Part shown: in pieces, positions 1 through 64,000 of the stretch
Layout: every line of letters starts with the position of its first letter
Position numbering within the stretch: the stretch's first letter is position 1
NCBI RefSeq assembly: GCF_040215725.1
Contig: NZ_CP157968.1
Location: 992,001 to 1,056,000 of the forward strand
Length of the DNA: 64,000 bases
Direction: 5' to 3'
Origin: Rhizobium sp. ZPR4
GTDB taxonomy: Bacteria > Pseudomonadota > Alphaproteobacteria > Rhizobiales > Rhizobiaceae
Notes under the pieces: model-generated
Told to the model about the DNA's origin: nothing
What the model saw: the letters and a program-made list of their open reading frames with translations, nothing else
Databases searched by the model: none
Translations under genes and position numbers: made by a program

Positions 1-708
1 ACGCAGTCATGGTACGGAGAGCAGATCGGCATTCTGATCCTCGATGCCGCCTATCCCTGCGTCCCCGGCAATGTCGGCAATGCCACCACCTACACCTATC
101 CTGTCCGTTTTCAGGAGGTGTGCGGAGCGTCGATCGACAGGCTTTTGAACCAGCGTGATCCCGCCTTGAAGGAAGCTTTCGTGGAAGCGGCCCTTGAATT
201 GCAGAACCGCGGCGTCAAGGCGATTACCGGTGCCTGCGGCTTCATGGCCTATTTTCAGGAGGAGGTGGCGGCGGCGCTCGACATTCCGGTCTTCCTTTCC
301 AGCTTGATGCAAATTCCGTTCATGCACGCACTTTGCGGCGGTAGCGTCGGTGTCATCACGGCCAATGCGTCGCGGCTCACGCCGCGCCATTTTAGGGCCT
401 GCAACGTGCCGGATGGCATTTCTCTGGCTATTGCCGGCATGGAGGACCAGACGGAATTTCGCGAGGCGATCCTTGAGGAAAGAGGGACGCTGGATTCGGC
501 TCGGATCGAGCGTGAGGTAACCCAAGTTGCTCACCACCTGGTGGCGGAGAATCCCAATGTGAGATCCATCCTCTTGGAATGCAGCGATCTGCCGCCCTAC
601 GCGCATGCGGTGCAGGCGGCCACGGGGCGTCCCATTTTCGATTTCATCACGATGATCAACTACGTCCAGCAGAGCGTTGCGCGCCGGCCCTATCTCGGCG
701 GCATGTAA
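1..708 (+). CDS. Aspartate/glutamate racemase-family protein (5' partial)
   Basis: The frame is open from the first base of the window, and its upstream residues (IGILILDAAYPCVPGNVGNA) match the N-terminal strand of the Asp/Glu/hydantoin racemase family. The true start therefore lies outside the window and the GTG at 118 is internal. Both family cysteines are visible, one in TGACGF and one in LLECSDLPP; in this fold the pair acts as the two-base catalyst that inverts an alpha carbon. The visible part is 235 residues, close to full length. It is followed after 30 bp by an aldo/keto reductase and then by an FAD amine oxidoreductase, so a role in handling an amino acid or hydantoin-like compound is plausible. 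The substrate cannot be read from sequence. Some members are annotated only as uncharacterised racemase-like proteins. Confidence 0.85.
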   Translation, partial: TQSWYGEQIGILILDAAYPCVPGNVGNATTYTYPVRFQEVCGASIDRLLNQRDPALKEAFVEAALELQNRGVKAITGACGFMAYFQEEVAAALDIPVFLSSLMQIPFMHALCGGSVGVITANASRLTPRHFRACNVPDGISLAIAGMEDQTEFREAILEERGTLDSARIEREVTQVAHHLVAENPNVRSILLECSDLPPYAHAVQAATGRPIFDFITMINYVQQSVARRPYLGGM

Positions 709-738
709 CTCACCGCGCTTTCGAACGGGAGGCCCATC

Positions 739-1884
739 ATGTCTGTTGATCAATATTATCTGCTGGGACGCTCGGGGCTGCGCGTCAGCCGTCTCGCACT
801 CGGCACCATGACCTTCGGCAATGGTGGCATTCGTGGTATCGGCGGCAGCTGGGGTGCAGATGAAGGAACTGCGCGGGCGATCTTCGACCGCTACATCGCC
901 GCCGGCGGGAACTTCATCGATACCGCCAATTCCTACGCCGGCGGGCTGAGCGAAGGACTTGTCGGCACCTTCGTGGCGGAATCGGGTCTGCGTGACGACG
1001 TCGTTATCGCGACGAAATTCTCCAACAGTCTTTCCCCCGGTAATCCGAATGCCGGCGGAAACGGTCGCAAGGCGATGATGCAGGCGGTCGATGCTTCGCT
1101 CAAGCGTTTGAAGACCGATTACATCGATCTCTATCTTCTCCACACATGGGACCGCATGACGCCGGCAGAAGAGGTCATGCGGACCTTCGACGATCTCGTG
1201 CGTGTTGGAAAGATCCGTTATGCCGGGCTTTCCGATGTGCCGGGCTGGTATGCGGCCCGTGCCCAGGCATGGGCGGAAGCACACACGCTCACCCAGCCCA
1301 TTTGTTTGCAATTGCCCTATTCGCTGGTCGAGCGGAGCATCGAGCACGAATTCGTGCCGTTCGCCGAGACGCTCGGTCTTGGCATCACGGCCTGGAGTCC
1401 GCTTGCCATGGGGCTCCTGTCCGGAAAATATCGCCCCGGCTCGGCGGAAGAGGGGCGTCTTTCGCAGGATAGCTCCGGTGGTGGCCTCGGATTGTTCACC
1501 GAGCGTAACCTGCGCATCCTCACCGTGCTGGAAAGGGTTGCCAGCGAGATGGGGCGCAGCATGGCACAGATTGCGCTCAACTGGTGCGTGAACCGCCCCG
1601 GTATCGCCGCGGCAATCGTCGGTGCGAGCCGACTTTCGCAATTGGATGACAATCTCGCTGCACTCGATTTCACGATCCCTTCCGAGTTTCGCGCTGAACT
1701 CGACGCCGCCACCGCCGTTGATGCGCCCTATCCCTACGCGCTTTTTGCAGACGACTATCAGGCCGCGATCCTGAATGCCGGTGCATCCGTCGGCGATAAG
1801 CCCCCAAGCTATAGAAGGGAAATCCTGCTGCCCAAGGTCACGGACTACACGTTCGGTCAGCCGAAGAACAAAGACCGCGATTGA
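739..1884 (+). CDS. Aldo/keto reductase
   Basis: This 381-residue protein has the AKR (beta/alpha)8 barrel pattern: GTMTFG near residue 22, the catalytic Asp and Tyr in DTANSYAGG (D61, Y66), the catalytic Lys in VVIATKFS and the His in DLYLLH. It would reduce a carbonyl, or oxidise an alcohol, with NADP(H) in the cytoplasm. Residues around IVGASRLSQLDDNLAAL match the cofactor-binding end of AKR family members. The start ATG has GGGAGG 11 bases upstream. It is somewhat longer than the usual 320-350 residues because of an extended C-terminus. It sits between a racemase-family gene and an FAD oxidoreductase gene with short gaps, which suggests one operon. The physiological substrate is unknown. 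Confidence 0.9.
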   Translation: MSVDQYYLLGRSGLRVSRLALGTMTFGNGGIRGIGGSWGADEGTARAIFDRYIAAGGNFIDTANSYAGGLSEGLVGTFVAESGLRDDVVIATKFSNSLSPGNPNAGGNGRKAMMQAVDASLKRLKTDYIDLYLLHTWDRMTPAEEVMRTFDDLVRVGKIRYAGLSDVPGWYAARAQAWAEAHTLTQPICLQLPYSLVERSIEHEFVPFAETLGLGITAWSPLAMGLLSGKYRPGSAEEGRLSQDSSGGGLGLFTERNLRILTVLERVASEMGRSMAQIALNWCVNRPGIAAAIVGASRLSQLDDNLAALDFTIPSEFRAELDAATAVDAPYPYALFADDYQAAILNAGASVGDKPPSYRREILLPKVTDYTFGQPKNKDRD

Positions 1885-1913
1885 ATGGGCAAACGGTTGG
1901 AAGGAACCATGAC

Positions 1914-3197
1914 ATGTTGAATGATTCACGCTCCCATGGCTTGTGGGAAAGAACTGCCATTGCGGCCCCTCGGACATTTCCCCTGAGTGGCGAGCTCACC
2001 GCGGATGTCGTGATTGTGGGTGGCGGCTTCACTGGGCTTTCGGCAGCCCTGCATCTTGCAGAAGCCGGGCAAAGTGTCGTCGTGCTTGAGGGTGCGGAAA
2101 TTGGCTTCGGCGGATCGGGCCGCAACGTCGGCCTGATAAATGCCGGCATGTGGGTGATGCCGGACGACTTGCCGGGCGAGCTCGGCGACATCTATGGTGA
2201 GCGTCTGCTCCAGCTTCTCGGCGATGGTCCGCAGACCGTCATGTCCATCATCGACAAGCACGGCATCGAGTGTGAACTCGAGCGCAGCGGCACTCTGCAC
2301 TGCGCGGTTGGCAAGTCTGGCTTGGCGGAGATCACCGAGCGCGCGAGGCAATGGCAGAAGCGGGGGGCGCCCGTTGAGCTTTTGGATGCGGCTGAGACAG
2401 CGACCCGGATCGGCACGATGGCCTATGCCGGTGCGCTCCTTGATCGGCGTGCGGGCACGCTACAGCCGCTTGGCTATGTGCGCGGGCTGGCGCATGCGGC
2501 GCTGCGTGCCGGTGCCGTGCTGCATACCGGGTCGCCTGTGCTTTCATGCGTGCCGGACGGAACCGGCTGGAAAGTCTCGACCGCAAGCGGCTCTGTAAGC
2601 GCTGGATGGGTTGTGGTCGCGAGCGACGCCTATAGCGAAGGGCCGTGGGCAAAGGTTCGCCGCGAGCAAGTGCATCTTCCTTATTTCAATCTTGCCACCC
2701 GGTCGCTGCCATCCGAACTGCGCAACTCCATCCTTCCCGGTCGGGAAGGGGCATGGGATACGAAGGAAATCCTGTCGTCCTTCCGGATTGATAGGGACGG
2801 TCGCCTAGTATTCGGCAGCGTCGGCGCCTTGCGCAATACGGGAACGGCTGTCCATGTCGGTTGGGCAAAACGCGCGCTTGCTCGGCTCTTTCCGGAGCTA
2901 GGGCCTGTTGAGTTCGAATATGAATGGTACGGCAAGATCGGCATGACGGATAATGCCCTGCCGCGCTTCCATCGTTTCGAGCAGAACATCGTGGGTTTTT
3001 CCGGCTACAACGGTCGCGGTATAGCGCCAGGTACCGTCTTCGGACAGATATTGGCCCGCCATATTCTCGGGGAACTGCAAGAGGTCGATCTGCCGCTGCC
3101 GATCACCGATGCGAAGGAACAGCCCTTCAGGGGCTTCAAGGAATCCTACTACGAGGTTGGTGCCCAGCTCGCGCACTTTTCCGGAGAGAGATTCTAG
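1914..3197 (+). CDS. FAD-dependent amine/amino acid oxidoreductase (DAO family)
   Basis: The 427-residue protein has an N-terminal Rossmann FAD motif (VVIVGGGFTG, residues 32-41) and a C-terminal second FAD contact (GFSGYNGRGIAPGT). This layout is typical of the DAO superfamily, in particular gamma-glutamylputrescine oxidase-like enzymes. It would oxidise a secondary or primary amine, using FAD. I chose the ATG at 1914 because GGAAGGA lies 8 bases upstream; a TTG at 1881 would overlap the previous stop but has no better ribosome site. The last 4 bp overlap the end of the convergent LysR gene. With the racemase and AKR upstream it may form an amine or amino acid catabolic unit, which is inference from context only. 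Confidence 0.85.
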   Translation: MLNDSRSHGLWERTAIAAPRTFPLSGELTADVVIVGGGFTGLSAALHLAEAGQSVVVLEGAEIGFGGSGRNVGLINAGMWVMPDDLPGELGDIYGERLLQLLGDGPQTVMSIIDKHGIECELERSGTLHCAVGKSGLAEITERARQWQKRGAPVELLDAAETATRIGTMAYAGALLDRRAGTLQPLGYVRGLAHAALRAGAVLHTGSPVLSCVPDGTGWKVSTASGSVSAGWVVVASDAYSEGPWAKVRREQVHLPYFNLATRSLPSELRNSILPGREGAWDTKEILSSFRIDRDGRLVFGSVGALRNTGTAVHVGWAKRALARLFPELGPVEFEYEWYGKIGMTDNALPRFHRFEQNIVGFSGYNGRGIAPGTVFGQILARHILGELQEVDLPLPITDAKEQPFRGFKESYYEVGAQLAHFSGERF

Positions 3198-4138
3198 GTC
3201 GATGGCGTCTCGGTGGCTGCGAAGACAGGTGCGTCGGCACCCTGTTCGAGCAGCCAATCGCGGAAGAGCATGGCACCATGTTTTGCCGGCCGCTGCGCCG
3301 GCATGATGATGTAAATTGTCTGACCGGAGCGATGAACTGCGTCCAGCGGATAGACCAGCCGGCCGGCCCGCACATGATCATGGACGAGGTGTTTCCAACC
3401 GAGCGCTATGCCTTGCCCGAGAACGGCGGCCTCAATCGAGCTCAATGCGTCGGTGAAAACGAAATCCTGGTTAAGCCGGGCGACGGGAACGGAATGGCGG
3501 TTGAGCCAATCATGCCAGCCGAGCCGAACGCGATGTCGTTCTTCGAAATGCAGAAGCTTGTGATTGAGCAAGTCGGCAGGCTCATTGATGGGCCCGCTCT
3601 CCCGGAGATAATCGGGGCTGCAAACTGGAATGACCTCCTCGGTGACGAAATGCCATGCATGCATTCCTGGCCACTTTCCCGCCCCGAGCCGGGCTGAAAT
3701 GTCGATATTCTCCTCATCCAGATTCTGATCGTCGCGGCTGCTTTCCTCGATGCGTAGCGCGATGTCGGGATGCTGTTGCTTGAAATCCTTGAGGCGCGGA
3801 AGAAGCCAGAGCTGCACAAAGGAAGCGGAGAACGACACCCTGACGGTGTCGTTCGAGTGTTTGGTGCGCAAGGATGTCAGCACCATGTGCAAATGATCGA
3901 ATGCCTGCTGGGTTTCTCTGTAGAGCCTCTGTCCCTCGGCGGTCAGCTCCAGCCGTGTGTGTTCGCGGCGAAACAGCCTCAGTCCCGTTGCCTCCTCCAG
4001 CAGCTTGATCGTCTTGCTGACGGCGGGCTGGCTGACATTCAGCTCCTCGGCGGCGGCTGTGAAACTTCGTCGCCGGGCAGCCGCCTCGAAGACGAAAAGA
4101 TAGTTGGCGGAGGGAACGAGCGATCGCAGTCTGTGCAT
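3194..4138 (-). CDS. LysR-family transcriptional regulator (GcvA-like)
   Basis: A 314-residue LTTR. The winged helix-turn-helix is at residues 10-68 (FTAAAEELNVSQPAVSKTIK) and the substrate-binding domain fills the rest. The sequence resembles GcvA-type regulators with the FVFTDALSSIEAAVLGQGIALG pocket segment. It is divergent from the dimethylglycine/sarcosine dehydrogenase gene, and its start codon lies within an inverted repeat at 4135-4153. It most likely controls the divergent demethylation operon and itself. GcvA regulates glycine cleavage in enterics, which fits the one-carbon theme of the neighbours. The effector is unknown. Its 3' end overlaps the FAD oxidoreductase gene by 4 bp in a convergent arrangement. 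Confidence 0.9.
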   Translation of the reverse strand: MHRLRSLVPSANYLFVFEAAARRRSFTAAAEELNVSQPAVSKTIKLLEEATGLRLFRREHTRLELTAEGQRLYRETQQAFDHLHMVLTSLRTKHSNDTVRVSFSASFVQLWLLPRLKDFKQQHPDIALRIEESSRDDQNLDEENIDISARLGAGKWPGMHAWHFVTEEVIPVCSPDYLRESGPINEPADLLNHKLLHFEERHRVRLGWHDWLNRHSVPVARLNQDFVFTDALSSIEAAVLGQGIALGWKHLVHDHVRAGRLVYPLDAVHRSGQTIYIIMPAQRPAKHGAMLFRDWLLEQGADAPVFAATETPST

Positions 4139-4153
4139 AATCTGAAGTTATGC
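4135..4153. promoter_or_regulatory. Inverted repeat, candidate LysR box
   Basis: GCATAA and TTATGC are separated by 7 bases, giving a 19-bp dyad that overlaps the LysR start codon. A second small dyad, TTGCA-N6-TGCAA, lies at 4158-4173 in the same divergent gap. LysR proteins typically bind such partly symmetric sites between divergent genes, so these are the best candidates for autoregulation and for activation of the dehydrogenase operon. This is inference from position and symmetry. Confidence 0.5.
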
Positions 4154-4230
4154 GCCTTTGCATTTTTTTGCAACGTCACAACTCTATTTGTCGTCGGTAG
4201 TCTCGCCCGAAATCAACTCGGGAACTCTCT

Positions 4231-6672
4231 ATGCAAACTCATGCTCGCGCCGTTGTCATCGGTGGTGGTTGTGTCGGCGCCGCCATTCTTTATGGTCTCG
4301 CCAAACGGGGTTGGACGGATGTCGCGCTTCTGGAACGCACGCAACTGACCGCCGGCTCCACCTGGCATGCAGCCGGCCTCATCCCTTCTTACGCCCGCAG
4401 CCTCAATATCGGCCGGATGATCGCAAAGACTATCGAGATCTATGAGGGTCTGGAAGCGGAAACCGGTCAGCATGTCGGCTGGCACAAATGCGGACAACTG
4501 CGCATTGCCAACACGCGTGATCGGCTGGACGAATACAAAAGCTACATGAGTGTTGCCGCGGTTCAGGGTATTCGCGCCGAACTCGTGACGCCGCAGGAGG
4601 CTCGCGCACTCTGGCCGCTCCTTGAAAACAACCAGGACATGCTGGCGGCACTCTACCATCCCGATGACGGCCACATCGCGCCGGCGGATGTGACCCAGGC
4701 AATGGCGAAGGGTGCACGCGATCGTGGCGCCAAGATCTACCTCAACACCGAAGTGCGTGGCTTCGAGCGCTTGCCGGGAGGCGGATGGAAGATTCTCACC
4801 AACAACGGCGAGATCATTTGCGAGCATATCATCTCGGCGACCGGCAATTATGCACGCCAGACAGGCGCCATGCTCGGTCTTGAAATTCCGGCAATCCCAA
4901 TTGTTCATCAATACTGGATCACCGACGCAGTGCCGGAAGTGGTGGAGCGTAAGCGGCAGGGTCTGCCGGAAATGCCGATCCTGCGCGATGAAGGCTTCGA
5001 GGGCTATCTGCGCGAGGAGGGTGACGGCCTGATGTTCGGACCTTATGAAAAGACCGAGCATCTGAAGCTCTTTGCGGAGAACGGCGTTCCGGAATGGTTC
5101 GGCGCCGACTTGCTGGAGGAGGATTTCGATTCCGTCTCGTGGAACTGGGAGCGTGCCATGGAACTTGTTCCCGCTCTCGGTCGGGCTGGCATCAAGGCGA
5201 ATGTGCGCGGCCCGTTCCAAATGACGGCTGATGAGCTGCCCCTCGTAGGCCCGGCCTGGGGGCTGGAGAATGTGTGGGTCGCCGAAGGCGTGCCGGGCGG
5301 CATCCTATGGGGCGGCGCCATCGGCTACTACCTGTCGGAACGCATTGTCGAAGGCGCCAATAGTCTCGATACTTCGGAGCTCGATCCGCGTCGCTTCGGC
5401 GATTATGCCAATAAGGAATGGACGCGGCACAAGGTGCGCGAAAGCTGGGGGACCCATGCCGAGCAGCATTATCCGGGTCAGGACATGCCGGCGGCCCGCC
5501 CTCAGAAGACGGCGCCTTCCTATGATATTCTTTCCCGGCACGGCGCGGTCTGGAGTGTCCTGAACGGTTGGGAAATGCCGGGTTGGTTCGCGCCGGAAGG
5601 CGTCGAGGCCAAGGACCAGCATAGCTGGCGCTGGACGGAAAAAGGCAAGTATGTCGGCGAGGAAGTCGGTGCGGTGCGCAACGCCGTTGGTCTCGTCGAA
5701 ATGACGCCGATGACGAAGTTCGAGGTCTCCGGTCCAGGCGCCGAAGTGTGGCTCGATGGCATCCTCGCCAATCGCCTCCCGAAGATCGGCCGCGTCAATC
5801 TCAGTCATCATTTGACCAAGAATGGCGGTGTCCAGGCGGAATATATCGTCTCCCGCCTTGAAGACGGTACATTCTACCTCATTTCGACGCCACGGGCCGA
5901 GCGCTGGAATTTCGACGACCTATCGAAGCTCCTTCCGAGGGACGGGACGGTTCACCTGCGCAATGTGACCAACGAGCGCGGTTGCTTCACCATCGTCGGA
6001 CCCAAGGCACGCGAAGTGCTGCAGGGGCTCACTGAACTCGATCTGTCCAACGAAGCCTTTTCTTGGTTCGGGGTTAAATCGGGCACGGTTGGTCTTGCTA
6101 GCGATGTGCGTCTATTGCGCGTGAACTACGAAGGCGAACTGGGATGGGAACTCTACCATCCTCTTTGCTATCAGCGTCATCTACTCGAAGCCTTGCTGGC
6201 GGCGGGCAAGCCGCACGGCCTGCGTTTGATCGGTCTGCAGGCGCTGGAATCGCTCCGGCTGGAGAAATCCTATCGTGCCATGTATCGCGACATGAACCCG
6301 GAGCTGACAGCCTGGGAAAGCAGTCTCGACCGCTTCGTTCGGCTGGACAAGGGAGATTTCATCGGCAAGCAAGCATTGCTGCGTCAGAAGGAAGAGGGCG
6401 CCAGACAACGGTCGGTCACGATTTCCATCGATACGGACGGAGCAAGTTCGTTCATCCATGAAGGTGTCTATCACAATGGCAAGCTCGCTGGCCGTATTAC
6501 CTCCGGCGGTTACGCTTATACGCTTGGCTGCGACATCGCTTTCGCCCTGCTTCCCGTCGAGCTTGGCAATCCCGGGACCGAACTCGGGGTGCCGATCCTG
6601 GGGGAGATGCGCAAGGCGCGCGTGATCGCTGAATCACCCTATGATCCCAATGCCCTGCGCGGTCGCATGTGA
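4231..6672 (+). CDS. Dimethylglycine/sarcosine dehydrogenase-like FAD-GcvT protein
   Basis: This 813-residue protein fuses an FAD amine oxidoreductase half (about 1-400; [11 protein letters not shown] at 8-18) to a folate-binding GcvT/aminomethyltransferase half (about 430-810, with a [10 protein letters not shown] motif typical of GcvT). His46 in GSTWHAAG is at the position that carries covalent FAD in mammalian dimethylglycine and sarcosine dehydrogenases. The expected reaction is oxidative N-demethylation, with the methyl carbon moved to tetrahydrofolate and electrons passed to ETF. The directly following etfB and etfA genes support a dehydrogenase rather than an oxidase. Dimethylglycine and sarcosine cannot be separated by eye. 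A LysR gene is divergent. Only a weak GGGAA precedes the ATG. Confidence 0.9.
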
Positions 6673-6703
6673 ACAACCAAGGTCGAGTTCAGGAGAGGAC
6701 ATC

Positions 6704-7453
6704 ATGAAGATACTGGTTCCCGTTAAGCGGGTCGTTGACTACAACGTAAAGATCCGCGTGAAGCCGGATGGTTCTGGCGTTGAGCTATCGAACGTGAAGA
6801 TGTCGATGAACCCGTTCGACGAGATCTCGGTCGAAGAGGCGCTGCGTCTGAAGGAAGCCGGCAAGGCCGAGGAAGTGGTGGTCGTGTCGATCGGGCCAGC
6901 CAAGGCTGAAGAGACGCTGAGAACGGCGCTCGCCATGGGTGCGGATCGCGCCATCCTGGTCGAGACCGACGATCAAGTCGAGCCGCTCGCGGTTGCCAAG
7001 ATCCTGAAGGGTGTTGCAGACGCCGAACAGCCGGGCCTCATCATCGTCGGCAAGCAGGCGATCGATGACGACAGTAACCAGACCGGCCAGATGCTGGCAG
7101 CATTGCTCGGCTCGGCCCAGGCCACCTTCGCCTCGAAGATCGAGATCGGCGATGGTAGCGCCAAGGTCACCCGCGAAGTCGATGGCGGCCTGCAGACGAT
7201 CGAGGTCAAGCTTCCGGCTGTCGTCACCTCGGACCTGCGCCTCAACGAACCGCGTTATGCTTCGCTGCCGAACATCATGAAGGCCAAGAAGAAGCCGCTC
7301 GACAAGAAGTCGCCGGCCGATTTCGGCGTATCGACCGAGCCGCGGCTGAAGGTGCTGAAGACGGAAGAGCCCTCGGGCCGCAAGGCGGGCGTCAAGGTCA
7401 AGTCGGTTGCCGAGCTGGTCGAAAAGCTCAAGACCGAAGCCGGCGTTCTCTAA
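6704..7453 (+). CDS. etfB: Electron transfer flavoprotein beta subunit
   Basis: A 249-residue ETF beta subunit that starts [16 protein letters not shown], as is usual for the family, and carries the conserved stretch around [24 protein letters not shown] and the AMP/recognition-loop region ([13 protein letters not shown]). With EtfA it forms the heterodimer that accepts electrons from flavin dehydrogenases and hands them to ETF:quinone oxidoreductase. The frame is open upstream of this ATG, but AGGAGAGGA lies 7 bases before 6704 and the family start matches. It is placed 31 bp after the dehydrogenase gene and 24 bp before etfA, so this copy is probably dedicated to the demethylation enzyme rather than being the general ETF. 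Confidence 0.97.
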
Positions 7454-7477
7454 GGTCCAGGAAAAGGAGACTTCATC

Positions 7478-8419
7478 ATGGCCATTCTTCTTCTGGCTGA
7501 TCACGACAATGCCCATCTCTCCGACCAGACTGCCAAGGCGCTGACGGCGGCAACGAAGATCGCCAGCACATCGGGAGCCGACGTCCATGTGCTGGTTGCC
7601 GGTGCGGGCGCCAAGGCTGCGGCCGAGCAGGCTGCCAAGCTTTCCGGCGTCTCCAAGGTATTGGTTGCCGAGGATGCCAGCCTTGCCAACAATCTCGCAG
7701 AACCGCTGGCGGCGCTGATCGTTTCGCTGGCCGGTTCCTACGACACCATCATCGGTGCCGCGACTTCGGTCGGCAAGAACGTGCTGCCGCGCGTCGCCGC
7801 CCTGCTCGACGTTGCCCAGGTCTCGGAGATCATCGAAGTCGTTTCCGCCGACACCTTCAAGCGGCCGATCTATGCCGGCAATGCCATCCAGACGGTACAG
7901 TCGACCGACGCCAGGAAGGTGATTACCGTGCGTACCGCCTCCTTCGCGTCTGCTGCCGAAGGCGGTTCGGCTTCGGTCGAGACGGTATCGGCTGCGGCCA
8001 ATCCCGGTCTTTCCACCTTCGTCGGCGATGCGCTGTCGTCTTCGGATCGTCCGGAGCTGACCTCCGCCAAGATCATCATCTCCGGTGGCCGTGCGCTGGG
8101 CTCGGCGGAAAAATTCAAGGAAGTCATCCTGCCGGTTGCCGACAAGCTCGGTGCCGCCGTTGGCGCCTCCCGCGCCGCCGTCGATGCCGGCTACGCGCCG
8201 AACGACTGGCAGGTGGGCCAGACCGGCAAGGTGGTGGCACCGCAGCTCTACATCGCCTGCGGCATTTCCGGCGCCATCCAGCATCTGGCCGGCATGAAGG
8301 ATAGCAAGGTCATCGTTGCCATCAACAAGGACGAGGAAGCCCCGATCTTCCAGATCGCCGACTATGGCCTCGTCGCAGACCTCTTCGAAGCCCTGCCGGA
8401 ATTGCAAAAGGCGTCGTAG
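7478..8419 (+). CDS. etfA: Electron transfer flavoprotein alpha subunit
   Basis: A 313-residue ETF alpha subunit. The N-terminal domain is followed by the C-terminal FAD-binding domain with the signature [20 protein letters not shown] and [19 protein letters not shown], which contact FAD in characterised ETFs. It pairs with the EtfB encoded 24 bp upstream; AAAAGGAGA precedes the ATG. The ETF would take electrons from the 4231-6672 dehydrogenase. Length and motifs are complete, so it should be functional. Confidence 0.97.
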
Positions 8420-8454
8420 ATGAGGGTTTCGTTGAGTATAAGCGGTGAACCGCC

Positions 8455-9339
8455 ATGACGAGCCATGTCCTGACCGTATCCTGCCAATCGACACGTGGGA
8501 TTGTTGCAGCGATCTCGAACTATCTGGCCGGCGAGGGCTGCAACATCGTCGATTCCAGCCAGTTCGACGATCTCGATACCGGCATGTTCTTCATGCGCGT
8601 CTCCTTCATCTCCGAGGAAGGTGTCGGCGAGGCAGCCCTGGTGGAAGGCTTCAAGCCGATCGCCGAGAAGTTCGCCATGGTGTCAGAGTTCCACGATGCC
8701 AGGAAGCGCATGAAGGTGCTGCTCATGGTCTCGCGCTTCGGCCATTGCCTCAACGACCTGCTCTATCGCTGGAAGATCGGCGCCCTGCCGATCGACATCG
8801 TCGGCGTCGTCTCCAACCATTTCGACTACCAGAAAGTGGTGGTCAACCACGATATCCCCTTCCACCATATTCCGGTGACCAAGGCCAACAAGCCGGAGGC
8901 GGAAGCCAGGATCATGGATGTGGTCGAGCAGACCGGCACGGAGCTGATCGTGCTCGCCCGCTACATGCAGATCCTGTCGGATTCCATGTGCCAGAAGATG
9001 TCGGGCCGCATCATCAACATCCACCATTCCTTCCTGCCGTCCTTCAAGGGGGCGAACCCCTACAAGCAGGCCTATGAGCGCGGGGTGAAGCTGATCGGGG
9101 CGACGGCGCATTATGTGACGGCCGATCTCGACGAGGGTCCGATCATCGAGCAGGACACGGCGCGCATCACGCATGCGCAGTCGGCCGAGGACTATGTCTC
9201 GATCGGCCGCGATGTGGAGAGCCAGGTGCTGGCCCGCGCCATCCATGCGCATATCCACTTCCGCACCTTCCTCAACGGCAACCGCACCGTCGTCTTCCCG
9301 GCAAGTCCGGGGTCCTATGCCTCCGAGCGCATGGGGTGA
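8455..9339 (+). CDS. purU: Formyltetrahydrofolate deformylase
   Basis: This 294-residue PurU has an N-terminal ACT-like domain (about 1-80, starting MTSHVLTVSCQSTRGIVAAI) and a formyltransferase-fold hydrolase domain (about 90-290). The catalytic motifs are HHSFLPSFKG near residue 190 and GATAHYVTADLDEGPII, with the conserved Asp near 226. It hydrolyses 10-formyl-tetrahydrofolate to formate and tetrahydrofolate. Behind a GcvT-type demethylase and ETF it makes sense as the step that frees folate when methyl groups are being oxidised. Its ATG lies 36 bp after etfA. This supports a dedicated demethylation operon and not purine synthesis. Confidence 0.96.
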   Translation: MTSHVLTVSCQSTRGIVAAISNYLAGEGCNIVDSSQFDDLDTGMFFMRVSFISEEGVGEAALVEGFKPIAEKFAMVSEFHDARKRMKVLLMVSRFGHCLNDLLYRWKIGALPIDIVGVVSNHFDYQKVVVNHDIPFHHIPVTKANKPEAEARIMDVVEQTGTELIVLARYMQILSDSMCQKMSGRIINIHHSFLPSFKGANPYKQAYERGVKLIGATAHYVTADLDEGPIIEQDTARITHAQSAEDYVSIGRDVESQVLARAIHAHIHFRTFLNGNRTVVFPASPGSYASERMG

Positions 9340-9900
9340 GTGATGACGCTCGCAACAGTGATCGACGGGAAGTGGATGAGGATGTGGCGAGCCGCGAGCG
9401 AGGTCGCGTTTTTTCCTATAAGCGATATCTCGTAATCCTTAGCGAAGGCACTGATCACTTGCCTTTGATTGCGTAAAGAAACAAAGCAATCGATAGGCGG
9501 ACGGCTCTGATCGCATCAAAAGCAAGCCTACTTTGCTACCGCTGTTGGAAGCTCGTCGATGAGCGAATAGCGGTCGCCGCGCTTGCTGTCGCGACGTTCT
9601 GGGGAAGATCTTACAAAAGGCCGCAATCATTGAAGATAATTCTGATGAGCGGCTGTGCGAGTGCACTGCCCTCAAGACCGCGTGCGTCATTTCCTTGAGC
9701 GCTGCCACAATGACAATCTGCTGGGCTTTCCTGCGTAAACGATCGGGAAAGTTCAGCGCTCGGGCGACATGGGATGGCTCTTCGTCGAAGCCGGCAATAC
9801 CAATGGCATCGCAGACATCGCGCTTGCCGGTATAGGCTTGAAGCCCGATGATGGTGTAGCCTCAGGTGTTGAAGACAGGAGCTTATTTGAGGAATTGCAC
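9340..9900. other. Intergenic stretch with possible gene remnants
   Basis: No intact gene is seen. Directly after purU a 30-codon frame (9343-9435, plus strand) begins MTLATVIDGK, like the N-terminus of FolD, then loses resemblance and stops. On the minus strand a frame from about 9870 to 9430 begins with protein-like sequence (YTGKRDVCDAIGIAGF, ALNFPDRLRRKAQQIV) that has no start and turns into unconvincing residues; I do not recognise it. Both look like decay products. Confidence 0.35.
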
Positions 9901-11052
9901 ATGGCTGATGAGGAGACGGTCATAATCGGTGCAGGCCCGGCGGGGTTGGCATGCGCCGCGGCACTCCGGTCAAGAGGCTGCCGCTCCTTAATCCTTGAAG
10001 CGACGAACAGCCTCGGCGCATCGTGGCGACAGCACTATGATCGTCTTCATCTCCATACTGATAAAAGTTACTCAGCGCTTCCGGGGAGACCGATGCCCGC
10101 CGGTTTTCCAAGATATCCGTCGCGACTGCAGGTCATCGAGTATCTCGAAAGCTATGCGCGGGCAAACAACCTTCGAATTCTCACCGACAAGGCCGTCGCT
10201 CGTGTAGCCAAAAAGACTGACTGGATTGTCGAGACCACAGAGGGCGATGTGTTCGAGGCGCGAGCTGTCGTAATCGCGACCGGTCTATCGAAGGCTCCTG
10301 TCAGACCACACTGGACCGGTCAGAACAATTTTCCAGGAAACATTATCCACTCTTCCGAATACCGGAACGCGTCTGCCCTCGGCGCAGGTCGAATCCTGAT
10401 AGTTGGCTTCGGAAACTCGGCGGGAGAGATTGCGCTGGAATGCGCCGAAGCGGGTCTTGATGTTGCCATGTCGGTCCGCGGCCCGGTCAATGTCGTTCCA
10501 AGGGAGATATTAGGCGTGCCAAGCGCGACGATCGCCATCCTTCAACAACGCTTTCCGTACAGAATGGTTGATGCAGTTAACGCGCCTTTTCTACATCTAC
10601 GCTACCACGATATCGAGAAACTGGGTCTCAAGCGCTCCCAGAAAGGCCCTGTGACCACGATGATAGAGCAAGGCCGGACTCCCTTGATCGATATTGGTAC
10701 CATTGCGAAGATCAGAGATGGTCGGATCAAGATGTTCCCCGGCATCGAAATGTCAGACGGTGCCAACGTGCTCTTCGCCAATGATCGATCGGCGGAATTC
10801 GATGCGATTGTGCTGGCGACAGGTTATAGGCCGTCTTTGGAGACACTTCTGCCGGATTTGGCAGACCGGCTTTCGAATGGCGGGAAGCCGGCCAGGGACG
10901 AGCTTCAACCGGGAAAGGACAATTTGTACTTCTGCGGCTTCAATCCTGCCACCACGGGCCTTCTTCGCCAGATTGGGATCGAGGCATTGCAGATCGCAAA
11001 GTCGATCGCAGCGACGGCCCGCGCGCAAATCGTTTCGTCTGGACGGAGCTGA
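9901..11052 (+). CDS. Flavin-containing monooxygenase (YUCCA-like)
   Basis: This 383-residue class B flavoprotein monooxygenase has the FAD motif VIIGAGPAGLACA (residues 7-19), the NADPH motif IVGFGNSAGEIA (about 167-178) and the late ATGYRP motif (about 306-311). Such enzymes insert oxygen into amines, ketones or keto acids; the closest overall pattern is that of the indole-3-pyruvate/YUCCA-type group, but substrate specificity is not predictable. The frame extends further upstream, yet ATG 9901 is preferred because GAGGA lies 8 bases upstream and the FAD motif then sits at the usual distance from the N-terminus. It appears monocistronic. Confidence 0.85.
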   Translation: MADEETVIIGAGPAGLACAAALRSRGCRSLILEATNSLGASWRQHYDRLHLHTDKSYSALPGRPMPAGFPRYPSRLQVIEYLESYARANNLRILTDKAVARVAKKTDWIVETTEGDVFEARAVVIATGLSKAPVRPHWTGQNNFPGNIIHSSEYRNASALGAGRILIVGFGNSAGEIALECAEAGLDVAMSVRGPVNVVPREILGVPSATIAILQQRFPYRMVDAVNAPFLHLRYHDIEKLGLKRSQKGPVTTMIEQGRTPLIDIGTIAKIRDGRIKMFPGIEMSDGANVLFANDRSAEFDAIVLATGYRPSLETLLPDLADRLSNGGKPARDELQPGKDNLYFCGFNPATTGLLRQIGIEALQIAKSIAATARAQIVSSGRS

Positions 11053-11280
11053 GCTGGCCCAAAACATATAGGTTGGCGCAGCTCCACGGTCTCGGTCGAG
11101 ACGGTCCAAAAGCTCAATTTAAATGCGCGGCGATGACGCCTTGATAGCTTCCCGAAGATGACGGCAGCGCCAGTCAGGATGTTAGCGAGCTTTTGTGCAA
11201 GCCCGGCGCTCGGGCTGGCGGGCTGGAACATTATTCCACTTTGGCAGTTGATCATGAGGGAAATCAAGGAGGATACGCAA

Positions 11281-11571
11281 ATGCGAAAGATAATTATTGC
11301 CTGCGCGGCCGCCATCACCATCGGTGCTGCTTTGCCTGCGGCTGCGGAAGAGATCATCGTCGACGGGCCTTCCTATGATCAAGGCTATCGTCACCATCGC
11401 CATCACCATCCGTATGTTGCGCTAAGCGATCGGGGCATCGCCGTCGGATCGGTTCGCGATCGTGACCGTTACGATCGCTATAATGATCGTGGCCGATGCA
11501 CGACAAGGAGCGTTACCCGCACGGATGAAAACGGCGATCAGGTCACCAAAACCATGAGGCGCTGTGAATAA
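11281..11571 (+). CDS. Small exported basic protein
   Basis: A 96-residue hypothetical protein with a clear Sec signal peptide (MRKIIIACAAAITIGAALPAAA, probably cleaved after the last Ala). The mature part is short, with a His-rich stretch (YRHHRHHHP), an Arg/Asp/Tyr-rich centre and two Cys. A near-perfect AAGGAGGA lies 9 bases before the ATG, which is the reason for choosing it over an earlier start. No enzyme motif is visible. The His cluster could bind metal in the periplasm; that is a guess. Proteins of this style are common in rhizobia. Confidence 0.75.
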   Translation: MRKIIIACAAAITIGAALPAAAEEIIVDGPSYDQGYRHHRHHHPYVALSDRGIAVGSVRDRDRYDRYNDRGRCTTRSVTRTDENGDQVTKTMRRCE

Positions 11572-11851
11572 CAGCGCCGATGCGGGTGCTTGCTCCCAAC
11601 CCTTTGAATCATCGGAGAGAATCGAGTGCGGGGTAACCAGCATGAACTTCCGCACTCGAACGGCGTAAACTGATCGCCCCCCTTTGAATAGCGCACCCGT
11701 CTTCAAACGCTGGATAAGACCCGAATTGGCCGGCACCGTGAAGCCGAGCCCTAGATCCAAGTCCGAGCCGGCCCGCCCGAACCTGCCTGCATCAGCGGAC
11801 GAATGATCCGAACCAGCGAACGCCTTGCGGATTTCTTCCAACAGCGGGATC

Positions 11852-12721
11852 TCAGGCCCCGGTCGCTATCGCGACCGCGAAGTCGCGATAGCTGTGCAGC
11901 GGGCGATCCAAAATCGTCGTCAGCCGCTCGACGTCGCCGCTCTCGGGGATCATGCCATCGCTGACGTAGTGTTCCGCCATCAGGCGCATCTCATAGGCCA
12001 TCCACTTGGGCATGAAGCCCGCCATGTTTTGCTCGAAACCGCTGGGATCGTCGCCGCCGTAGACAACCGGGCGACCGAGCAGATCCGACCAGATCTTCGC
12101 AACGTCCGGGCCGGTCAGCGTGTCGGGGCCGACCAAATTGATCGTCTCGATCGGCAGCTTGCTTGGAGCCTGATCGCGACGGATCAGCTCGATCGCGGCA
12201 ACCTCGGCGATATCGCGGGCGTCTACCATGGCAATACCCTTGCTGCCGATCGGCATCGGATAGACGCCGTGATTGAGAATCACATCCTTGATCATCAGCT
12301 CATTGTCGATGAAATAGGTTGGGCGCAGGATGGTAGCGCTGAAGCCCATCTGCACGAGCATGCGCTCGGCGCCGAACTTGACAGCGAAATGCGGCACGTT
12401 CACTGCCCGATCGGCTTCGAACACCGACAGATAGACGACCCGTTCCACGCCCACCTCGCGGGCGATGTTGAGCGTGATGATGGCCTGGGTGAATTCATCG
12501 CCGGTAACTGCGTTTAGCAGGAAGAGCGTGCTTACGCCATGGAAGGCGCGGCGCAGCGCATCGATGTCGAGCAGGTCGCCTTGAGCGACTTCGACACCGG
12601 CTGGCGCATTGGCCTTCGAGGGATCGCGAGTCAGCACGCGGACCTTTGCGCCGCGCTTGACGAGTTGATCGACGACGTGGTGGCCGACACGGCCGGTGGC
12701 GCCAGTAACGAGGATGGTCAT
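11852..12721 (-). CDS. NmrA-like NAD(P)-binding reductase
   Basis: A 289-residue atypical SDR with the nucleotide motif TGATGRVG (residues 6-13) and the NmrA/HSCARG pattern: no classical YxxxK pair, a DVTR-like loop replaced by LTRDPSKANAPAGVEV, and a long C-terminal substrate region. Members are quinone reductases, redox sensors or epimerase-like enzymes. It is divergent from a LysR gene at 12826, so it is probably that regulator's target. The last 15 codons contain a strong hairpin (11865-11892). Confidence 0.85.
   Translation of the reverse strand: MTILVTGATGRVGHHVVDQLVKRGAKVRVLTRDPSKANAPAGVEVAQGDLLDIDALRRAFHGVSTLFLLNAVTGDEFTQAIITLNIAREVGVERVVYLSVFEADRAVNVPHFAVKFGAERMLVQMGFSATILRPTYFIDNELMIKDVILNHGVYPMPIGSKGIAMVDARDIAEVAAIELIRRDQAPSKLPIETINLVGPDTLTGPDVAKIWSDLLGRPVVYGGDDPSGFEQNMAGFMPKWMAYEMRLMAEHYVSDGMIPESGDVERLTTILDRPLHSYRDFAVAIATGA
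11865..11892. repeat. Strong inverted repeat inside gene end
   Basis: GCTATCGCGAC and GTCGCGATAGC form a perfect 11-bp stem around a 6-base loop within the last codons of the NmrA-like gene. A competing stem GGTCGC-TATC-GCGACC overlaps it. No T-run follows on the minus strand, so it is not a standard intrinsic terminator, although it may stabilise the 3' end of the transcript. Confidence 0.6.
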
Positions 12722-12825
12722 TGTGGTTACTCCGGTTGGGGTTCAGTTGACAGCCATCAAGTTAATGATCCACATTGATCCCGATAGACGCTATATCTGG
12801 ACGCACCGTCTCACTGGTGGAACGC

Positions 12826-13716
12826 ATGGATCTGCTCGCTCTCGCCGATTTCAATCTGGTTGCCCGCCATGGCGGGTTCGGCAAGGCCGCTCGCGCTGCC
12901 GGCCGTCCGAAGGCAACCTTGTCGCGGCGGGTGGCCGAGCTGGAGGCAAGCCTCGAGCTGCGCCTGTTCGAGCGTGGTGCACGGGCGCTGAAGCTCACGG
13001 AGGAGGGGCGGACCCTCTTTGCGCGAACGGGGGCGCTGTTGACCGAGCTTGAGGAAACGACAAGGGCGATCGCATCGGGCGGACATAGCCCCCGCGGTCG
13101 ATTGCGGATCAGCGCACCGCTGCTGTTTTCGCAGACGGCGTTGGGAAGGCTAGCGGCTGGATTCGTGCTGAAATACCCCGAAGTTCAGCTCGAGATTACG
13201 ACGGAAGACCGGGCTGTCGACATGATTGAAGAAGCCTACGATCTGGTCATTCGCGTCAATCCGGAGCCGGATGAAAGTCTTGTCGGCCGCGTTTTCCTAC
13301 GCGATCGGCTGGTCGTCGTGGCAAGTCCCGACCTGCAGCGCCCCTCAGACGGCGAACCGGTACCAGCTGTGGTGCGTGGCACAATCAACCAGATTGAAAC
13401 GTGGGAGGTAACGACGCCTTTGGGCAAGTCGCGTCTCGCGGCAAAGCCGGTTTTGAGCCTCTCCTCATTCACCATGGTTCGCGATGCCGTTCGCGCCGGG
13501 GTCGGCGCGGCACATTTGCCCCTATCACTCGCCATCCCCGATCTGGCCGCTGACATGCTTGTCAGCTGGGGCGAGGTGGAGGGATTTGAGACCGCGCTTT
13601 GGGCACTTTATCCGACACGGAGGCTCCTTAGCGCCCGAGTGTCGACGTTCCTGGACTATCTGAAGGACGTATTTCCGAAAGGGGCGCCTGAGGAACTTGC
13701 CGCCTATGTGGGATGA
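12826..13716 (+). CDS. LysR-family transcriptional regulator
   Basis: A 296-residue LTTR. The N-terminal HTH (LALADFNLVARHGGFGKAAR, then PKATLSRRVAELE) is followed by an effector domain. The chosen ATG gives the normal short N-terminus and has GGTGGAA upstream; an earlier ATG at 12775 would add 17 unlikely residues. The 104-bp gap to the divergent NmrA-like reductase gene should hold its operator. The effector is unknown. Family members in this arrangement often respond to quinones or electrophiles, which is only suggestive here. Confidence 0.88.
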   Translation: MDLLALADFNLVARHGGFGKAARAAGRPKATLSRRVAELEASLELRLFERGARALKLTEEGRTLFARTGALLTELEETTRAIASGGHSPRGRLRISAPLLFSQTALGRLAAGFVLKYPEVQLEITTEDRAVDMIEEAYDLVIRVNPEPDESLVGRVFLRDRLVVVASPDLQRPSDGEPVPAVVRGTINQIETWEVTTPLGKSRLAAKPVLSLSSFTMVRDAVRAGVGAAHLPLSLAIPDLAADMLVSWGEVEGFETALWALYPTRRLLSARVSTFLDYLKDVFPKGAPEELAAYVG

Positions 13717-14279
13717 TGCCGCTTTGCCGAAGCGAAAGCGTGCACGGACCAATCAATCAGGCTCGCCTCGCCGTTGCCCAGGCGTGGATGCATCAGAAGT
13801 GGCAAAAGCTGCGTGAACGGTCTTCGGATGTTCACTGATCACATTCGAGCCTGTTAAGCCTGCGGCTGAGTGCCGGTAAATATTAGCCGCACACAGGCTT
13901 CCGCCCGCTCTTCAGCGGCTTAACTGAGACGAGATGGTCGGCCACCGGAACGAAGAACTCCGAGATATCGCAAGACAGCGCTTCAGCGATCTTCTCAAGG
14001 GTCGTGACCGTCGGGTTCTTATTGCCGCGCTCAAGATAGCCCACCTAGGCACGCCTAACATTGGCCTCAAGCGCTAGGTTATCCTGCGAGATTCCCCGCA
14101 TAACCCGTATTCGCCTCAGATTCAGTGCCATTCGCTGCCGTACATCCATGGCGGAAACACAACATTTGGCAGCTCATAAAGCCACGTATTATAAAACTGG
14201 GAAAGGTGACATTGAACGAACTGCTCAAGGAACAAAGGGCGCTGGCTCCTGATCGATCCAATCGTGGAGCCGGCGCCAA
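13717..14279. other. Intergenic stretch holding the XRE pseudogene
   Basis: Apart from the broken XRE gene at 13883-14149, nothing else is supported between the LysR gene and the RbsD/FucU gene. A 41-codon plus-strand frame starting at the ATG at 13716 shows no family features. Confidence 0.4.
13883..14149 (-). pseudogene. XRE-family HTH regulator with in-frame amber codon
   Basis: Reading the minus strand from ATG 14149 gives an 89-codon frame: MDVRQRMALNLRRIRVMRGISQDNLALEANVRRA, then TAG at 14045-14047, then VGYLERGNKNPTVTTLEKIA to a TAA at 13883. The two parts join without a gap into a typical XRE/Cro-CI helix-turn-helix, and the stop sits where the family commonly has Tyr, so a single TAC/TAT to TAG change explains it. 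The product would be truncated in the middle of the recognition helix and inactive unless suppressed. The protein would otherwise be a complete small DNA-binding regulator of the type used by phages, plasmids and restriction systems. Confidence 0.85.
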
Positions 14280-14720
14280 TCAGATCACGCCCTTCTTAAG
14301 GATGAAGTTCCCATAGGGGCGCGATTCCGCCGTCTGGATAACTGCAAACGCTCGCATCGCGATGGGATAATAGGCGAACCTTTCGACAGGCTGGCTCACT
14401 ATCAAACGCCCTTCTGCCTGACTGCACTCGGCGATAACGTCTCTGTGCACTTCCAGCAACTCACCTGGTGCATCGCTGGCCTCCATATGCATGAGTGGCG
14501 CTTCAACGAACGTATCCAAAGGCATCATCTGAAGTATCCCGCGAACCGCAGTCGGCGCATCGATACCTTCCAAGATGACGAGCTTTCCGCTGGTGGTCTG
14601 AGCCGACACGCGAAAGCCCGAGAAATTTCGATCTACGATCGCCAGTTCGTCGCCATGACCCATGGAGGCCATGATCCATAATATGTCGGCCGTAATGAAC
14701 GGCGGAACACCCTTCAGCAT
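14280..14720 (-). CDS. RbsD/FucU-family sugar mutarotase
   Basis: This 146-residue protein matches the RbsD/FucU fold: MASMGHGDELAIVDRNF carries the family's catalytic His and Asp, and YYPIAMRAFAVIQTAESRPYGNFILKKGVI is the typical C-terminus with the conserved Tyr. These decameric enzymes interconvert anomers of ribose, fucose or related sugars. The length suits FucU better than RbsD. The start ATG at 14720 has GGGAGGGAA upstream; a further upstream start is less likely. It is divergent from a LacI regulator and a ribose-type ABC transporter, so it probably prepares the imported sugar for a dehydrogenase or kinase encoded elsewhere. Confidence 0.88.
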   Translation of the reverse strand: MLKGVPPFITADILWIMASMGHGDELAIVDRNFSGFRVSAQTTSGKLVILEGIDAPTAVRGILQMMPLDTFVEAPLMHMEASDAPGELLEVHRDVIAECSQAEGRLIVSQPVERFAYYPIAMRAFAVIQTAESRPYGNFILKKGVI

Positions 14721-14782
14721 GACAATTCCCTCCCAGGAGATCATCTCCACTAAGAACGATAATCAGAAAAAAACGATTGCGC

Positions 14783-14805
14783 AAACGTTTCGATGACGCT
14801 AGCGT
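14783..14805. promoter_or_regulatory. Candidate LacI-type operator pair
   Basis: Between the divergent mutarotase and LacI genes lie an AAACGTTT palindrome (14783-14790) with the central CG typical of LacI/PurR-family operators, and an exact 10-bp palindrome ACGCTAGCGT (14796-14805). They are the only clear dyads in the 193-bp gap. The LacI protein encoded at 14914 is the likely ligand; which dyad it binds is not known. Confidence 0.5.
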
Positions 14806-14913
14806 TGCCACGTTAGCGGATCCTGGGAGGCCTCTTGGAGGTTGGAATTCCGCTTGGGAGGATACTTTGAAAAGCCTGTTTGTTGCGCTGCCGGTGAGAG
14901 CCGGAGTGCGCTC

Positions 14914-15912
14914 ATGACGACTATTTCCGCAGTGGCAAAGGCGGCTGGGGTTTCGGTCTCCACGGTTTCGCATGTTCTCAACAAGACGCGCTATGTCTCG
15001 CCCGAGAAGGTGAAGCTCGTGATGGATACTGTGGAGGCGATCGGATACATCCCCAATGCCCTCGCTCGCTCGCTCAAGCTTTCCTCCACGGGCACCATCG
15101 GCCTCGCGATATCGGCGATTTCGAACCCTTACTTCAGTGACATTATCTGCGCGATTGAAGCCGAATGTTCCAAGCGAGGCTTGATCGTGTTCCTGTGTGA
15201 CACGCAGGATGACCCGGATCGCGAGCTGGAGCTGGTCCAGCACCTACATCAGCGCCGCGTCGACGGCATTATTCTTGCTCCTTCGGGCGATGCTAAGAAA
15301 TCGCTGGATTACCTGATCGAATCCGACCTTCCCTGTGTGCTCGTTGACAGGCTGTCCGATAGCCGTTTCGACCAGGTCGGGACCGATAATGTCGCTGCCA
15401 TTCGCACGCTCGTCGATCATCTCGTGACGCTCCATCATAAACGAGTTGGGATCATTCTTGGGCAGCCCGGTTTTGCGACGACCGTGGAGCGAATGAATGC
15501 CTTCCGGGCTGCAATGACGGAAAATGGAATAGAGGTGCCGGACGACTTGATTAGCGACAGCAATAACAACACCGCTGACGCCACTGCTTCGACGCACCGT
15601 CTGCTCGATTTGAAGGAACCGCCAACCGCCATTCTCGCATCGAACAATCTCACGATGATCGGAGCTGTGAGGGCTATCCGGGAACGGGGACTTCGCGTCC
15701 CCGCGGATATTTCCGTGCTCGGGATCGATGATTTCGAATGGGCAGATTATTTCGAACCGCGCCTGACGCTGATGGCCCAGCCTTGCGATGAGATCGGTCG
15801 GAAGGCCGCGGACTTGCTGATCGAGCGGATAGGCAACAAGCGTCGCCCCTGCCAAACCGTTCGACTGTCGCCGGTTTTGCGACTGCGTGAATCGTGTGGA
15901 GAGGCAGCATGA
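14914..15912 (+). CDS. LacI-family transcriptional regulator
   Basis: A 332-residue regulator with the N-terminal LacI helix-turn-helix ([18 protein letters not shown]) and hinge ([11 protein letters not shown]), followed by a type I periplasmic-binding-fold sensor domain. ATG 14914 gives [12 protein letters not shown], the normal family N-terminus; an upstream frame extension lacks homology. Its stop overlaps the start of the ATPase gene, so regulator and transporter are co-transcribed. It should repress the transporter, and probably the divergent mutarotase, until a sugar binds. Confidence 0.92.
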
Positions 15913-17426
15913 GCGAGGTTGTTCTTTCAGCAAAAGGTGTCGTCAAGCGCTTCGGCGGGGTTCAGGCGCTGCGCGGGGTGGATTTCGAACTGAAGGTTGG
16001 CGAAATCCACGCACTGCTTGGTGAAAACGGTGCCGGAAAATCTACGTTGATGAACCTGTTGTCCGGTGTGCATACGCCGGACGAGGGAGAGATCTTCATC
16101 GACGGTAAACCCGCTCGATTTCACGGCCCGCGCGATGCGCAAGCAGCGGGTATCGCAACGATCTTCCAGGAGCTGGACCTTGTTCCGAGCCTGAGCGTGG
16201 CTGCCAATCTCTTTCTCGGGCACGAGCTTGTTCATCCGCACGGCATGCTCGACGGCAAGGCAATGCTGCACGAGGCGCGCAAAAGGCTGGAGGCGATCGA
16301 TCGATCTATCGATCCGAGCCAGCTCGTGAGTGAGCTTTCCATCGGCCAGCGTCAGGTCGTCGCCATCGTCAAGGCGCTTTCCTACGCATCGAAAGCCCTC
16401 ATTATGGATGAGCCGACGGCGGCCTTGACCGTCGGCGAAGTGGATCGGCTGTTCGACATCATGCGTAGCCTGGCGTCCTCTGGCGTTGGCATCGTCTATA
16501 TCTCGCACCGTCTTGAGGAGGTTCCTCAGATCGCTCACCGGGTAACGGTCATGCGCGACGGCAAGGTGGCTGGTGTCACCGAACCGGACGCGCCGCAGGC
16601 CGAGCTGGTGCAGCTTCTCGTCGGACGTCCCTTGAACGAGCTTTATCCGCGCCGCGCAGATGGTGTTGGTGACGTGCTCTTGCGGATGCGGCAGGCTTCC
16701 TTCCATCCACATCGCGCGTCTCCCGGTTGGCAGGCGCCAGTCAAAGTCGATCTGGATGTTCGGCGTGGCGAAATCGTCGGGCTCGCTGGCGTTATGGGGG
16801 CGGGTCGAACCGAGCTTTTGAGCGCTCTCTATGGAGCAGGCGTGCCGGGCCATTGGCAGGGCGAGATTGCGATTGAGGGCAGGCCGGCCAGGCTCAAATC
16901 GATCGCGGCTGCGCGTAGGGCAGGGTTGGCATTCGTAACCGACGACCGGCGTGGGGCCGGCCTCATGCTGCGCATGTCGGTAGGTCTCAATCTGGTCATG
17001 TCGATCATCCGCCGGATATCACCAAATGGCTTGCTGTCTGCGCGACGCCAAGAGGATGCGATCAAGAGTTCTTTCGGCCAATTCGACATCCGTCCGAAGA
17101 ATCCCGGTATCGCGGTCGGCGCTCTCTCAGGGGGCAATCAACAGAAGGTCGTTCTCGCAAAGGAAGTGCAGGGCAATCCGCGTCTATTGCTTCTCGACGA
17201 GCCGACGCGCGGCGTTGACGTCGGTGCAAAGGGAGAAATCTACACCCGCTTGCGCAAGCTTGCTTCCGAGGGATTGGGGATTCTTGTCGCTTCGAGCGAA
17301 ATGCCCGAGCTGATCGGCCTGTGCGATCGAATAGTGGTTCTGCGCAACGGCTGCAGCGTTGCTGAGTTTTCTGACGGCGTCAGCGAACATGAAGTCCTGG
17401 CGGCTGCCAACGGGAGGGAGGCCTGA
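15909..17426 (+). CDS. Sugar ABC transporter ATP-binding protein (RbsA-like)
   Basis: This 505-residue protein contains two ABC domains, as in RbsA/MglA/XylG. Domain 1 has Walker A GENGAGKST (38-46), signature LSIGQRQ and Walker B ALIMDEPTAAL. Domain 2 has the usual degenerate Walker A (GVMGAGRTE), signature LSGGNQQK and Walker B LLLDEPTRGVDVG. It energises import of a monosaccharide from the cytoplasmic face of the inner membrane. Its ATG overlaps the LacI stop by 4 bases, and its stop shares one base with the permease start. Confidence 0.95.
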   Translation: MSEVVLSAKGVVKRFGGVQALRGVDFELKVGEIHALLGENGAGKSTLMNLLSGVHTPDEGEIFIDGKPARFHGPRDAQAAGIATIFQELDLVPSLSVAANLFLGHELVHPHGMLDGKAMLHEARKRLEAIDRSIDPSQLVSELSIGQRQVVAIVKALSYASKALIMDEPTAALTVGEVDRLFDIMRSLASSGVGIVYISHRLEEVPQIAHRVTVMRDGKVAGVTEPDAPQAELVQLLVGRPLNELYPRRADGVGDVLLRMRQASFHPHRASPGWQAPVKVDLDVRRGEIVGLAGVMGAGRTELLSALYGAGVPGHWQGEIAIEGRPARLKSIAAARRAGLAFVTDDRRGAGLMLRMSVGLNLVMSIIRRISPNGLLSARRQEDAIKSSFGQFDIRPKNPGIAVGALSGGNQQKVVLAKEVQGNPRLLLLDEPTRGVDVGAKGEIYTRLRKLASEGLGILVASSEMPELIGLCDRIVVLRNGCSVAEFSDGVSEHEVLAAANGREA

Positions 17427-18469
17427 TGTCCGAACAGCAAATCACGTCCAGTCCAGCGATTCAGCCCGCCAAGCGCATTGATCCGCTCGCGGTGATGGTC
17501 CGCTTCCAAAGCTTGATCGGCCTTATCCTTGTCTTCGCGGGCGGCATCATTTTCTCGCCGCGCCGACATGGTGTCATCCTGTTTCTTCAACCCGACAACA
17601 TCGCCAATATCGTCCGCGCAGTGTCCGAAACTGGCATCATCGCGATCGGAATGACGTTCGTGATCATCACCGCCGGGATTGACCTCTCGGTCGGAGCGAC
17701 ACTTGGTCTTGCGAGCGTCGTGACAGCAACGTTGATGGTCTCAGGCGGTTTCGGGCTAATTACAACGGTGCTCGCAGTGCTGCTGATGGGTACGTGTTTC
17801 GGGTTGGTCCAGGGAGCGATTTCAAGCAAGTTTCGGCTTGAGGCATTTATCGTGACCCTTGCCGGTTTACAGGCGGCTCGCGGGCTTGCACTCGTCGTAT
17901 CGGGCAATCAATATATCAATATCTCCTATGGCGATGGTCCTGGTCTCGCGCCACCCATCTTTGCCATTCTGGGTGGTCGACTATTCGGCAATGTCGTTCC
18001 GGTGGCCACGATCGTCTTTCTGATCTTTGCCTGTGTCGCCACGCTTGTGCTGAACACAACCAGGTTCGGCCGTTACGTCTATGCCGTCGGCGGAAACGAG
18101 CGCGCTGCTCGCATCTCAGGCGTTCCGGTCTCGGCAATCAAGATCGCCGTTTACGCCATTACAGGCTTTGCATCCGCGCTGGCTGGCATCGTTCATGCCG
18201 GGCAGTTCAATTTCGGAAGTGCCAATGATGGGACCGGATACGAACTGACGGCCATCGCGGCTGTCGTCATTGGAGGCACTAGCCTCTTCGGCGGCTCCGG
18301 ATCGATGGTCGGAACAATCGCCGGTACGATCATGCTGGGTGCTTTGGCCAATATTCTTCAGCTCAACAACATTACGCCAGCCATGCAGTTGCTTGCCACA
18401 GCGGCAATCATCGTTCTGGCGGCAGTCCTTCAATCCCTTGTTCGCCGCCGCGAAGGATTGGGAAGGTAG
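17426..18469 (+). CDS. Sugar ABC transporter permease (RbsC-like)
   Basis: A 347-residue membrane permease of the BPD_transp_2 family with about eight to ten hydrophobic helices, the conserved TAGIDLSVGATLGLAS motif, the cytoplasmic loop GGNERAARISGVPV that contacts the ATPase, and the late GGTSLFGGSGS motif. It would form the homodimeric channel for the sugar bound by the protein encoded next. Start and stop of the two neighbouring genes are shared (ATGA-type overlap), indicating translational coupling. Confidence 0.95.
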   Translation: MSEQQITSSPAIQPAKRIDPLAVMVRFQSLIGLILVFAGGIIFSPRRHGVILFLQPDNIANIVRAVSETGIIAIGMTFVIITAGIDLSVGATLGLASVVTATLMVSGGFGLITTVLAVLLMGTCFGLVQGAISSKFRLEAFIVTLAGLQAARGLALVVSGNQYINISYGDGPGLAPPIFAILGGRLFGNVVPVATIVFLIFACVATLVLNTTRFGRYVYAVGGNERAARISGVPVSAIKIAVYAITGFASALAGIVHAGQFNFGSANDGTGYELTAIAAVVIGGTSLFGGSGSMVGTIAGTIMLGALANILQLNNITPAMQLLATAAIIVLAAVLQSLVRRREGLGR

Positions 18470-18522
18470 TCTGGTGGCATCTCCCGGAGGGTGGAGCCGG
18501 GATTAACGTGGAGGAGAAAATA

Positions 18523-19512
18523 ATGACACGGAATGCACTTCGATTATCAAATGCCTGGCGCATCGGCCTGCTGGCGAGCTCATGTCTGGCTATTGTCAAC
18601 GTGGCTCAGGCTGCTGATCCGCTCGTGAAAGCCTGTGCCAAGAATGGCGAATTCGTGATCGGCTTTTCGCAGGCAAACAATGCGGAACCCTACCGCCAGC
18701 ATGTCAACGATGAACTGCAGGCAGCCGCCAAGGCCGTCCCGCAGTTCACGCTGCAGATTGCCGACGGTGCCGGCAACGTCAACACGCAGACATCGCAGGT
18801 CGACAATTTCATCACCCAAAAGGTCGACCTTCTGTTGATCTCGCCCTTCGAGGCTGCGCCGCTCACGCCAGCCGTCAAGCGGGCGATGGACGCGGGTATC
18901 CCGGTCGTCGAACTTGATAGGAAGACGAACGGCGAAGCTGGCAAGGACTACACATCTTTCATCGGTGGAGACAACTACAAGATCGCATTGGCCGCGGGTC
19001 AATATACGAGCAAGACGCTTCTGCCGGATGGCGGCGAGGCTGCGGTGCTGGAGGGCCTCCCGAGTTCAACGCCCGCCGTCGAAAGGCTCAATGGCTTCAA
19101 AGATGGCGTGAAGGCCAATTCCAAGATCCAGATCGTGGCGGAACAGGCGGCTGACTGGTTGCCGGATAAAGCGCAGACGGCGTTCGCTGCGATGCTGCAG
19201 GCCCATCCTGATATCAAGATGGTCTATGCCAGCAACGATATGATGGCGGCGGGTGCGCTGCTTGCCGCAAAGGGTGCCGGAAAGAGCGTGAAGATCATCG
19301 GTACCGATGGCCTGCCGGGTCCGGCAGGCGGAATCGAAGCGGTCGCGAAGGGCGACTGGTCTGCGACCTTCACATATCCGACAGGCGCGAAAGAGGCGAT
19401 CGACATGGCAAAGTCGATATTGCTGGATTGTGCGTCGTCGGTGCCTGCAACGGTGACGGTCGACACAACCGCGATTACGCCCGACAATGCGAAGCAGATG
19501 ATGGGCAAGTAG
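18523..19512 (+). CDS. Sugar ABC transporter substrate-binding protein (RbsB-like)
   Basis: A 329-residue periplasmic binding protein with a signal peptide ending at about VAQA-AD (residue 27). The mature part has the type I fold typical of ribose/galactose binders, including the VELDRKTNGEAGKDYTSFIGGDN hinge region and ASNDMMAAGALLAAK. GGAGGAGAA precedes ATG 18523. It completes a LacI-ATPase-permease-SBP set; the ligand is probably a pyranose or furanose monosaccharide, since an RbsD/FucU mutarotase is divergent. No sugar kinase or dehydrogenase lies nearby. Confidence 0.94.
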   Translation: MTRNALRLSNAWRIGLLASSCLAIVNVAQAADPLVKACAKNGEFVIGFSQANNAEPYRQHVNDELQAAAKAVPQFTLQIADGAGNVNTQTSQVDNFITQKVDLLLISPFEAAPLTPAVKRAMDAGIPVVELDRKTNGEAGKDYTSFIGGDNYKIALAAGQYTSKTLLPDGGEAAVLEGLPSSTPAVERLNGFKDGVKANSKIQIVAEQAADWLPDKAQTAFAAMLQAHPDIKMVYASNDMMAAGALLAAKGAGKSVKIIGTDGLPGPAGGIEAVAKGDWSATFTYPTGAKEAIDMAKSILLDCASSVPATVTVDTTAITPDNAKQMMGK

Positions 19513-19521
19513 GACTCGACA

Positions 19522-19560
19522 GCTCAATCCGGCTTGGCGCAGGGTCTAGTCGGATTGAGC
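19522..19560 (+). terminator. Inverted repeat after sugar transporter operon
   Basis: GCTCAATCCG and CGGATTGAGC form a perfect 10-bp stem with a 19-base loop 9 bases after the binding-protein stop. There is no T-run, so it may act as a transcript-protecting or Rho-linked structure and not as a classic intrinsic terminator. Confidence 0.45.
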
Positions 19561-19652
19561 GGATCGCATGATAACCGCCTCTTGGCTACTACAGAAGGCA
19601 GCTTCGCACAACGTCCGCTTCAAAGGGTGCCGGTCTCCTTTCCACCGAGATC

Positions 19653-19887
19653 GGCTCTGCTGCAAACGTCGAAATCGCTGAAGAAGTCTTGTCTTCTCCG
19701 CCGTCAGGCGGCCTGCGCTTCCAGATCCAGAGCGAGCATAACTACGGCTTCTGTCAGCGCGCTCGGCCCGACGCCGAAGGCATCGTTTAACGATGCGTAC
19801 TTAACCACAGATGTCGCCTGTCGGATAGAAAATCGCCGCCTGGCCCTTACGCAAAGCGTGTATGGCCTCGAGGCCCTTGATCGTCGC
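19653..19887 (-). mobile_element. IS6-family element remnant: 3' transposase end and terminal repeat
   Basis: On the minus strand, codons 19887-19801 read ATIKGLEAIHALRKGQ and FYPTGDICG, then a TAA. A second frame (19802-19704) continues with NDAFGVGPSALTEAV and ends in TGA. Together these match the C-terminus of IS6-family DDE transposases, where the joined text would run GDICGEVR...FGIGPSALTEA; one GAA to TAA change plus an extra A near 19796 explain the break. GGCTCTGCTGCAAA at 19653-19666 closely matches the IS6-family terminal inverted repeat and marks the element's edge. The N-terminal and middle parts of the transposase are missing here. Confidence 0.8.
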
Positions 19888-20626
19888 ATAGGCTGTTCAT
19901 TTGCGTCGAGATCTCACCCAACTTTGCATTTCATCGTTACCCTGCTTCGAGATCGATATAGCAGATTCATCGATTGGTTCCCCGTGACTGAACGGATCAC
20001 CCTCAAATGAAAATCGGGGGTAAAGCGTCGTGAGACTCGGCATGCCTTCGATTTGGAAAGGATGGTAATAAAATTCGTTAAATGCCCTTCAATTGTGCGA
20101 ATTGACCATTCCCAGCGTCGCATCGGACAAAGCTCGCACAAATCAAGGCGGCAATCTTGCATGCTGTCACAGTCAAGGAGTGCGCTAACAACGCATGATC
20201 CAGCTCGCTCCTAATTGGCGTCCTCCATGTGTGCCCTCCTGATTTTCAGGGTTTTCTCGTAAGAGCACCGAGATTGAAGAGCTGAACGCGACGATTATCG
20301 GCTGCTTGCGATTTCGAACCCGCAATCGGAAAATTTCGTCGGTGCCGACCGTAAGAAGACGATCAGGCGTAACCGTGGGTGAATTTAGCATGGAATTTAA
20401 TATCCGCGAGCTAATTATCCTTGCGCAATCATCGATTATAAAGATACGGCTCACAACTATAGATTAATATCTGGCTGAGCGTGCCAGTAACAACGGCATA
20501 TATCAGTTGGGATTATTCCATTTAAGCTTGTTGCTTTGTTCGATAAGTGGTCATGATATTAATATGTTGTATTTAGAGATCTCATGGCCGCCCTGTATAT
20601 CGGCTTTAAGCTCTAAGGATTCTACC

Positions 20627-21121
20627 ATGAAGAAAATCATCGCATTGGCCTTGCTTGCATTAACGTCTCCTCTCACCGCGCACGCGGCGACCTTGACATT
20701 TCCTGGTGACAAGCCCGTCGCAAGTATCACCATTCCAGATAGCTGGAAGCCGGAGGAAACCGACGGCGGCGTCCAGGGAACCTCGGAGGATTCTGCGGTC
20801 TATCTTTCAGCCGAGGTCGCCAGCGACAAATCCATGGAGAAAGTTGTTACCGGCGCGATCGATTTTCTTGCAAAAAACAAAGTGACGATTGACCCCTCTA
20901 CTCAAAAGGAGACGCCCGCCACCGAGGTCAACGGTATGCAGATGGCCACCCTGGAGTGGGATGGTAAGGATGAAAACGGTCCAATTAGCGTCGGCTTGCT
21001 CATCGTACAGGTAAGCGCTGACAACGCTCTCGTGGTGACGTATTGGGGAGACAAGGGAGACGAAGACAAGCACGATGCTGAAGTCAAGGCAATCGTCGCC
21101 TCGATCAAGCCGGTTGAGTGA
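20627..21121 (+). CDS. Exported protein of unknown function
   Basis: A 164-residue protein with a signal peptide MKKIIALALLALTSPLTAHA followed by a mature domain of about 144 residues. The mature part alternates short beta segments (ATLTFPGDKPVASITIPDSW, ATEVNGMQMATLEWDG, NALVVTYWGDKGD) and ends with a helix EVKAIVASIKPVE. No catalytic motif is recognised. AAGGA lies 10 bases before ATG 20627. It is flanked by two pieces of an IS6-type transposase and preceded by A/T-rich DNA, which suggests transfer. It appears to be a single-gene unit with a hairpin after the stop. Confidence 0.75.
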   Translation: MKKIIALALLALTSPLTAHAATLTFPGDKPVASITIPDSWKPEETDGGVQGTSEDSAVYLSAEVASDKSMEKVVTGAIDFLAKNKVTIDPSTQKETPATEVNGMQMATLEWDGKDENGPISVGLLIVQVSADNALVVTYWGDKGDEDKHDAEVKAIVASIKPVE

Positions 21122-21131
21122 CCCAGTCTGT

Positions 21132-21158
21132 GGCAGCGGTAAACTTATCGCCGCTGCC
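21132..21158 (+). terminator. Hairpin after exported-protein gene
   Basis: GGCAGCGG and CCGCTGCC form an 8-bp stem with an 11-base loop 11 bases after the stop; T-rich sequence (GGTTGTTAAATT) follows at a short distance. A second stem, CCACCCGGC and GCCGGGTGG with a 9-base loop, lies at 21197-21223. Confidence 0.5.
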
Positions 21159-21245
21159 GGTGGGTTGTTAAATTCCGCCCTGATTTGACCTTCTTTCCAC
21201 CCGGCGATGATTCGGCCGGGTGGAGGCAGCCTATGAAATGCTTTG

Positions 21246-21390
21246 TTATTTTGAACCAACTGCGGTCATCGCGAAAACACCGTGTTCGAGCATCAATCCT
21301 TCGACTTCGCGCAGGCTGACATTGAAGCGGACATAGAGCCAGATCGCACGCGCAATAATCTCGATTGGGGTAAGGCGAACCAAGTGCGCC
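21246..21390 (-). mobile_element. IS6-family transposase remnant, N-terminal part
   Basis: The minus-strand frame reads LVRLTPIEIIARAIWLYVRF, then NVSLREVEGLMLEHGVF, before unrelated residues and a TAA at 21246. This matches the N-terminal segment of IS6-family transposases (typical text RFPPEIIARAVWLYFRFNLSLRDVEEMLLERG). There is no start codon and the protein ends after about 40 matching residues. The orientation equals that of the C-terminal piece at 19653-19887, with about 1.4 kb between them. No terminal repeat was found on this side. Confidence 0.75.
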
Positions 21391-21654
21391 CTCAGAAACA
21401 ACCATCACCGCCCTTGCCGGGAAAGCTGCTCGTCGCGATGTGGAAATATGTGACGGCGGCCGTTGAAATCGAGGTTTCCGTCACCAGGACCGTTGAACGA
21501 GATCTTACCCCGACATCTCATCCCTCGATGTCTGATCAGCCTCGGCGGATCGAGAAGGCCAACCCAGATCCGAGCTGGCTTTCACGCCGGATCAAAGACG
21601 GACCTCGCCGTTTGGGCCTATGCAGTGGCTGCCGCGGCGATCAGGTCGCCAGCC

Positions 21655-22413
21655 TCACGCGGCCGGCAGCACCCTGATCGGGATGTCGTCGTCCTCGTCG
21701 CCGCGCTCGAAGGCCATTTGGTCGGCGAGCTGGCGGAGTTGGTTGAAGTCGGCCGGGCCGTCGAAGGAGGTACCGCCGAGGCGGATGGCGACGGAAAGCG
21801 GCGCGCCGTCGGCACTGAAGGTGGCCGCAGAAACGCCTGTGCGGATGCGGGTGCCGATGTCGAGGGCGTTCTCGACCGTGGCGCCAGGCAGGAAAATGCC
21901 GAGTTCGTTGATCGCAAGCCGCGCTACGAGATCGTCACGACGAACCGAGGACTGGATGATCGAGGCAAGCGATTGCATCACGGTATCGGCCCATTGAGGC
22001 CCGTAGCGGCGGCCGATATCGTCGAGCGTATCGACGATGACAGCGAGAACGATACCACCGGTATCGGTGGCGGCATGCTTGCGCCGGTCGATAAAGTGCT
22101 CGACGGCCGCGGCGAAGGCAGTGCCGTTCAGCGTCTTCGTCACGCTGTCGTAGCGCGCCGCCTGGGTGACATTTTCCTGCATCTTGCGGATGGTGCTGTT
22201 GTTGAGCTGCAAGACAAAAAGCAGCGGACAGGTCACAAATGCGGAAATAAGTGCTGCACCGACAAATCCGACCAAAAATGGTCGATCCGGCATCAATAAG
22301 TTTAATATAAGTAAAAGACCAACGGAACAGACCACGGCGCATAGCGCGCCGAGCGTGGCCCTCCGCAGGGCTTTGAAAATGGTGGCGGAGGGATGTCGCT
22401 GTTGTAGAATCAT
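21655..22413 (-). CDS. Membrane protein with degenerate GGDEF domain
   Basis: This 252-residue protein has two hydrophobic helices (about 20-40 and 46-68) followed by a GGDEF-type domain. The catalytic motif position reads AINELG in the context VARLAINELGIFLPG, where active diguanylate cyclases have RLGGDEFAILLP, so the GG, D and F are lost and catalysis is very unlikely. The other fold landmarks (DSVTKTLNGTAF in place of DxLTGLxNR, and DIGTRIRTGVSA) remain. It may act as a membrane-anchored signalling partner or GTP/c-di-GMP sensor. It appears monocistronic and lies next to IS remnants. Confidence 0.82.
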   Translation of the reverse strand: MILQQRHPSATIFKALRRATLGALCAVVCSVGLLLILNLLMPDRPFLVGFVGAALISAFVTCPLLFVLQLNNSTIRKMQENVTQAARYDSVTKTLNGTAFAAAVEHFIDRRKHAATDTGGIVLAVIVDTLDDIGRRYGPQWADTVMQSLASIIQSSVRRDDLVARLAINELGIFLPGATVENALDIGTRIRTGVSAATFSADGAPLSVAIRLGGTSFDGPADFNQLRQLADQMAFERGDEDDDIPIRVLPAA

Positions 22414-22974
22414 ATCGGAGTTATACCCGTTCTTGATACTGTGTCAGCTAAACATGGGGCGGGAAAAGCCAGCTTAAGAAATCCAGTAAAATTTGTTGCT
22501 TCGCAGGGTTGTTTTCACGAACTAACTGTCTTCGAACACATATCCGGAACCGTTGTTTGCGCTTGGTGCTGGGTTTCCGACAGAACCTCAGCGCTTTATC
22601 CCGGTCCATGGTCCTGCGCATGTCTCATCTTGTCTAGCGGTATTGGTTTAGCAGAGGACTGTCGATTCAGAGGATTGGTCACTCGCAGGCCCGGCCCTGG
22701 CAAACCTGGCCAAAATAACTGCCTCTCCGCAATCATTTGGAACGAGACATAGAAGCTCTCCTTCGTCGCTCGGATATCGCCTGTTCAATACCGAAGTCGC
22801 GCCAGTCCAACTGGACACATTAGACACCAAGTTTATGAGGATTCTTCCTCATGAAATTAGGAGAACCGGGTGAGTGAGGAAATCAAGCGATCGGCCGCGA
22901 AGGTGCCTGATCTCTCTCAGGACCGGGAAATAGTCGAGAATCGATGTCAGCTGCTATCAGTGAAACACGGTGCT
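22414..22974. other. Intergenic stretch without intact gene
   Basis: No convincing gene. A small stem ATGAGGA-TTCT-TCCTCAT lies near 22833-22850, and 20 bases later a GTG-initiated frame at about 22871 begins VSEEIKRSAAK after AGGAGAA. The first residues faintly resemble an IS3-type OrfA start, but the rest does not, and it stops after about 42 codons. Confidence 0.35.
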
Positions 22975-23436
22975 TCACTCTTCAGACGGGTTTGACGCCA
23001 ATTCGCTGACAACGACCTCTCGCAGTCCCTGTCGCAAGGCTGCGACCTTCGGGGCGCCGTTCAAATGTTCGAATTCCCGTTGTGCCTGCTGCCAAAGCGG
23101 AGCTGCCTTCTCGTGCAGGCGCCTGCCTTCATCGGTCAACTCGACGAGACGAAAACGACCATCAGTAGGCGACGGCTTTATCGCCACGAAGCCGTCGCGT
23201 TCCAGGAATCCCACCATCTTTCCCATCGCAGTCCGCTCGATATCGAGCCGTTCGGCCAGGGCGTTGACCGCAGCGCTCTCAACCTCGTCGAGAGCCGCCA
23301 GCGTCAGGAATTGCGTGATGCGCAAACCAACGGGTTCGAGATGGCTGTCGTAGAAACGAGAAATCTGCCGGCTGGCTTTTCTTACCGCAAAGCAGTTGCA
23401 TTGATCTATTCCGAGCGGTTGGCCTGCTGACAACAT
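22975..23436 (-). CDS. MarR-family transcriptional regulator
   Basis: A 153-residue winged-helix regulator with the MarR pattern: helix-turn-helix VNALAERLDIERTAMGKMVGFLERDGFV and wing DGRFRLVELTDEGRRL. MarR proteins usually bind as dimers to palindromes in the promoters they repress and release when a phenolic or electrophilic ligand, or an oxidant, is present. It lies downstream of an SDR, NTF2-like and NmrA-like gene set on the same strand. The tandem palindromes in front of that set (25666-25703) are its most likely targets, though no matching palindrome is seen before this gene. Two Cys near the N-terminus (QCNCF) could serve redox sensing. Confidence 0.88.
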   Translation of the reverse strand: MLSAGQPLGIDQCNCFAVRKASRQISRFYDSHLEPVGLRITQFLTLAALDEVESAAVNALAERLDIERTAMGKMVGFLERDGFVAIKPSPTDGRFRLVELTDEGRRLHEKAAPLWQQAQREFEHLNGAPKVAALRQGLREVVVSELASNPSEE

Positions 23437-23467
23437 CTCTCTTCCTTTCAGTTTTTCTTGCCCACTG

Positions 23468-23511
23468 AAGCCATCATCGGCGAAGTGAAGGACCTTCGCC
23501 GATGATGGCTT
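23468..23511. repeat. 18-bp perfect inverted repeat
   Basis: AAGCCATCATCGGCGAAG and its exact complement CTTCGCCGATGATGGCTT are separated by 8 bases, in the gap between the SDR stop (23546) and the MarR start (23436). This is the strongest hairpin seen in the window. No T-run follows on either strand, so it could be a Rho-independent terminator variant, an mRNA stabiliser or attenuator for MarR, or a repetitive palindromic element. Confidence 0.7.
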
Positions 23512-23545
23512 GCCAGTAGACTGCCAGACTTGTCGTTTCCAGCGT

Positions 23546-24262
23546 TTAGATCAACCCTGCCGGCGGCGTGATATAGCCGGGCATCTCGGCTGCAAGCGTG
23601 CTTTTGAGCAGCGCCGTGCCCTCGTCGGCCATGATCTCACTCTTGCCGGCGGCAAGTGCGTCATAGGTCTTGCGTACGACGTCCTGCGGGCTGGACTTCG
23701 GCACGTCGATGCCGTTGGTCAAATCCGTGTCCACGAAGCCGACATGCAGCCCGAGGACCTCGATGCCACGGTCCCGGAGATGAAAGCGAAGCTGGTTCGT
23801 GTAGCTCCACGCCGCTGCCTTCGATGCGGCATAGGGCGTGAGATAGGGACGCGGCAGCCATACGATGTCGGACAGGACATTGATGATACCGGCATTGGGT
23901 TTGGACGACAGGATCTGTTCGAAGGCCTGCGTGACGCGGGCCATGCCATAATAGTTGATATCGAACAATTGCTTCGACTGTGCTTCGAAATCACTGGCAA
24001 GTGGTCCGTCGATCAAGGCGGCGGTGCCGGCATTGTTTATAAGCAGCGTTGTATCGCTCGCGATTGCGGCGGCAGCGGCAACCGACGCCGGGTCCGTGAC
24101 GTCGATCCTGACGGGTATGATGCCCGGCTCATCGAAACCGCTCGGGTTGCGCATGCCGGCGTAAATCTTCGCGGCTCCGCGGTCGCGTGCCTCTCGCGCG
24201 AAAGCAAGGCCGAGGCCGCGATTGGCTCCGGTAATGAAAACGGTGGCGTTGGTGATATCCAT
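23546..24262 (-). CDS. Short-chain dehydrogenase/reductase
   Basis: A 238-residue classical SDR: cofactor motif TGANRGLGLA (residues 11-20), NNAG in LLINNAGTAA, and the YxxxK pair in YAASKAA. The catalytic Ser is in NVLSDIVW. It would oxidise or reduce an alcohol/carbonyl with NAD(P). It is the third gene of a minus-strand set (NmrA-like, NTF2-like, SDR), with a MarR regulator downstream. Confidence 0.9.
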   Translation of the reverse strand: MDITNATVFITGANRGLGLAFAREARDRGAAKIYAGMRNPSGFDEPGIIPVRIDVTDPASVAAAAAIASDTTLLINNAGTAALIDGPLASDFEAQSKQLFDINYYGMARVTQAFEQILSSKPNAGIINVLSDIVWLPRPYLTPYAASKAAAWSYTNQLRFHLRDRGIEVLGLHVGFVDTDLTNGIDVPKSSPQDVVRKTYDALAAGKSEIMADEGTALLKSTLAAEMPGYITPPAGLI

Positions 24263-24331
24263 GACGCAATATCTTTCCTAAAGCGCGGGCCAGGCATTTG
24301 ACGTTCGACACTGCGCCCACGAAGGTTGAGT

Positions 24332-24706
24332 TCAAAGAAAAAGGTCTTCTCGCAACTGTTTGGAAAGTGTCTCTCGCAGATGAGCTGCGAGTGACAACAA
24401 CGGACCAAGGGGGCTCATCCGCACGCTGACGTGGGGCACCGTCCCGTCGGCATTGTGGTCGACGACGACAACGGCGCTCAGGCTCTCTCCGTTCGTCAGA
24501 ACGGCCTCATATTCGAGAAACAGCCGCGAGCCGACGGTCTCAAGAAATGTCGGTTTCTGTGACGCGTAGAAGGTCCCGACCGTGTCGACGACCAGGCGGA
24601 TCGTGTCGCGCCCTTTAATGGTGCCGCGCAGCACCGAGCTGGTCAATTCAGCCTCCTCGGTGAGGTCATCGAGAAAGGGGTGACGTGTGTCTTTCGCACT
24701 CGACAT
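24332..24706 (-). CDS. NTF2/SnoaL-like protein
   Basis: A 124-residue protein matching the SnoaL-like NTF2 cone fold: HPFLDDLTEEAELTSSVLRGTIKGRDTIR is the typical first helices with the 'G-R-D-T-I' turn, then the beta-sheet LEYEAVLTNGESLSAVVVVDHNADG. Members are small isomerases, hydrolases or ligand-binding proteins. No specific catalytic residues can be assigned. It lies between SDR and NmrA-like genes, 21 bp after the latter's stop, consistent with one operon. Confidence 0.75.
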   Translation of the reverse strand: MSSAKDTRHPFLDDLTEEAELTSSVLRGTIKGRDTIRLVVDTVGTFYASQKPTFLETVGSRLFLEYEAVLTNGESLSAVVVVDHNADGTVPHVSVRMSPLGPLLSLAAHLRETLSKQLREDLFL

Positions 24707-24727
24707 GGTTCAATCTCCAGCTTGATT

Positions 24728-25618
24728 TCAGGATGCTTTAGCGAAGGCGGCGCGATTATTGGCGATGAATTGCTCGACCGAGAGGGCCGGCTTGCCGGTG
24801 ATCTTCTCGACGGCATCGTTGGCACCTGCGAAGATGCCGTCGCGATAATTTTGGGCAACTTCAACTAGGTGCTGCACAAGGAAAGAAGGAAACTTGTAGA
24901 GGTTTTCCATCTTGTCCTTGAAGACCTCGATCGACGTCGGCGCGTATTCGATCCTGGCGCCAAGCACATCGCTCATCGCAGCGGCGATTTCAGCGTGATT
25001 CAGTTCGATCGGGCCGGTGAGCGTGTAGGTCTTGCCCCCGTGGCCTTTCGGATTGGCCAGGATATGGGCGATGACACGGCCCTGGTCGTCGGTCGCGATC
25101 GGCGCATGACGGCCATTCTCGAACGGAAACTCGATCTTCTTCGTGGCCCATATCTCCCTGGCAAAATGCGGATAAACAAGCCAGTCGGCGAAGAAGGTCG
25201 GGCGAAGATGCGTGGTCGGAACACCGGACCAGTCGAAGACCCGTTCGGAAAACCAATGGTCCTGTGCCGCGTGGCTCGCCGATTCGCGTCGTGCCGAAAT
25301 CTGCGACATGTTGACGATTGCCTTAACGCCCGCTTCCTTTGCCGCCTGCGCGAAATATGCGGCGGCCCCGATGATGCCGGGTGCGATCGGATGAAGGAAA
25401 TAGGCCGACGTGATGTCTTCCATCGCGGCTCTAATGTCATCGATGTCCGTGAAATCGCCCACGGCGATATCGACTCCACGCTGCCTCAATGCCGCAGCCC
25501 GGTCGTCATCGGAGCGCACGTAGGCGCGTATTGATTTTCCCATCTTCAGCAATTCGTCGATCGCGGCACCTCCGGTCCGTCCGGTTGCGCCGCTGACGAG
25601 AATGGTTGCTTCGCTCAT
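24728..25618 (-). CDS. NmrA-like NAD(P)-binding oxidoreductase
   Basis: This 296-residue protein has the motif VSGATGRTGGAAIDELLK and an NmrA/HSCARG body (VNMSQISARR, then HLRPTFFADWL), resembling QOR2-type quinone oxidoreductases. ATG 25618 is preferred to an upstream start because AGGAAAGGAAG precedes it closely. It is the first gene of the minus-strand set leading to the NTF2-like and SDR genes. A promoter with a palindrome in its spacer lies at 25650-25710. It resembles the NmrA-like gene at 11852 in family but is not a recent copy. Confidence 0.85.
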   Translation of the reverse strand: MSEATILVSGATGRTGGAAIDELLKMGKSIRAYVRSDDDRAAALRQRGVDIAVGDFTDIDDIRAAMEDITSAYFLHPIAPGIIGAAAYFAQAAKEAGVKAIVNMSQISARRESASHAAQDHWFSERVFDWSGVPTTHLRPTFFADWLVYPHFAREIWATKKIEFPFENGRHAPIATDDQGRVIAHILANPKGHGGKTYTLTGPIELNHAEIAAAMSDVLGARIEYAPTSIEVFKDKMENLYKFPSFLVQHLVEVAQNYRDGIFAGANDAVEKITGKPALSVEQFIANNRAAFAKAS

Positions 25619-25661
25619 GGTCTCTTCCTTTCCTGTTTCGGAGCATCTGCTTACTATTCCA

Positions 25662-25703
25662 AATAAGAGCATATGCTCTCATATTCAAGAGAGCATATGC
25701 CTC
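25662..25703 (-). promoter_or_regulatory. Promoter with palindromic operator, two copies
   Basis: AGAGCATATGCTCT (25666-25679) is a perfect 14-bp palindrome; AGAGCATATGC recurs at 25690-25700, and a weaker GAGCATCTGC is at 25641. On the minus strand, TTGAAT and TATTTG are separated by exactly 17 bases, and the first palindrome fills the spacer. This is the classic position for a repressor site of the NmrA-like gene. The MarR protein encoded downstream is the leading candidate binder. Confidence 0.6.
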
Positions 25704-25784
25704 TAATTTGGTCGCACGCGTTCATTGAGACTTTGCAGGTTTGCCCTAAGCGATGCTTCGCCCAGCATGGCGCACGACGAGCAG

Positions 25785-26609
25785 TTATTCTCGGAGGAAC
25801 GCCAAAATATCGGCGTTCAGTTCCTCCGCATTGACGGTCAACAAGCCGTGCGAATAACCGGAATAGACCTTGAGGCGACCATGCTTGAGCAGCTTTACCG
25901 AGAGCGGCGCCGAATCCTCGTAGGGGACGATCTGGTCGTCCGTGCCGTGCAACACTAGCGTCGGCACGTCGATCATCTTGAGGTCAGCGGTGAAATCTGT
26001 CTCGGAAAACGCTTTGATACAATCGTAGTGCGCTTTCGCTCCGCCCATCATTCCCTGGCGCCACCAGTTATCGACGACGCCGGGGATAAGCTTGGCGTCC
26101 GGCCGGTTGAATCCGTAGAAGGGGCCACTCGGCAGGTCGCGGTAGAGCTGAGCGCGATTGGCCGCCAGTGCTGCGCGTATGCCGTCGAACACACTCAACG
26201 GCAGTCCGCCAGGGTTGTTTTCTGTCTTCACCATAATTGGGGGGACGGCCCCAGCCAGCACCGCTTTCGCAACACGCCCCTTGCCATGGCGAGCAACGTA
26301 TCGCGTCACTTCTCCTCCGCCCGTCGAGTGGCCGATGTGGACCGCATCCCGCAGATCAAAGGCCTCGACCAGCTCCGCGACATCGGCGGCATAGGTGTCC
26401 ATATCGTTTCCGCCATCCGTCTGTGTGGAACGGCCGTGACCGCGTCGGTCATGGGCGATCACTCGATAGCCCTTCTCGCGGAAGAAGAGCATTTGTGTAT
26501 CCCAATCATCCGCCGACAACGGCCATCCGTGGTGGAAAACGATCGGCTGACCCGCTCCCCAATCCTTGAAGAAGAGTTCGGTGCCATCCCGTAATTTAAG
26601 AATACCCAT
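25785..26609 (-). CDS. Alpha/beta hydrolase (non-heme chloroperoxidase-like)
   Basis: A 274-residue alpha/beta hydrolase with oxyanion region [12 protein letters not shown], nucleophile elbow GHSTGGGE (Ser near 95), acid in HGTDDQIVP and catalytic His in SGYSHGL. This set of motifs is that of cofactor-free haloperoxidase/perhydrolase-type esterases. It would hydrolyse esters or lactones, or form peracids. It shares orientation with the HD-domain gene upstream (88-bp gap), and its ATG is preceded by GGAGAT. Confidence 0.92.
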
Positions 26610-26697
26610 GTTGATCTCCGTTCATGCGCCTCAGCGGTTGATGATATGTGATAATGAATATTCAGCGGGTAGCGGGCGACAGCTCGTTGATCGCGGC

Positions 26698-27339
26698 TCA
26701 GCTTTGCCAGGACGAGTGGCGAATGACGGTGCAGAAGTTGCCAGGGTGAAAACTGTGATCCTTCTCGGCGATGACGTCGGCTTTGACGTTGCCGAAGGTC
26801 GTTTCCGGTTTGTGTTTGATACCGTCGTAGAAGGCTTGGATGATGTCCTCCTTGAAATGAATGGTGCGAGGGTGCGCCTTCACGATCGCTTCGCGCTGGG
26901 CATCGGAAAATTCGTGATAGGTCAGACCAAGAACATCCATCTCGACGCCGGCAGTCACAAGGGCGACGACCGGATGCATGAACTCGGGAATACCGAGCGT
27001 CGTGTGTAGCGCAATCGCGGTCCAGACCAGATCGATATCGGCTTTGGAGATGCCGCGGCCTTTGAGGAACTCGCGGGCGACATCGGCACCGTCGACCTCG
27101 AAGCGCTTGTCTGAACTGCTGTGTTCATGCAGCAGCCCCATGTCGTGAAACATCGCTCCGGCATAGAGGAGTTCGCGATCAAACTTCAGATCGCGCCTCA
27201 CGCCGGAGAGTGCTCCGAAATAGTAGACGCGGCTCGAGTGATGAAAGAGGAGCGGAGGTGCCGTGGTGCGAACCAGTTCCGTGATCTCCTGTGCAAGCTT
27301 GCTGTCAGGGATCGAAATACCTTCGACATTGAACGACAT
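26698..27339 (-). CDS. HD-domain protein (cyanamide hydratase-like)
   Basis: This 213-residue protein has HD-type metal ligands: HHSSRVYYF with the first His, AMFHDMGLL with the HD pair, and IALHTTLGIPEFMHP with further His residues. The overall arrangement is that of the small HD hydrolases annotated as cyanamide hydratase-like or diguanylate-binding phosphohydrolases. Cyanamide hydratase activity is not assured. It is divergent from an AraC regulator, with the hydrolase gene downstream. Confidence 0.82.
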   Translation of the reverse strand: MSFNVEGISIPDSKLAQEITELVRTTAPPLLFHHSSRVYYFGALSGVRRDLKFDRELLYAGAMFHDMGLLHEHSSSDKRFEVDGADVAREFLKGRGISKADIDLVWTAIALHTTLGIPEFMHPVVALVTAGVEMDVLGLTYHEFSDAQREAIVKAHPRTIHFKEDIIQAFYDGIKHKPETTFGNVKADVIAEKDHSFHPGNFCTVIRHSSWQS

Positions 27340-27522
27340 GCGCAGTCACCTCTCGGTTGGCGGTTCAGACGTCTTGGTCGTGGTCTATTGTGCGGCGCCT
27401 CTTTCGGGACCTGCAGTCCTCCTAATGGTTTCGGGGCCTGCACTCGTTAAATGGTAGAGATGTGATGGGATGAGGTCTGGTAGGAAGGCGCCCGAATTGG
27501 TATCAATCAACCGAGATCGCTT

Positions 27523-28539
27523 TTGATCGTGATTGGTGGCTCGCATTTCCTTTGCGCGGCAATGCGCAGAGAGCGAGATCGGGAAAATTCCAAGGGAATA
27601 TTGACAAGATTGGAGGTCCGCGTGCTCGCCGATCGGGTGTCCTTGGCGATTAGAAAGGGATACAAGATCCCGCTGCCTCCGACTGTGGTTGCTCGGATTG
27701 CTGGCGCGTCGGAAATTGCGTTTTCGCACTTCAAGAACCTCGAGCCTCGGCTTGGCCTGTCTGTGCCATCTCCCCGCGAGGAGGCGTTCGTCTTCAATAT
27801 CCCATTGGCGCCCGCACGCTATCCGATCGTCTCTATCGATGGCAGGCGACAATCCGTCATTCAGGATCCGGGAAAAGCCTACTTATTTGACCTAACATCG
27901 AGAAACGAAGTCAGCCTGGACACGAGTTATGACAGCATACGCATTCATCTGCCACAAACCACCATCGATAGCATGGCCTATGAAAGAGGCCTTCCCCGAG
28001 TCGGAGGTCTCAGGGCCAGTTGCCTCGGGCAAGATGATGTCATCCTTTATCGCCTCGCTCTAACTGTATTGCCGGCCATACTCAATTCAGTGCCGGTCAC
28101 CACAGCATTTATGGAGTACATTGCTTTAGCGCTGCATGATCATGTCATTTATACTTATGGCAATATTCAAAGAGGCGCCAGCTCGACGGGTGGGCTGACG
28201 CCGTGGCAAGCCCGCCGTGCTTGCGACTATATCGAGGCAAATCTCGCTGACGACCTTTCAATTGCTGAGCTTGGTCGGGAGTGCGGTATCTCCGCCAGCT
28301 ATTTCGCGCGAGCCTTTAGGGTCACGTTCGGCATGACGCCTCATCAGTGGATCACAAGAAGGAGGATCGAACTGGCGAAGTCGCTGATGGCCCAAGCCAC
28401 CGAAAGCCTGGCCGGGATCGCCATCACGTGCGGGTTCGTCGACCAAAGTCATTTGGGCCGGCATTTCCTCAGGCTGGAGGGTATCAGTCCCGCCCAATGG
28501 CGCCGGCGGCGGCACATCGGGCAGGGGGCAACAGAATAA
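27523..28539 (+). CDS. AraC-family transcriptional regulator
   Basis: A protein of up to 338 residues whose C-terminus (about 230-330) is a double helix-turn-helix AraC domain (LSIAELGRECGISASYFARAF and ATESLAGIAITCGFVDQSHL). The N-terminal part matches the AraC-binding-like ligand domain. The start is uncertain: TTG 27523 gives the longest frame and ATG 27562 (325 residues) is a good alternative, neither with a strong ribosome site. It is divergent from the HD-domain and hydrolase genes and probably regulates them. Confidence 0.85.
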   Translation: MIVIGGSHFLCAAMRRERDRENSKGILTRLEVRVLADRVSLAIRKGYKIPLPPTVVARIAGASEIAFSHFKNLEPRLGLSVPSPREEAFVFNIPLAPARYPIVSIDGRRQSVIQDPGKAYLFDLTSRNEVSLDTSYDSIRIHLPQTTIDSMAYERGLPRVGGLRASCLGQDDVILYRLALTVLPAILNSVPVTTAFMEYIALALHDHVIYTYGNIQRGASSTGGLTPWQARRACDYIEANLADDLSIAELGRECGISASYFARAFRVTFGMTPHQWITRRRIELAKSLMAQATESLAGIAITCGFVDQSHLGRHFLRLEGISPAQWRRRRHIGQGATE

Positions 28540-28552
28540 TTCAAGCCCGCTA

Positions 28553-28566
28553 GGCCTTATAAGGCC
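28553..28566. repeat. 14-bp palindrome after AraC gene
   Basis: GGCCTTATAAGGCC is an exact palindrome 14 bases after the AraC stop. It lacks a T-run and could be a protein-binding site or part of a terminator. Nothing else of note is visible in the gap up to 28753. Confidence 0.4.
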
Positions 28567-28753
28567 GCAACTCACCAGCCTCGTTCCGGTTCAGCCCGTG
28601 TGCCTTCAGGAAATCATGATTCTCGGCCTGATATCGTTGGCTTACAAGGAGCGAATGATGCGCCCCCCGCTCCGAATTCCATCAAGAGCAAAAAGTAACC
28701 TATTCAAGTCTTTGGTGTTTCTTTCCATTGTTATCGAGTTGATGGCTAACCTC

Positions 28754-29509
28754 TCACCGCGCGCTATACCCCCCATCAGCCATGAGGATGTGTCCGGTGA
28801 CAAATGATGCGTTCGATCCTGCGAGATAGACGATCACATCGGCGATCTCGCTGGGTTCTGCCCAGCGTCCAAGGGGGTGAGCGCTCTTGATGGCTGCTTC
28901 TCCGGCTTTCGGATCCTCCAATCCCTCGAGGTATCGTGTCAGGAATGGCGTGTTGATGGAGCCGGCGCCCACGGCGTTGACGCGAATACCTTTCGGCGCA
29001 TAGTCGATTGCCATCTGTCGAACGAGCTGCAACAGAGCGCCTTTGGCCGCGCAGTATGCGGCTTGTTCGGGGAGGCCCACGACGCTTGAGATCGAGCCGG
29101 TCGCGACGATCGAGCCGGACTGCCTTTCGATCATGGCGGGGAGGGCTCGTCTTGCCATCAGGAAGAACGCCTTGGCATTCGCATTCATGACGCTGTCCCA
29201 TTCCTCCTCGCTGGTGTCGTGCACTGATTTCGAGATGATGAAGCCTGCATTGTTGATCAGGATATCGACCGGGCCGAAAGCATGTTCCGCCCGGTTGAAA
29301 ATTCGTTCGACATCATCCGATCGTGTAACATCCGCCACGACGGCGACGATGCAACCCGGCGCGAGGTTTTCGAGATCTTGCACTGATGATGTGATGTCGG
29401 TCGCGCAGATGCGTGCGCCTTGTTCCAATAGTTTCACCACGACCTCGCGGCCGACGCCGCCGGCGGCGCCTGAAACCACGACGACTTGTTCAGCGAAGGA
29501 TGAGCTCAT
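28754..29509 (-). CDS. Short-chain dehydrogenase/reductase
   Basis: This 251-residue classical SDR has VVSGAAGGVGREV (cofactor), DILINNAG, the catalytic Ser in GSISSVVG and YCAAKGAL as YxxxK, plus the C-terminal HILMADGGYSA typical of the FabG-like branch. It would oxidise a hydroxy acid or sugar acid. ATG 29509 has AAGGAA upstream. It lies 54 bp downstream of the SMP-30 gene on the same strand and is probably co-transcribed with it. Confidence 0.9.
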   Translation of the reverse strand: MSSSFAEQVVVVSGAAGGVGREVVVKLLEQGARICATDITSSVQDLENLAPGCIVAVVADVTRSDDVERIFNRAEHAFGPVDILINNAGFIISKSVHDTSEEEWDSVMNANAKAFFLMARRALPAMIERQSGSIVATGSISSVVGLPEQAAYCAAKGALLQLVRQMAIDYAPKGIRVNAVGAGSINTPFLTRYLEGLEDPKAGEAAIKSAHPLGRWAEPSEIADVIVYLAGSNASFVTGHILMADGGYSAR

Positions 29510-29563
29510 TTGTTTGGTTCCTTTAGTGAAGCTTACAGATTGGGTGGTCACGATCGAGACGGC

Positions 29564-30490
29564 CTATGTCGTCGCCGGGCGAGCCATCGCCCTGGTTTGC
29601 AGGAAGACGGCATAGAGGCTCTGGGTAGCGCAGATGAACAGGCGGTTTTTCCTGGCGCCTCCGAAGACGACGTTGGCGGTCGTTTCCGGGATGCGGATCT
29701 TGCCTAGCAATTCCCCTCCGTTGCTCAGGCAATGCACTCCGTCGGCCGCGCTCACCCAGATGTTTCCTTTTTCATCGAGGCGCATGCCGTCGTAGATGCC
29801 CTGATTGCAGGCCGCGAGAATCCGGTCGTTACCCAGCGTCTTGCCGTCCGGGGCGACGTCAAATTCGCGAATATGTCTGGGGCCGTCGGCGCTATGGGTC
29901 GCGCCACTGTCGGCAATGTAGAGCTTCGTCTCATCGTGATTGAAGGCAAGGCCGTTGGGCTTGACCAAATCGTCCGCAACGATCGAGACGTGGCCATCAG
30001 CGGGATCGACGCGGTAGACATTGGAGCTGCCGATCTCCGACGGGCTTCGATGTCCTTCGTAGTCGCTGTCGATGCCATAGGTCGGGTCCGTGAACCAGAT
30101 GGAGCCATCGGACTTTACGACGACATCGTTCGGTGAATTCAACCGTTTGCCCTGGTAGTGCGATGCGAGGACAGTCACGGAGCCGTCATGCTCGACGCGT
30201 GAGACGCGGCGCTCCCCGTGTTCGCATGCGATCAGTCGGCCTTCGCGGTCGATGGTATGTCCATTCTGAAATCCGCAGGGGTTCTCGAATATCGAAACGG
30301 AATTGTCCGTCTCATCCCACCGCATAAGCCGATCATTGGGTATGTCCGAAAAGAGCAAGTAACGGCCTGCGGCGAAATAAACCGGCCCCTCGAGCCATCG
30401 ACCGCCGGTCCACAGCTTCTCGACATGAACGTTCGGAAGGATCAGGCCTCGAAAACGGTCGTCATGAATTTCAAAAGCGTCGGAAAACAT
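29564..30490 (-). CDS. SMP-30/gluconolactonase-family lactonase
   Basis: A 308-residue six-bladed beta-propeller of the SMP-30/regucalcin family. The metal-binding residues are recognisable: Glu34 in RWLEGPVYF, Asn in LNSPNDVVV and Asp in LYIADSGATH. It would open a lactone ring with a divalent metal. ATG 30490 with GGGAGGGGC just upstream gives a normal N-terminus; the longer upstream frame crosses the operator. It is divergent from the flavin reductase and monooxygenase operon across a 386-bp gap with palindromes of one type on both sides. Confidence 0.9.
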   Translation of the reverse strand: MFSDAFEIHDDRFRGLILPNVHVEKLWTGGRWLEGPVYFAAGRYLLFSDIPNDRLMRWDETDNSVSIFENPCGFQNGHTIDREGRLIACEHGERRVSRVEHDGSVTVLASHYQGKRLNSPNDVVVKSDGSIWFTDPTYGIDSDYEGHRSPSEIGSSNVYRVDPADGHVSIVADDLVKPNGLAFNHDETKLYIADSGATHSADGPRHIREFDVAPDGKTLGNDRILAACNQGIYDGMRLDEKGNIWVSAADGVHCLSNGGELLGKIRIPETTANVVFGGARKNRLFICATQSLYAVFLQTRAMARPATT

Positions 30491-30564
30491 CTGCCCCTCC
30501 CAGGCTCCTCGCAAATGGCTGACTGCCTCGTCGCTCTCCCTGAGTATCTTCCGCAAAGCATAAT

Positions 30565-30581
30565 GCAGATTATCTACAATC
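30565..30581. promoter_or_regulatory. GntR-type palindrome, copy 1 (lactonase side)
   Basis: GCAGATTATCTACAATC is the exact reverse complement of 30829-30845. In the reading direction of the SMP-30 gene it reads GATTGTAGATAATCTGC, 75 bases before the ATG. It would let one repressor control both divergent units. Confidence 0.7.
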
Positions 30582-30830
30582 TGCAAGCCATGCGAAGCGA
30601 CCTGTCGCGAAAAAGCTTGGGGCCATCGTCGTAACGCAGCAGTTGGAAGGAGACAACGAAGCTTCATCCCCCTGTTACGAGAACTGGGTCTGCGATGCCG
30701 TACATGGGTCTAAATGTTGGTCTTGGTGATTTGAAATTGCCTGCACCGGATCGTAGGTGGCGTAATTTTTCAAACCAATTCATGTGGTTATTGACAATCT
30801 TCCCTCATCGCGGATTCGTGTGTTGACGGA

Positions 30831-30847
30831 TTGTAGATAATCTGCAA
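30831..30847. promoter_or_regulatory. GntR-type palindrome, copy 2 (flavin reductase side)
   Basis: TTGTAGATAATCTGCAA is a 17-bp dyad with a central A and one mismatched arm position. A TTGACG that could be the -35 element sits just upstream (30823-30828), so a bound regulator would cover the promoter of the flavin reductase operon. The 17-bp core is duplicated in inverse orientation at 30565. Confidence 0.7.
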
Positions 30848-30876
30848 ACTTAAATGCACTTGAATGGGAGCATCCA

Positions 30877-31380
30877 ATGCGCGACCAGAATGAAGAAAAC
30901 TTCCGCCAATCCATGCGACGCCTCGCGGCCACCGTTTGCGTCATCTCCTGTCAGAACGAGGGGGTACGGCATGGCATCACCGTGACTTCGGTGACGTCGC
31001 TATGCTTTTCGCCCCTTTCTATCCTCGTATGCATCAATCAGAAGGCTTCGGTGCTGGCCCCGCTGCACAAGGAAAAGCGCTACTGCATCAATCTTCTGCA
31101 GGCTTCGCAGGTCGAAATCTCACGGCGTTTCAGCGGCGGTGTTCCCGCAAGCGAGCGTTTCCTCGATGGCGGCTGGGAGCTTGAGGGCGGAATTCCTTAT
31201 CTCGCCGATGCCCAGGCCAATCTCTTCTGCGAGATCGATAGGGCCTACAGCTATTCAACGCACGACATCATCATCGGCAGGGTGAGCAATTCGCGCTTCG
31301 CTGCCGAGGTTTCGCCACTGATCTATCAGGATGGCCTCTACGCGATCGGCGCTCCGATCCCTCTTTCGAATGCGGCTTGA
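30877..31380 (+). CDS. Flavin reductase-family protein
   Basis: A 167-residue flavin reductase-like domain protein: start MRDQNEENFRQSMRRLAATVCVISC, then GITVTSVTSLCFSPLSILVCINQKAS, the FMN-binding split-barrel segment. Such proteins supply reduced FMN or FAD from NAD(P)H to a partner monooxygenase. The luciferase-like monooxygenase gene is 56 bp downstream, so it is likely its dedicated partner, as HpaC/RutF-type proteins are in other systems. GGGAG precedes the ATG. Confidence 0.9.
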   Translation: MRDQNEENFRQSMRRLAATVCVISCQNEGVRHGITVTSVTSLCFSPLSILVCINQKASVLAPLHKEKRYCINLLQASQVEISRRFSGGVPASERFLDGGWELEGGIPYLADAQANLFCEIDRAYSYSTHDIIIGRVSNSRFAAEVSPLIYQDGLYAIGAPIPLSNAA

Positions 31381-31436
31381 ACGGTCGCAGAGCCATTGGC
31401 GCTCTGGCGCCCCAGAAATGTTTTTAGGAGAATGAC

Positions 31437-32528
31437 ATGCAACTCGGCTTGTTCAGCCTTATGACCTTGCGCGACCATCCCGATGGTGCCGTCGGCGTCA
31501 TGCGCGATACGAAGAAGATGGTCCAGACCGCCGAGGAGTTGGACTTCGACATCGCCTGGTTTGCCGAGCACCACTTCGCCAACTATTCCAGCTCGCCGTC
31601 ACCGCTGATGATGTGCTCCTACGCGGCTGGCTGGACAAAGAAGATCAAGCTTGGGCCGGGTGTCATCGTGCTGCCGCTCTACAATCCGCTGCGCGTTGCC
31701 CAGGAGATCGCGGTTGCCGATACGCAGACAGAGGGACGCCTGGTCGTTGGCATGGGAACCGGCTACCAGCAATATGAATTCGACCGCTACGGCGCCGCCA
31801 TCGAAGACAAGGTCGACGTCTTCCTCGAATATTGGGACGTCATCGAGAAGGCATTGGTCGACGGCGAGGTCGAATATCAGGGCAGGTTTTTCAGCGTTCC
31901 CAAGACGAGTTTCGCGGTCAGCACGCAACAAAAACCGCTGCCGCCGATCTTCGTAACGACGTCGCATCCCAAGCTGCTCGACAGGTTCAAGAAATGGAAT
32001 GCGACGCCTTTCATTGCGGCAAGTACCCTGGGTTCGCCCGTATTGTACAAAATGGGAGACGGGCTCAACAAGGCATGGGAATCCATCGGCGAGAACCCGC
32101 TGAAGAAGCCGCTGGCGATCATGCAATATGTCAACATCACCGACAGCCGCAGCGAAGCGCTCGCTGTCGGCGAGCGTGCCCGCTATGTCGGTCGCATGGC
32201 TCACCATCTTCGACAGGCCGAGCTGCCGGTCGACGACAAGGGTTACATCCGCGACGAACCCTATGATGGCGAATATACGCTCGATCAATACGCCGACAAC
32301 ATGGTGGTCGGCGACCCGCATATGGTTGCGGAAAAGATGATCGCCGATATCAAGCGGCTTAATCCCACCAACTACACGTGCAACTTTTCCTTCGGATGCA
32401 TGCCGATTGAAAAGGCGCACAATTCGATCATGCGGTTCAAAAAGGAAGTCGTGCCGCTGATCGAGAAGGAGCTCGGTCCTATCGGATCGATTGGCCACGA
32501 AGCAAGCCAGCAGAGAAAGGCCAGCTAA
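31437..32528 (+). CDS. Luciferase-like (LLM) flavin-dependent monooxygenase
   Basis: This 363-residue protein is a bacterial luciferase-fold monooxygenase: MQLGLFSLMTL start, WFAEHHFANYSSSPSP (the common AEHHF motif), KIKLGPGVIVLPLYNPLRVA, and a typical barrel end. The family uses reduced FMN from a separate reductase to oxygenate a substrate, often breaking a C-C, C-N or C-S bond. The upstream gene encodes the probable reductase; downstream genes encode uptake, SDR and RidA proteins. The last is typical of pathways that make reactive enamine/imine intermediates. The substrate is not predictable from sequence. Confidence 0.92.
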   Translation: MQLGLFSLMTLRDHPDGAVGVMRDTKKMVQTAEELDFDIAWFAEHHFANYSSSPSPLMMCSYAAGWTKKIKLGPGVIVLPLYNPLRVAQEIAVADTQTEGRLVVGMGTGYQQYEFDRYGAAIEDKVDVFLEYWDVIEKALVDGEVEYQGRFFSVPKTSFAVSTQQKPLPPIFVTTSHPKLLDRFKKWNATPFIAASTLGSPVLYKMGDGLNKAWESIGENPLKKPLAIMQYVNITDSRSEALAVGERARYVGRMAHHLRQAELPVDDKGYIRDEPYDGEYTLDQYADNMVVGDPHMVAEKMIADIKRLNPTNYTCNFSFGCMPIEKAHNSIMRFKKEVVPLIEKELGPIGSIGHEASQQRKAS

Positions 32529-32596
32529 AGAATGCGTACGGGTATAAAGCCCGACCGCGATCATGACAGCATAACCTAAAAACAAGGGGAACTACG

Positions 32597-33424
32597 ATGA
32601 AAGCAAAATTCAGCCTCATTCTTGCGAGTCTCGGTCTTGCGACACTGGCCTTTGCCGGTCCTTCGCATGCGCAATCGGCACTCGACAATATCGTCAACAG
32701 CAAGAAGCTGCGCTGCGGCATCATGCTCGACAGCCCACCCGCTGGTTATCGCGATCAGAACAACCAGCCTGACGGTTATGACGTTACCTACTGTAAGGAT
32801 ATGGCAAAGGCACTTGGTGCGGAGCCGGAAATCGTTGAGACGCCTTCGCCGGATCGTATCCCGGCTCTCGTTTCGAACCGCATCGATGTCTTGATCGCCT
32901 CCACGACACCGACACCGGCGCGCGCGCTGACGGTAGCCTTTACCCAGCCCTACACAAACAACATCATGACCGTGGTGACACGCAAGGACACGGGTATCAC
33001 CCAATATTCCGATCTTGCATCCAAGAAGCTCGGCGGTGTTGTCGGCACCACGCCGGAGCAGCTTTTCAAAGAAGAGCTCGCGAAAGGTTGGCAGGGCTCT
33101 GGTGCCACCTATACCGGTTATGCCAGCGATGCCGAGAGCTATCTCGCTTTGCAGCAGGGCAAGATCGATGCCATTCTGATCTCCGCTGGTGTGTTCAAAG
33201 CGCTGTCGGAAAGCGGCCAGTTCCCCGAATTCGTTGCTTCGGGAATAGCGCCTCTCGCCGATTTCGGTTCGATCGCTGTACGCCGCGACGACCAGCAGTT
33301 CCTCAACTGGGCGCGTGTGTTCGTTTTTAATCAGGTCGCGAGCGGTCGCTGGGCAGAAGTCTACCATAAGTACTATGGCAATGGGCCACTTCCGCCACTG
33401 ACGTCTCAAGGCATCAACTTTTAA
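32597..33424 (+). CDS. Polar amino acid-type ABC transporter substrate-binding protein
   Basis: A 275-residue periplasmic binding protein: signal peptide to about residue 26 (FAGPSHAQ), then a type II fold with the family start LRCGIMLDSPPAGYRDQNNQPDGYDVTYCKDMAKAL. The R/D pair that binds alpha-amino and carboxyl groups in amino acid binders seems partly present, so an amino acid or a small cationic or carboxylic N-compound is plausible. AAGGGGAA precedes the ATG. It is followed by two permease genes and an ATPase gene in the same orientation. Confidence 0.92.
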   Translation: MKAKFSLILASLGLATLAFAGPSHAQSALDNIVNSKKLRCGIMLDSPPAGYRDQNNQPDGYDVTYCKDMAKALGAEPEIVETPSPDRIPALVSNRIDVLIASTTPTPARALTVAFTQPYTNNIMTVVTRKDTGITQYSDLASKKLGGVVGTTPEQLFKEELAKGWQGSGATYTGYASDAESYLALQQGKIDAILISAGVFKALSESGQFPEFVASGIAPLADFGSIAVRRDDQQFLNWARVFVFNQVASGRWAEVYHKYYGNGPLPPLTSQGINF

Positions 33425-33477
33425 CATAGCGTCCGTGCCGGCAGGCTATCTTGCCGGCACTCGCATGGAGTGATTGC

Positions 33478-34140
33478 ATGAACGGCTATCAGTTCTATTG
33501 GTCCATCGTCTGGGATGCGCTTCCGCTTCTTTTGGCCGGTGCTTGGGTAACCATTCAGATCACCATCCTCGCCTTCGTTATCGGCACGGTAATCGCGATG
33601 CCCATGGCCGTGGCGCGCCAACATGGCGAGGGATGGGCCTACCGCTTCTCGACCGGATGGGTGGAGCTGTCGCGTAACACGCCGGCGGTCTTCCAGCTCT
33701 ATCTTTTCTATTTCGGACTGGGCGCCTTCCACATCAATATTCCCAGCTACGCCGCCCTCCTGATCTCGGTATCCTTCAACAATGCCGGCTATATGACGGA
33801 AATCTTCAGGGGCGGGCTGGTCGCGATCCCAAGACAGCAACTTTCCGCTTCACGCTCGCTGGGCATGACCAGCCCCCAGAGCTTCATTCATGTGATCTTT
33901 CCGCAGATGTTTAAGGTCATTTTTCCCGCCTATGTCACGCAAGGCATCTGGGGCATGTTGAACACGTCGCTGGGTATGCTGGTCGGACTGCAGGAGCTTT
34001 CAGGCGCCACGCAGTACGCGCAATCAACCTCCTTCCGGACGTTCGAGTTCTTTTTGGTCACTGCGCTGATCTACTACCTCATCGCCAAGGCGCTGCAGAT
34101 TTCATCGCAACTGGCCTTTCGGCTTATCTATAGGAGCTGA
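33478..34140 (+). CDS. Amino acid-type ABC transporter permease, first copy
   Basis: A 220-residue HisM/HisQ-type permease with about five hydrophobic helices and the EAA loop SASRSLGMTSPQSFIHVIFPQM. ATG 33478 is chosen as the start; an in-frame upstream extension lacks homology. It precedes the second permease by 2 bp. The two probably form the heterodimeric channel of the importer fed by the binding protein at 32597. Confidence 0.93.
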   Translation: MNGYQFYWSIVWDALPLLLAGAWVTIQITILAFVIGTVIAMPMAVARQHGEGWAYRFSTGWVELSRNTPAVFQLYLFYFGLGAFHINIPSYAALLISVSFNNAGYMTEIFRGGLVAIPRQQLSASRSLGMTSPQSFIHVIFPQMFKVIFPAYVTQGIWGMLNTSLGMLVGLQELSGATQYAQSTSFRTFEFFLVTALIYYLIAKALQISSQLAFRLIYRS

Positions 34141-34142
34141 GC

Positions 34143-34799
34143 GTGCAGTTCTCTTTTGCAAATCAAGGCCTTGTATGGTCGGATGCCTATTTCTTGGCCG
34201 AGGGGGTGTTCAACACCATCCGGCTCGCCGCTGCAGCAACCGTTGTCGGCACTCTTGGGGGTATCGTCCTCGGCTGGTTACGTGCGGTGTCCTTAACCGC
34301 GAGGATTGCCACGGCTCCATACATCGACATCCTCCGTAGCGTGCCGATGATTATCCAATTGATATTGGCTAACAGCTTTCTGTCGATCCTGGGCTTTGGA
34401 GCATCGCCCTTCTGGTTCGGTACCATTGCACTTGGTGCCTGGATGTCGGCGGTAACTGCCGAGGTGGTCCGTGCGGGCCTTCTTTCGGTTCCCATTCAGT
34501 ATCGCAGGAGCGCTCGTTCGCTGGGAATGAATGGTCTCCAGGAGCTGCTATACATTTCGATGCCGTTGGCGTTCAGGACGGCCCTTACCCCATGGATTGG
34601 GCTTGTTCTCAGCCTGATCAAGGACAGCGCACTGGCGGGTGTTGTCGGCTATGTCGAGTATATGCGCTCGACCCAGATACTCATCACCAGGACACACGAG
34701 ACCTGGTTGCTTCTGATCGGAGCGGGACTTTTCTATTTCATTATCTGCTACCCGGTGTCGCGATACAGCCGCCGCCTCGAAGGAAGGATCGTCGTATGA
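34143..34799 (+). CDS. Amino acid-type ABC transporter permease, second copy
   Basis: A 218-residue HisM/HisQ-type permease beginning with GTG at 34143. Its EAA loop reads RSARSLGMNGLQELLYISMP, and about five transmembrane helices are visible. Its stop overlaps the ATPase ATG by 4 bases (ATGA), so translation is coupled. It completes the channel with the preceding permease. Confidence 0.93.
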   Translation: MQFSFANQGLVWSDAYFLAEGVFNTIRLAAAATVVGTLGGIVLGWLRAVSLTARIATAPYIDILRSVPMIIQLILANSFLSILGFGASPFWFGTIALGAWMSAVTAEVVRAGLLSVPIQYRRSARSLGMNGLQELLYISMPLAFRTALTPWIGLVLSLIKDSALAGVVGYVEYMRSTQILITRTHETWLLLIGAGLFYFIICYPVSRYSRRLEGRIVV

Positions 34800-35551
34800 T
34801 CGAAATCAGGAACGTGCGAAAGACTTTTGGGCCGCTGACCGTACTTAAAGGAATAAGCCTTGACGTCAGCAAGGGCGAGCTACTTTGCCTAATCGGTGCC
34901 AGCGGCTCAGGGAAATCGACGCTGTTGCAGTGCATCAATGGACTTGAGCCGATACAGGGCGGTGAGATTGTTGTTGATGGAGTGAGCGTCCATGACCCGA
35001 AGACCAACATCAATAAGCTGCGTCGCAAGCTGGGCATTGTTTTCCAGCAATACAACGCATTCCCTCATTTGACGGCTCTGGAAAACGTCGCATTGGCTCC
35101 AAGAGTCGTTGCGAAGCGCAGCCGCAAGGAAGCAAGAGCGCTCGCGCTTAAGCACCTTCAGCATGTGGGCCTGGGCGATAAGTCGGACAGCCTTCCGTCG
35201 CGCATGTCCGGTGGTCAGCAGCAGCGCCTTGCCATCGCACGTGCGCTCGCAATGGAGCCCTCTTACATGCTTTTCGACGAAGTGACGTCGGCGCTTGATC
35301 CTGAACTCGTCGGTGAGGTTCTGGAAACGATGCGCCTGCTCAAGTCGGAAGGCATGACCATGGTGGTCGTCACGCACGACATCAACTTCGCGCGAGAATC
35401 GGCCGATCGCGTCGCATTCCTGCACCAGGGGGAGGTCTGTGAACTCGGCACGGCCGAACAGGTCATTGACGATCCTCAGATGGAACAGACTCAGAAGTTT
35501 CTGCGCCGCGAGAAGCGGCCGGCCGGCGGCTGCAAGATGTCGGCCGCGTAG
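34796..35551 (+). CDS. Amino acid-type ABC transporter ATP-binding protein
   Basis: A 251-residue ATPase with Walker A GASGSGKST (about 35-43), Q-loop VFQQYNAFPHLT, signature MSGGQQQRLAI, Walker B MLFDEVTSALD (E replaces the usual LFDEPTSALD proline position, giving EVTSAL) and H-loop VVVTHD. GlnQ/HisP family, length normal. It powers import of the compound handled by this cluster. The start overlaps the permease stop. Confidence 0.95.
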   Translation: MIEIRNVRKTFGPLTVLKGISLDVSKGELLCLIGASGSGKSTLLQCINGLEPIQGGEIVVDGVSVHDPKTNINKLRRKLGIVFQQYNAFPHLTALENVALAPRVVAKRSRKEARALALKHLQHVGLGDKSDSLPSRMSGGQQQRLAIARALAMEPSYMLFDEVTSALDPELVGEVLETMRLLKSEGMTMVVVTHDINFARESADRVAFLHQGEVCELGTAEQVIDDPQMEQTQKFLRREKRPAGGCKMSAA

Positions 35552-35586
35552 CCCTCGCGCCAAGCTAAACACAAAGGAGCATTCAA

Positions 35587-36348
35587 ATGATCTCGTTCGA
35601 CCTTTCCGGACGTACAGCCCTCATTACGGGCGGGGCATCCGGTATCGGCCTGGAAGCAGCACGCCTCATCGCCAGCAGCGGTGCGATGGTTGCAATCAAC
35701 TTTCTTCCCGATGATCCGCGTGGACCGGCAGCAATCGAAGCCTTGCAAAAAGAAAGGTTCAAGGTTGTCGCGGCGCCCGGCGACGTCGGCAATGCCGAGA
35801 GTGCGAAGGACATGGTGTTGAAGGCGATCGCCGATCTCGGCCGTCTCGATCTCCTCGTCAACAATGCAGGGACGCCCGGAGTTCGCCATCCTATTCCGAT
35901 CACCGATCTGGACTCGATTACCGAAGAGCTGTGGGCAAATCTTTTGAACGTGAATTTCATGAGCGTCTTCCGCTGCTCCAAGGCGGCCGCACCGGCTTTG
36001 AAAGAAGCGCAGGGGTCGATCGTCAACACGGCTTCCATCGCCGGGCTCGGCGCCGTTGCGAGCACTATCGCCTATAGCGGCTCGAAAGCAGCTGTCATCA
36101 ACCTGACGAAGAACCTTGCCCGTTCGCTTGCGCCTGACGTGCGGGTAAATTCGGTTGCGCCGGGCGCAGTCGACAGTTCGTGGGGCATCGAATGGTCTGA
36201 GGAGCGCCGTCAGGCGACGATTGCCGCAACGCCGATGAAACGGCTCGCGACTCCGGCCGAAGTCGCCGAACTCATCGTCTATCTCGGCTTTGCCGCGAAG
36301 ATGACGACAGGTCAGACAATCGCGATCGACGGCGGTATCTCGATCTAA
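35587..36348 (+). CDS. Short-chain dehydrogenase/reductase
   Basis: A 253-residue classical SDR with TGGASGIGLEAARL (cofactor), LLVNNAG, Ser in NTASIAGLG, YSGSKAAV (YxxxK) and a FabG-like C-terminus TGQTIAIDGGISI. AAAGGAG precedes the ATG closely. It lies between the ABC ATPase gene and the RidA gene in one run of plus-strand genes, so it probably oxidises or reduces an intermediate made by the luciferase-like monooxygenase. It is not closely similar to the SDR at 28754. Confidence 0.92.
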   Translation: MISFDLSGRTALITGGASGIGLEAARLIASSGAMVAINFLPDDPRGPAAIEALQKERFKVVAAPGDVGNAESAKDMVLKAIADLGRLDLLVNNAGTPGVRHPIPITDLDSITEELWANLLNVNFMSVFRCSKAAAPALKEAQGSIVNTASIAGLGAVASTIAYSGSKAAVINLTKNLARSLAPDVRVNSVAPGAVDSSWGIEWSEERRQATIAATPMKRLATPAEVAELIVYLGFAAKMTTGQTIAIDGGISI

Positions 36349-36394
36349 GCATTCGTTCCCGGAACTCTACCGAATTCAAGTGAGGAAATCTTCA

Positions 36395-36817
36395 GTGACG
36401 GAAATCGTAAAGGTCAAGTCGGGCAGCATTTTAGAGGACAAGGAGGGTTACTCCCGCATCGTGGCGGTCGGGGACTGGATTTTCATGTCGTTGACCGCAG
36501 GACGCGATTACAAGACCCGGGCAATGCCAGACACGGCAGTCGAACAGGCCAGGCAAGCGATGAAAAACGTCGAGGGCGCGCTTGAGGCCGTTGGCGCCTC
36601 GCTCGCCGACGTCGTCCGGCGGCGGATTTTCATTCCGCGGCAGGAAGACGTTGCTGATGTCATGGCCTATATGGGCGAGAAGTTTCGCGGCATCGATCCG
36701 GCAAGCTGCGTGAGCTGCGGCCCGCTCGGCGGCCCGGAATATCTGTTTGAAATCGAAATCACGGCCTATCGGGGCGCGGGAGCCCAACCGGCCAGGCAAA
36801 TCTCGATCTCATTATGA
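36395..36817 (+). CDS. RidA/YjgF-family protein
   Basis: A 140-residue RidA-like protein: TAGRDYKTRAMPDTAVEQARQAMKNVEGALEAVGASLADVVRRRIF, then the C-terminal block PLGGPEYLFEIEITAY. RidA proteins hydrolyse reactive enamines/imines or, as RutC does, aid a ring-opening pathway. The start is ambiguous; GTG 36395 has GAGGAA 7 bases upstream, while GTG 36380 lies further upstream without a site. Its place after a monooxygenase, importer and SDR argues for a pathway role and not a housekeeping one. Confidence 0.88.
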   Translation: MTEIVKVKSGSILEDKEGYSRIVAVGDWIFMSLTAGRDYKTRAMPDTAVEQARQAMKNVEGALEAVGASLADVVRRRIFIPRQEDVADVMAYMGEKFRGIDPASCVSCGPLGGPEYLFEIEITAYRGAGAQPARQISISL

Positions 36818-36872
36818 TTTTACGGGCTCGCGCCTTCTCATCCGAACAGCGCAGGCCCGTAATTTGTCTCAT

Positions 36873-36895
36873 CTTTTGTATATAATCGACAAAAG
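36873..36895. promoter_or_regulatory. GntR-type palindrome, copy 3 (before GntR gene)
   Basis: Arms CTTTTGTATAT and ATCGACAAAAG flank a central A; 9 of 11 paired positions match. The core TTGTATATAATCGACAA has the same length, central A and flanks as the sites at 30565 and 30831. A TATAAT at 36881 overlaps it. This suggests GntR autoregulation. Confidence 0.65.
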
Positions 36896-36939
36896 CAAGC
36901 CGATACATTATGACGCTCTGCAATTGAAGCGAGGGCATC

Positions 36940-37659
36940 ATGGCTAGAACCGGTTCAAATCCAGTCATCACTCCTATGAGCACAATGGAGGCGACGCAGT
37001 TTGCTGCAGAGCAGATTCGCAAAGCCATCATAGAGGGTCATTTCAAACCCGGAGACCGCCTAATCGAGCAGCAATTGACGGACATGCTTGACGTTTCACG
37101 TCATCCGGTCCGCGAAGCACTGAGGCTGCTTGCCCGCGAGGGTTTCGTCGAACTCAAGCGCAACAAGGGCGCTTCTGTCAGCGCGGTGGAGGCCGATAGC
37201 GTAACGGAAGTCTATAATATTCGCGTTGCGCTTGGAAAGCTTGCCCTCGATTATCTCATGGCGACCGAGGACCGATTGTCCGTCACGGATCTGAAGCGCC
37301 TGGAAAAGCTGGCAAACAACGCCGTCCGCTTGGCCGAACTGGAAAGCCAGGAAGAGACCGTTCACAACGATCTCGAATTCCAACAGGCAATTATCGATGC
37401 AACCGGTCTTCAGAGGACGATACGCTATTTCTCCGAACTGACCGGCGATGTTCGCCGGTTCAACAATCTCCTGGGCGTTGTCTATACGGATCGCAGGGGT
37501 GATGCGGAGAGTTATGTCATGAAGCTGTTCGAGGCCATTCGTGACCGAAACCTTCGTGAAGCGCATGCCATCTGGCAGGCCAAATTTGCTAAGGCGGCGG
37601 AACGTTATCTCTCGATCATCGAGCGCGGGAACTCCGATGGCGCGAGCAAGGCGATATGA
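36940..37659 (+). CDS. GntR-family regulator, FCD (FadR/VanR) type
   Basis: A 239-residue regulator: winged HTH about residues 15-75 (AEQIRKAIIEGHFKPGDRL, DVSRHPVREALRLLAREGFV) and an all-helical FCD effector domain to the end. In the FCD, the metal-site region reads HNDLEFQQAI where many relatives have FHxxI, so the ligand pocket may bind no metal or a modified one. It sits immediately after the RidA gene and has its own palindromic site. The same site type in the divergent promoter at 30.5-30.85 kb makes it the probable master regulator of the cluster. Confidence 0.9.
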   Translation: MARTGSNPVITPMSTMEATQFAAEQIRKAIIEGHFKPGDRLIEQQLTDMLDVSRHPVREALRLLAREGFVELKRNKGASVSAVEADSVTEVYNIRVALGKLALDYLMATEDRLSVTDLKRLEKLANNAVRLAELESQEETVHNDLEFQQAIIDATGLQRTIRYFSELTGDVRRFNNLLGVVYTDRRGDAESYVMKLFEAIRDRNLREAHAIWQAKFAKAAERYLSIIERGNSDGASKAI

Positions 37660-38124
37660 GGCCGTCGTTTGGATGATATCTGTTTTGCATGATCAGCTTA
37701 CGGTTGAGAAAATTCCATATCATCGTTAGGTCGCCGCGGCATTGAAATTGCTGGTCGATGGTTCAAATCTCATCAATGGCATAGTGGATATGGCACTGGC
37801 TGATGACTTATCCGGCGGCAAGGTTTTGACAAAGAAGCTCCGTGAGAGCGTCGATAACAAGCGTCATCCATCTGTGCGGTTCGCCGGCGGAATCGTATTT
37901 CCGATTGGCTTGCCTCCTGCTGCAGCTCCGGCCATCGCGGTAAATAAAACATATTATTTTAATATGATGTATTGCTAATGTAATTGCTTTTATATACCCT
38001 CTGAAATTGTAAAATTCACATGAATTCTCCTTTTTCGTGCTGCTTTATGGCACCGGAAAGGACGCGCGAGAGCGTGTCTTAATGCACTGACAGGAACGTC
38101 ATCATAGGCAATTGGGGGTGCCGC
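37660..38124. other. Intergenic stretch, 465 bp
   Basis: Frames here (for example a 78-codon one from 37742) show no family features. The section from about 37940 to 38000 is A/T-rich. Nothing else is supported. Confidence 0.4.
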
Positions 38125-38550
38125 ATGACTTTTTCGTTGCAGGGACGCTGGACTTACAGAAGCTATCGTAATGATCCAGCGCTCATTGGAGACAATGCGC
38201 AAAAGGCGCTTCAGAATATCTTCGGCGAGGGCGTGTTTACGCTTGCCGTCTCCGGCGGCAAGGTGAGCGGCGCACTGGATATGGGCTCGGGCTACTTTCT
38301 TGATCTCACTGGAACCGTGGTGCCGGTCGAGGGCGGAGAGGCAAGAATTGCTGTCAAGATGGTGGGTGTCGGGCGGTCGGGAACACCAACCGCGGGTTGG
38401 CAATATGATTATCACGGCACCGATGCCTTTACCTGGCCGAGCGGTATCAATCAGGTTCCAGCCTTTGTCGGCTCGGTCATTCGCGCGAAGCCGCATAACG
38501 GCTCTCCAGCCGGCTATGTCGCTTCGTTCATAGCCGTCAGGCAGGCCTGA
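38125..38550 (+). CDS. Hypothetical protein near copper oxidases
   Basis: A 141-residue protein without signal peptide. It reads like a beta-rich binding module (SLQGRWTYRSYRND, GVFTLAVSGGKVSG, YFLDLTGTVVPVEGGEARIAV) and ends GYVASFIAVRQA. I do not recognise the family. It is followed after 148 bp by the multicopper oxidase and tyrosinase genes in the same orientation, so a joint function in phenol oxidation is possible but unproven. Confidence 0.7.
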   Translation: MTFSLQGRWTYRSYRNDPALIGDNAQKALQNIFGEGVFTLAVSGGKVSGALDMGSGYFLDLTGTVVPVEGGEARIAVKMVGVGRSGTPTAGWQYDYHGTDAFTWPSGINQVPAFVGSVIRAKPHNGSPAGYVASFIAVRQA

Positions 38551-38698
38551 TCGCGAAGCCATTTCATTTGAGTATTGACGTCACCGGCTCATTCGCCGTG
38601 CCCGTCTTAACGGGGGCGAGGGAGCAGGATGAAGGCATTGTCGCGGCGACTTGGCGCCACGAATTCTGGGGATTCGACCGATATAGGGGAGGCACGCG

Positions 38699-40804
38699 AT
38701 GTCGGTGAACAGGATGGTGAGTGGGACTATTTGGCGAAATGGCTTGGCGATATCGGTGGCCCTTGCGGCATGCAGCCTATCGATGCCGGCTTTCGGTCAA
38801 CAGGCGGAACCGCTTTTTTCCAACCCTCCGGTCTTGGAGGAAACCCGGCCTGGCGCGGCGCCGATGAGCCGGTTCAAAAAATCGCAGGCGGCGGTGACGA
38901 CCTCGGGCCGCAGGCAGCTCGACCTGACCGTGAAGTTTGTCGAAAACGGGATCTACAATCCGGCGACCGGCCGCGTCGACAAGGTCAGGCTTCGTGGTTA
39001 TACCGGCGCTGGTGTCAATCCGAACGCACCTTATGTCGCGCCGGTCATCGAGGCCGCGCCCGGCGAGAGGATCACGGTCGCGCTCCACAACGAGCTTCCC
39101 GATGATGGCAGCTGTGCCGGGCATGGCGACGCCAATCAGCCGCACTGCTTCAACGGCACGAACCTGCACTCTCATGGCCTTTGGGTCAGCCCGACCGGCA
39201 ACAGCGACAACGTCCTGATCTCGATCAATCCCGGCAAGAGCTTCACCTATTTCTACGATCTGCCAGACGAGCATCCCGCCGGTACCTTCTGGTATCACTC
39301 GCACCGGCACGGCTCGACCGCACTTCAGGTATCCAGCGGCATGGCCGGCGCTCTGATAGTGCGCGGCAATCGCCCGCCGACACAGAATGCCAATGGCGAT
39401 CTCGATACCCTGTTGAAGAACGCCGACGGCAAGCCAATGCAAGAGCAGTTGCTCGTTTTCCAGCAGATTCAATATGCCTGCTTCGATGCGAAAGGCCAGA
39501 TCAAGACGCGGGTGGTGGACGGCAAGGTCGTTGCCTGGATCTGCGATCCGGGGGATGTAGGCGAGGTGCGCAACTACGACCAATTCGGACCTGGCACCTG
39601 GGGAGAGTCCGGGCGTTATACGACCATCAACGGGCTGGTCCAGCCTCGCTTCCAGTCGAAGACCGGGCAGGTTGAACGTTGGCGAATGATTCACGGTGGT
39701 GTGCGTGAAACCATCACCGTCGCCTTCCGTCCGCTCCGTGTCGGCGCGCCTGCTTATCGGGCGACTACGGCTGAAGCGGCAGCCGATTACATCAGGCAGA
39801 ATTGCGCCGGGGAGGCTATCCCATATCATATCGTTGCGGCGGATGGGTTGACGACGGCGGTTGCCCGTTCCACGCAAACCGCGACGCTGCAGCCGGGATA
39901 TCGCTTTGATGCACTCGTCATGTTCCCGACGGCAGGCGATTATTGTGTCGTCAACGAGCCGTTGCCCGGCACCGCGAGCGTGACGCGCGCCGATCAGGAC
40001 CGGCAACTGCTTGCCACCGTGTCGGTCACGGCTGGAACGCCGGTCCGCAATATCGATGCGGCCCTGACTGATACGCTCGTCGCGGCTGCACAGCGTACGA
40101 TGCCCACCGATGTGAGGGCCGCCGTCATCGCCGATCTCAAAGACGGCCTCAAGCTGACCCGCTTCGTGCCGCACCCGGACGTCACCGACGACGAAATCAC
40201 CGGGACGCAGGAACTGGTCTTCTTCATCGACCTGAGCGGCAATGTCGCGAAGTTCGAGGTCGGCAACAAATCCTTCGACCCGAAGAATTTCGATCCGGCG
40301 ACATTCAAGCCGCGCTCGTATGATCCCAATTATGTCGATCGTGCCTTGCCGCTGGGTGGCGTCGAGGAATGGACTCTGCAATCGGCCTTCGTCGGCCATC
40401 CGTTCCACATTCACGTCAATCCTTTCCAGATCGTGGAAATCCTCGATCCGAACGGCGTCGACGTCAGCGCGCCGGGAGGAATCGATCGGGCCGGCGGGAC
40501 CGTCGATCCGCAATATCCCGGCCTGAAGGGTGTGTGGAAGGATACGCTCTGGGTGAAGAGCCTGATCAGCAATCCTGCCGATTTCCCCGCAAAGCTTGCC
40601 TCGTCGACGTACAAGATCAAGATCCGCACCCGATATCAGCGCTTCATCGGCGAATATGTCCTGCATTGCCACATCCTGGATCATGAAGATCAGGGGATGA
40701 TGCAGAATGTCTGCATCGAACTGCCCAATGGCGGCGGCGGAGCGAATTGTGCACGGCTGCTGCGCCCGACCGACGGTCAGCAGCCGGCCTCCATGCAACA
40801 TTGA
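38699..40804 (+). CDS. Secreted multicopper oxidase (laccase-like)
   Basis: This 701-residue protein has an N-terminal signal peptide (about 1-33, LSMPAFGQQ) and all four copper motifs of a multicopper oxidase: HSHGLW near 157, WYHSHRHG near 198, HPFHIHVNPF near 567 and LHCHILDHEDQGMM near 656. The Cys in HCH and the Met in the last motif are the type 1 copper ligands. It oxidises phenols or metals and reduces O2 to water in the periplasm or outside. It is long for a laccase. The tyrosinase gene follows 40 bp later. Copper resistance (CopA-like) is an alternative, but no CopB or Met-rich repeats are seen. Confidence 0.92.
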   Translation: MSVNRMVSGTIWRNGLAISVALAACSLSMPAFGQQAEPLFSNPPVLEETRPGAAPMSRFKKSQAAVTTSGRRQLDLTVKFVENGIYNPATGRVDKVRLRGYTGAGVNPNAPYVAPVIEAAPGERITVALHNELPDDGSCAGHGDANQPHCFNGTNLHSHGLWVSPTGNSDNVLISINPGKSFTYFYDLPDEHPAGTFWYHSHRHGSTALQVSSGMAGALIVRGNRPPTQNANGDLDTLLKNADGKPMQEQLLVFQQIQYACFDAKGQIKTRVVDGKVVAWICDPGDVGEVRNYDQFGPGTWGESGRYTTINGLVQPRFQSKTGQVERWRMIHGGVRETITVAFRPLRVGAPAYRATTAEAAADYIRQNCAGEAIPYHIVAADGLTTAVARSTQTATLQPGYRFDALVMFPTAGDYCVVNEPLPGTASVTRADQDRQLLATVSVTAGTPVRNIDAALTDTLVAAAQRTMPTDVRAAVIADLKDGLKLTRFVPHPDVTDDEITGTQELVFFIDLSGNVAKFEVGNKSFDPKNFDPATFKPRSYDPNYVDRALPLGGVEEWTLQSAFVGHPFHIHVNPFQIVEILDPNGVDVSAPGGIDRAGGTVDPQYPGLKGVWKDTLWVKSLISNPADFPAKLASSTYKIKIRTRYQRFIGEYVLHCHILDHEDQGMMQNVCIELPNGGGGANCARLLRPTDGQQPASMQH

Positions 40805-40844
40805 TCCCAGCCACGAACAGTCTTTGAACCCAAGGGAGAGTAAG

Positions 40845-42371
40845 ATGAGCATCACACGCAGATCTGTCATTGTTCAGGGCGGTGTTATCGGGGCGGGCCT
40901 GCTCGCCAGCGGATTGCCGGGCATGAAGGCGTTCGCCCAGATACCGCCGGTTCCCTGGCGGCGTTCTCTTCAGGGATTGGCCTGGAACGATCCGATCGTG
41001 GCCACCTATCGCGATGCGGTGCGTATCCTCAAGGCCATGCCCACCAGCGAGAAGTTCAACTGGATCAAGCTCTCGGAAATCCACGGCAGTGATGCCGGAG
41101 TCAAATATTGCCCGCATGGCAATTGGTATTTCCTACCGTGGCACAGAGCCTATACGGCGATGTATGAACGCATTGTCCGGCATGTAACCAAGAACAACGA
41201 TTTCGCCATGCCGTTCTGGGATTGGACCGCCAATCCTTACCTGCCCGAAGTGTTCACCATGCAAAAGACGCCCGACGGCAAGGACAACCCTCTTTACGTG
41301 TCGTCGCGCACCTGGCCGATCAAGCAACCGATGCCGGACAATATCGTCGGGCCGGGGGTTCTCAATACCATCCTGACGGCGACGCCATACGAGGTTTTCG
41401 GTTCCACCCGCCCCGCCGGGCAGAACTCACTCGATCCCTCTTGGGTCATCACCAGCACCGGTACGCAGGGCACCCTGGAATACACGCCGCACAACCAGGT
41501 GCATAACAACATCGGCGGCTTCATGCCGACATGGTCGTCGCCTCGCGATCCGATCTTCTTCATGCATCACGGCAACATCGACCGCATCTGGGCGACTTGG
41601 AATCTGCGCCACGTCAACAGCGCGGACCGGCTCTGGACCGATATGCAATTCACCGACAATTTCTACAATGTCGACGGTCAGTTCTGGTCCCCGAAAGTCT
41701 CCGAACTCTATGTTCCAGAGGAACTCGGATACACCTATGGTTTCCGAAACTATTTCAAGGTGGCGGCGGCGAGCGCCAAGACCCTGGCCCTCAACGATAA
41801 GCTCACCTCCGTGATAGCGGCGACGGCAACCGACGCCGCAATCGCCGGCGTGACGACCACCTCGACGGACAACAGCAAGGCGGCAACGGAAAATGATCCG
41901 CTTTCGCTGGCGGTCAAGATCCCGACGGGCGCTCTGCAGGATATCATCAGCCAGCCGCCGCTGCCCTCCGGCATGGATACCATGGACTTTGGGGCTGCAC
42001 AGGAGCAGGCGGCTTCCGCTCCTCGTGTCCTGGCGTTTCTTCGGGATGTCGAAATCACCAGCGCAAGTACGACGAGCGTTCATGTTTTCCTCGGCAAGAA
42101 CGAACTGAGGGCCGATACGCCGGTCACCGATCCGCATTATGTCGGCTCTTTCGCCGTGCTTGGACATAACGGCGATCATCATGGTGGCGGCCATCACCCG
42201 TTGCCATCCTTCGTCCTCGACCTCACGGACGCCATCCAGCGGGTTTATGGTGCAAGAGGGCAGGCGGATGGCGAGGCCATCGACCTTCAATTCGTTCCAG
42301 TCGGAGCGGGGGCGGCCAAACCCGGCACGGTGAAACCCGCGAAGCTAGAAATAGCCATAGTGTCCGCCTAA
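40845..42371 (+). CDS. Tat-exported tyrosinase-family copper oxidase
   Basis: A 508-residue protein with a twin-arginine signal (SITRRSVIVQGG, then a hydrophobic stretch to AFAQ). CuA ligands lie in IHGSDAG, CPHGNWYFLPWHRAY (near 90-100) and CuB ligands in HNQVHNN (near 216-220) and FFMHHGNIDRIWATW (near 240). It should oxidise mono- or diphenols to quinones outside the cytoplasm; Tat export fits folding with copper inside the cell. GGGAGAGT precedes ATG 40845. The C-terminal ~150 residues form a further beta-rich domain with a HHGGGHHP stretch. It lies directly after the multicopper oxidase gene. Confidence 0.93.
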   Translation: MSITRRSVIVQGGVIGAGLLASGLPGMKAFAQIPPVPWRRSLQGLAWNDPIVATYRDAVRILKAMPTSEKFNWIKLSEIHGSDAGVKYCPHGNWYFLPWHRAYTAMYERIVRHVTKNNDFAMPFWDWTANPYLPEVFTMQKTPDGKDNPLYVSSRTWPIKQPMPDNIVGPGVLNTILTATPYEVFGSTRPAGQNSLDPSWVITSTGTQGTLEYTPHNQVHNNIGGFMPTWSSPRDPIFFMHHGNIDRIWATWNLRHVNSADRLWTDMQFTDNFYNVDGQFWSPKVSELYVPEELGYTYGFRNYFKVAAASAKTLALNDKLTSVIAATATDAAIAGVTTTSTDNSKAATENDPLSLAVKIPTGALQDIISQPPLPSGMDTMDFGAAQEQAASAPRVLAFLRDVEITSASTTSVHVFLGKNELRADTPVTDPHYVGSFAVLGHNGDHHGGGHHPLPSFVLDLTDAIQRVYGARGQADGEAIDLQFVPVGAGAAKPGTVKPAKLEIAIVSA

Positions 42372-42403
42372 CATTCGGACCGGGCAGAGTTGTGGAGACA
42401 TCG

Positions 42404-42859
42404 ATGCGCTATCATCGTTGGGGGCTGATCGCTATTTGCGCGATGGCGTTCACGATGCTGCGCATCGGTGGCCCGGTCCAAGCCAGTGGGAGCGACATGC
42501 AGGCGACGGTCGGCAAGCCGGTAACGATAGCCATCGCGGGCGTGGCGGAGCACGCTCCGGTCGATGGCGGCAAACGAATTATCATGACCGTCAACGCATA
42601 CGAACCGTCGAAATCGGGGCCTGTCACGATAGTTGTTTCTGTGCGCTGCGGCGAGGCGCTGCGGGAAATCGGCCGTTTTGGCATTTTCCCGAACGACGCA
42701 TTCTCCGTGTCGCACGGAAGCAACCCTCAGCGGTTCGGCTTTCCGCTGCCCGACGAACCGAGTTGCCGGCAACCGCAAACAGTCGAAATTGCTCTCGAGC
42801 CTCAAACGGGCGATGGGGCGGGTGCCAGTATCACGATCGGTAGCGCAGGCATCGAATAG
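42404..42859 (+). CDS. Small exported protein after tyrosinase
   Basis: A 151-residue protein with signal peptide to about residue 28 (GGPVQAS), then a beta-rich domain: KPVTIAIAGVAEHAPVDGGK, RIIMTVNAYEP, VTIVVSVRCGEALREIGRFGIFPND, QTVEIALEP. The mature part resembles the C-terminal beta-sandwich of some polyphenol oxidases but has no His-rich copper site. GGAG lies 7 bases before the ATG. It is 32 bp behind the tyrosinase stop, which suggests a partner or structural accessory of the enzyme; that is inference. Confidence 0.75.
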   Translation: MRYHRWGLIAICAMAFTMLRIGGPVQASGSDMQATVGKPVTIAIAGVAEHAPVDGGKRIIMTVNAYEPSKSGPVTIVVSVRCGEALREIGRFGIFPNDAFSVSHGSNPQRFGFPLPDEPSCRQPQTVEIALEPQTGDGAGASITIGSAGIE

Positions 42860-43171
42860 CGGGGTTTGCCACCGCTCGGCGCTTAATAGGGATTCTCCTC
42901 TTTTTGAATGGTTCGCTGACCGCTAGCGGTCAAGCTGCTATGGGCCGGCATGCGGACGAAATCGAGTGATGAGACCATGGCAAGAAGCGGAGCGGTCAGG
43001 CTTGCAATATTCGTCGGCTGGTCCGCGCCGCAGCGGGGTACATGCAAATCATTGCGCAAAATGGATATTCGGTTCGCAAGATGAACTTCTGATGTGCCTG
43101 GATGCGAGCCCCACGCAAGGTCTGGGCCATAGCTCAGGATCTATCTTCGCAATGTAGCGGATCGACCAAAA
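42860..43171. other. Intergenic stretch, 312 bp
   Basis: Contains the palindrome at 42917. No other feature is supported. Confidence 0.35.
42917..42932. repeat. 16-bp perfect palindrome
   Basis: TGACCGCTAGCGGTCA is an exact palindrome 57 bases after the stop of the small exported protein. With CTTTTTG before it, it could be part of a terminator on the minus strand, but a protein site is equally possible. No gene is near enough on the right to assign a promoter. Confidence 0.5.
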
Positions 43172-43456
43172 ATGTTCAGAAGCCATGCTATTCGTACAGG
43201 TGCACTTACAAACAGAGAGAGCATCGATCTCTGTCAACGAGTCTTCTATCATGCCTGCGCCCAGAAGCGAGTTCTGACGAAGCAGGAACGTCAGGCTCTT
43301 GCCGTCTCCATTATTCACGATTTTTGCGAAGGCTTGACGGATGAGCATGATCTGCGACGTGCATACGTTGATTTTCGGAGTAAGGGTGTCGCTACGCCCC
43401 TGATAGCGACCAAACGCGGATGCGCGCATGAGCCTGCTTTGCATTGCGTTGACTGA
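43172..43456 (+). CDS. Small hypothetical protein
   Basis: A 94-residue frame: TGALTNRESIDLCQRVFYHACAQKRVLTKQERQALAVSIIHDFCEGL is helical and protein-like, the end less so (ALHCVD). I do not recognise it with certainty; similar small helical proteins occur in rhizobia. No clear ribosome site was seen. It may be real or a remnant. Confidence 0.4.
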   Translation: MFRSHAIRTGALTNRESIDLCQRVFYHACAQKRVLTKQERQALAVSIIHDFCEGLTDEHDLRRAYVDFRSKGVATPLIATKRGCAHEPALHCVD

Positions 43457-43864
43457 CCGCATTTTTGCCTATCGCAGGTTATCGCGCATTTTCTCAACCA
43501 ATATCGTATGGCAAATCAAATGACCGAAGATCGAGACTATCTGCTTAAAGCGGCGGCAAACCTATCGAAAGTAATGAATTCGCCGTTCACCGCATCCGAC
43601 TGGAGTGTCAAACCTTCCAGAAAGGGAGGTGGCATGTGGAACGGTATGGCTACGGGATCAAGCAGCTTGTCAAACGTGGATGACAAGGCGGTTGAGCCTT
43701 CCGACCGGCAATCCTGATGGATAAGGGCCGTTGCCGTCTTAGTCTATCGGAGACGTCTGGCCTGCACCATGTGCCGTTTCTGTCCCTCGCGATGGTTTCG
43801 CACCGAAACCCTGTTCAAGACTTGGGTCTCAAGGGGAAGCTGAGACTTGAGATGCCTCTTTTGT
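43457..43864. other. Intergenic stretch, 408 bp
   Basis: A 69-codon frame at 43508 (MANQMTEDRDYLLKAAANLS) is not convincing. TCTCAAG and CTTGAGA lie near 43828-43853 and may mark the 3' end of the minus-strand Tad genes. Confidence 0.35.
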
Positions 43865-44302
43865 TCACTGGTTTGCGTAGCATGCCTGAGTGGTCAAATC
43901 CGTACCGCCTGCCAGGGACGTTAAAAGCTCCGGCAGCAATGTTGCAAACTTATAGGTAAGCGTTACCTGCGAAAAGCCCTCCAGGCCATAGCAACTCGCG
44001 GCATTGTCCAGAGAAATCGACGTCGCATCAAGAGGGACTGCCCAACCGGCTGCCTTCATCTGGGCGAACGTGACTGTTTTGGAAGCGCTGTAGGCACTTC
44101 CGTCCTCGCATTCGATTTGCGGAATACCCATGCAACGGGCTGTCGCGATTGCTGTTTCGTGAAGGGCGTGGCTTGTCCAGAACAGCCGGCCGAATTCTAT
44201 GATGCCAAACAGCATCAGCAGAAACAGCGGCATGACCAAGGCAAATTCTACGGCACTGGCTCCCTCGCGTGAACGCCAGAGTTTTTCTAAGCGGTGGATC
44301 AT
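43865..44302 (-). CDS. TadE-like pseudopilin/pilus assembly protein
   Basis: A 145-residue protein of the TadE type: basic N-terminus with SREGASAVEFALVMPLFLLMLFGIIEFGR, the TadE motif with the invariant EF and a single transmembrane helix, then a periplasmic domain with two Cys. Start ATG 44302 overlaps the preceding stop (ATGA); an earlier upstream start would add an unlikely 63 residues. TadE-like proteins are processed by a prepilin peptidase and are part of Flp pilus systems. No tadA/B/C ATPase or flp gene lies here, so this is an orphan set. Confidence 0.87.
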   Translation of the reverse strand: MIHRLEKLWRSREGASAVEFALVMPLFLLMLFGIIEFGRLFWTSHALHETAIATARCMGIPQIECEDGSAYSASKTVTFAQMKAAGWAVPLDATSISLDNAASCYGLEGFSQVTLTYKFATLLPELLTSLAGGTDLTTQACYANQ

Positions 44303-44898
44303 TTGAGTTGCACCACAGCGCTTGCGTAAATATAGCCGTCGTTGACGATATTGTAGCCAGAAAACAGCGGAGCGTAGGTCTGCTTGGCAGAGATCACCAC
44401 ATATTTGCCCGCGTTCGCTCCATCGGGGCACGACGAGCTGCAGGTTTGCTGGGATCCCCAAACGAAGGAGGCGGCCGATCCGCTTGGACAATAGCAGGCG
44501 CCCGTCGAAGCGGGAGTGCCATCAATCCTGATGGTGGCTCCGTCGAAGTTGGCCTGCACGCCATCGTTGATCGCGATTGAAGCACTGGCGCCGGCCGACG
44601 GGTACTGCCCGGCGATCATCAGGGCGATGCTCTTGGCCAACAGGCTGTCGTTGAGACCATCAGCTTGATCGGCGTGAACCAGCGCGTAGCTGGCACTGTT
44701 CGAGATCGCGGCTTCCAACTGGAAGCGAGCGAAAATCAGGCTGCCCATGTCAAAACTGACCGCCATGATAAAGATGAAGAGCGGGGCAAGCACGGCGAAT
44801 TCGACCGCGGCGTTGCCACGCTCATCCTGGCCCAAGATATTGGAGTGACGGGAGATCGATCGTCTGAGCTTTCGGAGAGAAAATGGAGGCAACTTCAT
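44299..44898 (-). CDS. TadE/TadG-like protein
   Basis: A 199-residue TadE/G-family protein: DERGNAAVEFAVLAPLFIFIMAVSFDMGS is the prepilin-like motif with transmembrane helix, followed by a periplasmic region with CYCPSGSAAS and TCSSSCPDG (several Cys likely paired). Both its start and its stop overlap the neighbouring genes by 4 bases, so the three genes are translationally coupled. Confidence 0.87.
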   Translation of the reverse strand: MKLPPFSLRKLRRSISRHSNILGQDERGNAAVEFAVLAPLFIFIMAVSFDMGSLIFARFQLEAAISNSASYALVHADQADGLNDSLLAKSIALMIAGQYPSAGASASIAINDGVQANFDGATIRIDGTPASTGACYCPSGSAASFVWGSQQTCSSSCPDGANAGKYVVISAKQTYAPLFSGYNIVNDGYIYASAVVQLK

Positions 44899-46844
44899 TG
44901 GACCAGGGCCACCTTTCCGCTACCCGTCGACAGGGTGCATTCGGACATGGCCTGAGAACCGCCTGACAGGGAAATACTGGCGCCAATCAGTTGAAGACAT
45001 CCGCCTGGCGCGTTGCTGAGCGAGCCGCCGCCTCCGAAATCGATCTTGCCGTTCGGAAAATAGAAGGCTCCTGAGATCGTACCTATGCCACCGGACGTTA
45101 TTTCCGCCCCGGCGATGTTGGCGGAAGATTGAGGGCCGATGACAGCGAGGTTCGCATTGTTTCCGGATTGCGGTGCCGTGAGGCTGATCGCGTTTCCGCC
45201 AGTCAGGCAGAAGGCCTTTCCACCGCATTCCCAGTCGGATGGCGTGGTAATGCCGGAAACTACGAGTGTCACATCTTTTCCGGAAATGGCTATGGGATCG
45301 CCGCAGCTTGCGCCGCCGGTATTTGCGGAGAAATATCCGTCGATCGTATAGATGCCGGCTCCCAACCTTGCTCCGCCCGCAAGGTTGACATTGCCGGATA
45401 TGTCATGCTGCGCGCTGGCGGGAATTGTAATGCAACTGCCGCCGCCGCCGCCGTTGATGTTGCCGTTGACGCGGAACCCGCCCGTTCCCGTCGTTGCGTC
45501 CGCCAGATAGGTGATTGATCCTCCGTCGAGCCCGATGCCGTTGTTGCTGCTGGATTTGCCGATCGTGTAGCTGTTGGCTGTCCCGGCGCCCAATTTCAAC
45601 GTCGCACCGGCGCCCGTATAAAAGCCAGCGTTCAAGATAAACGTGCTGGGGCCGCCGATGAGGACTTTGCCGGAACTGCACAAACTATACCGGCCGTCCC
45701 CGCAAACCTGATCACCCATTCCAAAATGGAACGTGCCAGCACCAAAGGTCAGATCGGCTCCGTAGACCCCCTTGGCAACTCTGAAGATGCCATCGCCAAA
45801 GACGAGTTTCGTGCCGAAGTCGTTCTGAATCTTGCCGGAGAAGCTGTAGATGATGTTTTTGCCGCCGGCGATGTTGAAGTTGACTTGGATGTTCCCGTGC
45901 ACGAGCAGGGAGCCGATACTGATTTTCGAGCCCGAACAGGTGATGTCCCACTTGGTGGTCCAGTACTGATTATAGTTGGCTGGATCATAGGTGCATCCTA
46001 TTGCCTGAATGGCGGATGCGGTGTCTACCGGTGAGGAATTACCGCCAAATTCGACATCCGGGCTGGTGCCGACTGTCGCCTTGCTCGGCCACGACGCGCT
46101 ACGGATGGTGTCGAAGCGGTTGATCAATGCGCTTATGCCGGCATTGCCGCTCAGGGGATCGCTGGTATATTGCTGTGTGACAGGCGCCTGACTCCCGTCC
46201 GTGCGCAGGATGTTGGCAGACCAAGGGCAGGGTTGGGAAGAACCCTCGTCATATGTAGCGCTTTTGGCGGTGATGTTCGTACCACAGGGAGCCACCAGAT
46301 TACTGTTGGAGGCAACGTAACAATTGCCGGCGTTAACCTGGACGCCACCGGATAAGGTCACGCCAGTTGATGATTTGTCGAGGGCTATAATGCAGCCGTT
46401 TTGGGCTGTGCCCAATGAGGAATAGGCTTCAGTCGCGATGTCCAGCTTGGAGCTGGCGCCCAGAATAGGCGCCAGGAAAAGCGTATTCGTTGTGGTGACC
46501 CCCACATGGACGGCCTGATTGCGTGCGTCTTTCGGAGACGTTGTCAGCGAGACCGTAGCGTTTGCCGTGTCGATACCATTGAGTTTAATGACGCGAAGGG
46601 CTGCTTCTCTCATCTGATCTTCAGAATTCGTGTTGCTATAGGCAAGTGCTCCGGCATAGGAGGCAAGGTCTGCAGCCCGCTGATTTTCGTCCCGCACAAG
46701 CAGCCCGTATCCGTACTCGATAGACAGAGCTGCGAATCCCAGGACGAGGGGCAGGCAAAGGGCACTCATGATGGCAATGCTGCCCCGCCGGTCCTCGCCG
46801 AGCGCACGTCCATGCCAGAGAGCCAATCGGATGAATTGGATCAA
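44895..46844 (-). CDS. TadG-like protein with large Gly-rich repeat body
   Basis: A 649-residue protein whose first ~120 residues match TadG (DRRGSIAIMSALCLPLVLGFAALSIEYGY, the Tad motif with a transmembrane helix). The remaining ~500 residues are Gly/Ser/Asn-rich with repeating short strands (for example AGFYTGAGATLKLGAG, GNINGGGGGSC, GGNAISLTAPQSGNNANLAV), looking like a beta-helix or adhesin-type passenger and not the von Willebrand A domain usual in TadG. Several Cys pairs are spread over it. It would be anchored in the membrane and extend outward, possibly as a surface adhesin. Confidence 0.8.
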   Translation of the reverse strand: MIQFIRLALWHGRALGEDRRGSIAIMSALCLPLVLGFAALSIEYGYGLLVRDENQRAADLASYAGALAYSNTNSEDQMREAALRVIKLNGIDTANATVSLTTSPKDARNQAVHVGVTTTNTLFLAPILGASSKLDIATEAYSSLGTAQNGCIIALDKSSTGVTLSGGVQVNAGNCYVASNSNLVAPCGTNITAKSATYDEGSSQPCPWSANILRTDGSQAPVTQQYTSDPLSGNAGISALINRFDTIRSASWPSKATVGTSPDVEFGGNSSPVDTASAIQAIGCTYDPANYNQYWTTKWDITCSGSKISIGSLLVHGNIQVNFNIAGGKNIIYSFSGKIQNDFGTKLVFGDGIFRVAKGVYGADLTFGAGTFHFGMGDQVCGDGRYSLCSSGKVLIGGPSTFILNAGFYTGAGATLKLGAGTANSYTIGKSSSNNGIGLDGGSITYLADATTGTGGFRVNGNINGGGGGSCITIPASAQHDISGNVNLAGGARLGAGIYTIDGYFSANTGGASCGDPIAISGKDVTLVVSGITTPSDWECGGKAFCLTGGNAISLTAPQSGNNANLAVIGPQSSANIAGAEITSGGIGTISGAFYFPNGKIDFGGGGSLSNAPGGCLQLIGASISLSGGSQAMSECTLSTGSGKVALVQ

Positions 46845-47443
46845 AGTTATTCCTCAAAAAAATCAAATCTCAAATATTGCGCTTGCAGCTGAGGTCCTTC
46901 TCAGCGGTCGAGGCGATAACGAATATCGAGATCGACAGCGAAGGAGCCTCACGAAGAATATGGATTGATATCTGTCCGCTCAGTTCCTTCTGGACATGCG
47001 ATCGGTTTACGAAATCAAGCGTTTTGGAAGGTGGAAGCGAGGTCATCTCACGGACACGCCGAAAGGTCGTTGATGCCCACGCGAAATGAAGGGACGACCT
47101 TGCTGCGGCGCGAAGTTCATCTTCGCACGGGCAATAAGCCGGCGGGATCCTCAAGGGATTCTTAACGCCTAAAAGTATGACTTATTATTGTGCGGGAACT
47201 GGATAAGGCCTGCCAAATTCGGATAGCGACTGTTTGAATAGCTGATCGTTTTCAGAGCAGAGACAGACCGTCGTGCGGTACTTGAAAATCCGACCTTGAG
47301 GTTACCTGCGTTCATCAACCACCCAGCCGCTGGACATCTTTTGCCCGCGGATGATGGACGCGAAAGCAAGCAGATCGCATCTTAGTTCGGATGGATTTTG
47401 GCAGGAGCGGCGCAGATAGCTGCGCCTTAATTTGCCTGCGAAG
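46845..47443. other. Intergenic stretch, 599 bp
   Basis: Lies upstream of the TadG-like gene and downstream of the solute-binding-protein gene. No coding frame is convincing. It should contain the promoter of the Tad trio, but no motif stands out. Confidence 0.4.
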
Positions 47444-48250
47444 CTATTCAATGCTGAACGGAAAATATTTTGCGTTGATCATGTCATAGGTCCCATCCGC
47501 CTTGATGGACTGCAACGCTGCATTCAAGCGTGAAAGGCGTTTGCTGTCATCCAACCGCACAGCGATTCCGGAACCATCGCCAAAATATGTCGCATCAACC
47601 AGATCAGGTCCTCGGAACTCGCAGCAGCTTCCCGCCTTTGTGTTTGCGATCCAGTCATAGATGGCAAGTTTATCTTCCAAAATAATGTCAACGCTTCCGT
47701 CCGACAGTCCCTTGTACAATTCTGGTGAAGATCGAAAGACCGTCTCATGCGTTTGCGGATACAGATGTTGGGCAAAGGATTGCTGCGCTGTTGACGATGT
47801 CACCCCAAGGTTCTTGCCCGTAAGGGCCGCTGGGCTCACATCTTTGATCGGCGAGTCTTTTCGTACGATGAACACCGACGGACTATTGTAATATCGTTCC
47901 GTAAAGGCAACCTTCTGGCGCCGCTCGTCGCTCATCGACATGGATGAGATGATCGCGTCATATTTTCCGGCGACGAGATCTGGAATCATGTCATCCCACT
48001 TCTCGACGACGAATTGGCATTCGAGTTGGCCAACCTTGCAGATAGCATTGGCGATATCAATGTCGAAACCCTGCAGCTTGTTGTTTGCGTCGAGGTAGTT
48101 AAACGGCGGAAACGCGCCCTCGACAGCAATTCTCATCGACATACGCTCTTGCGCCGCCGTCGGAAATGGCAGGGTCGCGACCAAAACGAGGCCTATACCA
48201 ATACCTGCTGACGCCCTGCGCAATATTGTCTGAACGGATAGCTGCAGCAT
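47444..48250 (-). CDS. Solitary amino acid-type solute-binding protein
   Basis: A 268-residue type II periplasmic binding protein: signal peptide to about 34 (LPFPTAAQE), then MRIAVEGAFPPFNYLDANNKLQGFDIDIANAICK, the lysine/arginine/ornithine binding-protein pattern (ArgT/HisJ-like) with VEKWDDMIPDLVAGKYDAII. No permease or ATPase gene is nearby, so it may serve a transporter encoded elsewhere or act as a sensor. It is divergent from a GGDEF-EAL gene across 129 bp, a layout consistent with signal input. Confidence 0.9.
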   Translation of the reverse strand: MLQLSVQTILRRASAGIGIGLVLVATLPFPTAAQERMSMRIAVEGAFPPFNYLDANNKLQGFDIDIANAICKVGQLECQFVVEKWDDMIPDLVAGKYDAIISSMSMSDERRQKVAFTERYYNSPSVFIVRKDSPIKDVSPAALTGKNLGVTSSTAQQSFAQHLYPQTHETVFRSSPELYKGLSDGSVDIILEDKLAIYDWIANTKAGSCCEFRGPDLVDATYFGDGSGIAVRLDDSKRLSRLNAALQSIKADGTYDMINAKYFPFSIE

Positions 48251-48379
48251 TGTAGAGTATCCTTAGTGGGTAACCGATCTCGCTATAATGCGCAGTTGCT
48301 TTTAATTCTACGTGAACGCTTCTTTGTTAGCACTGATGTAGCCGTAGTTTTGTTTTGATGATGACGTCCTAATACAGCG

Positions 48380-50761
48380 TTGTTCAGGGATCTGCGCTTG
48401 CACATTATTCGTTCCTCTAGTCCAAAATCCTTTCAACAATCCTGGATAGCTTCGGGAAGGATTCTCTTCCTGATTGCGGCTAGCGCTCTGGGAGTAATTG
48501 GACTTGTCGTACTGTCTGCATTGTGGGCGGGAACTGAAAGTGACTCTGCAGCACTTGATAGACAGCGGCAGCTCGTGAACACTCGTCTGAGAGAGCAAGT
48601 TGATCAAGTGGCGCGTGTCATTGGACAAGTCGGCAATGGTTACCTTGCTGCAAACAGAGCCTACCCGACCTCCGGCGCATCCTCAGTTTCGCCTGCCTTC
48701 AATGCGGTTTTAACGACAGCCGCCGGAAGCGCGATCAGCCAGGCTGCAACATCTGTCTTTGGCTATGATCAGGCGTTTGTCGTGGACGAGCATGGTGACC
48801 TGGTCATGATGGCGGACGGCGAGACGGAAAAACGCTATCGCTGGATGAAGCCTCTTCTTTTGCCGCTTCTTCGAGAGGCGGGCATCGCCGTACACCAGCG
48901 AGCAATGTCGATTGAGCACTTGCCCGGATCATTGGACAATCCCGCTGGAAATGCAGTTCTTGCTCATCGTGGCTTGGCCAGTTTGCTGCGCCTGGAAGGC
49001 CGGCCGACGATTGTCGGCATTGCAGCCGTCAGGGAGCCGCACGAAGGGCAAGGGCAGCCGTCATGGCAATTTGTGATCGTCTTACGGTTCCTGGATGGAG
49101 CGGCGTTGGACGAATTGAGCCGGGAACAGGGGCTCAATGGCGCACGCTTCGCGCGCACTGCCGACGCTGGTGATGACGAAGTTGCATTTCAGATTGACGA
49201 TACGACAAATGGCGAACCGATCGGTTTCATCGTATGGCGGCCTGATCTTCCGGGATCAAGGGTGATCGGTCGATTGATGCCGGCGCTTTCGATCGCAGCC
49301 CTGATGATGGCGCTTCTGCTGACAATCCTGCTTGTGCGTCTGCGAAAGAGTCTGGGCGAGTTGAAAAAAAGCGAATTCCATGCGAGGCAGCTTGCATTAC
49401 ACGATGTGCTGACAGATCTCCCCAATCGCGCATTGTTTGCGATGAGGTTCGACGAGTGCCTGGCCGAATTGGAAAACTCGACGAAGCGGCCGGCAATCGC
49501 GCTTCTTGACCTCGACCGGTTCAAAGCTGTGAACGACACGTTTGGTCACGCCGCCGGCGACGAACTCATCAAGTTGGCCGCTGATCGAATCCGTTCACTC
49601 CTTCGGTCACAAGATACTCTAGCGCGGCTCGGAGGAGACGAATTTGCCTTGCTTCTTCGGGACATCGAAGATCACGATCAAGCTCTACCGGCAATCTGCG
49701 AGGCAATCGTCACGGAGCTTAGCAAACCTTTCCCGCTGTTGAACGGGGAAGCCGTAGCCCGCGTTGGCTGCTCGATCGGCGTTGCGCTTGTGCCTGATAC
49801 GGGGCGGAATGCCGACGATATCATGCGCTATGCCGATGTCGCGCTATATGAAGCGAAAGTAAGCGGCAGGGGCCGGTGGCGTGTCTATTCACCCTCCATG
49901 GATGGAGGCAGGAATGCACGCGATATCCTTAAAAACGAATTGCGTGAGGTCCTATCCAAGATCCGGGTTTCATCTGACGATGGTGAGCGCGGTGATATGG
50001 TTGCGGACCAGCCGGACTTCGGAGCATTAGAGGTCTACTACCAGCCTGTACATCAAGCGGGGAAGGGATATTCGGTGACGGGAGCCGAGGCGCTCGTACG
50101 GTGGCGGCATAGCCAGCGCGGACTGCTGATGCCAGCGAGTTTCATCCCCGCCGCCGAAGAAGGCGGCCTTATTGACGCACTTGGATTCTGGGTGTTGCGC
50201 GACGCCTGCACCGCGGCCTGCAACTGGCCTGAAAACACATTTGTCGCGGTGAACGTGTCCCCTTCTCAGCTGAGGCGGCCAAATTTTGTCGAGGAAGTGC
50301 GCGCCGTACTTCAGGAGACCGGGCTATCGCCATCCCGGCTTGAGCTCGAACTCACTGAATCCTCGCTCATAGAGGATTATGCAGACATCTATTCAGTACT
50401 GAAGTCGTTGCGCGGCGAGGGTATTCAGATTTCGCTGGATGATTTTGGAACCGGCTATTCGTGCCTCAGCCATTTAACACGCTTCGATGTTGACCGGATC
50501 AAAATTGATCGATCATTCGTCTCGCTCCTCGGCACGAAAGCCAACGGCACGGCAATCGTCAGCGCCATTATCTCGTTAAGCAATAGTCTTGGCATTGCGA
50601 CGACAGCCGAAGGGGTCGAAACTGAATATCAGCGCGACTTTCTAGCGGCGATGGGTTGCACGGATCTCCAAGGCTATTTCTTCTCCAGACCTGTTCCTCT
50701 CGACGAACTCGATTGTTTCAGCATTCCTCGATCTGTGGACAAATTGCTCAAGACAAGTTGA
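48380..50761 (+). CDS. Membrane GGDEF-EAL c-di-GMP enzyme with CHASE4-like sensor
   Basis: A protein of about 790 residues: transmembrane helix near 30-50 (ILFLIAASALGVIGLVVLSALW), a periplasmic CHASE4-like domain (about 60-295, with FGYDQAFVVDEHGDLVM), a second helix near 300-320, then GGDEF (LARLGGDEFALLL, motif 418-422) and EAL (GAEALVRW, motif 570-572) domains. Active-site motifs of both look intact (DDFGTGYSCLSHL, TAEGVETE present), so it could both make and break c-di-GMP. The start is uncertain: TTG 48380 or TTG 48398. It is divergent from the solute-binding-protein gene. Confidence 0.9.
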   Translation: MFRDLRLHIIRSSSPKSFQQSWIASGRILFLIAASALGVIGLVVLSALWAGTESDSAALDRQRQLVNTRLREQVDQVARVIGQVGNGYLAANRAYPTSGASSVSPAFNAVLTTAAGSAISQAATSVFGYDQAFVVDEHGDLVMMADGETEKRYRWMKPLLLPLLREAGIAVHQRAMSIEHLPGSLDNPAGNAVLAHRGLASLLRLEGRPTIVGIAAVREPHEGQGQPSWQFVIVLRFLDGAALDELSREQGLNGARFARTADAGDDEVAFQIDDTTNGEPIGFIVWRPDLPGSRVIGRLMPALSIAALMMALLLTILLVRLRKSLGELKKSEFHARQLALHDVLTDLPNRALFAMRFDECLAELENSTKRPAIALLDLDRFKAVNDTFGHAAGDELIKLAADRIRSLLRSQDTLARLGGDEFALLLRDIEDHDQALPAICEAIVTELSKPFPLLNGEAVARVGCSIGVALVPDTGRNADDIMRYADVALYEAKVSGRGRWRVYSPSMDGGRNARDILKNELREVLSKIRVSSDDGERGDMVADQPDFGALEVYYQPVHQAGKGYSVTGAEALVRWRHSQRGLLMPASFIPAAEEGGLIDALGFWVLRDACTAACNWPENTFVAVNVSPSQLRRPNFVEEVRAVLQETGLSPSRLELELTESSLIEDYADIYSVLKSLRGEGIQISLDDFGTGYSCLSHLTRFDVDRIKIDRSFVSLLGTKANGTAIVSAIISLSNSLGIATTAEGVETEYQRDFLAAMGCTDLQGYFFSRPVPLDELDCFSIPRSVDKLLKTS

Positions 50762-51138
50762 GAACTCAATGATATGGGTCCGGCAACATTTGATGCCAAT
50801 CCATCTGCCATACCGAACAATATTTGTCACAAAGGCAACAAGCGCCTTCTAGCCATAGCAGGAGGTCTGGAAGGAAGGCAGATATTGGACACGAGATCGG
50901 CGTTCAGCATCTCAGCTGGAAAAACTGCTCGAGCTTTCTCATATGGCCGTTGAGCGAATGCTACATTGAGAAAGGAATGTGGGTCTGTTGGATATTGGTG
51001 GAATGAGTCAAATGTGAAGTACCGCATTGGTTGCATATTGCTGACTGATCATTGCAATGCATGATGGATTATCGTACGCCCTGTTGGAGGACTTGAGACT
51101 GCCCGATCGAGAATCTCGATCTTATGGAGCATATGTAT
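50762..51138. other. Intergenic stretch, 377 bp
   Basis: Nothing is supported here; short frames lack family features and a ribosome site. Confidence 0.4.
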
Positions 51139-51615
51139 ATGACAAGTTTTATTGAGAAGTGGTCTGCCAAGAGGGCCGATAAGCCGAAGGCTGGCACGCG
51201 AAATGCGATTGATTCCTTTCGTTTGAGAGTCGCAGAACAAAAGAATTATCTCGAAGAATATGAGCGTGATGCAGCCGGTTTTAAGAAATGGCGTTCGACG
51301 TGGTTTCAGCGTGTTCCAGGCGGCTTTGGCGTCAGCATTGGTCGCGACGCGGTTAGCGCCGGAGAAGGGCTGACCTATGTTGTTGTCGAGTCCGTCAAGG
51401 AAGTCGCCGAATTTCTCGATGATCTTGCTCTGCATGCGGAACAGGATCTCGGTTTTCAAAAGGCACTCGAGGACAACCGTTCGCGCCGCGCCGCGCTACT
51501 GAATGCAGCAAAATCGCGGCCCAGTTCAATCAAGCCTGCTTCAGCAAAAGCCTCCACCAAGGCATCACGGACAAAGCGGACTGCAAGGGCTGGCAAACCC
51601 GAAACAGAGAAGTGA
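51139..51615 (+). CDS. Hypothetical protein with Lys/Ala-rich tail
   Basis: A 158-residue protein: a helical N-terminal domain (about 1-110, SFRLRVAEQKNYLEEYERDAAGFKKWRSTWF, SVKEVAEFLDDLALHAEQDL) and a tail rich in Lys, Ala, Ser and Arg (KSRPSSIKPASAKASTKASR, RTKRTARAGKP) that looks like a histone H1-type nucleic acid-binding tail. ATG 51139 follows GGAG by 9 bases; two earlier ATGs exist within 15 bases. No family is recognised; DNA or RNA binding is a guess from the tail. Confidence 0.7.
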   Translation: MTSFIEKWSAKRADKPKAGTRNAIDSFRLRVAEQKNYLEEYERDAAGFKKWRSTWFQRVPGGFGVSIGRDAVSAGEGLTYVVVESVKEVAEFLDDLALHAEQDLGFQKALEDNRSRRAALLNAAKSRPSSIKPASAKASTKASRTKRTARAGKPETEK

Positions 51616-52224
51616 GCAAGACTGAATCTGAATACGTTACTCAATGCAACACCTGGCCCGCTTCGCGCGGGCTTTACCTTTTTGATCCTTGGGCATATCG
51701 ATTTCGAACATCAAGAAGTATCGATCGCCTAGTTGGCGCCCTATTTCTCCGATTGAGCGAAATCGCCTCACCAGTAAGTGCTGCCGGCCCCAATTCATCC
51801 TTCCGCCGCTAATCAAGGTCTAATGCGCGAGGCTGTCCGCCAAGTCTTGGCCGGATTGCGGCTGGCTTATGTTCCCCGCAAATACGAGCGCAGTCTATCC
51901 ATGCAACCACCCTGGTGCGCCTTTTGTCACTGAGCAGTTTAGTCATAGGAATACGGTTCAACCCCGTTCAAGAGCAAACTGTTACATGTTTGCCAACATG
52001 CTGCCCAACTCCGGTACTGCTCAAGATTCCGTTCTTGCTGCAAACGAAGCGAGAGGCAGGATGGATACGAGTGAGGTCGATCATGTTCACTATTAGGCGC
52101 ATCGCAAATAGCGCTTCTTTACTCTCGAGTTTGGGCGCAAGCCTTCTGCGGACCTGCCTGACGGTGAGGCAGGAGTTAGCAGGCGCTAAGGGGCTGACGT
52201 CCTTGGTGGTTCTGCCTCGCCCCG
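51616..52224. other. Intergenic stretch, 609 bp
   Basis: No supported gene. CCTGCCT-GACGGTG-AGGCAGG (52152-52172) is a 7-bp stem shortly beyond the stop of the minus-strand aldo/keto reductase gene and may help terminate that operon. The remainder has many stops in all frames. Confidence 0.4.
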
Positions 52225-53602
<1,378 letters not shown>

Positions 53603-53604
53603 GG

Positions 53605-54051
53605 TCAGTCCTTCAAACGTTCAAAGGTGACGGGCACACGGGCTGGGGCTTCGATCGCGTCCAGACCGCTTTCAATCCGGCCGAGCTTCACCAGGCCTTC
53701 GGAATACCGAAAGGTCTTGTGAAAAATCGCGAGATTGCCCCAAGGGGCATAGAACGTAATGTCGCCTGCCGAAGGTGTGATGCCGGCAGGCGCGCCATCG
53801 GTCGAGAGCCGGCGCGGCAGGTCGCTGATCTTCTCGGTGGCGGCATAGTCCTCAAGAACAAGCTTGAGCGGCAACAGCGCCAGAAAATTGCGCGCGGCGG
53901 TGTTGTCGTCGAGAACCGCAATTGCGGTTCCCCCAGGCGCGGAGATTTGGATCCTCATCGCATTTCCCAATTCGTTGGCATTGACAGCCGAACCTGCAGC
54001 CGCTGCCATGATGACAACGGTCCGCTTGATGCGAGCTGATCGGCCCAGCAT
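53605..54051 (-). CDS. Cyclophilin-like fold protein, exported
   Basis: A 148-residue protein with a basic N-terminus and hydrophobic signal (RIKRTVVIMAAAAGSAVNA) followed by a cyclophilin-like beta barrel (IQISAPGGTAIAVLDDNTAARNFLALLPLKLVLEDY, AGDITFYAPWGNLAIFHKTF). These small cyclophilin-fold proteins lack prolyl isomerase residues; the role is unknown. ATG 54051 is chosen because upstream residues in frame belong to the tautomerase gene region. It lies 7 bp after the tautomerase stop. Confidence 0.8.
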   Translation of the reverse strand: MLGRSARIKRTVVIMAAAAGSAVNANELGNAMRIQISAPGGTAIAVLDDNTAARNFLALLPLKLVLEDYAATEKISDLPRRLSTDGAPAGITPSAGDITFYAPWGNLAIFHKTFRYSEGLVKLGRIESGLDAIEAPARVPVTFERLKD

Positions 54052-54058
54052 GGTGCCC

Positions 54059-54292
54059 TTACGCGAACGGGTCATAACCAGGTTTCTTGTAAAGCTGATC
54101 AATCTTTTCCCGGATGTCCGGCACATAGACATTGTCGGTCCAGTCAGCGCGCGTGACGTCTTCGATTGCAATCGAGATGGAGGCATCTTCGACGCCAAGA
54201 GCGGACATGACGGCCTCCGTCAGTTTGGCAGTCAACGCCTGCTTTTGAGCCTCGGGGCGACCGGCCAGCATTTTCACGACGACGTGCGGCAT
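54059..54292 (-). CDS. Tautomerase-family (4-oxalocrotonate tautomerase-like) protein
   Basis: A 77-residue protein starting MPHVVVKMLAGR: Pro2 becomes the N-terminal catalytic Pro after Met removal. The body SEAQKQALTAKLTEAVMSALG-like (AEAQKQ region) and SISIAIEDVTRADWTDNVY match the 4-OT fold. It catalyses keto-enol tautomerisation or related chemistry. GAGGGATG precedes the ATG, which follows the cupin stop directly. Confidence 0.88.
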   Translation of the reverse strand: MPHVVVKMLAGRPEAQKQALTAKLTEAVMSALGVEDASISIAIEDVTRADWTDNVYVPDIREKIDQLYKKPGYDPFA

Positions 54293-54293
54293 T

Positions 54294-54704
54294 TCACATC
54301 CCTCCGGCTGTGAGGCCATATTGCTCGTCGGTGACATGCTCCATCCAGTCGACGAGTTTACCGTTCAGGTGCTCGTGGATGGCTATGTGGGTCATTGCGG
54401 TCGTGGGGGATGCGCCATGCCAATGTTTCTCGTTTGGCGCGAACCATACAACGTCGCCAGGCTGGATCTCCTCGATCGGGCCTCCTTCGCGCTGCACACG
54501 GCCGAGGCCGGCGATCACGATCAAGGTTTGGCCGAGAGGATGGGTATGCCAAACCGTGCGGGCGCCCGGCTCAAACGTCACACTACCAGCGGCGGCGCGG
54601 CGCGCGTCGTTCGATGCGAATAGCGGGTCGACGCGCACGGTTCCGGTGAACCACTCGGCCGGGCCTTTGCCTGAAGGCTGACTTCCGTTCCTGGTGATGT
54701 CCAT
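54294..54704 (-). CDS. Cupin-domain protein
   Basis: A 136-residue single-domain cupin with the two motifs [22 protein letters not shown] (His-His-Gln metal site) and [18 protein letters not shown]. It resembles the (R)-mandelonitrile lyase-like/carboxymuconolactone-associated cupins. It starts the minus-strand operon (cupin, tautomerase, cyclophilin-like, DUF2255, AKR) and is divergent from a LysR gene. A short inverted repeat GGTC-N6-GACC (54763-54776) lies between them. Confidence 0.9.
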
Positions 54705-54762
54705 GATGTCTCGTTCCTTCGGAAGATGATTGTTTTCGGATAGATTCTAGTCCGTGCCATAA

Positions 54763-54776
54763 GGTCCGATTAGACC
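54763..54776. promoter_or_regulatory. Candidate LysR site
   Basis: GGTC and GACC flank six bases in the 181-bp gap between the cupin and LysR genes. A weak dyad, given only because LysR proteins usually bind in such divergent gaps. Confidence 0.3.
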
Positions 54777-54885
54777 GCAAATCATGCTAGCTATTATGTG
54801 TTGCGCACATGAATAGGCGCTCACAACATGCCCTATTCGGCAGAGGCGCAGCAGATTCCCGCATAATTATGAAAGGCATACATAA

Positions 54886-55776
54886 ATGCTCAGAGAAAAC
54901 ATCCATGACCTGCTGGCCTTTGTGGTGGTTGCGCGCGAAAAGAGCTTCACCAGAGCCGCTGCGCAACTGGGCATGTCTCAATCCGGCCTGAGCCATGCAA
55001 TTCGGGGGCTGGAGGAGCGCCTCGGGCTGCGTCTGCTGACGCGCACGACGCGCCAGGTCGCACCTACCACCGAAGGAGACCTGCTGCTTTCGACTCTCGG
55101 TCCGCGCCTCAAAGAAATCGAGAACGAACTGACCGCCCTGACAGAGCGGCAAGAGCGGCCGGTCGGCAATTTCCGCATCACAGCTGAAGATTACGCAGTG
55201 ATGGCGGTTCTGCGCCCCAAGCTGCAGCGCCTGATCGACTATCCCGATATCAAGGTTGAGATCATCATCGACTACGGCCTGACTGACATCATCGGCGATC
55301 GGTTTGATGCCGGCGTGCGCCTCGGCGGCATAGTCTCGCAGGGCATGATCGCCGTGCCGATCGGTCCCGCGATGCGGATGATCGTCGTTGCCGCCCCGTC
55401 TTACATGAACGGTCGGGAAATGCCGTGCGTGCCCCAGGATCTGACCAACCATTCTTGCATCAACTTGCGCCTGCCGACGCATGGCGGGCTTTATGCCTGG
55501 GAGTTCGAAAAGGACCGCGAGGAGCTGCGCGTTCGCGTCGATGGCCAGCTGATCTGCAACAGCGTCGTCCATATCTACAACGCAGCTCTCGACGGCTTCG
55601 GATTCGCCTATCTGGAAGAGAGCCTTGTGGCAGCCGATCTTGCCACCGGCCGTCTGGTCCAGGTTCTCGACGACTGGTGCGCGCCGTTCGAGGGCTATCA
55701 TCTGTACTACCCGACGCGCCGGCAGAGCTCGCCGGCGTTCGGTATTCTCGTTGACGCGCTGCGCCATCGCGAATGA
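54886..55776 (+). CDS. LysR-family transcriptional regulator
   Basis: A 296-residue LTTR of the DmlR/TsaR-like branch: HTH LRENIHDLLAFVVVAREKSF then AAAQLGMSQSGLSHAIRGLE, effector domain with DAGVRLGG. It is divergent from the cupin operon and convergent, with a 6-bp gap, with the carboxymuconolactone decarboxylase-family gene. It probably controls the cupin operon. Confidence 0.9.
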   Translation: MLRENIHDLLAFVVVAREKSFTRAAAQLGMSQSGLSHAIRGLEERLGLRLLTRTTRQVAPTTEGDLLLSTLGPRLKEIENELTALTERQERPVGNFRITAEDYAVMAVLRPKLQRLIDYPDIKVEIIIDYGLTDIIGDRFDAGVRLGGIVSQGMIAVPIGPAMRMIVVAAPSYMNGREMPCVPQDLTNHSCINLRLPTHGGLYAWEFEKDREELRVRVDGQLICNSVVHIYNAALDGFGFAYLEESLVAADLATGRLVQVLDDWCAPFEGYHLYYPTRRQSSPAFGILVDALRHRE

Positions 55777-55782
55777 CGCGAG

Positions 55783-56550
55783 CTAGCCGGCGCGCTTGGC
55801 GAAGATCTCCTTGAAGACCGGCACGGCGCTCATGGCATTCGGCCAGCCGGCGTAGAAGGCCGACTGAGTCAGAACTTCTGCCGCCTCGGCCTCGGTCAGG
55901 CCGTTGTCCATCGCGCGGTTGAGATGGTAGGTGATTTGCATCCCCTGGCCATTGGCGATCAGGGCGCTGACCGTCACCAGGCTACGGTCGCGCGGCGCGA
56001 GATCCGGGCGGAGCCAGAGATCATGGAAAAGCGCGCTGCCAGTGTAGTCAACAAGGCTCTGCGATGCCGGCCCTACATTTGCCTGCACGGCCGCCGCCCG
56101 TTGGTCTTCAGTTGCCTGATCGAGCGACATCAGATCCGGCGTCGCGCTTGGCAGCTGATCGGCGCCAATGCCGCGCTGTTTGAAGACGTCGGCCGCCGCG
56201 ACGACCGCCGCCATCGCATTGCCCCAGCCGGCATAAAACGCCAGGTGAGTGAAAATTTCCGACAGCTCGGCAGGCTTCACGCCGTTATCCAGTGCGACAT
56301 TCAAGTAGAAGGGCAGTTCGGTTGTCTGGTTGCGGGCGATCAAGATCGCGACGGTGACGATGCTGCGGTCGCGCATCGATAGGCCTGGGCGCTTCCAGAC
56401 CCCGCCTAGGAGCGTTGTCGACGTGTAGCGGTCGAGGGCGGGAGCCACTGCCTGAATGGCCTGCGCGTAGATCGCGACGCTTTCCTGAGCGTTGGCACTA
56501 TCGAAACCCACGATGGAAAGTGCGAGCATGGTGATGGCGGAGGTTTTCAT
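55783..56550 (-). CDS. Exported protein with two CMD domains
   Basis: This 255-residue protein has a signal peptide (ending GFDSANAQ) and two tandem carboxymuconolactone decarboxylase-like domains: first RDRSIVTVAILIARNQTTELPFYLNVALDNGV, LAFYAGWGNA; second RDRSLVTVSALIANGQGMQITYHLNRAMDNGL, SAFYAGWPNA. Neither has the CxxC of AhpD, so peroxidase activity is unlikely. Export is unusual for this family. It lies close to the LysR and cupin operon and may belong to the same response. Confidence 0.88.
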   Translation of the reverse strand: MKTSAITMLALSIVGFDSANAQESVAIYAQAIQAVAPALDRYTSTTLLGGVWKRPGLSMRDRSIVTVAILIARNQTTELPFYLNVALDNGVKPAELSEIFTHLAFYAGWGNAMAAVVAAADVFKQRGIGADQLPSATPDLMSLDQATEDQRAAAVQANVGPASQSLVDYTGSALFHDLWLRPDLAPRDRSLVTVSALIANGQGMQITYHLNRAMDNGLTEAEAAEVLTQSAFYAGWPNAMSAVPVFKEIFAKRAG

Positions 56551-56872
56551 AGGATTCCTCTCATAACGGGATTTTAGGTTTCCCGAGAGGGTAGGGCAGT
56601 CGACCTATGTGATATAGCGTCATAAATTGATAGGACTTATGTGCGCTGTACATTAATCGGCTATCAAAGCAAGATTTGTTCAACCTCATTGGGCCGACGC
56701 GATCGTGACTGCGATCACGGTATCCGCCTACAGCTGCAGCAGTTGTGGAGAAAGACGCTGCCTACGTGATCATCCGACCTGCGGTGCCCTTAAACTCCGG
56801 GCCGAGATCTTCAAGCTCAATGGGTGATGAGCGGAATTCGCGCGATCCAAAAGCGTTCATACCATGCCAAGC
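56551..56872. other. Intergenic stretch, 322 bp
   Basis: Upstream of the CMD gene and downstream of the next LysR gene. The promoter of the CMD gene should lie here. Nothing else is supported. Confidence 0.4.
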
Positions 56873-57811
56873 CTATGTCGCTGAAAGCCCAACGGGTTGA
56901 TCGATCTCCTGATCGAACCGTTTCGGTAATTCGCTTGCAAGAGCGTCGATCGCCAGCCGGGAACGCAGTGGGAGATGTTGCGCTACTGGCCAGACTGCGT
57001 AGGTTTCTATCGTGGCACTTGGCCTGTCCGCCCAGAGTTCAACCAGATTGCCGGCGCGAATGTGATCGCTGACGAGCCAATAGGGCAGCCAGGCAAGCCC
57101 CATGCCTTCGACGGCGGCGTCTGTAATCGTCTCCAAGTCGTCGAAGCGGAGCCTGGAGGCAACGGGCACATCAACGAGGTTGCCGGACAAATCAGGAAGC
57201 CGCCACGGCAATGCGTAATCGTTGCGCCAATAGACAAGCGTGTCGTGATCCTCGAAATCGGCAAGGGAGTGCGGCTGTCCGCGAACCGCCAGATATGCCG
57301 GGGACACACAGAGCGCCTTGCGTTGGCTGACAAGCCGCCGTGCGCGCAATGAGGTTCCATTACCGAGTGCACCGTTGCGAATGGCAAGGTCGAAGCCATC
57401 GGCGATCATATCGACCTGGCGGTCATTGAAGCTGAGCTCGAGTTCAAGCTTCGGATGCTGGCGGGCATAGGCACGCAGAATGGGCGCGACGCAGTAGCGG
57501 CCGAACAATACAGGCAGCGATACGCGAAGTTTGCCGACAACCTCGCGCCGTCCGGTTTCCAACAGGGATTCGCCCGTGCGCAACTCCTCGATGGCACGCA
57601 CGCATCTCTCGTAATATTGCTGGCCATCTTCGGTCAGACATTGCGTGCGGGTCGTTCGCTGAAACAGGCGGACACCAAGTCGTTCTTCCAGGCGGGCAAT
57701 GGCCTTGCCGACAGCCGAAGGAGTGAGGGAGAGCCGGTCGGCCGCTCTTTTGAACCCTCCAGCTTCGACAGCTTCCACAAAGACTTCTATCCCGTCAAAT
57801 CTGTCGCGCAT
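56873..57811 (-). CDS. LysR-family transcriptional regulator
   Basis: A 312-residue LTTR: HTH DGIEVFVEAVEAGGFKRAAD, SLTPSAVGKAIARLEERLGVRLFQRTTR, and an effector domain with DLAIRNGAL typical of the branch that senses small aromatic or electrophilic compounds. It is divergent from the flavodoxin-like gene and probably controls the following redox operon (58010-62230) through the 198-bp gap. Confidence 0.9.
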   Translation of the reverse strand: MRDRFDGIEVFVEAVEAGGFKRAADRLSLTPSAVGKAIARLEERLGVRLFQRTTRTQCLTEDGQQYYERCVRAIEELRTGESLLETGRREVVGKLRVSLPVLFGRYCVAPILRAYARQHPKLELELSFNDRQVDMIADGFDLAIRNGALGNGTSLRARRLVSQRKALCVSPAYLAVRGQPHSLADFEDHDTLVYWRNDYALPWRLPDLSGNLVDVPVASRLRFDDLETITDAAVEGMGLAWLPYWLVSDHIRAGNLVELWADRPSATIETYAVWPVAQHLPLRSRLAIDALASELPKRFDQEIDQPVGLSAT

Positions 57812-57937
57812 GGCGAAACCTTTTCAGACGCTTTTGTGACGCGATTGCGGAATTTGGGGAAATAAACAAGTGAAAAACAATCGCCACTGCTGAATGCCAT
57901 TCTACGATATCGATGAGATCAAGCAAATGACATTTTC

Positions 57938-58007
57938 AGGGCGATCAGGGGCGCACGGCCCAAATCGCCCTCCCGTCATGCGGATTCTCATTGCCGGAGG
58001 GCGATCA
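57938..58007 (+). promoter_or_regulatory. Three-copy repeat that can sequester a ribosome-binding site
   Basis: AGGGCGATCA occurs at 57938-57947 and again at 57998-58007, exactly 60 bases apart. Between them lies the inverse, ATCGCCCTCC, at 57964-57973. The inverse can pair with copy 1 (8 bp, 18-base loop) or with GGAGGGCGAT at 57996-58005 (10 bp, 22-base loop). The second stem would bury the GGAGGG ribosome site of the flavodoxin-like gene, so the two folds exclude each other. It could be a translational switch, or three operator half-sites. Confidence 0.6.
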
Positions 58008-58009
58008 AG

Positions 58010-58585
58010 TTGTTGATTTCAATCGTATATGACAGTGGCTTCGGCCACACCGCGCGCGTCGCTGAAGCCGTGGCGGCCGGCGTTGGCGAGGTACCGGGAG
58101 CTGAGGTGAAACTCATCGCTGTTGCGGACGGTCCGATGGACTGGGCGACACTTGAGCGGAGCGATGCCATTGTCTTCGGATCGCCGACCTATAACGGCCT
58201 GATCAGCGCCAAGTTCAAGCAGTTCTTCGAAGATTCGACCAAGGCGGCCTGGTCGGCTCAAACGTGGCGCAACAAGATTGCCGCTGGGTTCACCAATTCA
58301 GGAGCCCAGCACGGCGACAAGCTGAACTCGCTCATATCGATGGCATTGTTCGCAGCCCAGCACGGCATGATCTGGGTCGGCCTCGACATGATGCCGGGCA
58401 ATAGCAGCAGCGCTGGCAGCGTGGATGATCTCAACCGGCTTGGAAGCTGGCTGGGGGTCATGACCCAATCGAACGTAGACCAGGCCCCGGACGTCGCGCT
58501 GATCGGCAGCGATCTGAAGACGGCTCAGTATCTCGGCCGGCGCGTGGCGGAGACGACCAGCCGGTTTCAACCCGCCCAATCATAA
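58010..58585 (+). CDS. Flavodoxin-fold NAD(P)H quinone oxidoreductase
   Basis: A 191-residue flavodoxin-like protein (WrbA/NAD(P)H:quinone oxidoreductase type): YDSGFGHTARVAEAVAAGV is the FMN phosphate loop, PTYNGLISAKFKQFFE the second flavin contact, and GIA-region WVGLDMMPGNSSS the family's Gly-rich end. It would bind FMN and reduce quinones by two electrons. TTG 58010 is the likely start, with GGAGGG 9 bases upstream; a TTG codon follows directly. It begins the operon. Confidence 0.88.
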   Translation: MLISIVYDSGFGHTARVAEAVAAGVGEVPGAEVKLIAVADGPMDWATLERSDAIVFGSPTYNGLISAKFKQFFEDSTKAAWSAQTWRNKIAAGFTNSGAQHGDKLNSLISMALFAAQHGMIWVGLDMMPGNSSSAGSVDDLNRLGSWLGVMTQSNVDQAPDVALIGSDLKTAQYLGRRVAETTSRFQPAQS

Positions 58586-58606
58586 ACCAAACGAAGGATT
58601 CTGACT

Positions 58607-58906
58607 ATGAAACTGCTTTGCCTCGACGTCCCACAGCCCGGTGCCTCGCTGGAGAAGTATCAGCCGCATATGCAGGATGAGGCCCGCCACGCCTGGCAGA
58701 TGTACAAAGGCGGGATCATCCGTGACATCTACTTCCGGCAGGACCGTCCCGGTGTCGCCATCATCGCGGAAGCCGAGTCCATCAACGCGGCCAAAGCGGC
58801 GCTCGCCGAATTTCCCCTCGCCAAGGCAGGCCTGATCGACTGGGAGCTGATCCCGCTCGGTCCGTTTACGAACTGGGAATCGCTGTTCGCCCCCGGCAAC
58901 GCCTGA
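58607..58906 (+). CDS. Muconolactone isomerase-like small protein
   Basis: A 99-residue protein: QDEARHAWQMYKGGIIRDIYFRQDRPGVAIIAEAESINAAKAALAEFPLAKAGLIDWELIPLGPF. The pattern is that of muconolactone delta-isomerase-like/ferredoxin-fold dimeric proteins. It could be an isomerase or a small stress protein. It is 22 bp after the flavodoxin-like gene. Confidence 0.75.
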   Translation: MKLLCLDVPQPGASLEKYQPHMQDEARHAWQMYKGGIIRDIYFRQDRPGVAIIAEAESINAAKAALAEFPLAKAGLIDWELIPLGPFTNWESLFAPGNA

Positions 58907-58958
58907 TTCCGCGTACGCGTCCGAGCTATCGGGCTCACGACAATTCGGAGTAAACACC

Positions 58959-60008
58959 ATGAACGCACTGGGCTTTGCGGCTCAATCGGCCACTGGACCG
59001 CTCGAGCGTTTCGCCTTCGAACGGCGCACACCCCGGCCAGATGACGTCGTTATCGACATCCTCTACTGCGGCGTCTGCCACACCGACCTCCATTTGGCCC
59101 GAAACCATGGCGGCTTCACGACTTACCCCATCGTGCCGGGCCACGAGATCATCGGGCGGGTGCGTGAGGTCGGTGCAGGTGTGTCGCGCTTCAAGGCTGG
59201 TGACATGGTTGGGGTCGGCTGCATGGTGGATTCCTGCCAGCATTGTAAGCCCTGCCTCAACGGCTGGGAGCAGGACTGTGACGAGGGTCCGACTTTCACC
59301 TATAACGGTAGCGATCGGCAGGATGGCAGCATCACCTATGGCGGCTATTCGGATTCCATCCCCGTGCGCGAAAAATTCGTGCTGTCATTGCCTGATGGGC
59401 TCGATCCGGTCGGCGCCGCACCATTGCTTTGTGCTGGTATCACGACCTGGTCACCGTTGCACCGCTGGAATGTCGGCAAGGACAGCAGGGTCGCGGTGAT
59501 TGGCCTGGGCGGGCTTGGCCACATGGCGCTGAAGCTCGCCAAGGCGCTTGGCGCCGATGTCACCCTGTTCACCCGCTCGGCCGGCAAGGAGAAAGATGCT
59601 TTCCGCCTCGGCGCCGACCATGTCGTCCTGTCGGGCGATGCGGAGCAGATGAAGGCCGTCGCCGGCCGCTTCGACGTCATTATCGACACTGTTCCCTACG
59701 ATCACGACATCAATCCCTATATGCCAACTCTGGCGCTGGAAGGCGTGTTGGTCCTCGTCGGCTATCTCGGACCTCTCAGTGCGCCGGTCGATGCTGCAAA
59801 TGTCGTACGCGGCCGCCGGGCGATCTCGGGTTCCTTCATCGGCGGCGTGCCTGAAACCCAGCAGATGCTCGATTTCTGCGGCGAACACGGCATCGTCTCC
59901 GATGTGGAGATCATACCCATTCAGAAGATCAACGAAGCCTATGAGCGCATGTTGAAGAGCGATGTGAAATATCGCTTCGTCATCGACATGGCCTCGCTTA
60001 AATCCTGA
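58959..60008 (+). CDS. Zinc-dependent alcohol dehydrogenase (YahK/CAD type)
   Basis: A 349-residue zinc alcohol dehydrogenase: catalytic zinc Cys in CGVCHTDLH and His-Glu in PGHEIIGRV, structural zinc in CQHCKPCLNGWEQDC, cofactor motif GLGGLGHMALKLAKALGADV. The pattern is that of broad-range NADP(H)-dependent aldehyde reductases of the YahK/cinnamyl alcohol dehydrogenase group. It reduces aldehydes, fitting a detoxification operon. CGGAGT precedes the ATG. Confidence 0.95.
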   Translation: MNALGFAAQSATGPLERFAFERRTPRPDDVVIDILYCGVCHTDLHLARNHGGFTTYPIVPGHEIIGRVREVGAGVSRFKAGDMVGVGCMVDSCQHCKPCLNGWEQDCDEGPTFTYNGSDRQDGSITYGGYSDSIPVREKFVLSLPDGLDPVGAAPLLCAGITTWSPLHRWNVGKDSRVAVIGLGGLGHMALKLAKALGADVTLFTRSAGKEKDAFRLGADHVVLSGDAEQMKAVAGRFDVIIDTVPYDHDINPYMPTLALEGVLVLVGYLGPLSAPVDAANVVRGRRAISGSFIGGVPETQQMLDFCGEHGIVSDVEIIPIQKINEAYERMLKSDVKYRFVIDMASLKS

Positions 60009-60018
60009 GGAAAAATCC

Positions 60019-60707
60019 ATGCCGAAATCATCAAGCCCGTTCTGTGCGTGGTCACGAGCCATCCGATCCGCGGTGACAGCGGCGAGCCGACCGGCTTCGC
60101 GATGGTCGAATTGACCCATCCGCTGCAAGTGTTTGAGGCCGCCGGCATTCAGGCGGAAATCGCCTCGATCCGGGGCGGTCATCCGCCGATCGACTTCTTC
60201 GACCTCTCCGATGCGGCTAACGCTCACTACTGGAATGACAAGCACTTCCGCGCGGCACTTGCGCATTCCCTGGTGCTCGGCGACCTCGACCCATCGCGCT
60301 ACTCGGCAGTCTTCTTTGCCGGAGGCCACGGTACGATGTGGGACTTCGCAGAGAGCGAGGCCGTGCAAAAGGTCATCCGCGAAATCTGGGAAGCGGGCGG
60401 CATCGTCTCGGCAGTCTGCCACGGCCCGGCCGCGCTGGTGAACGCCACACTTTCCGACGGCAGCTATCTCGTGGCTGGCAAGAGGCTTGCCTGCTTCACG
60501 GATGAGGAGGAGGCCGAGGTCAGATATACGAAGGTGGTGCCGTATCTCCTTGCGACCACTCTCAAGCAGCGCGGCGCGCTGCATCAGGCTGCACCGAATT
60601 GGTCGGAAAATGTCGTAACCGACGGTCGCCTGATTACCGGCCAGAACCCGGCTTCTGCGCACGGCGTCGGCCAAGCTATCGTCGATCAGTTGACGACGAA
60701 AGGCTGA
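60019..60707 (+). pseudogene. DJ-1/PfpI-family protein with apparent 1-bp frameshift at the start
   Basis: The intact part, from GTG 60048, encodes 219 residues of a DJ-1/PfpI class protein: GHPPIDFFDLSDAANAHYWND, FFAGGHGTMWDF, then the nucleophile elbow VCHGPAALVN and TGQNPASAHGVGQAI. This is the Hsp31/glyoxalase III-like group. The natural start should be ATG 60019 with GAGG upstream, but in that frame the protein is MPKSSSPFCAWSRA and ends. Adding one A to the AAA at 60024-60026 gives MPKIIKPVLCVVTSHPIRGD, a normal N-terminus. Either a true mutation, leaving only GTG 60048 without a ribosome site, or a sequence error. Confidence 0.8.
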
Positions 60708-60768
60708 ACGCTGCCCTTCGTGCAAAGGGTTACCCGGCCGAGGGCCAAAATATAGAGAAGCTCGACCA

Positions 60769-61188
60769 ATGGAGATCGTTGCTGGTACGCGCAAGCAGAT
60801 GACCGCAGATGCTGAGGTCCTTGCCCGATTGGAAGGCGCTTGGCATCTTGTGACCATCGAGCAGCCCGACGCGAACGGAGCGATGAGGAGCGCCAGCGTA
60901 GAAGGCCTCCTCGTCTTTACAGGCGATGGTCAAATGGCGGTTCAGGTTCGCAACCTCGAACCCGATCATGTCGATAGCGCATATAGCAGTGCTGGATACG
61001 AAGCGAGCTACGGCAGCATTGCACTTGATGCCCTGAACGGCGTCTTTGTCTATCGGGTCGAAGGAGCGTTGGTTCGCGGGCTTGTGGGACAGGACTTCCG
61101 GCGAGCTTACAGCTTCGTGGATGATCAACTTATCCTCACATCCACGCGGGATGATGAAAAATGGCGCGTCGTTTGGCGCCGCGGATGA
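60769..61188 (+). CDS. Lipocalin-like domain protein
   Basis: A 139-residue protein with the lipocalin-like (PF13924-type) pattern: ARLEGAWHLVTIEQPDANG (the strand with GxW), GLLVFTGDGQMAVQV, YGSIALDALNGVFVYRVEGAL. Proteins of this group are small, cytoplasmic and of unknown ligand. ATG 60769 is used; ATG 60799 is an alternative. It lies between the DJ-1 gene and the amidohydrolase gene. Confidence 0.8.
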   Translation: MEIVAGTRKQMTADAEVLARLEGAWHLVTIEQPDANGAMRSASVEGLLVFTGDGQMAVQVRNLEPDHVDSAYSSAGYEASYGSIALDALNGVFVYRVEGALVRGLVGQDFRRAYSFVDDQLILTSTRDDEKWRVVWRRG

Positions 61189-61210
61189 TGCGAATCCAAA
61201 GGTTTCAGAG

Positions 61211-62230
61211 ATGAAGATCATCGCGATCGAAGAGCATGTTCTCCCCAATGAGGTGAAGCAGGCCTGGAATACCATACCCGGCGCCGATGATGGGACGCTT
61301 AGCCTCAATCCAGGGATCATTGGCGAACGGCTTGCCGACTTTGGAGAACAGCGGCTGGCTCTGATGGACGAGACGGGCGTCGATGTTCAGGTTCTCTCCT
61401 TGACGGCACCGGGCCTCAACAATCTTGGTCACCACGGCATCGATCTTGCTCGTCGTGCCAATGATTTGCTGGCCGAAGCCGTTTCTGCCAACATGTCCCG
61501 CTTCCAGGCGATGGCAGTTCTGCCATCCTCGGAGGCTGATGCGGCGGCGCTGGAGTTGAGGCGATCCGTCGAGCAACTTGGCTGCAAGGGTGCCGTTCTT
61601 TTCGGGCGGGTCGGCGACAAAAATCTGGATCATCCGATCTTCGAACAGACATTCGCTTGTGCGGCCGAACTCAATGTGCCCCTCCTGATCCATCCGCAGA
61701 TACCGCGGATGAGCGTGCGCGAGTCCTATTACGCCGGTTTTAGCGCCCCCGTCGATCTCGCCTTGTCCACATTCGCGCTTGGATGGCATTTCGAGGCGGG
61801 TATCCAGTTCGTGCGTCTGATCCTGGGTGGCATCTTCGACCGCTATCCAACCCTTCAGGTGATCCTGGGTCATTGGGGCGAGTTGGTGCTGTTCTATCTT
61901 GAGCGGCTTGTGATGATTGATCGTGTGTCCAAGCTCCAGCGGCCATTCATCGACTATATTCGCAGCAATCTTTATCTGACTGCAAGCGGCATGTTCAGTC
62001 CGACCTATATGCAGCAGGCGATCGACGCCGTCGGTATCGACCGTGTCCTGTTCTCGACTGACTATCCGTACCAATACCGTCCCGGAGGCGATGCACGTGG
62101 TTTCGTAGCGGGGCTGGAGTTAGATGATGCCAGCAAAGCGAAATTCGCCTATCGGAATTGGGAGCGCTTGACCGCAGGCGGTGGCAAGGATCAAGTACGA
62201 CTGCATACAGCTACTCCTGACGAGCGGTGA
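61211..62230 (+). CDS. Amidohydrolase-family (ACMSD-like) protein
   Basis: A 339-residue metal-dependent TIM barrel of the amidohydrolase_2 group: first metal site AIEEHVLP (ExH), later LLIHPQIPR, LGHWGELVLFYLER and FSTDYPYQ (metal Asp). The family includes decarboxylases of 2,3-dihydroxybenzoate, gamma-resorcylate and aminocarboxymuconate semialdehyde. ATG 61211 is used; the in-frame upstream region belongs to the preceding gene's opposite frame. The gene probably ends the operon. Its substrate may be an aromatic acid. Confidence 0.88.
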   Translation: MKIIAIEEHVLPNEVKQAWNTIPGADDGTLSLNPGIIGERLADFGEQRLALMDETGVDVQVLSLTAPGLNNLGHHGIDLARRANDLLAEAVSANMSRFQAMAVLPSSEADAAALELRRSVEQLGCKGAVLFGRVGDKNLDHPIFEQTFACAAELNVPLLIHPQIPRMSVRESYYAGFSAPVDLALSTFALGWHFEAGIQFVRLILGGIFDRYPTLQVILGHWGELVLFYLERLVMIDRVSKLQRPFIDYIRSNLYLTASGMFSPTYMQQAIDAVGIDRVLFSTDYPYQYRPGGDARGFVAGLELDDASKAKFAYRNWERLTAGGGKDQVRLHTATPDER

Positions 62231-62461
62231 TATGGACGTTTACGCATCGACGCAAGCACTGAACTCGTGCTGTCTCAAGCCATATTGAGATGGAATGAAA
62301 GTCAAAGCGCGGAGATTCTGATTTAACTGTTGAGGCGGCAGCTTAGCATTCAAACAATCGTGTCGGCAGTTTGATCCATCGTATTGACGGAAGTATTATT
62401 TCAATTGACGGCCTGCACTGAATGTTGGATCAGTGCGCAATAAATTCTTCTGCGGCGTCCG
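62231..62461. other. Intergenic stretch after amidohydrolase
   Basis: A/T-richer gap between the amidohydrolase stop and the broken AraC gene; nothing else is supported. Confidence 0.35.
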
Positions 62462-62983
62462 CTAACTGATAGGCGAAAGGTCCTGCCGCAGTAGCCCTCC
62501 CACATCCCGGCGTGGTGATGTCCCGAACTGACGCGTGTACTCTCGACTAAATTGCGACGGACTCTCATAACCCAACTCATAAGCAGCCGTAGACGCATCC
62601 ACGCCTCGGAGCAGCATTCGGCGTCGAGCTTCAGTCAGCCGGAGCCACTTCTGAAACTGAAGAGGGCTCATCGACGTGAGACGTCGAAAGTGATGATGAA
62701 ACCGCGAGGAGCTCATGCTTACCCGGGCTGCGAGTTCTTCGACGCGCAATGGTTCCCGGAAATTGGCCTTGAGCCAATTGATGGCTCGGCCGATGCTTTG
62801 GTTCTGATTGTCGATAGAGGCCACCTGCTACAAATGGCTTCCGGCGTCGCCGCACAGAACGCGATAGAAGATTTCCCGCTGTGCCAGCGGCGCCAGCGCT
62901 GGAATCAATTCGGGCTCATCCAGTAGCCTGACGAGCCGTTCGAAAGCGGCCAAAAGCCCCGCGGTTGTGTTGCCCAACACCAT
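62462..62983 (-). pseudogene. AraC-family regulator, 5' truncated with in-frame amber
   Basis: From ATG 62983 the minus strand reads LLAAFERLVRLLDEPELIPA, APLAQREIFYRVLCGDAGSHL, then TAG at 62828-62830, then QVASIDNQNQSIGRAINWL and the double helix-turn-helix to 62462 (LRVEELAARVSMSSSRFHHH, AAYELGYESPSQFSREY). The join matches AraC proteins with an AraC_N ligand domain, where the text usually runs GxxGxxLRQLA; the TAG replaces a Gln/Arg codon. The first ~130 residues of the ligand domain are also missing, since the frame closes at 63047. The C-terminal part alone could still be a DNA-binding domain if re-initiated. Confidence 0.85.
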
Positions 62984-63072
62984 ACCATGCCCGCTTGCGC
63001 CTATCTTTGATTTCGATTGTGACCCGTGATGCTTTGAATAGGTAGATCAGACATCAGGTAAAGCGATTTCGC

Positions 63073-63987
63073 TCAGTCCACGGCACTCGGATCGCCCATC
63101 GACCATGCAATGCCGCCGCCACGGTCCATGGTGCGGATCAGAGCCATGTCGCCATCGTCGATGGAGAATCTATCGAGATCAAGGTTTTGCCGCATGCGTT
63201 CGGGCTTAAGGCTCTTGGGAAGGACTGCATAACCGTTCTGGGTTCCCCAACGAAGGAGGAGCTGCGCTTCGGTAACGCCGTACTTCTTGGCCAGGGCCGT
63301 GAAGACACCGTCATTCTGTTTCATATCTTCCGTCTTTGCACTGTCTTCTCCAGGGCCTGCGCGCCACGTCGAAAGTGGCGCAAGACTGCTATAGGCAATG
63401 GGGGCGATCCGGTTGTTGTGCATGTAGGAAATCAAATCCGGCTTCTGCGACCACGGGTGGAGTTCGATCTGATTGGCATCCGGCATCGGGAGCCCTGCGT
63501 TTTTGAGCTCTTCAAGATGGGCTGCGTTGAAATTGCTGACACCGACGGCACGGGATTTTCCAGCTTGCTTCAGTTGAAGAAGAGCTTTCCATTGGCCGAT
63601 GCGCGCCGAACCACCGTGTGGTGAATGGATGAGATAGAGATCAAGGTAATCCAGACCGAGGCGCGCGAGACTTGCGTCGAACTCAGCCAAGGTCTCCCTT
63701 TCGGTTTTTGGCTCCTGATTCCAGGTGGCGTGACCTGGCCAGAGTTTGGTCGTGACGAAGATGTCCCTCCGGGAAAGCCCCATGTCTTTCAAGGCAGCCC
63801 TGATGCCTTCGCCGACGCCCTCTTCATTCTGATAGACTGCGGCGGTATCGATGTGACGGTAACCCAGCCCGATGGCTGTACGAACAGCGGCTCCCACGTC
63901 ATCGTTTGGGACAAGATACGTCCCGAAGCCAATTGCCGGGATCTGGACAGTGGGGCTGATGGGAAAAGTCTGTTGTGTGGCAGTCAT
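63073..63987 (-). CDS. Aldo/keto reductase
   Basis: A 304-residue AKR of the 2,5-diketo-gluconate reductase/AKR5 type: IGFGTYLVPNDD, DTAAVYQNEEGVG (Asp, Tyr), TTKLWPG (Lys), LIHSPHGG (His), AVGVSNFN. NADP(H)-dependent reduction of sugar-derived or aldehyde substrates. ATG 63987 has GGAG 8 bases upstream. The window ends 13 bases beyond, so its promoter is not visible. It lies next to the broken AraC gene on the same strand, a frequent AraC target layout. Confidence 0.93.
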   Translation of the reverse strand: MTATQQTFPISPTVQIPAIGFGTYLVPNDDVGAAVRTAIGLGYRHIDTAAVYQNEEGVGEGIRAALKDMGLSRRDIFVTTKLWPGHATWNQEPKTERETLAEFDASLARLGLDYLDLYLIHSPHGGSARIGQWKALLQLKQAGKSRAVGVSNFNAAHLEELKNAGLPMPDANQIELHPWSQKPDLISYMHNNRIAPIAYSSLAPLSTWRAGPGEDSAKTEDMKQNDGVFTALAKKYGVTEAQLLLRWGTQNGYAVLPKSLKPERMRQNLDLDRFSIDDGDMALIRTMDRGGGIAWSMGDPSAVD

Positions 63988-64000
63988 GCGGGTCTCCAAA

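Follow-up and report, generated by a model that had tools for sequence, protein, structure and literature searches.

The Rut pyrimidine pathway (RutA-RutF-RutC) combines a luciferase-like FMN-dependent monooxygenase (LLM) with an FMN reductase and a Rid-superfamily protein. A further point of reference is the aerobic L-ascorbate pathway of Cupriavidus necator, said to have been described by Stack et al. in 2020 (a study cited in PMC11066805), in which lactone opening by a gluconolactonase-family enzyme is reportedly followed by a benzilic acid rearrangement and then by a decarboxylation that yields L-lyxonate, and which is said to involve cytochrome b561, a WD40-like mutase and a PdxA-like decarboxylase. 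The locus described here lies in a 64,000-nucleotide stretch of Rhizobium DNA (the window) and, like the Rut system, contains an LLM, an FMN reductase and a Rid-superfamily protein, but has instead an importer, SDRs, a lactonase and its own operator. An earlier note on this DNA had considered the system a candidate for an undescribed one, and the open-licence PMC literature yielded neither a characterised operon of the same order nor a bacterial ascorbate route of this type; the gene set is conserved and apparently undescribed. We propose, with a probability of roughly 0.4, that it forms a dedicated regulon for the import of an L-gulonate- or ascorbate-type polyhydroxy acid or lactone and its oxidative cleavage to L-threonate.

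Gene content of the locus

The families and strands claimed for the eleven genes were confirmed, ten by Pfam and the GntR regulator by NCBIfam. The reverse-strand unit encodes an SDR family oxidoreductase (SDR1, 28754..29509; adh_short_C2, E 1.6e-64) and an SMP-30/gluconolactonase-like lactonase (29564..30490; SGL, E 2.4e-49). On the forward strand, an FMN reductase (FR, 30877..31380; Flavin_Reduct, E 8.7e-34), RutF/HpaC-like and the putative reductase half of a two-component monooxygenase, directly precedes the LLM (31437..32528; Bac_luciferase, E 8.3e-49). These genes are followed by those encoding a family 3 periplasmic solute-binding protein (SBP, 32597..33424; SBP_bac_3, E 5.9e-31), ABC permeases 1 and 2 (33478..34140 and 34143..34799; both BPD_transp_1), an ABC ATPase of the polar amino acid type (34796..35551; ABC_tran, E 4e-35), a core-operon SDR family oxidoreductase (SDR2, 35587..36348; adh_short_C2, E 1.8e-50), the Rid-superfamily protein (36380..36817; Ribonuc_L-PSP, E 5.6e-19) and a GntR-family regulator (36940..37659), for which the best NCBIfam model, TIGR03338, reaches 75.1 bits, below its cut-off of 271.5. 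The starts of SDR1, SMP-30, permease 1 and the ATPase were corrected according to the annotated relative NXC24, whose annotation supplies the SDR1 start, and to the placement of the operator; the SMP-30 start was set at 30490 rather than 30667 because the longer reading frame would swallow the operator at 30564-30585. Rfam and tRNA scans revealed no RNA elements in the locus.

A Rut-like pathway was rejected, as the RutF and RutC models score far under their cut-offs on FR (105 bits versus 254.75) and on the Rid protein (25.6 bits versus 169.1), while RutB, RutD, RutE and the nucleobase permease are missing from the locus, in agreement with the earlier note. Neighbouring HD/AraC/hydrolase and copper oxidase/tyrosinase clusters were also rejected as members of the system, since as clusters they occur only in the window and the near-identical record L022 and do not flank the NXC24 copy.

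Conservation in other genomes

Orthologous loci were identified in 35 other records, including Rhizobium, Mesorhizobium, Ancylobacter, Pantoea, Pseudomonas and Caballeronia. With the window included, LLM and GntR are present in 36/36 loci, FR, SBP, ATPase and SDR2 each in 35/36 and Rid in 33/36 (a few of the matches being partial). SMP-30 was found in 13/36 (one partial) and SDR1 in 16/36, and by this distribution both can be regarded as accessory genes. A search for the same gene order in other genomes had been suggested: the order FR-LLM-SBP-permease-permease-ATPase-SDR2-Rid, on one strand and with no other tested gene between, is kept in 23 of the 36 orthologous loci, and the arrangement is far beyond chance. 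A further sample of 385 genomes of the class, the window genome included, gave no new orthologue at a limit of 1e-130. Clusters with a more distant LLM (40-54%) were treated as a paralogous control set and not counted as members; they carry a Rieske oxygenase, glutamine-synthetase-like genes and Liv-type importers, and serve other pathways. Open reading frames lacking a Pfam match were noted in loci L029, L028, L026, L045, L037, L038, L040, L042, L043 and L071; several of them are probably shadow ORFs, given that the gene caller used accepts long open frames.

A shared operator and its regulon

Both divergent units are preceded by a palindrome with the consensus GACRGATTGTAGAYAATCTGCA. Copy 1 (GACGGATTGTAGATAATCTGCA; 30825..30846, forward strand, 34.5 bits) lies approximately 30 bp upstream of the FR start, and copy 2 (TGCAGATTGTAGATAATCTGCA; 30564..30585, reverse strand, 27.5 bits) precedes the SMP-30/SDR1 unit; they are the only two exact core matches in the 7.7 Mb of the window genome. 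The pattern GATT-N6-AATC is found upstream of FR in 28/35 loci versus 0.135 expected from mononucleotide shuffles, and copy 1 is identical across the five sequences of alignment A3. The canonical FadR/GntR site TNGTNNNACNA, considered as an alternative conserved element, was discarded, being present in just 2/35 upstream regions. The 31 further genomes with an LLM contain 43 operator matches, 42 of which lie inside the locus, the single exception being on another contig of the L093 genome, while the reversed-pattern control gave 0. The high scores of the weight matrix at its training loci are partly circular, as it was built from those loci's own sites; the controls and whole-genome counts are free of this circularity.

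The near-confinement of the operator to the locus marks one dedicated regulon, which is probably controlled by the GntR protein of the locus as the putative owner of the operator. The second copy is positioned upstream of SMP-30 in the window and in Rhizobium relatives, whereas in L033, L037, L039, L041 and L051 it stands upstream of ltnD instead of the lactonase gene. The objection that the divergent units may not be co-induced is answered, at the level of sequence only, by the operator common to both, and the conserved loci together with this operator uphold the earlier view of a dedicated, coherent catabolic unit distinct from Rut. Whatever the substrate, the near-restriction of the operator to this locus makes it possible to list the members of the regulon in any genome and to screen for its inducer with a reporter.

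Predicted functions of the core proteins

The predicted model of the LLM (pLDDT 86.9) has bacterial luciferase, 2i7g, a type II Baeyer-Villiger monooxygenase and RutA as fold neighbours; diketocamphane 1,6-monooxygenase (5aec/4uwm) ranks behind bacterial luciferase alpha and 8cbb, and the LLM is luciferase-alpha-like. With a Bac_luciferase-fold oxygenase and a partner FMN reductase in the cluster in 35/36 loci, LLM and FR would constitute a two-component flavin monooxygenase carrying out a putative FMNH2-dependent oxygenation.

The importer has the parts of a PAAT system, namely a family 3 SBP, two BPD permeases and a GlnQ-like ATPase, although the curated equivalog cut-offs are not reached (300.5 bits versus 379 for the GlnQ model on the ATPase). 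The SBP has the fold of amino acid SBPs, and its fold neighbours include the opine binders OccJ and SocA. In amino acid SBPs, an Arg contacts the alpha-carboxylate and an Asp the alpha-ammonium of the ligand; Arg109 is found in 39/39 orthologous SBP sequences and Asp at position 196 in 1/39. The loss of the Asp is weak evidence against an amino ligand, since 13/29 other SBP_bac_3 proteins of the window genome also lack it (the comparison covers 30 of 40 matches, among them the SBP of the window itself), and homology to amino acid binders would not by itself prove a nitrogenous ligand. In Gluconacetobacter L043, a TonB receptor adjoins FR and the operator is weak (17.1 bits); the receptor suggests a scarcer or larger ligand.

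The Rid protein belongs to the Ribonuc_L-PSP family but aligns PASCV with the PARSCV of RidA (a 33-sequence consensus reads pasCV), and thus lacks the conserved catalytic Arg, which we take to be Arg105 of E. coli. The classic imine role of Rid is disfavoured on this basis. Eight accessory groups recur in at least three loci, and one representative of each was scanned: none was an aminotransferase, a deaminase or an amidase. The proposal that an imine or enamine is handled by RidA is therefore not supported, and the postulated import of an N-containing substrate is likewise disfavoured, as the accessory groups handle no nitrogen and contain sugar-acid enzymes instead.

Link to L-threonate genes

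OtnC, OtnK and LtnD make up three of the eight accessory groups. Threonate genes are linked in 7/36 loci versus 0/46 paralogue loci (Fisher p 0.0022, kinship ignored), with at least three changes on the LLM tree. The operator stands upstream of ltnD in five loci, in four of which otnK is also present, and otnC is located directly upstream of FR, between both operator copies, in four. LtnD, OtnK and OtnC of the operator-linked loci exceed their curated cut-offs; the scores in L033 are 440.1 for LtnD and 497.6 for OtnK (350 each), 317.6 for OtnC (250) and 359.3 for OtnI (325). The L027 and L030 modules have their own LacI gene and no operator copy. The window locus itself contains none of the LtnD, OtnK, OtnC and OtnI genes; elsewhere in its genome, ltnD-otnK-otnC-otnI-like genes lie in a row (OtnI-like 301.1 versus 325), with no operator copy among the sites listed. 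LtnD exceeds its cut-off in only 24/32 LLM-positive genomes and, within the genus, is found in 4/4 LLM-positive and 24/33 LLM-lacking members, so that its genome-level co-occurrence does not discriminate and was dropped as evidence. Neither an oxalate gene nor an oxalyl esterase was recognised among the neighbour genes scanned. Judged by the accessory enzymes, the substrate would be a sugar acid degraded to L-threonate.

The accessory HCDH of L037 is nearest to lambda-crystallins (9.6e-69 and 9.6e-62; next different protein, 6.6e-36), and lambda-crystallin is L-gulonate 3-dehydrogenase. The nearest solved relatives of SMP-30, 3e5z and 3dr2, are both named gluconolactonases; its suggested opening of a lactone is plausible only in the 13/36 loci that carry it. 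Four loci were examined among 510 plasmid records with SMP-30 relatives; in two of them the relative (approximately 60%) adjoins cytochrome b561 genes, two of the four having been picked because their entries name cytochrome b561.

Proposed pathway

From the genes found, their conservation, the operator common to both units, its position before threonate genes in five relatives and the threonate set elsewhere in the window genome, we infer a substrate and a chemistry. The importer would take up the acid; SMP-30, where present, would open the lactone; and SDR2 or SDR1 would make the ketone, joined in some relatives by the lambda-crystallin-like dehydrogenase. FR would then supply FMNH2, and the flavin peroxide of the LLM would insert oxygen between C2 and C3 in a Baeyer-Villiger type reaction. 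The resulting ester would give L-threonate and a two-carbon fragment, which would be oxalate if dehydroascorbate is cleaved and glyoxylate if a 3-oxo-hexonate is, and LtnD-OtnI-OtnK-OtnC would convert L-threonate to dihydroxyacetone phosphate.

A gulonate/ascorbate-type acid is preferred over an N-containing substrate because the Rid protein lacks the Arg, the accessory groups are free of nitrogen enzymes, and threonate and lambda-crystallin-like genes are present. The proposal is kept tentative since threonate linkage is confined to 7/36 loci, LtnD occurs just as often where the LLM is missing, and relatives of Rid lie near putative lactam-opening genes. The amino acid type of the importer, the oxoprolinase genes beside Rid relatives, the TonB receptor of L043, the threonate genes without an operator copy in L027, L030 and the window genome, and the lack of a recognised oxalate or oxalyl esterase gene among the neighbours scanned were counted against the proposal.

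The more specific notion of an unreported aerobic vitamin C route of plant-associated bacteria, in which the LLM would split dehydroascorbate, 2,3-diketogulonate or 3-oxo-gulonate at C2-C3 to L-threonate and oxalate or glyoxylate, is considered unlikely. Dehydroascorbate and peroxide yield oxalyl-threonates, and oxalate plus threonate (PMC6225978), a reaction that also speaks for the main proposal; the split by the LLM would be an enzymatic version of the oxalyl-threonate chemistry of the plant apoplast. If the main proposal is true, the known LLM reactions would be extended to the oxidative breaking of a C-C bond in a sugar acid, plant-associated bacteria could live on ascorbate breakdown products, and an enzyme would be on offer for a cleavage whose plant routes are called incompletely characterised (PMC12540250).

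Alternative explanations

The core might instead act on a sugar-amino acid conjugate (Amadori or mannityl-opine-like), imported as a carboxylate with substituted N and converted by the LLM to a tetronate, Rid aiding imine hydrolysis; we regard this as rather unlikely. The amino-acid-type SBP, with its invariant Arg, mostly lost Asp and opine-binding fold neighbours, would suit such a ligand. Oxoprolinase genes are the neighbours of Rid relatives (56-60% identity) both on Ti plasmids and in Martelella, as seen in the 3 neighbourhoods examined from 76 plasmid records with Rid relatives. The hydantoinase/oxoprolinase opine regions of Ti plasmids, whose oxoprolinase stretch is presumably the agropinic acid region, encode a Rid protein 56-59% identical to that of the window beside oxoprolinase A/B and an FAD oxidoreductase, but no LLM in the stretches examined. 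Such proteins are potential lactam-ring openers (PMC6733357). Against the conjugate stand the missing RidA Arg and the identity of LtnD as an L-threonate enzyme, as well as the eight accessory groups that recur among the 36 loci, in which an FAD amine oxidase, a deaminase, an amidase and an aminotransferase are all lacking. Moreover, fructosyl compounds would, by their stereochemistry, yield D-erythronate.

It is similarly improbable that the threonate genes are incidental and that what the core oxidises is some unrelated cyclic ketone or alcohol, an SDR producing the ketone, the LLM a lactone and SMP-30 or a host esterase the hydroxy acid. The 29/36 loci in whose retrieved stretches (some end at contig ends) no threonate gene is linked and the different pathways of the paralogous clusters are consistent with this explanation, whereas the operator before ltnD, the otnC gene between operator copies and the near-confinement of the operator argue against it. 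A role like that of NtaA/EmoA systems, degrading a metal chelator or an aminopolycarboxylate of the mugineic-acid or EDDS kind, is very unlikely: an LLM with a flavin reductase and the TonB receptor beside FR in L043 would fit, but the LLM is luciferase-alpha-like, no nitrilotriacetate-type model is among the NCBIfam matches listed (25 of 29), and the accessory genes are sugar-acid enzymes.

Comparison with known systems

Type II Baeyer-Villiger LLMs such as diketocamphane 1,6-monooxygenase resemble the window LLM in fold and in the predicted two-component FMNH2 chemistry, and their lactone or ester product would suit a subsequent lactonase, although sequence identity is only approximately 20%. 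Gluconolactonase-family lactone opening is reportedly shared with the Cupriavidus ascorbate pathway; the present system differs in its LLM and, in a minority of loci, L-threonate genes, and none of the cytochrome b561, WD40-like mutase and PdxA-like decarboxylase of that route is among the genes identified in the window locus. The L-threonate pathway LtnD-OtnI-OtnK-OtnC is linked in 7/36 loci, five of which carry the common operator upstream of ltnD; it is known to begin at threonate, whereas the present loci place a monooxygenase and an importer ahead of it.

Gene content and conservation

Pfam and NCBIfam searches confirmed the gene content and arrangement claimed by the earlier note. Two divergent units occupy positions 28754–37659 of the window from a 7.74 Mb genome; the minus strand encodes a short-chain dehydrogenase (SDR1) and an SMP-30 lactonase, while the plus strand encodes a flavin reductase (FR), a luciferase-like monooxygenase (LLM), a solute-binding protein (SBP), two permeases, an ATPase, a second short-chain dehydrogenase (SDR2), a Rid-superfamily protein (Rid) and a GntR regulator. 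FR, SBP, Rid and GntR did not reach NCBIfam cut-offs, and the same applied to LLM among the matches listed (25 of 29), so that none of these proteins receives a name from a curated model. Directly left of the locus, at 25785–28539, lie genes for an alpha/beta hydrolase, an HD-domain protein closest to the cyanamide hydratase family (58 bits against a cut-off of 109.85) and an AraC-type regulator; as clusters, these are confined to the window and the near-identical locus L022. On the right, a multicopper oxidase gene followed by one for a tyrosinase-like protein (38699–42371) is not conserved with the locus, and ARAGORN detected one tRNA-Pro (agg) at 53759–53847.

An alignment of 21 LLM proteins scanned against genome contigs yielded 468 relatives, and the analysis continued with the best 80 loci. 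The orthologous set of 36 loci consisted of the window, plasmid pRspNXC24a and 34 of those 80, LLM being at least 64 % identical in its best piece. LLM, GntR and permease 1 were present in all 36 loci, FR, SBP, permease 2, ATPase and SDR2 each in 35, Rid in 33, SDR1 in 16 and SMP-30 in 13 (one partial). The order FR-LLM-SBP-permease-permease-ATPase-SDR2-Rid was found on one strand, uninterrupted by other tested genes, in 23/36 loci, and the order from LLM to SDR2 was retained in 26/36. The block occurs in Rhizobium, Mesorhizobium, Ancylobacter, Acidisoma, Gluconacetobacter, Pantoea, Pseudomonas, Caballeronia and a Candidatus Burkholderia, and the genes flanking the NXC24 copy differ from those in the window; given this spread and the different flanks, it behaves as a transferable unit. 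An LLM orthologue (94–100 %) was found in only four of 61 genomes searched, the window's own included, all of the same genus, and among 385 genomes of the class 1e-130 was reached by the window's own genome only. The LLM encoded on a contig of Rhizobium rhizogenes 17-2069-2c is 100 % identical to that of the window. In L051, L031 and L035, partial matches to SMP-30, an aldo-keto reductase (AKR) or a lambda-crystallin-like dehydrogenase (HCDH) lie between Rid and GntR, suggesting that the ancestral operon was more complete and has since decayed, and a tandem pair of SBP genes adjoins a single permease pair in L027, L030 and L049.

More distant LLM proteins are found in other conserved surroundings. 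A second cluster (LLM 45–48 % identical; L076–L078, L082–L086, L088 and L096, from Serratia, Pantoea, Erwinia, Sodalis and others) encodes, by the families in L076, an SBP_bac_3 protein, a FAD_binding_2 protein, SDR, ATPase, permease and LLM, together with a Rieske oxygenase, an aldo-keto reductase, a glutamine-synthetase-like enzyme and TetR; it appears to be a further catabolic operon that has not been described, and its substrate may be an amine. A third (L052, L055–L061 and L065–L068) has two divergent LLM proteins and, at most loci, LysR, a Peripla_BP_6 (Liv-type) importer, FR, SDR and a glyoxalase-like protein (families from L052). Rhizobiaceae ACE_PRO31 carries a cousin system in one run (L071:8064–18699), with Rid 42 %, LLM 48 %, ATPase 50 % and SDR2 41 % identical, as well as SBP_bac_3, a second LLM and FR.

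A shared operator

Counting palindromes common to 35 upstream regions revealed GATT-N6-AATC, which precedes FR in 28/35 loci, whereas mononucleotide shuffles predict 0.135 loci and the highest count in any of 200 shuffles was two. The operator consensus is GACRGATTGTAGAYAATCTGCA, and the two copies in the window are located before SMP-30 (30564–30585) and before FR (30825–30846). Since both units are preceded by a copy, they very probably form one regulon, as judged from sequence. The core GATTGTWGAYAATC has exact matches in the whole window genome only at these two positions; with two mismatches allowed, 151 matches were obtained, versus 15 for the reversed pattern. The 22-letter pattern, scanned with at most one mismatch in 31 other LLM-positive genomes, matched 43 places in 30 of them (L044 being the locus lacking a match), whereas the reversed control matched none. 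Letter-by-letter comparison placed 42 of the 43 inside the fetched LLM locus; the outlier lies on a different contig in the genome of L093.

A weight matrix with a 15-bit threshold, trained on the same loci that it then scored, found a site in each of 34 scanned loci, compared with seven sites in 46 paralogue loci (902,129 bases). What the second site precedes differs between loci: it is SMP-30 for the Rhizobium group, SDR1 for L027, L029, L030, L032 and L034, ltnD for L033, L037, L039, L041 and L051, and a second importer of the amino acid type for L040, L044, L045, L047 and L049. As GntR is encoded in 36/36 loci, we infer that it binds the operator. A Geminicoccus locus with a distant LLM and a GntR 34 % identical contains an operator-like site of 22.9 bits (L075:4370–4391) and is possibly a remote member of this regulon type.

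A possible link to L-threonate metabolism

Eight accessory groups were present in at least three loci: the L-threonate pathway enzymes OtnC, OtnK and LtnD, AKR, the two permeases and SBP of a second importer, and one further SDR. In the operator-linked locus L033, LtnD (440.1/350 bits), OtnK (497.6/350), OtnC (317.6/250) and OtnI (359.3/325) exceed curated cut-offs; the same holds for OtnK in L037 and L051 and for LtnD in L041 and L051, which are operator-linked too. The Mesorhizobium loti array L051, fragmentary in some parts, reads SDR1-OtnK-OtnI-LtnD on the minus strand and OtnC-FR-LLM-SBP-permease-permease-ATPase-SDR2-Rid-HCDH-SMP30-AKR-GntR on the plus strand. In L027, whose threonate module differs in arrangement and has no operator, OtnK and OtnC are likewise above cut-offs. 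Threonate genes are linked to 7/36 orthologous loci versus 0/46 paralogue loci (Fisher p 0.0022, counting loci as independent despite kinship); on the LLM tree this linkage requires four changes, at least three of which are forced by well-supported branches. Among solved proteins, HCDH of L037 is closest to the lambda-crystallins 3ado (9.6e-69) and 3f3s (9.6e-62), the next best match being 6.6e-36; lambda-crystallin is L-gulonate 3-dehydrogenase. In the window genome itself, ltnD, otnK, otnC and a gene resembling otnI follow one another from C2:130331.

Several observations speak against a threonate or ascorbate route. A linked threonate gene is absent from 29/36 loci. LtnD exceeds its cut-off in 24/32 LLM-positive genomes and likewise in 24/33 genus members without LLM, so its presence in a genome proves nothing. 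The threonate genes of the window genome have no operator copy among the sites listed. The importer is of the amino acid type, and the proteins nearest to the SBP in fold are binders of amino acids and opines; the carboxylate Arg is kept in 39/39 SBPs and the Asp at the ammonium position in 1/39, a residue also missing from 13/29 other SBPs of the window genome. Both on Ti plasmids and in Martelella, genes for Rid relatives (56–60 %) adjoin those for oxoprolinase A/B, which is a nitrogen context. Members of the same Rid clade on Agrobacterium Ti plasmids (L107:9013–9435 and L110:8013–8435) are near trb genes, with DeoR, oxoprolinase A/B and a FAD oxidoreductase as neighbours. In Gluconacetobacter L043, a TonB receptor gene adjoins FR, with a weak operator site (17.1 bits). 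Among the neighbours scanned, no oxalate enzyme was recognised.

Proposed pathway and known systems

The earlier note's central claim, that this is a dedicated catabolic unit not yet described, holds as far as the open-access (PMC) literature searched is concerned, in which no such operon was found, including that on bacterial ascorbate routes. Its proposal that an imine or enamine from a nitrogenous substrate is handled by Rid finds no support in the Rid sequence or in the recurrent accessory genes, and a gulonate- or ascorbate-type acid ending in L-threonate, albeit unproven, fits better. The LLM model (pLDDT 86.9) has bacterial luciferases and 2i7g as its closest folds and also matches a type II Baeyer–Villiger monooxygenase and RutA; from such a model, the reaction is not decided by fold alone. 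Oxygen would be inserted between C2 and C3 if a flavin peroxide attacked a 3-oxo acid or two adjacent carbonyl groups. Dehydroascorbate would thus yield oxalyl-threonate and then oxalate and L-threonate, while 3-oxo-gulonate would presumably give L-threonate and glyoxylate. In the excerpt of PMC6225978, free peroxide converts dehydroascorbate to oxalyl-threonate, oxalate and threonate, whereas 2,3-diketogulonate mainly loses CO2, with mere traces of oxalyl-threonate; dehydroascorbate or a 3-oxo acid therefore fits better than diketogulonate. The bacterial route formed by LtnD, OtnI, OtnK and OtnC leads, according to an excerpt of PMC12540250, from L-threonate to dihydroxyacetone phosphate.
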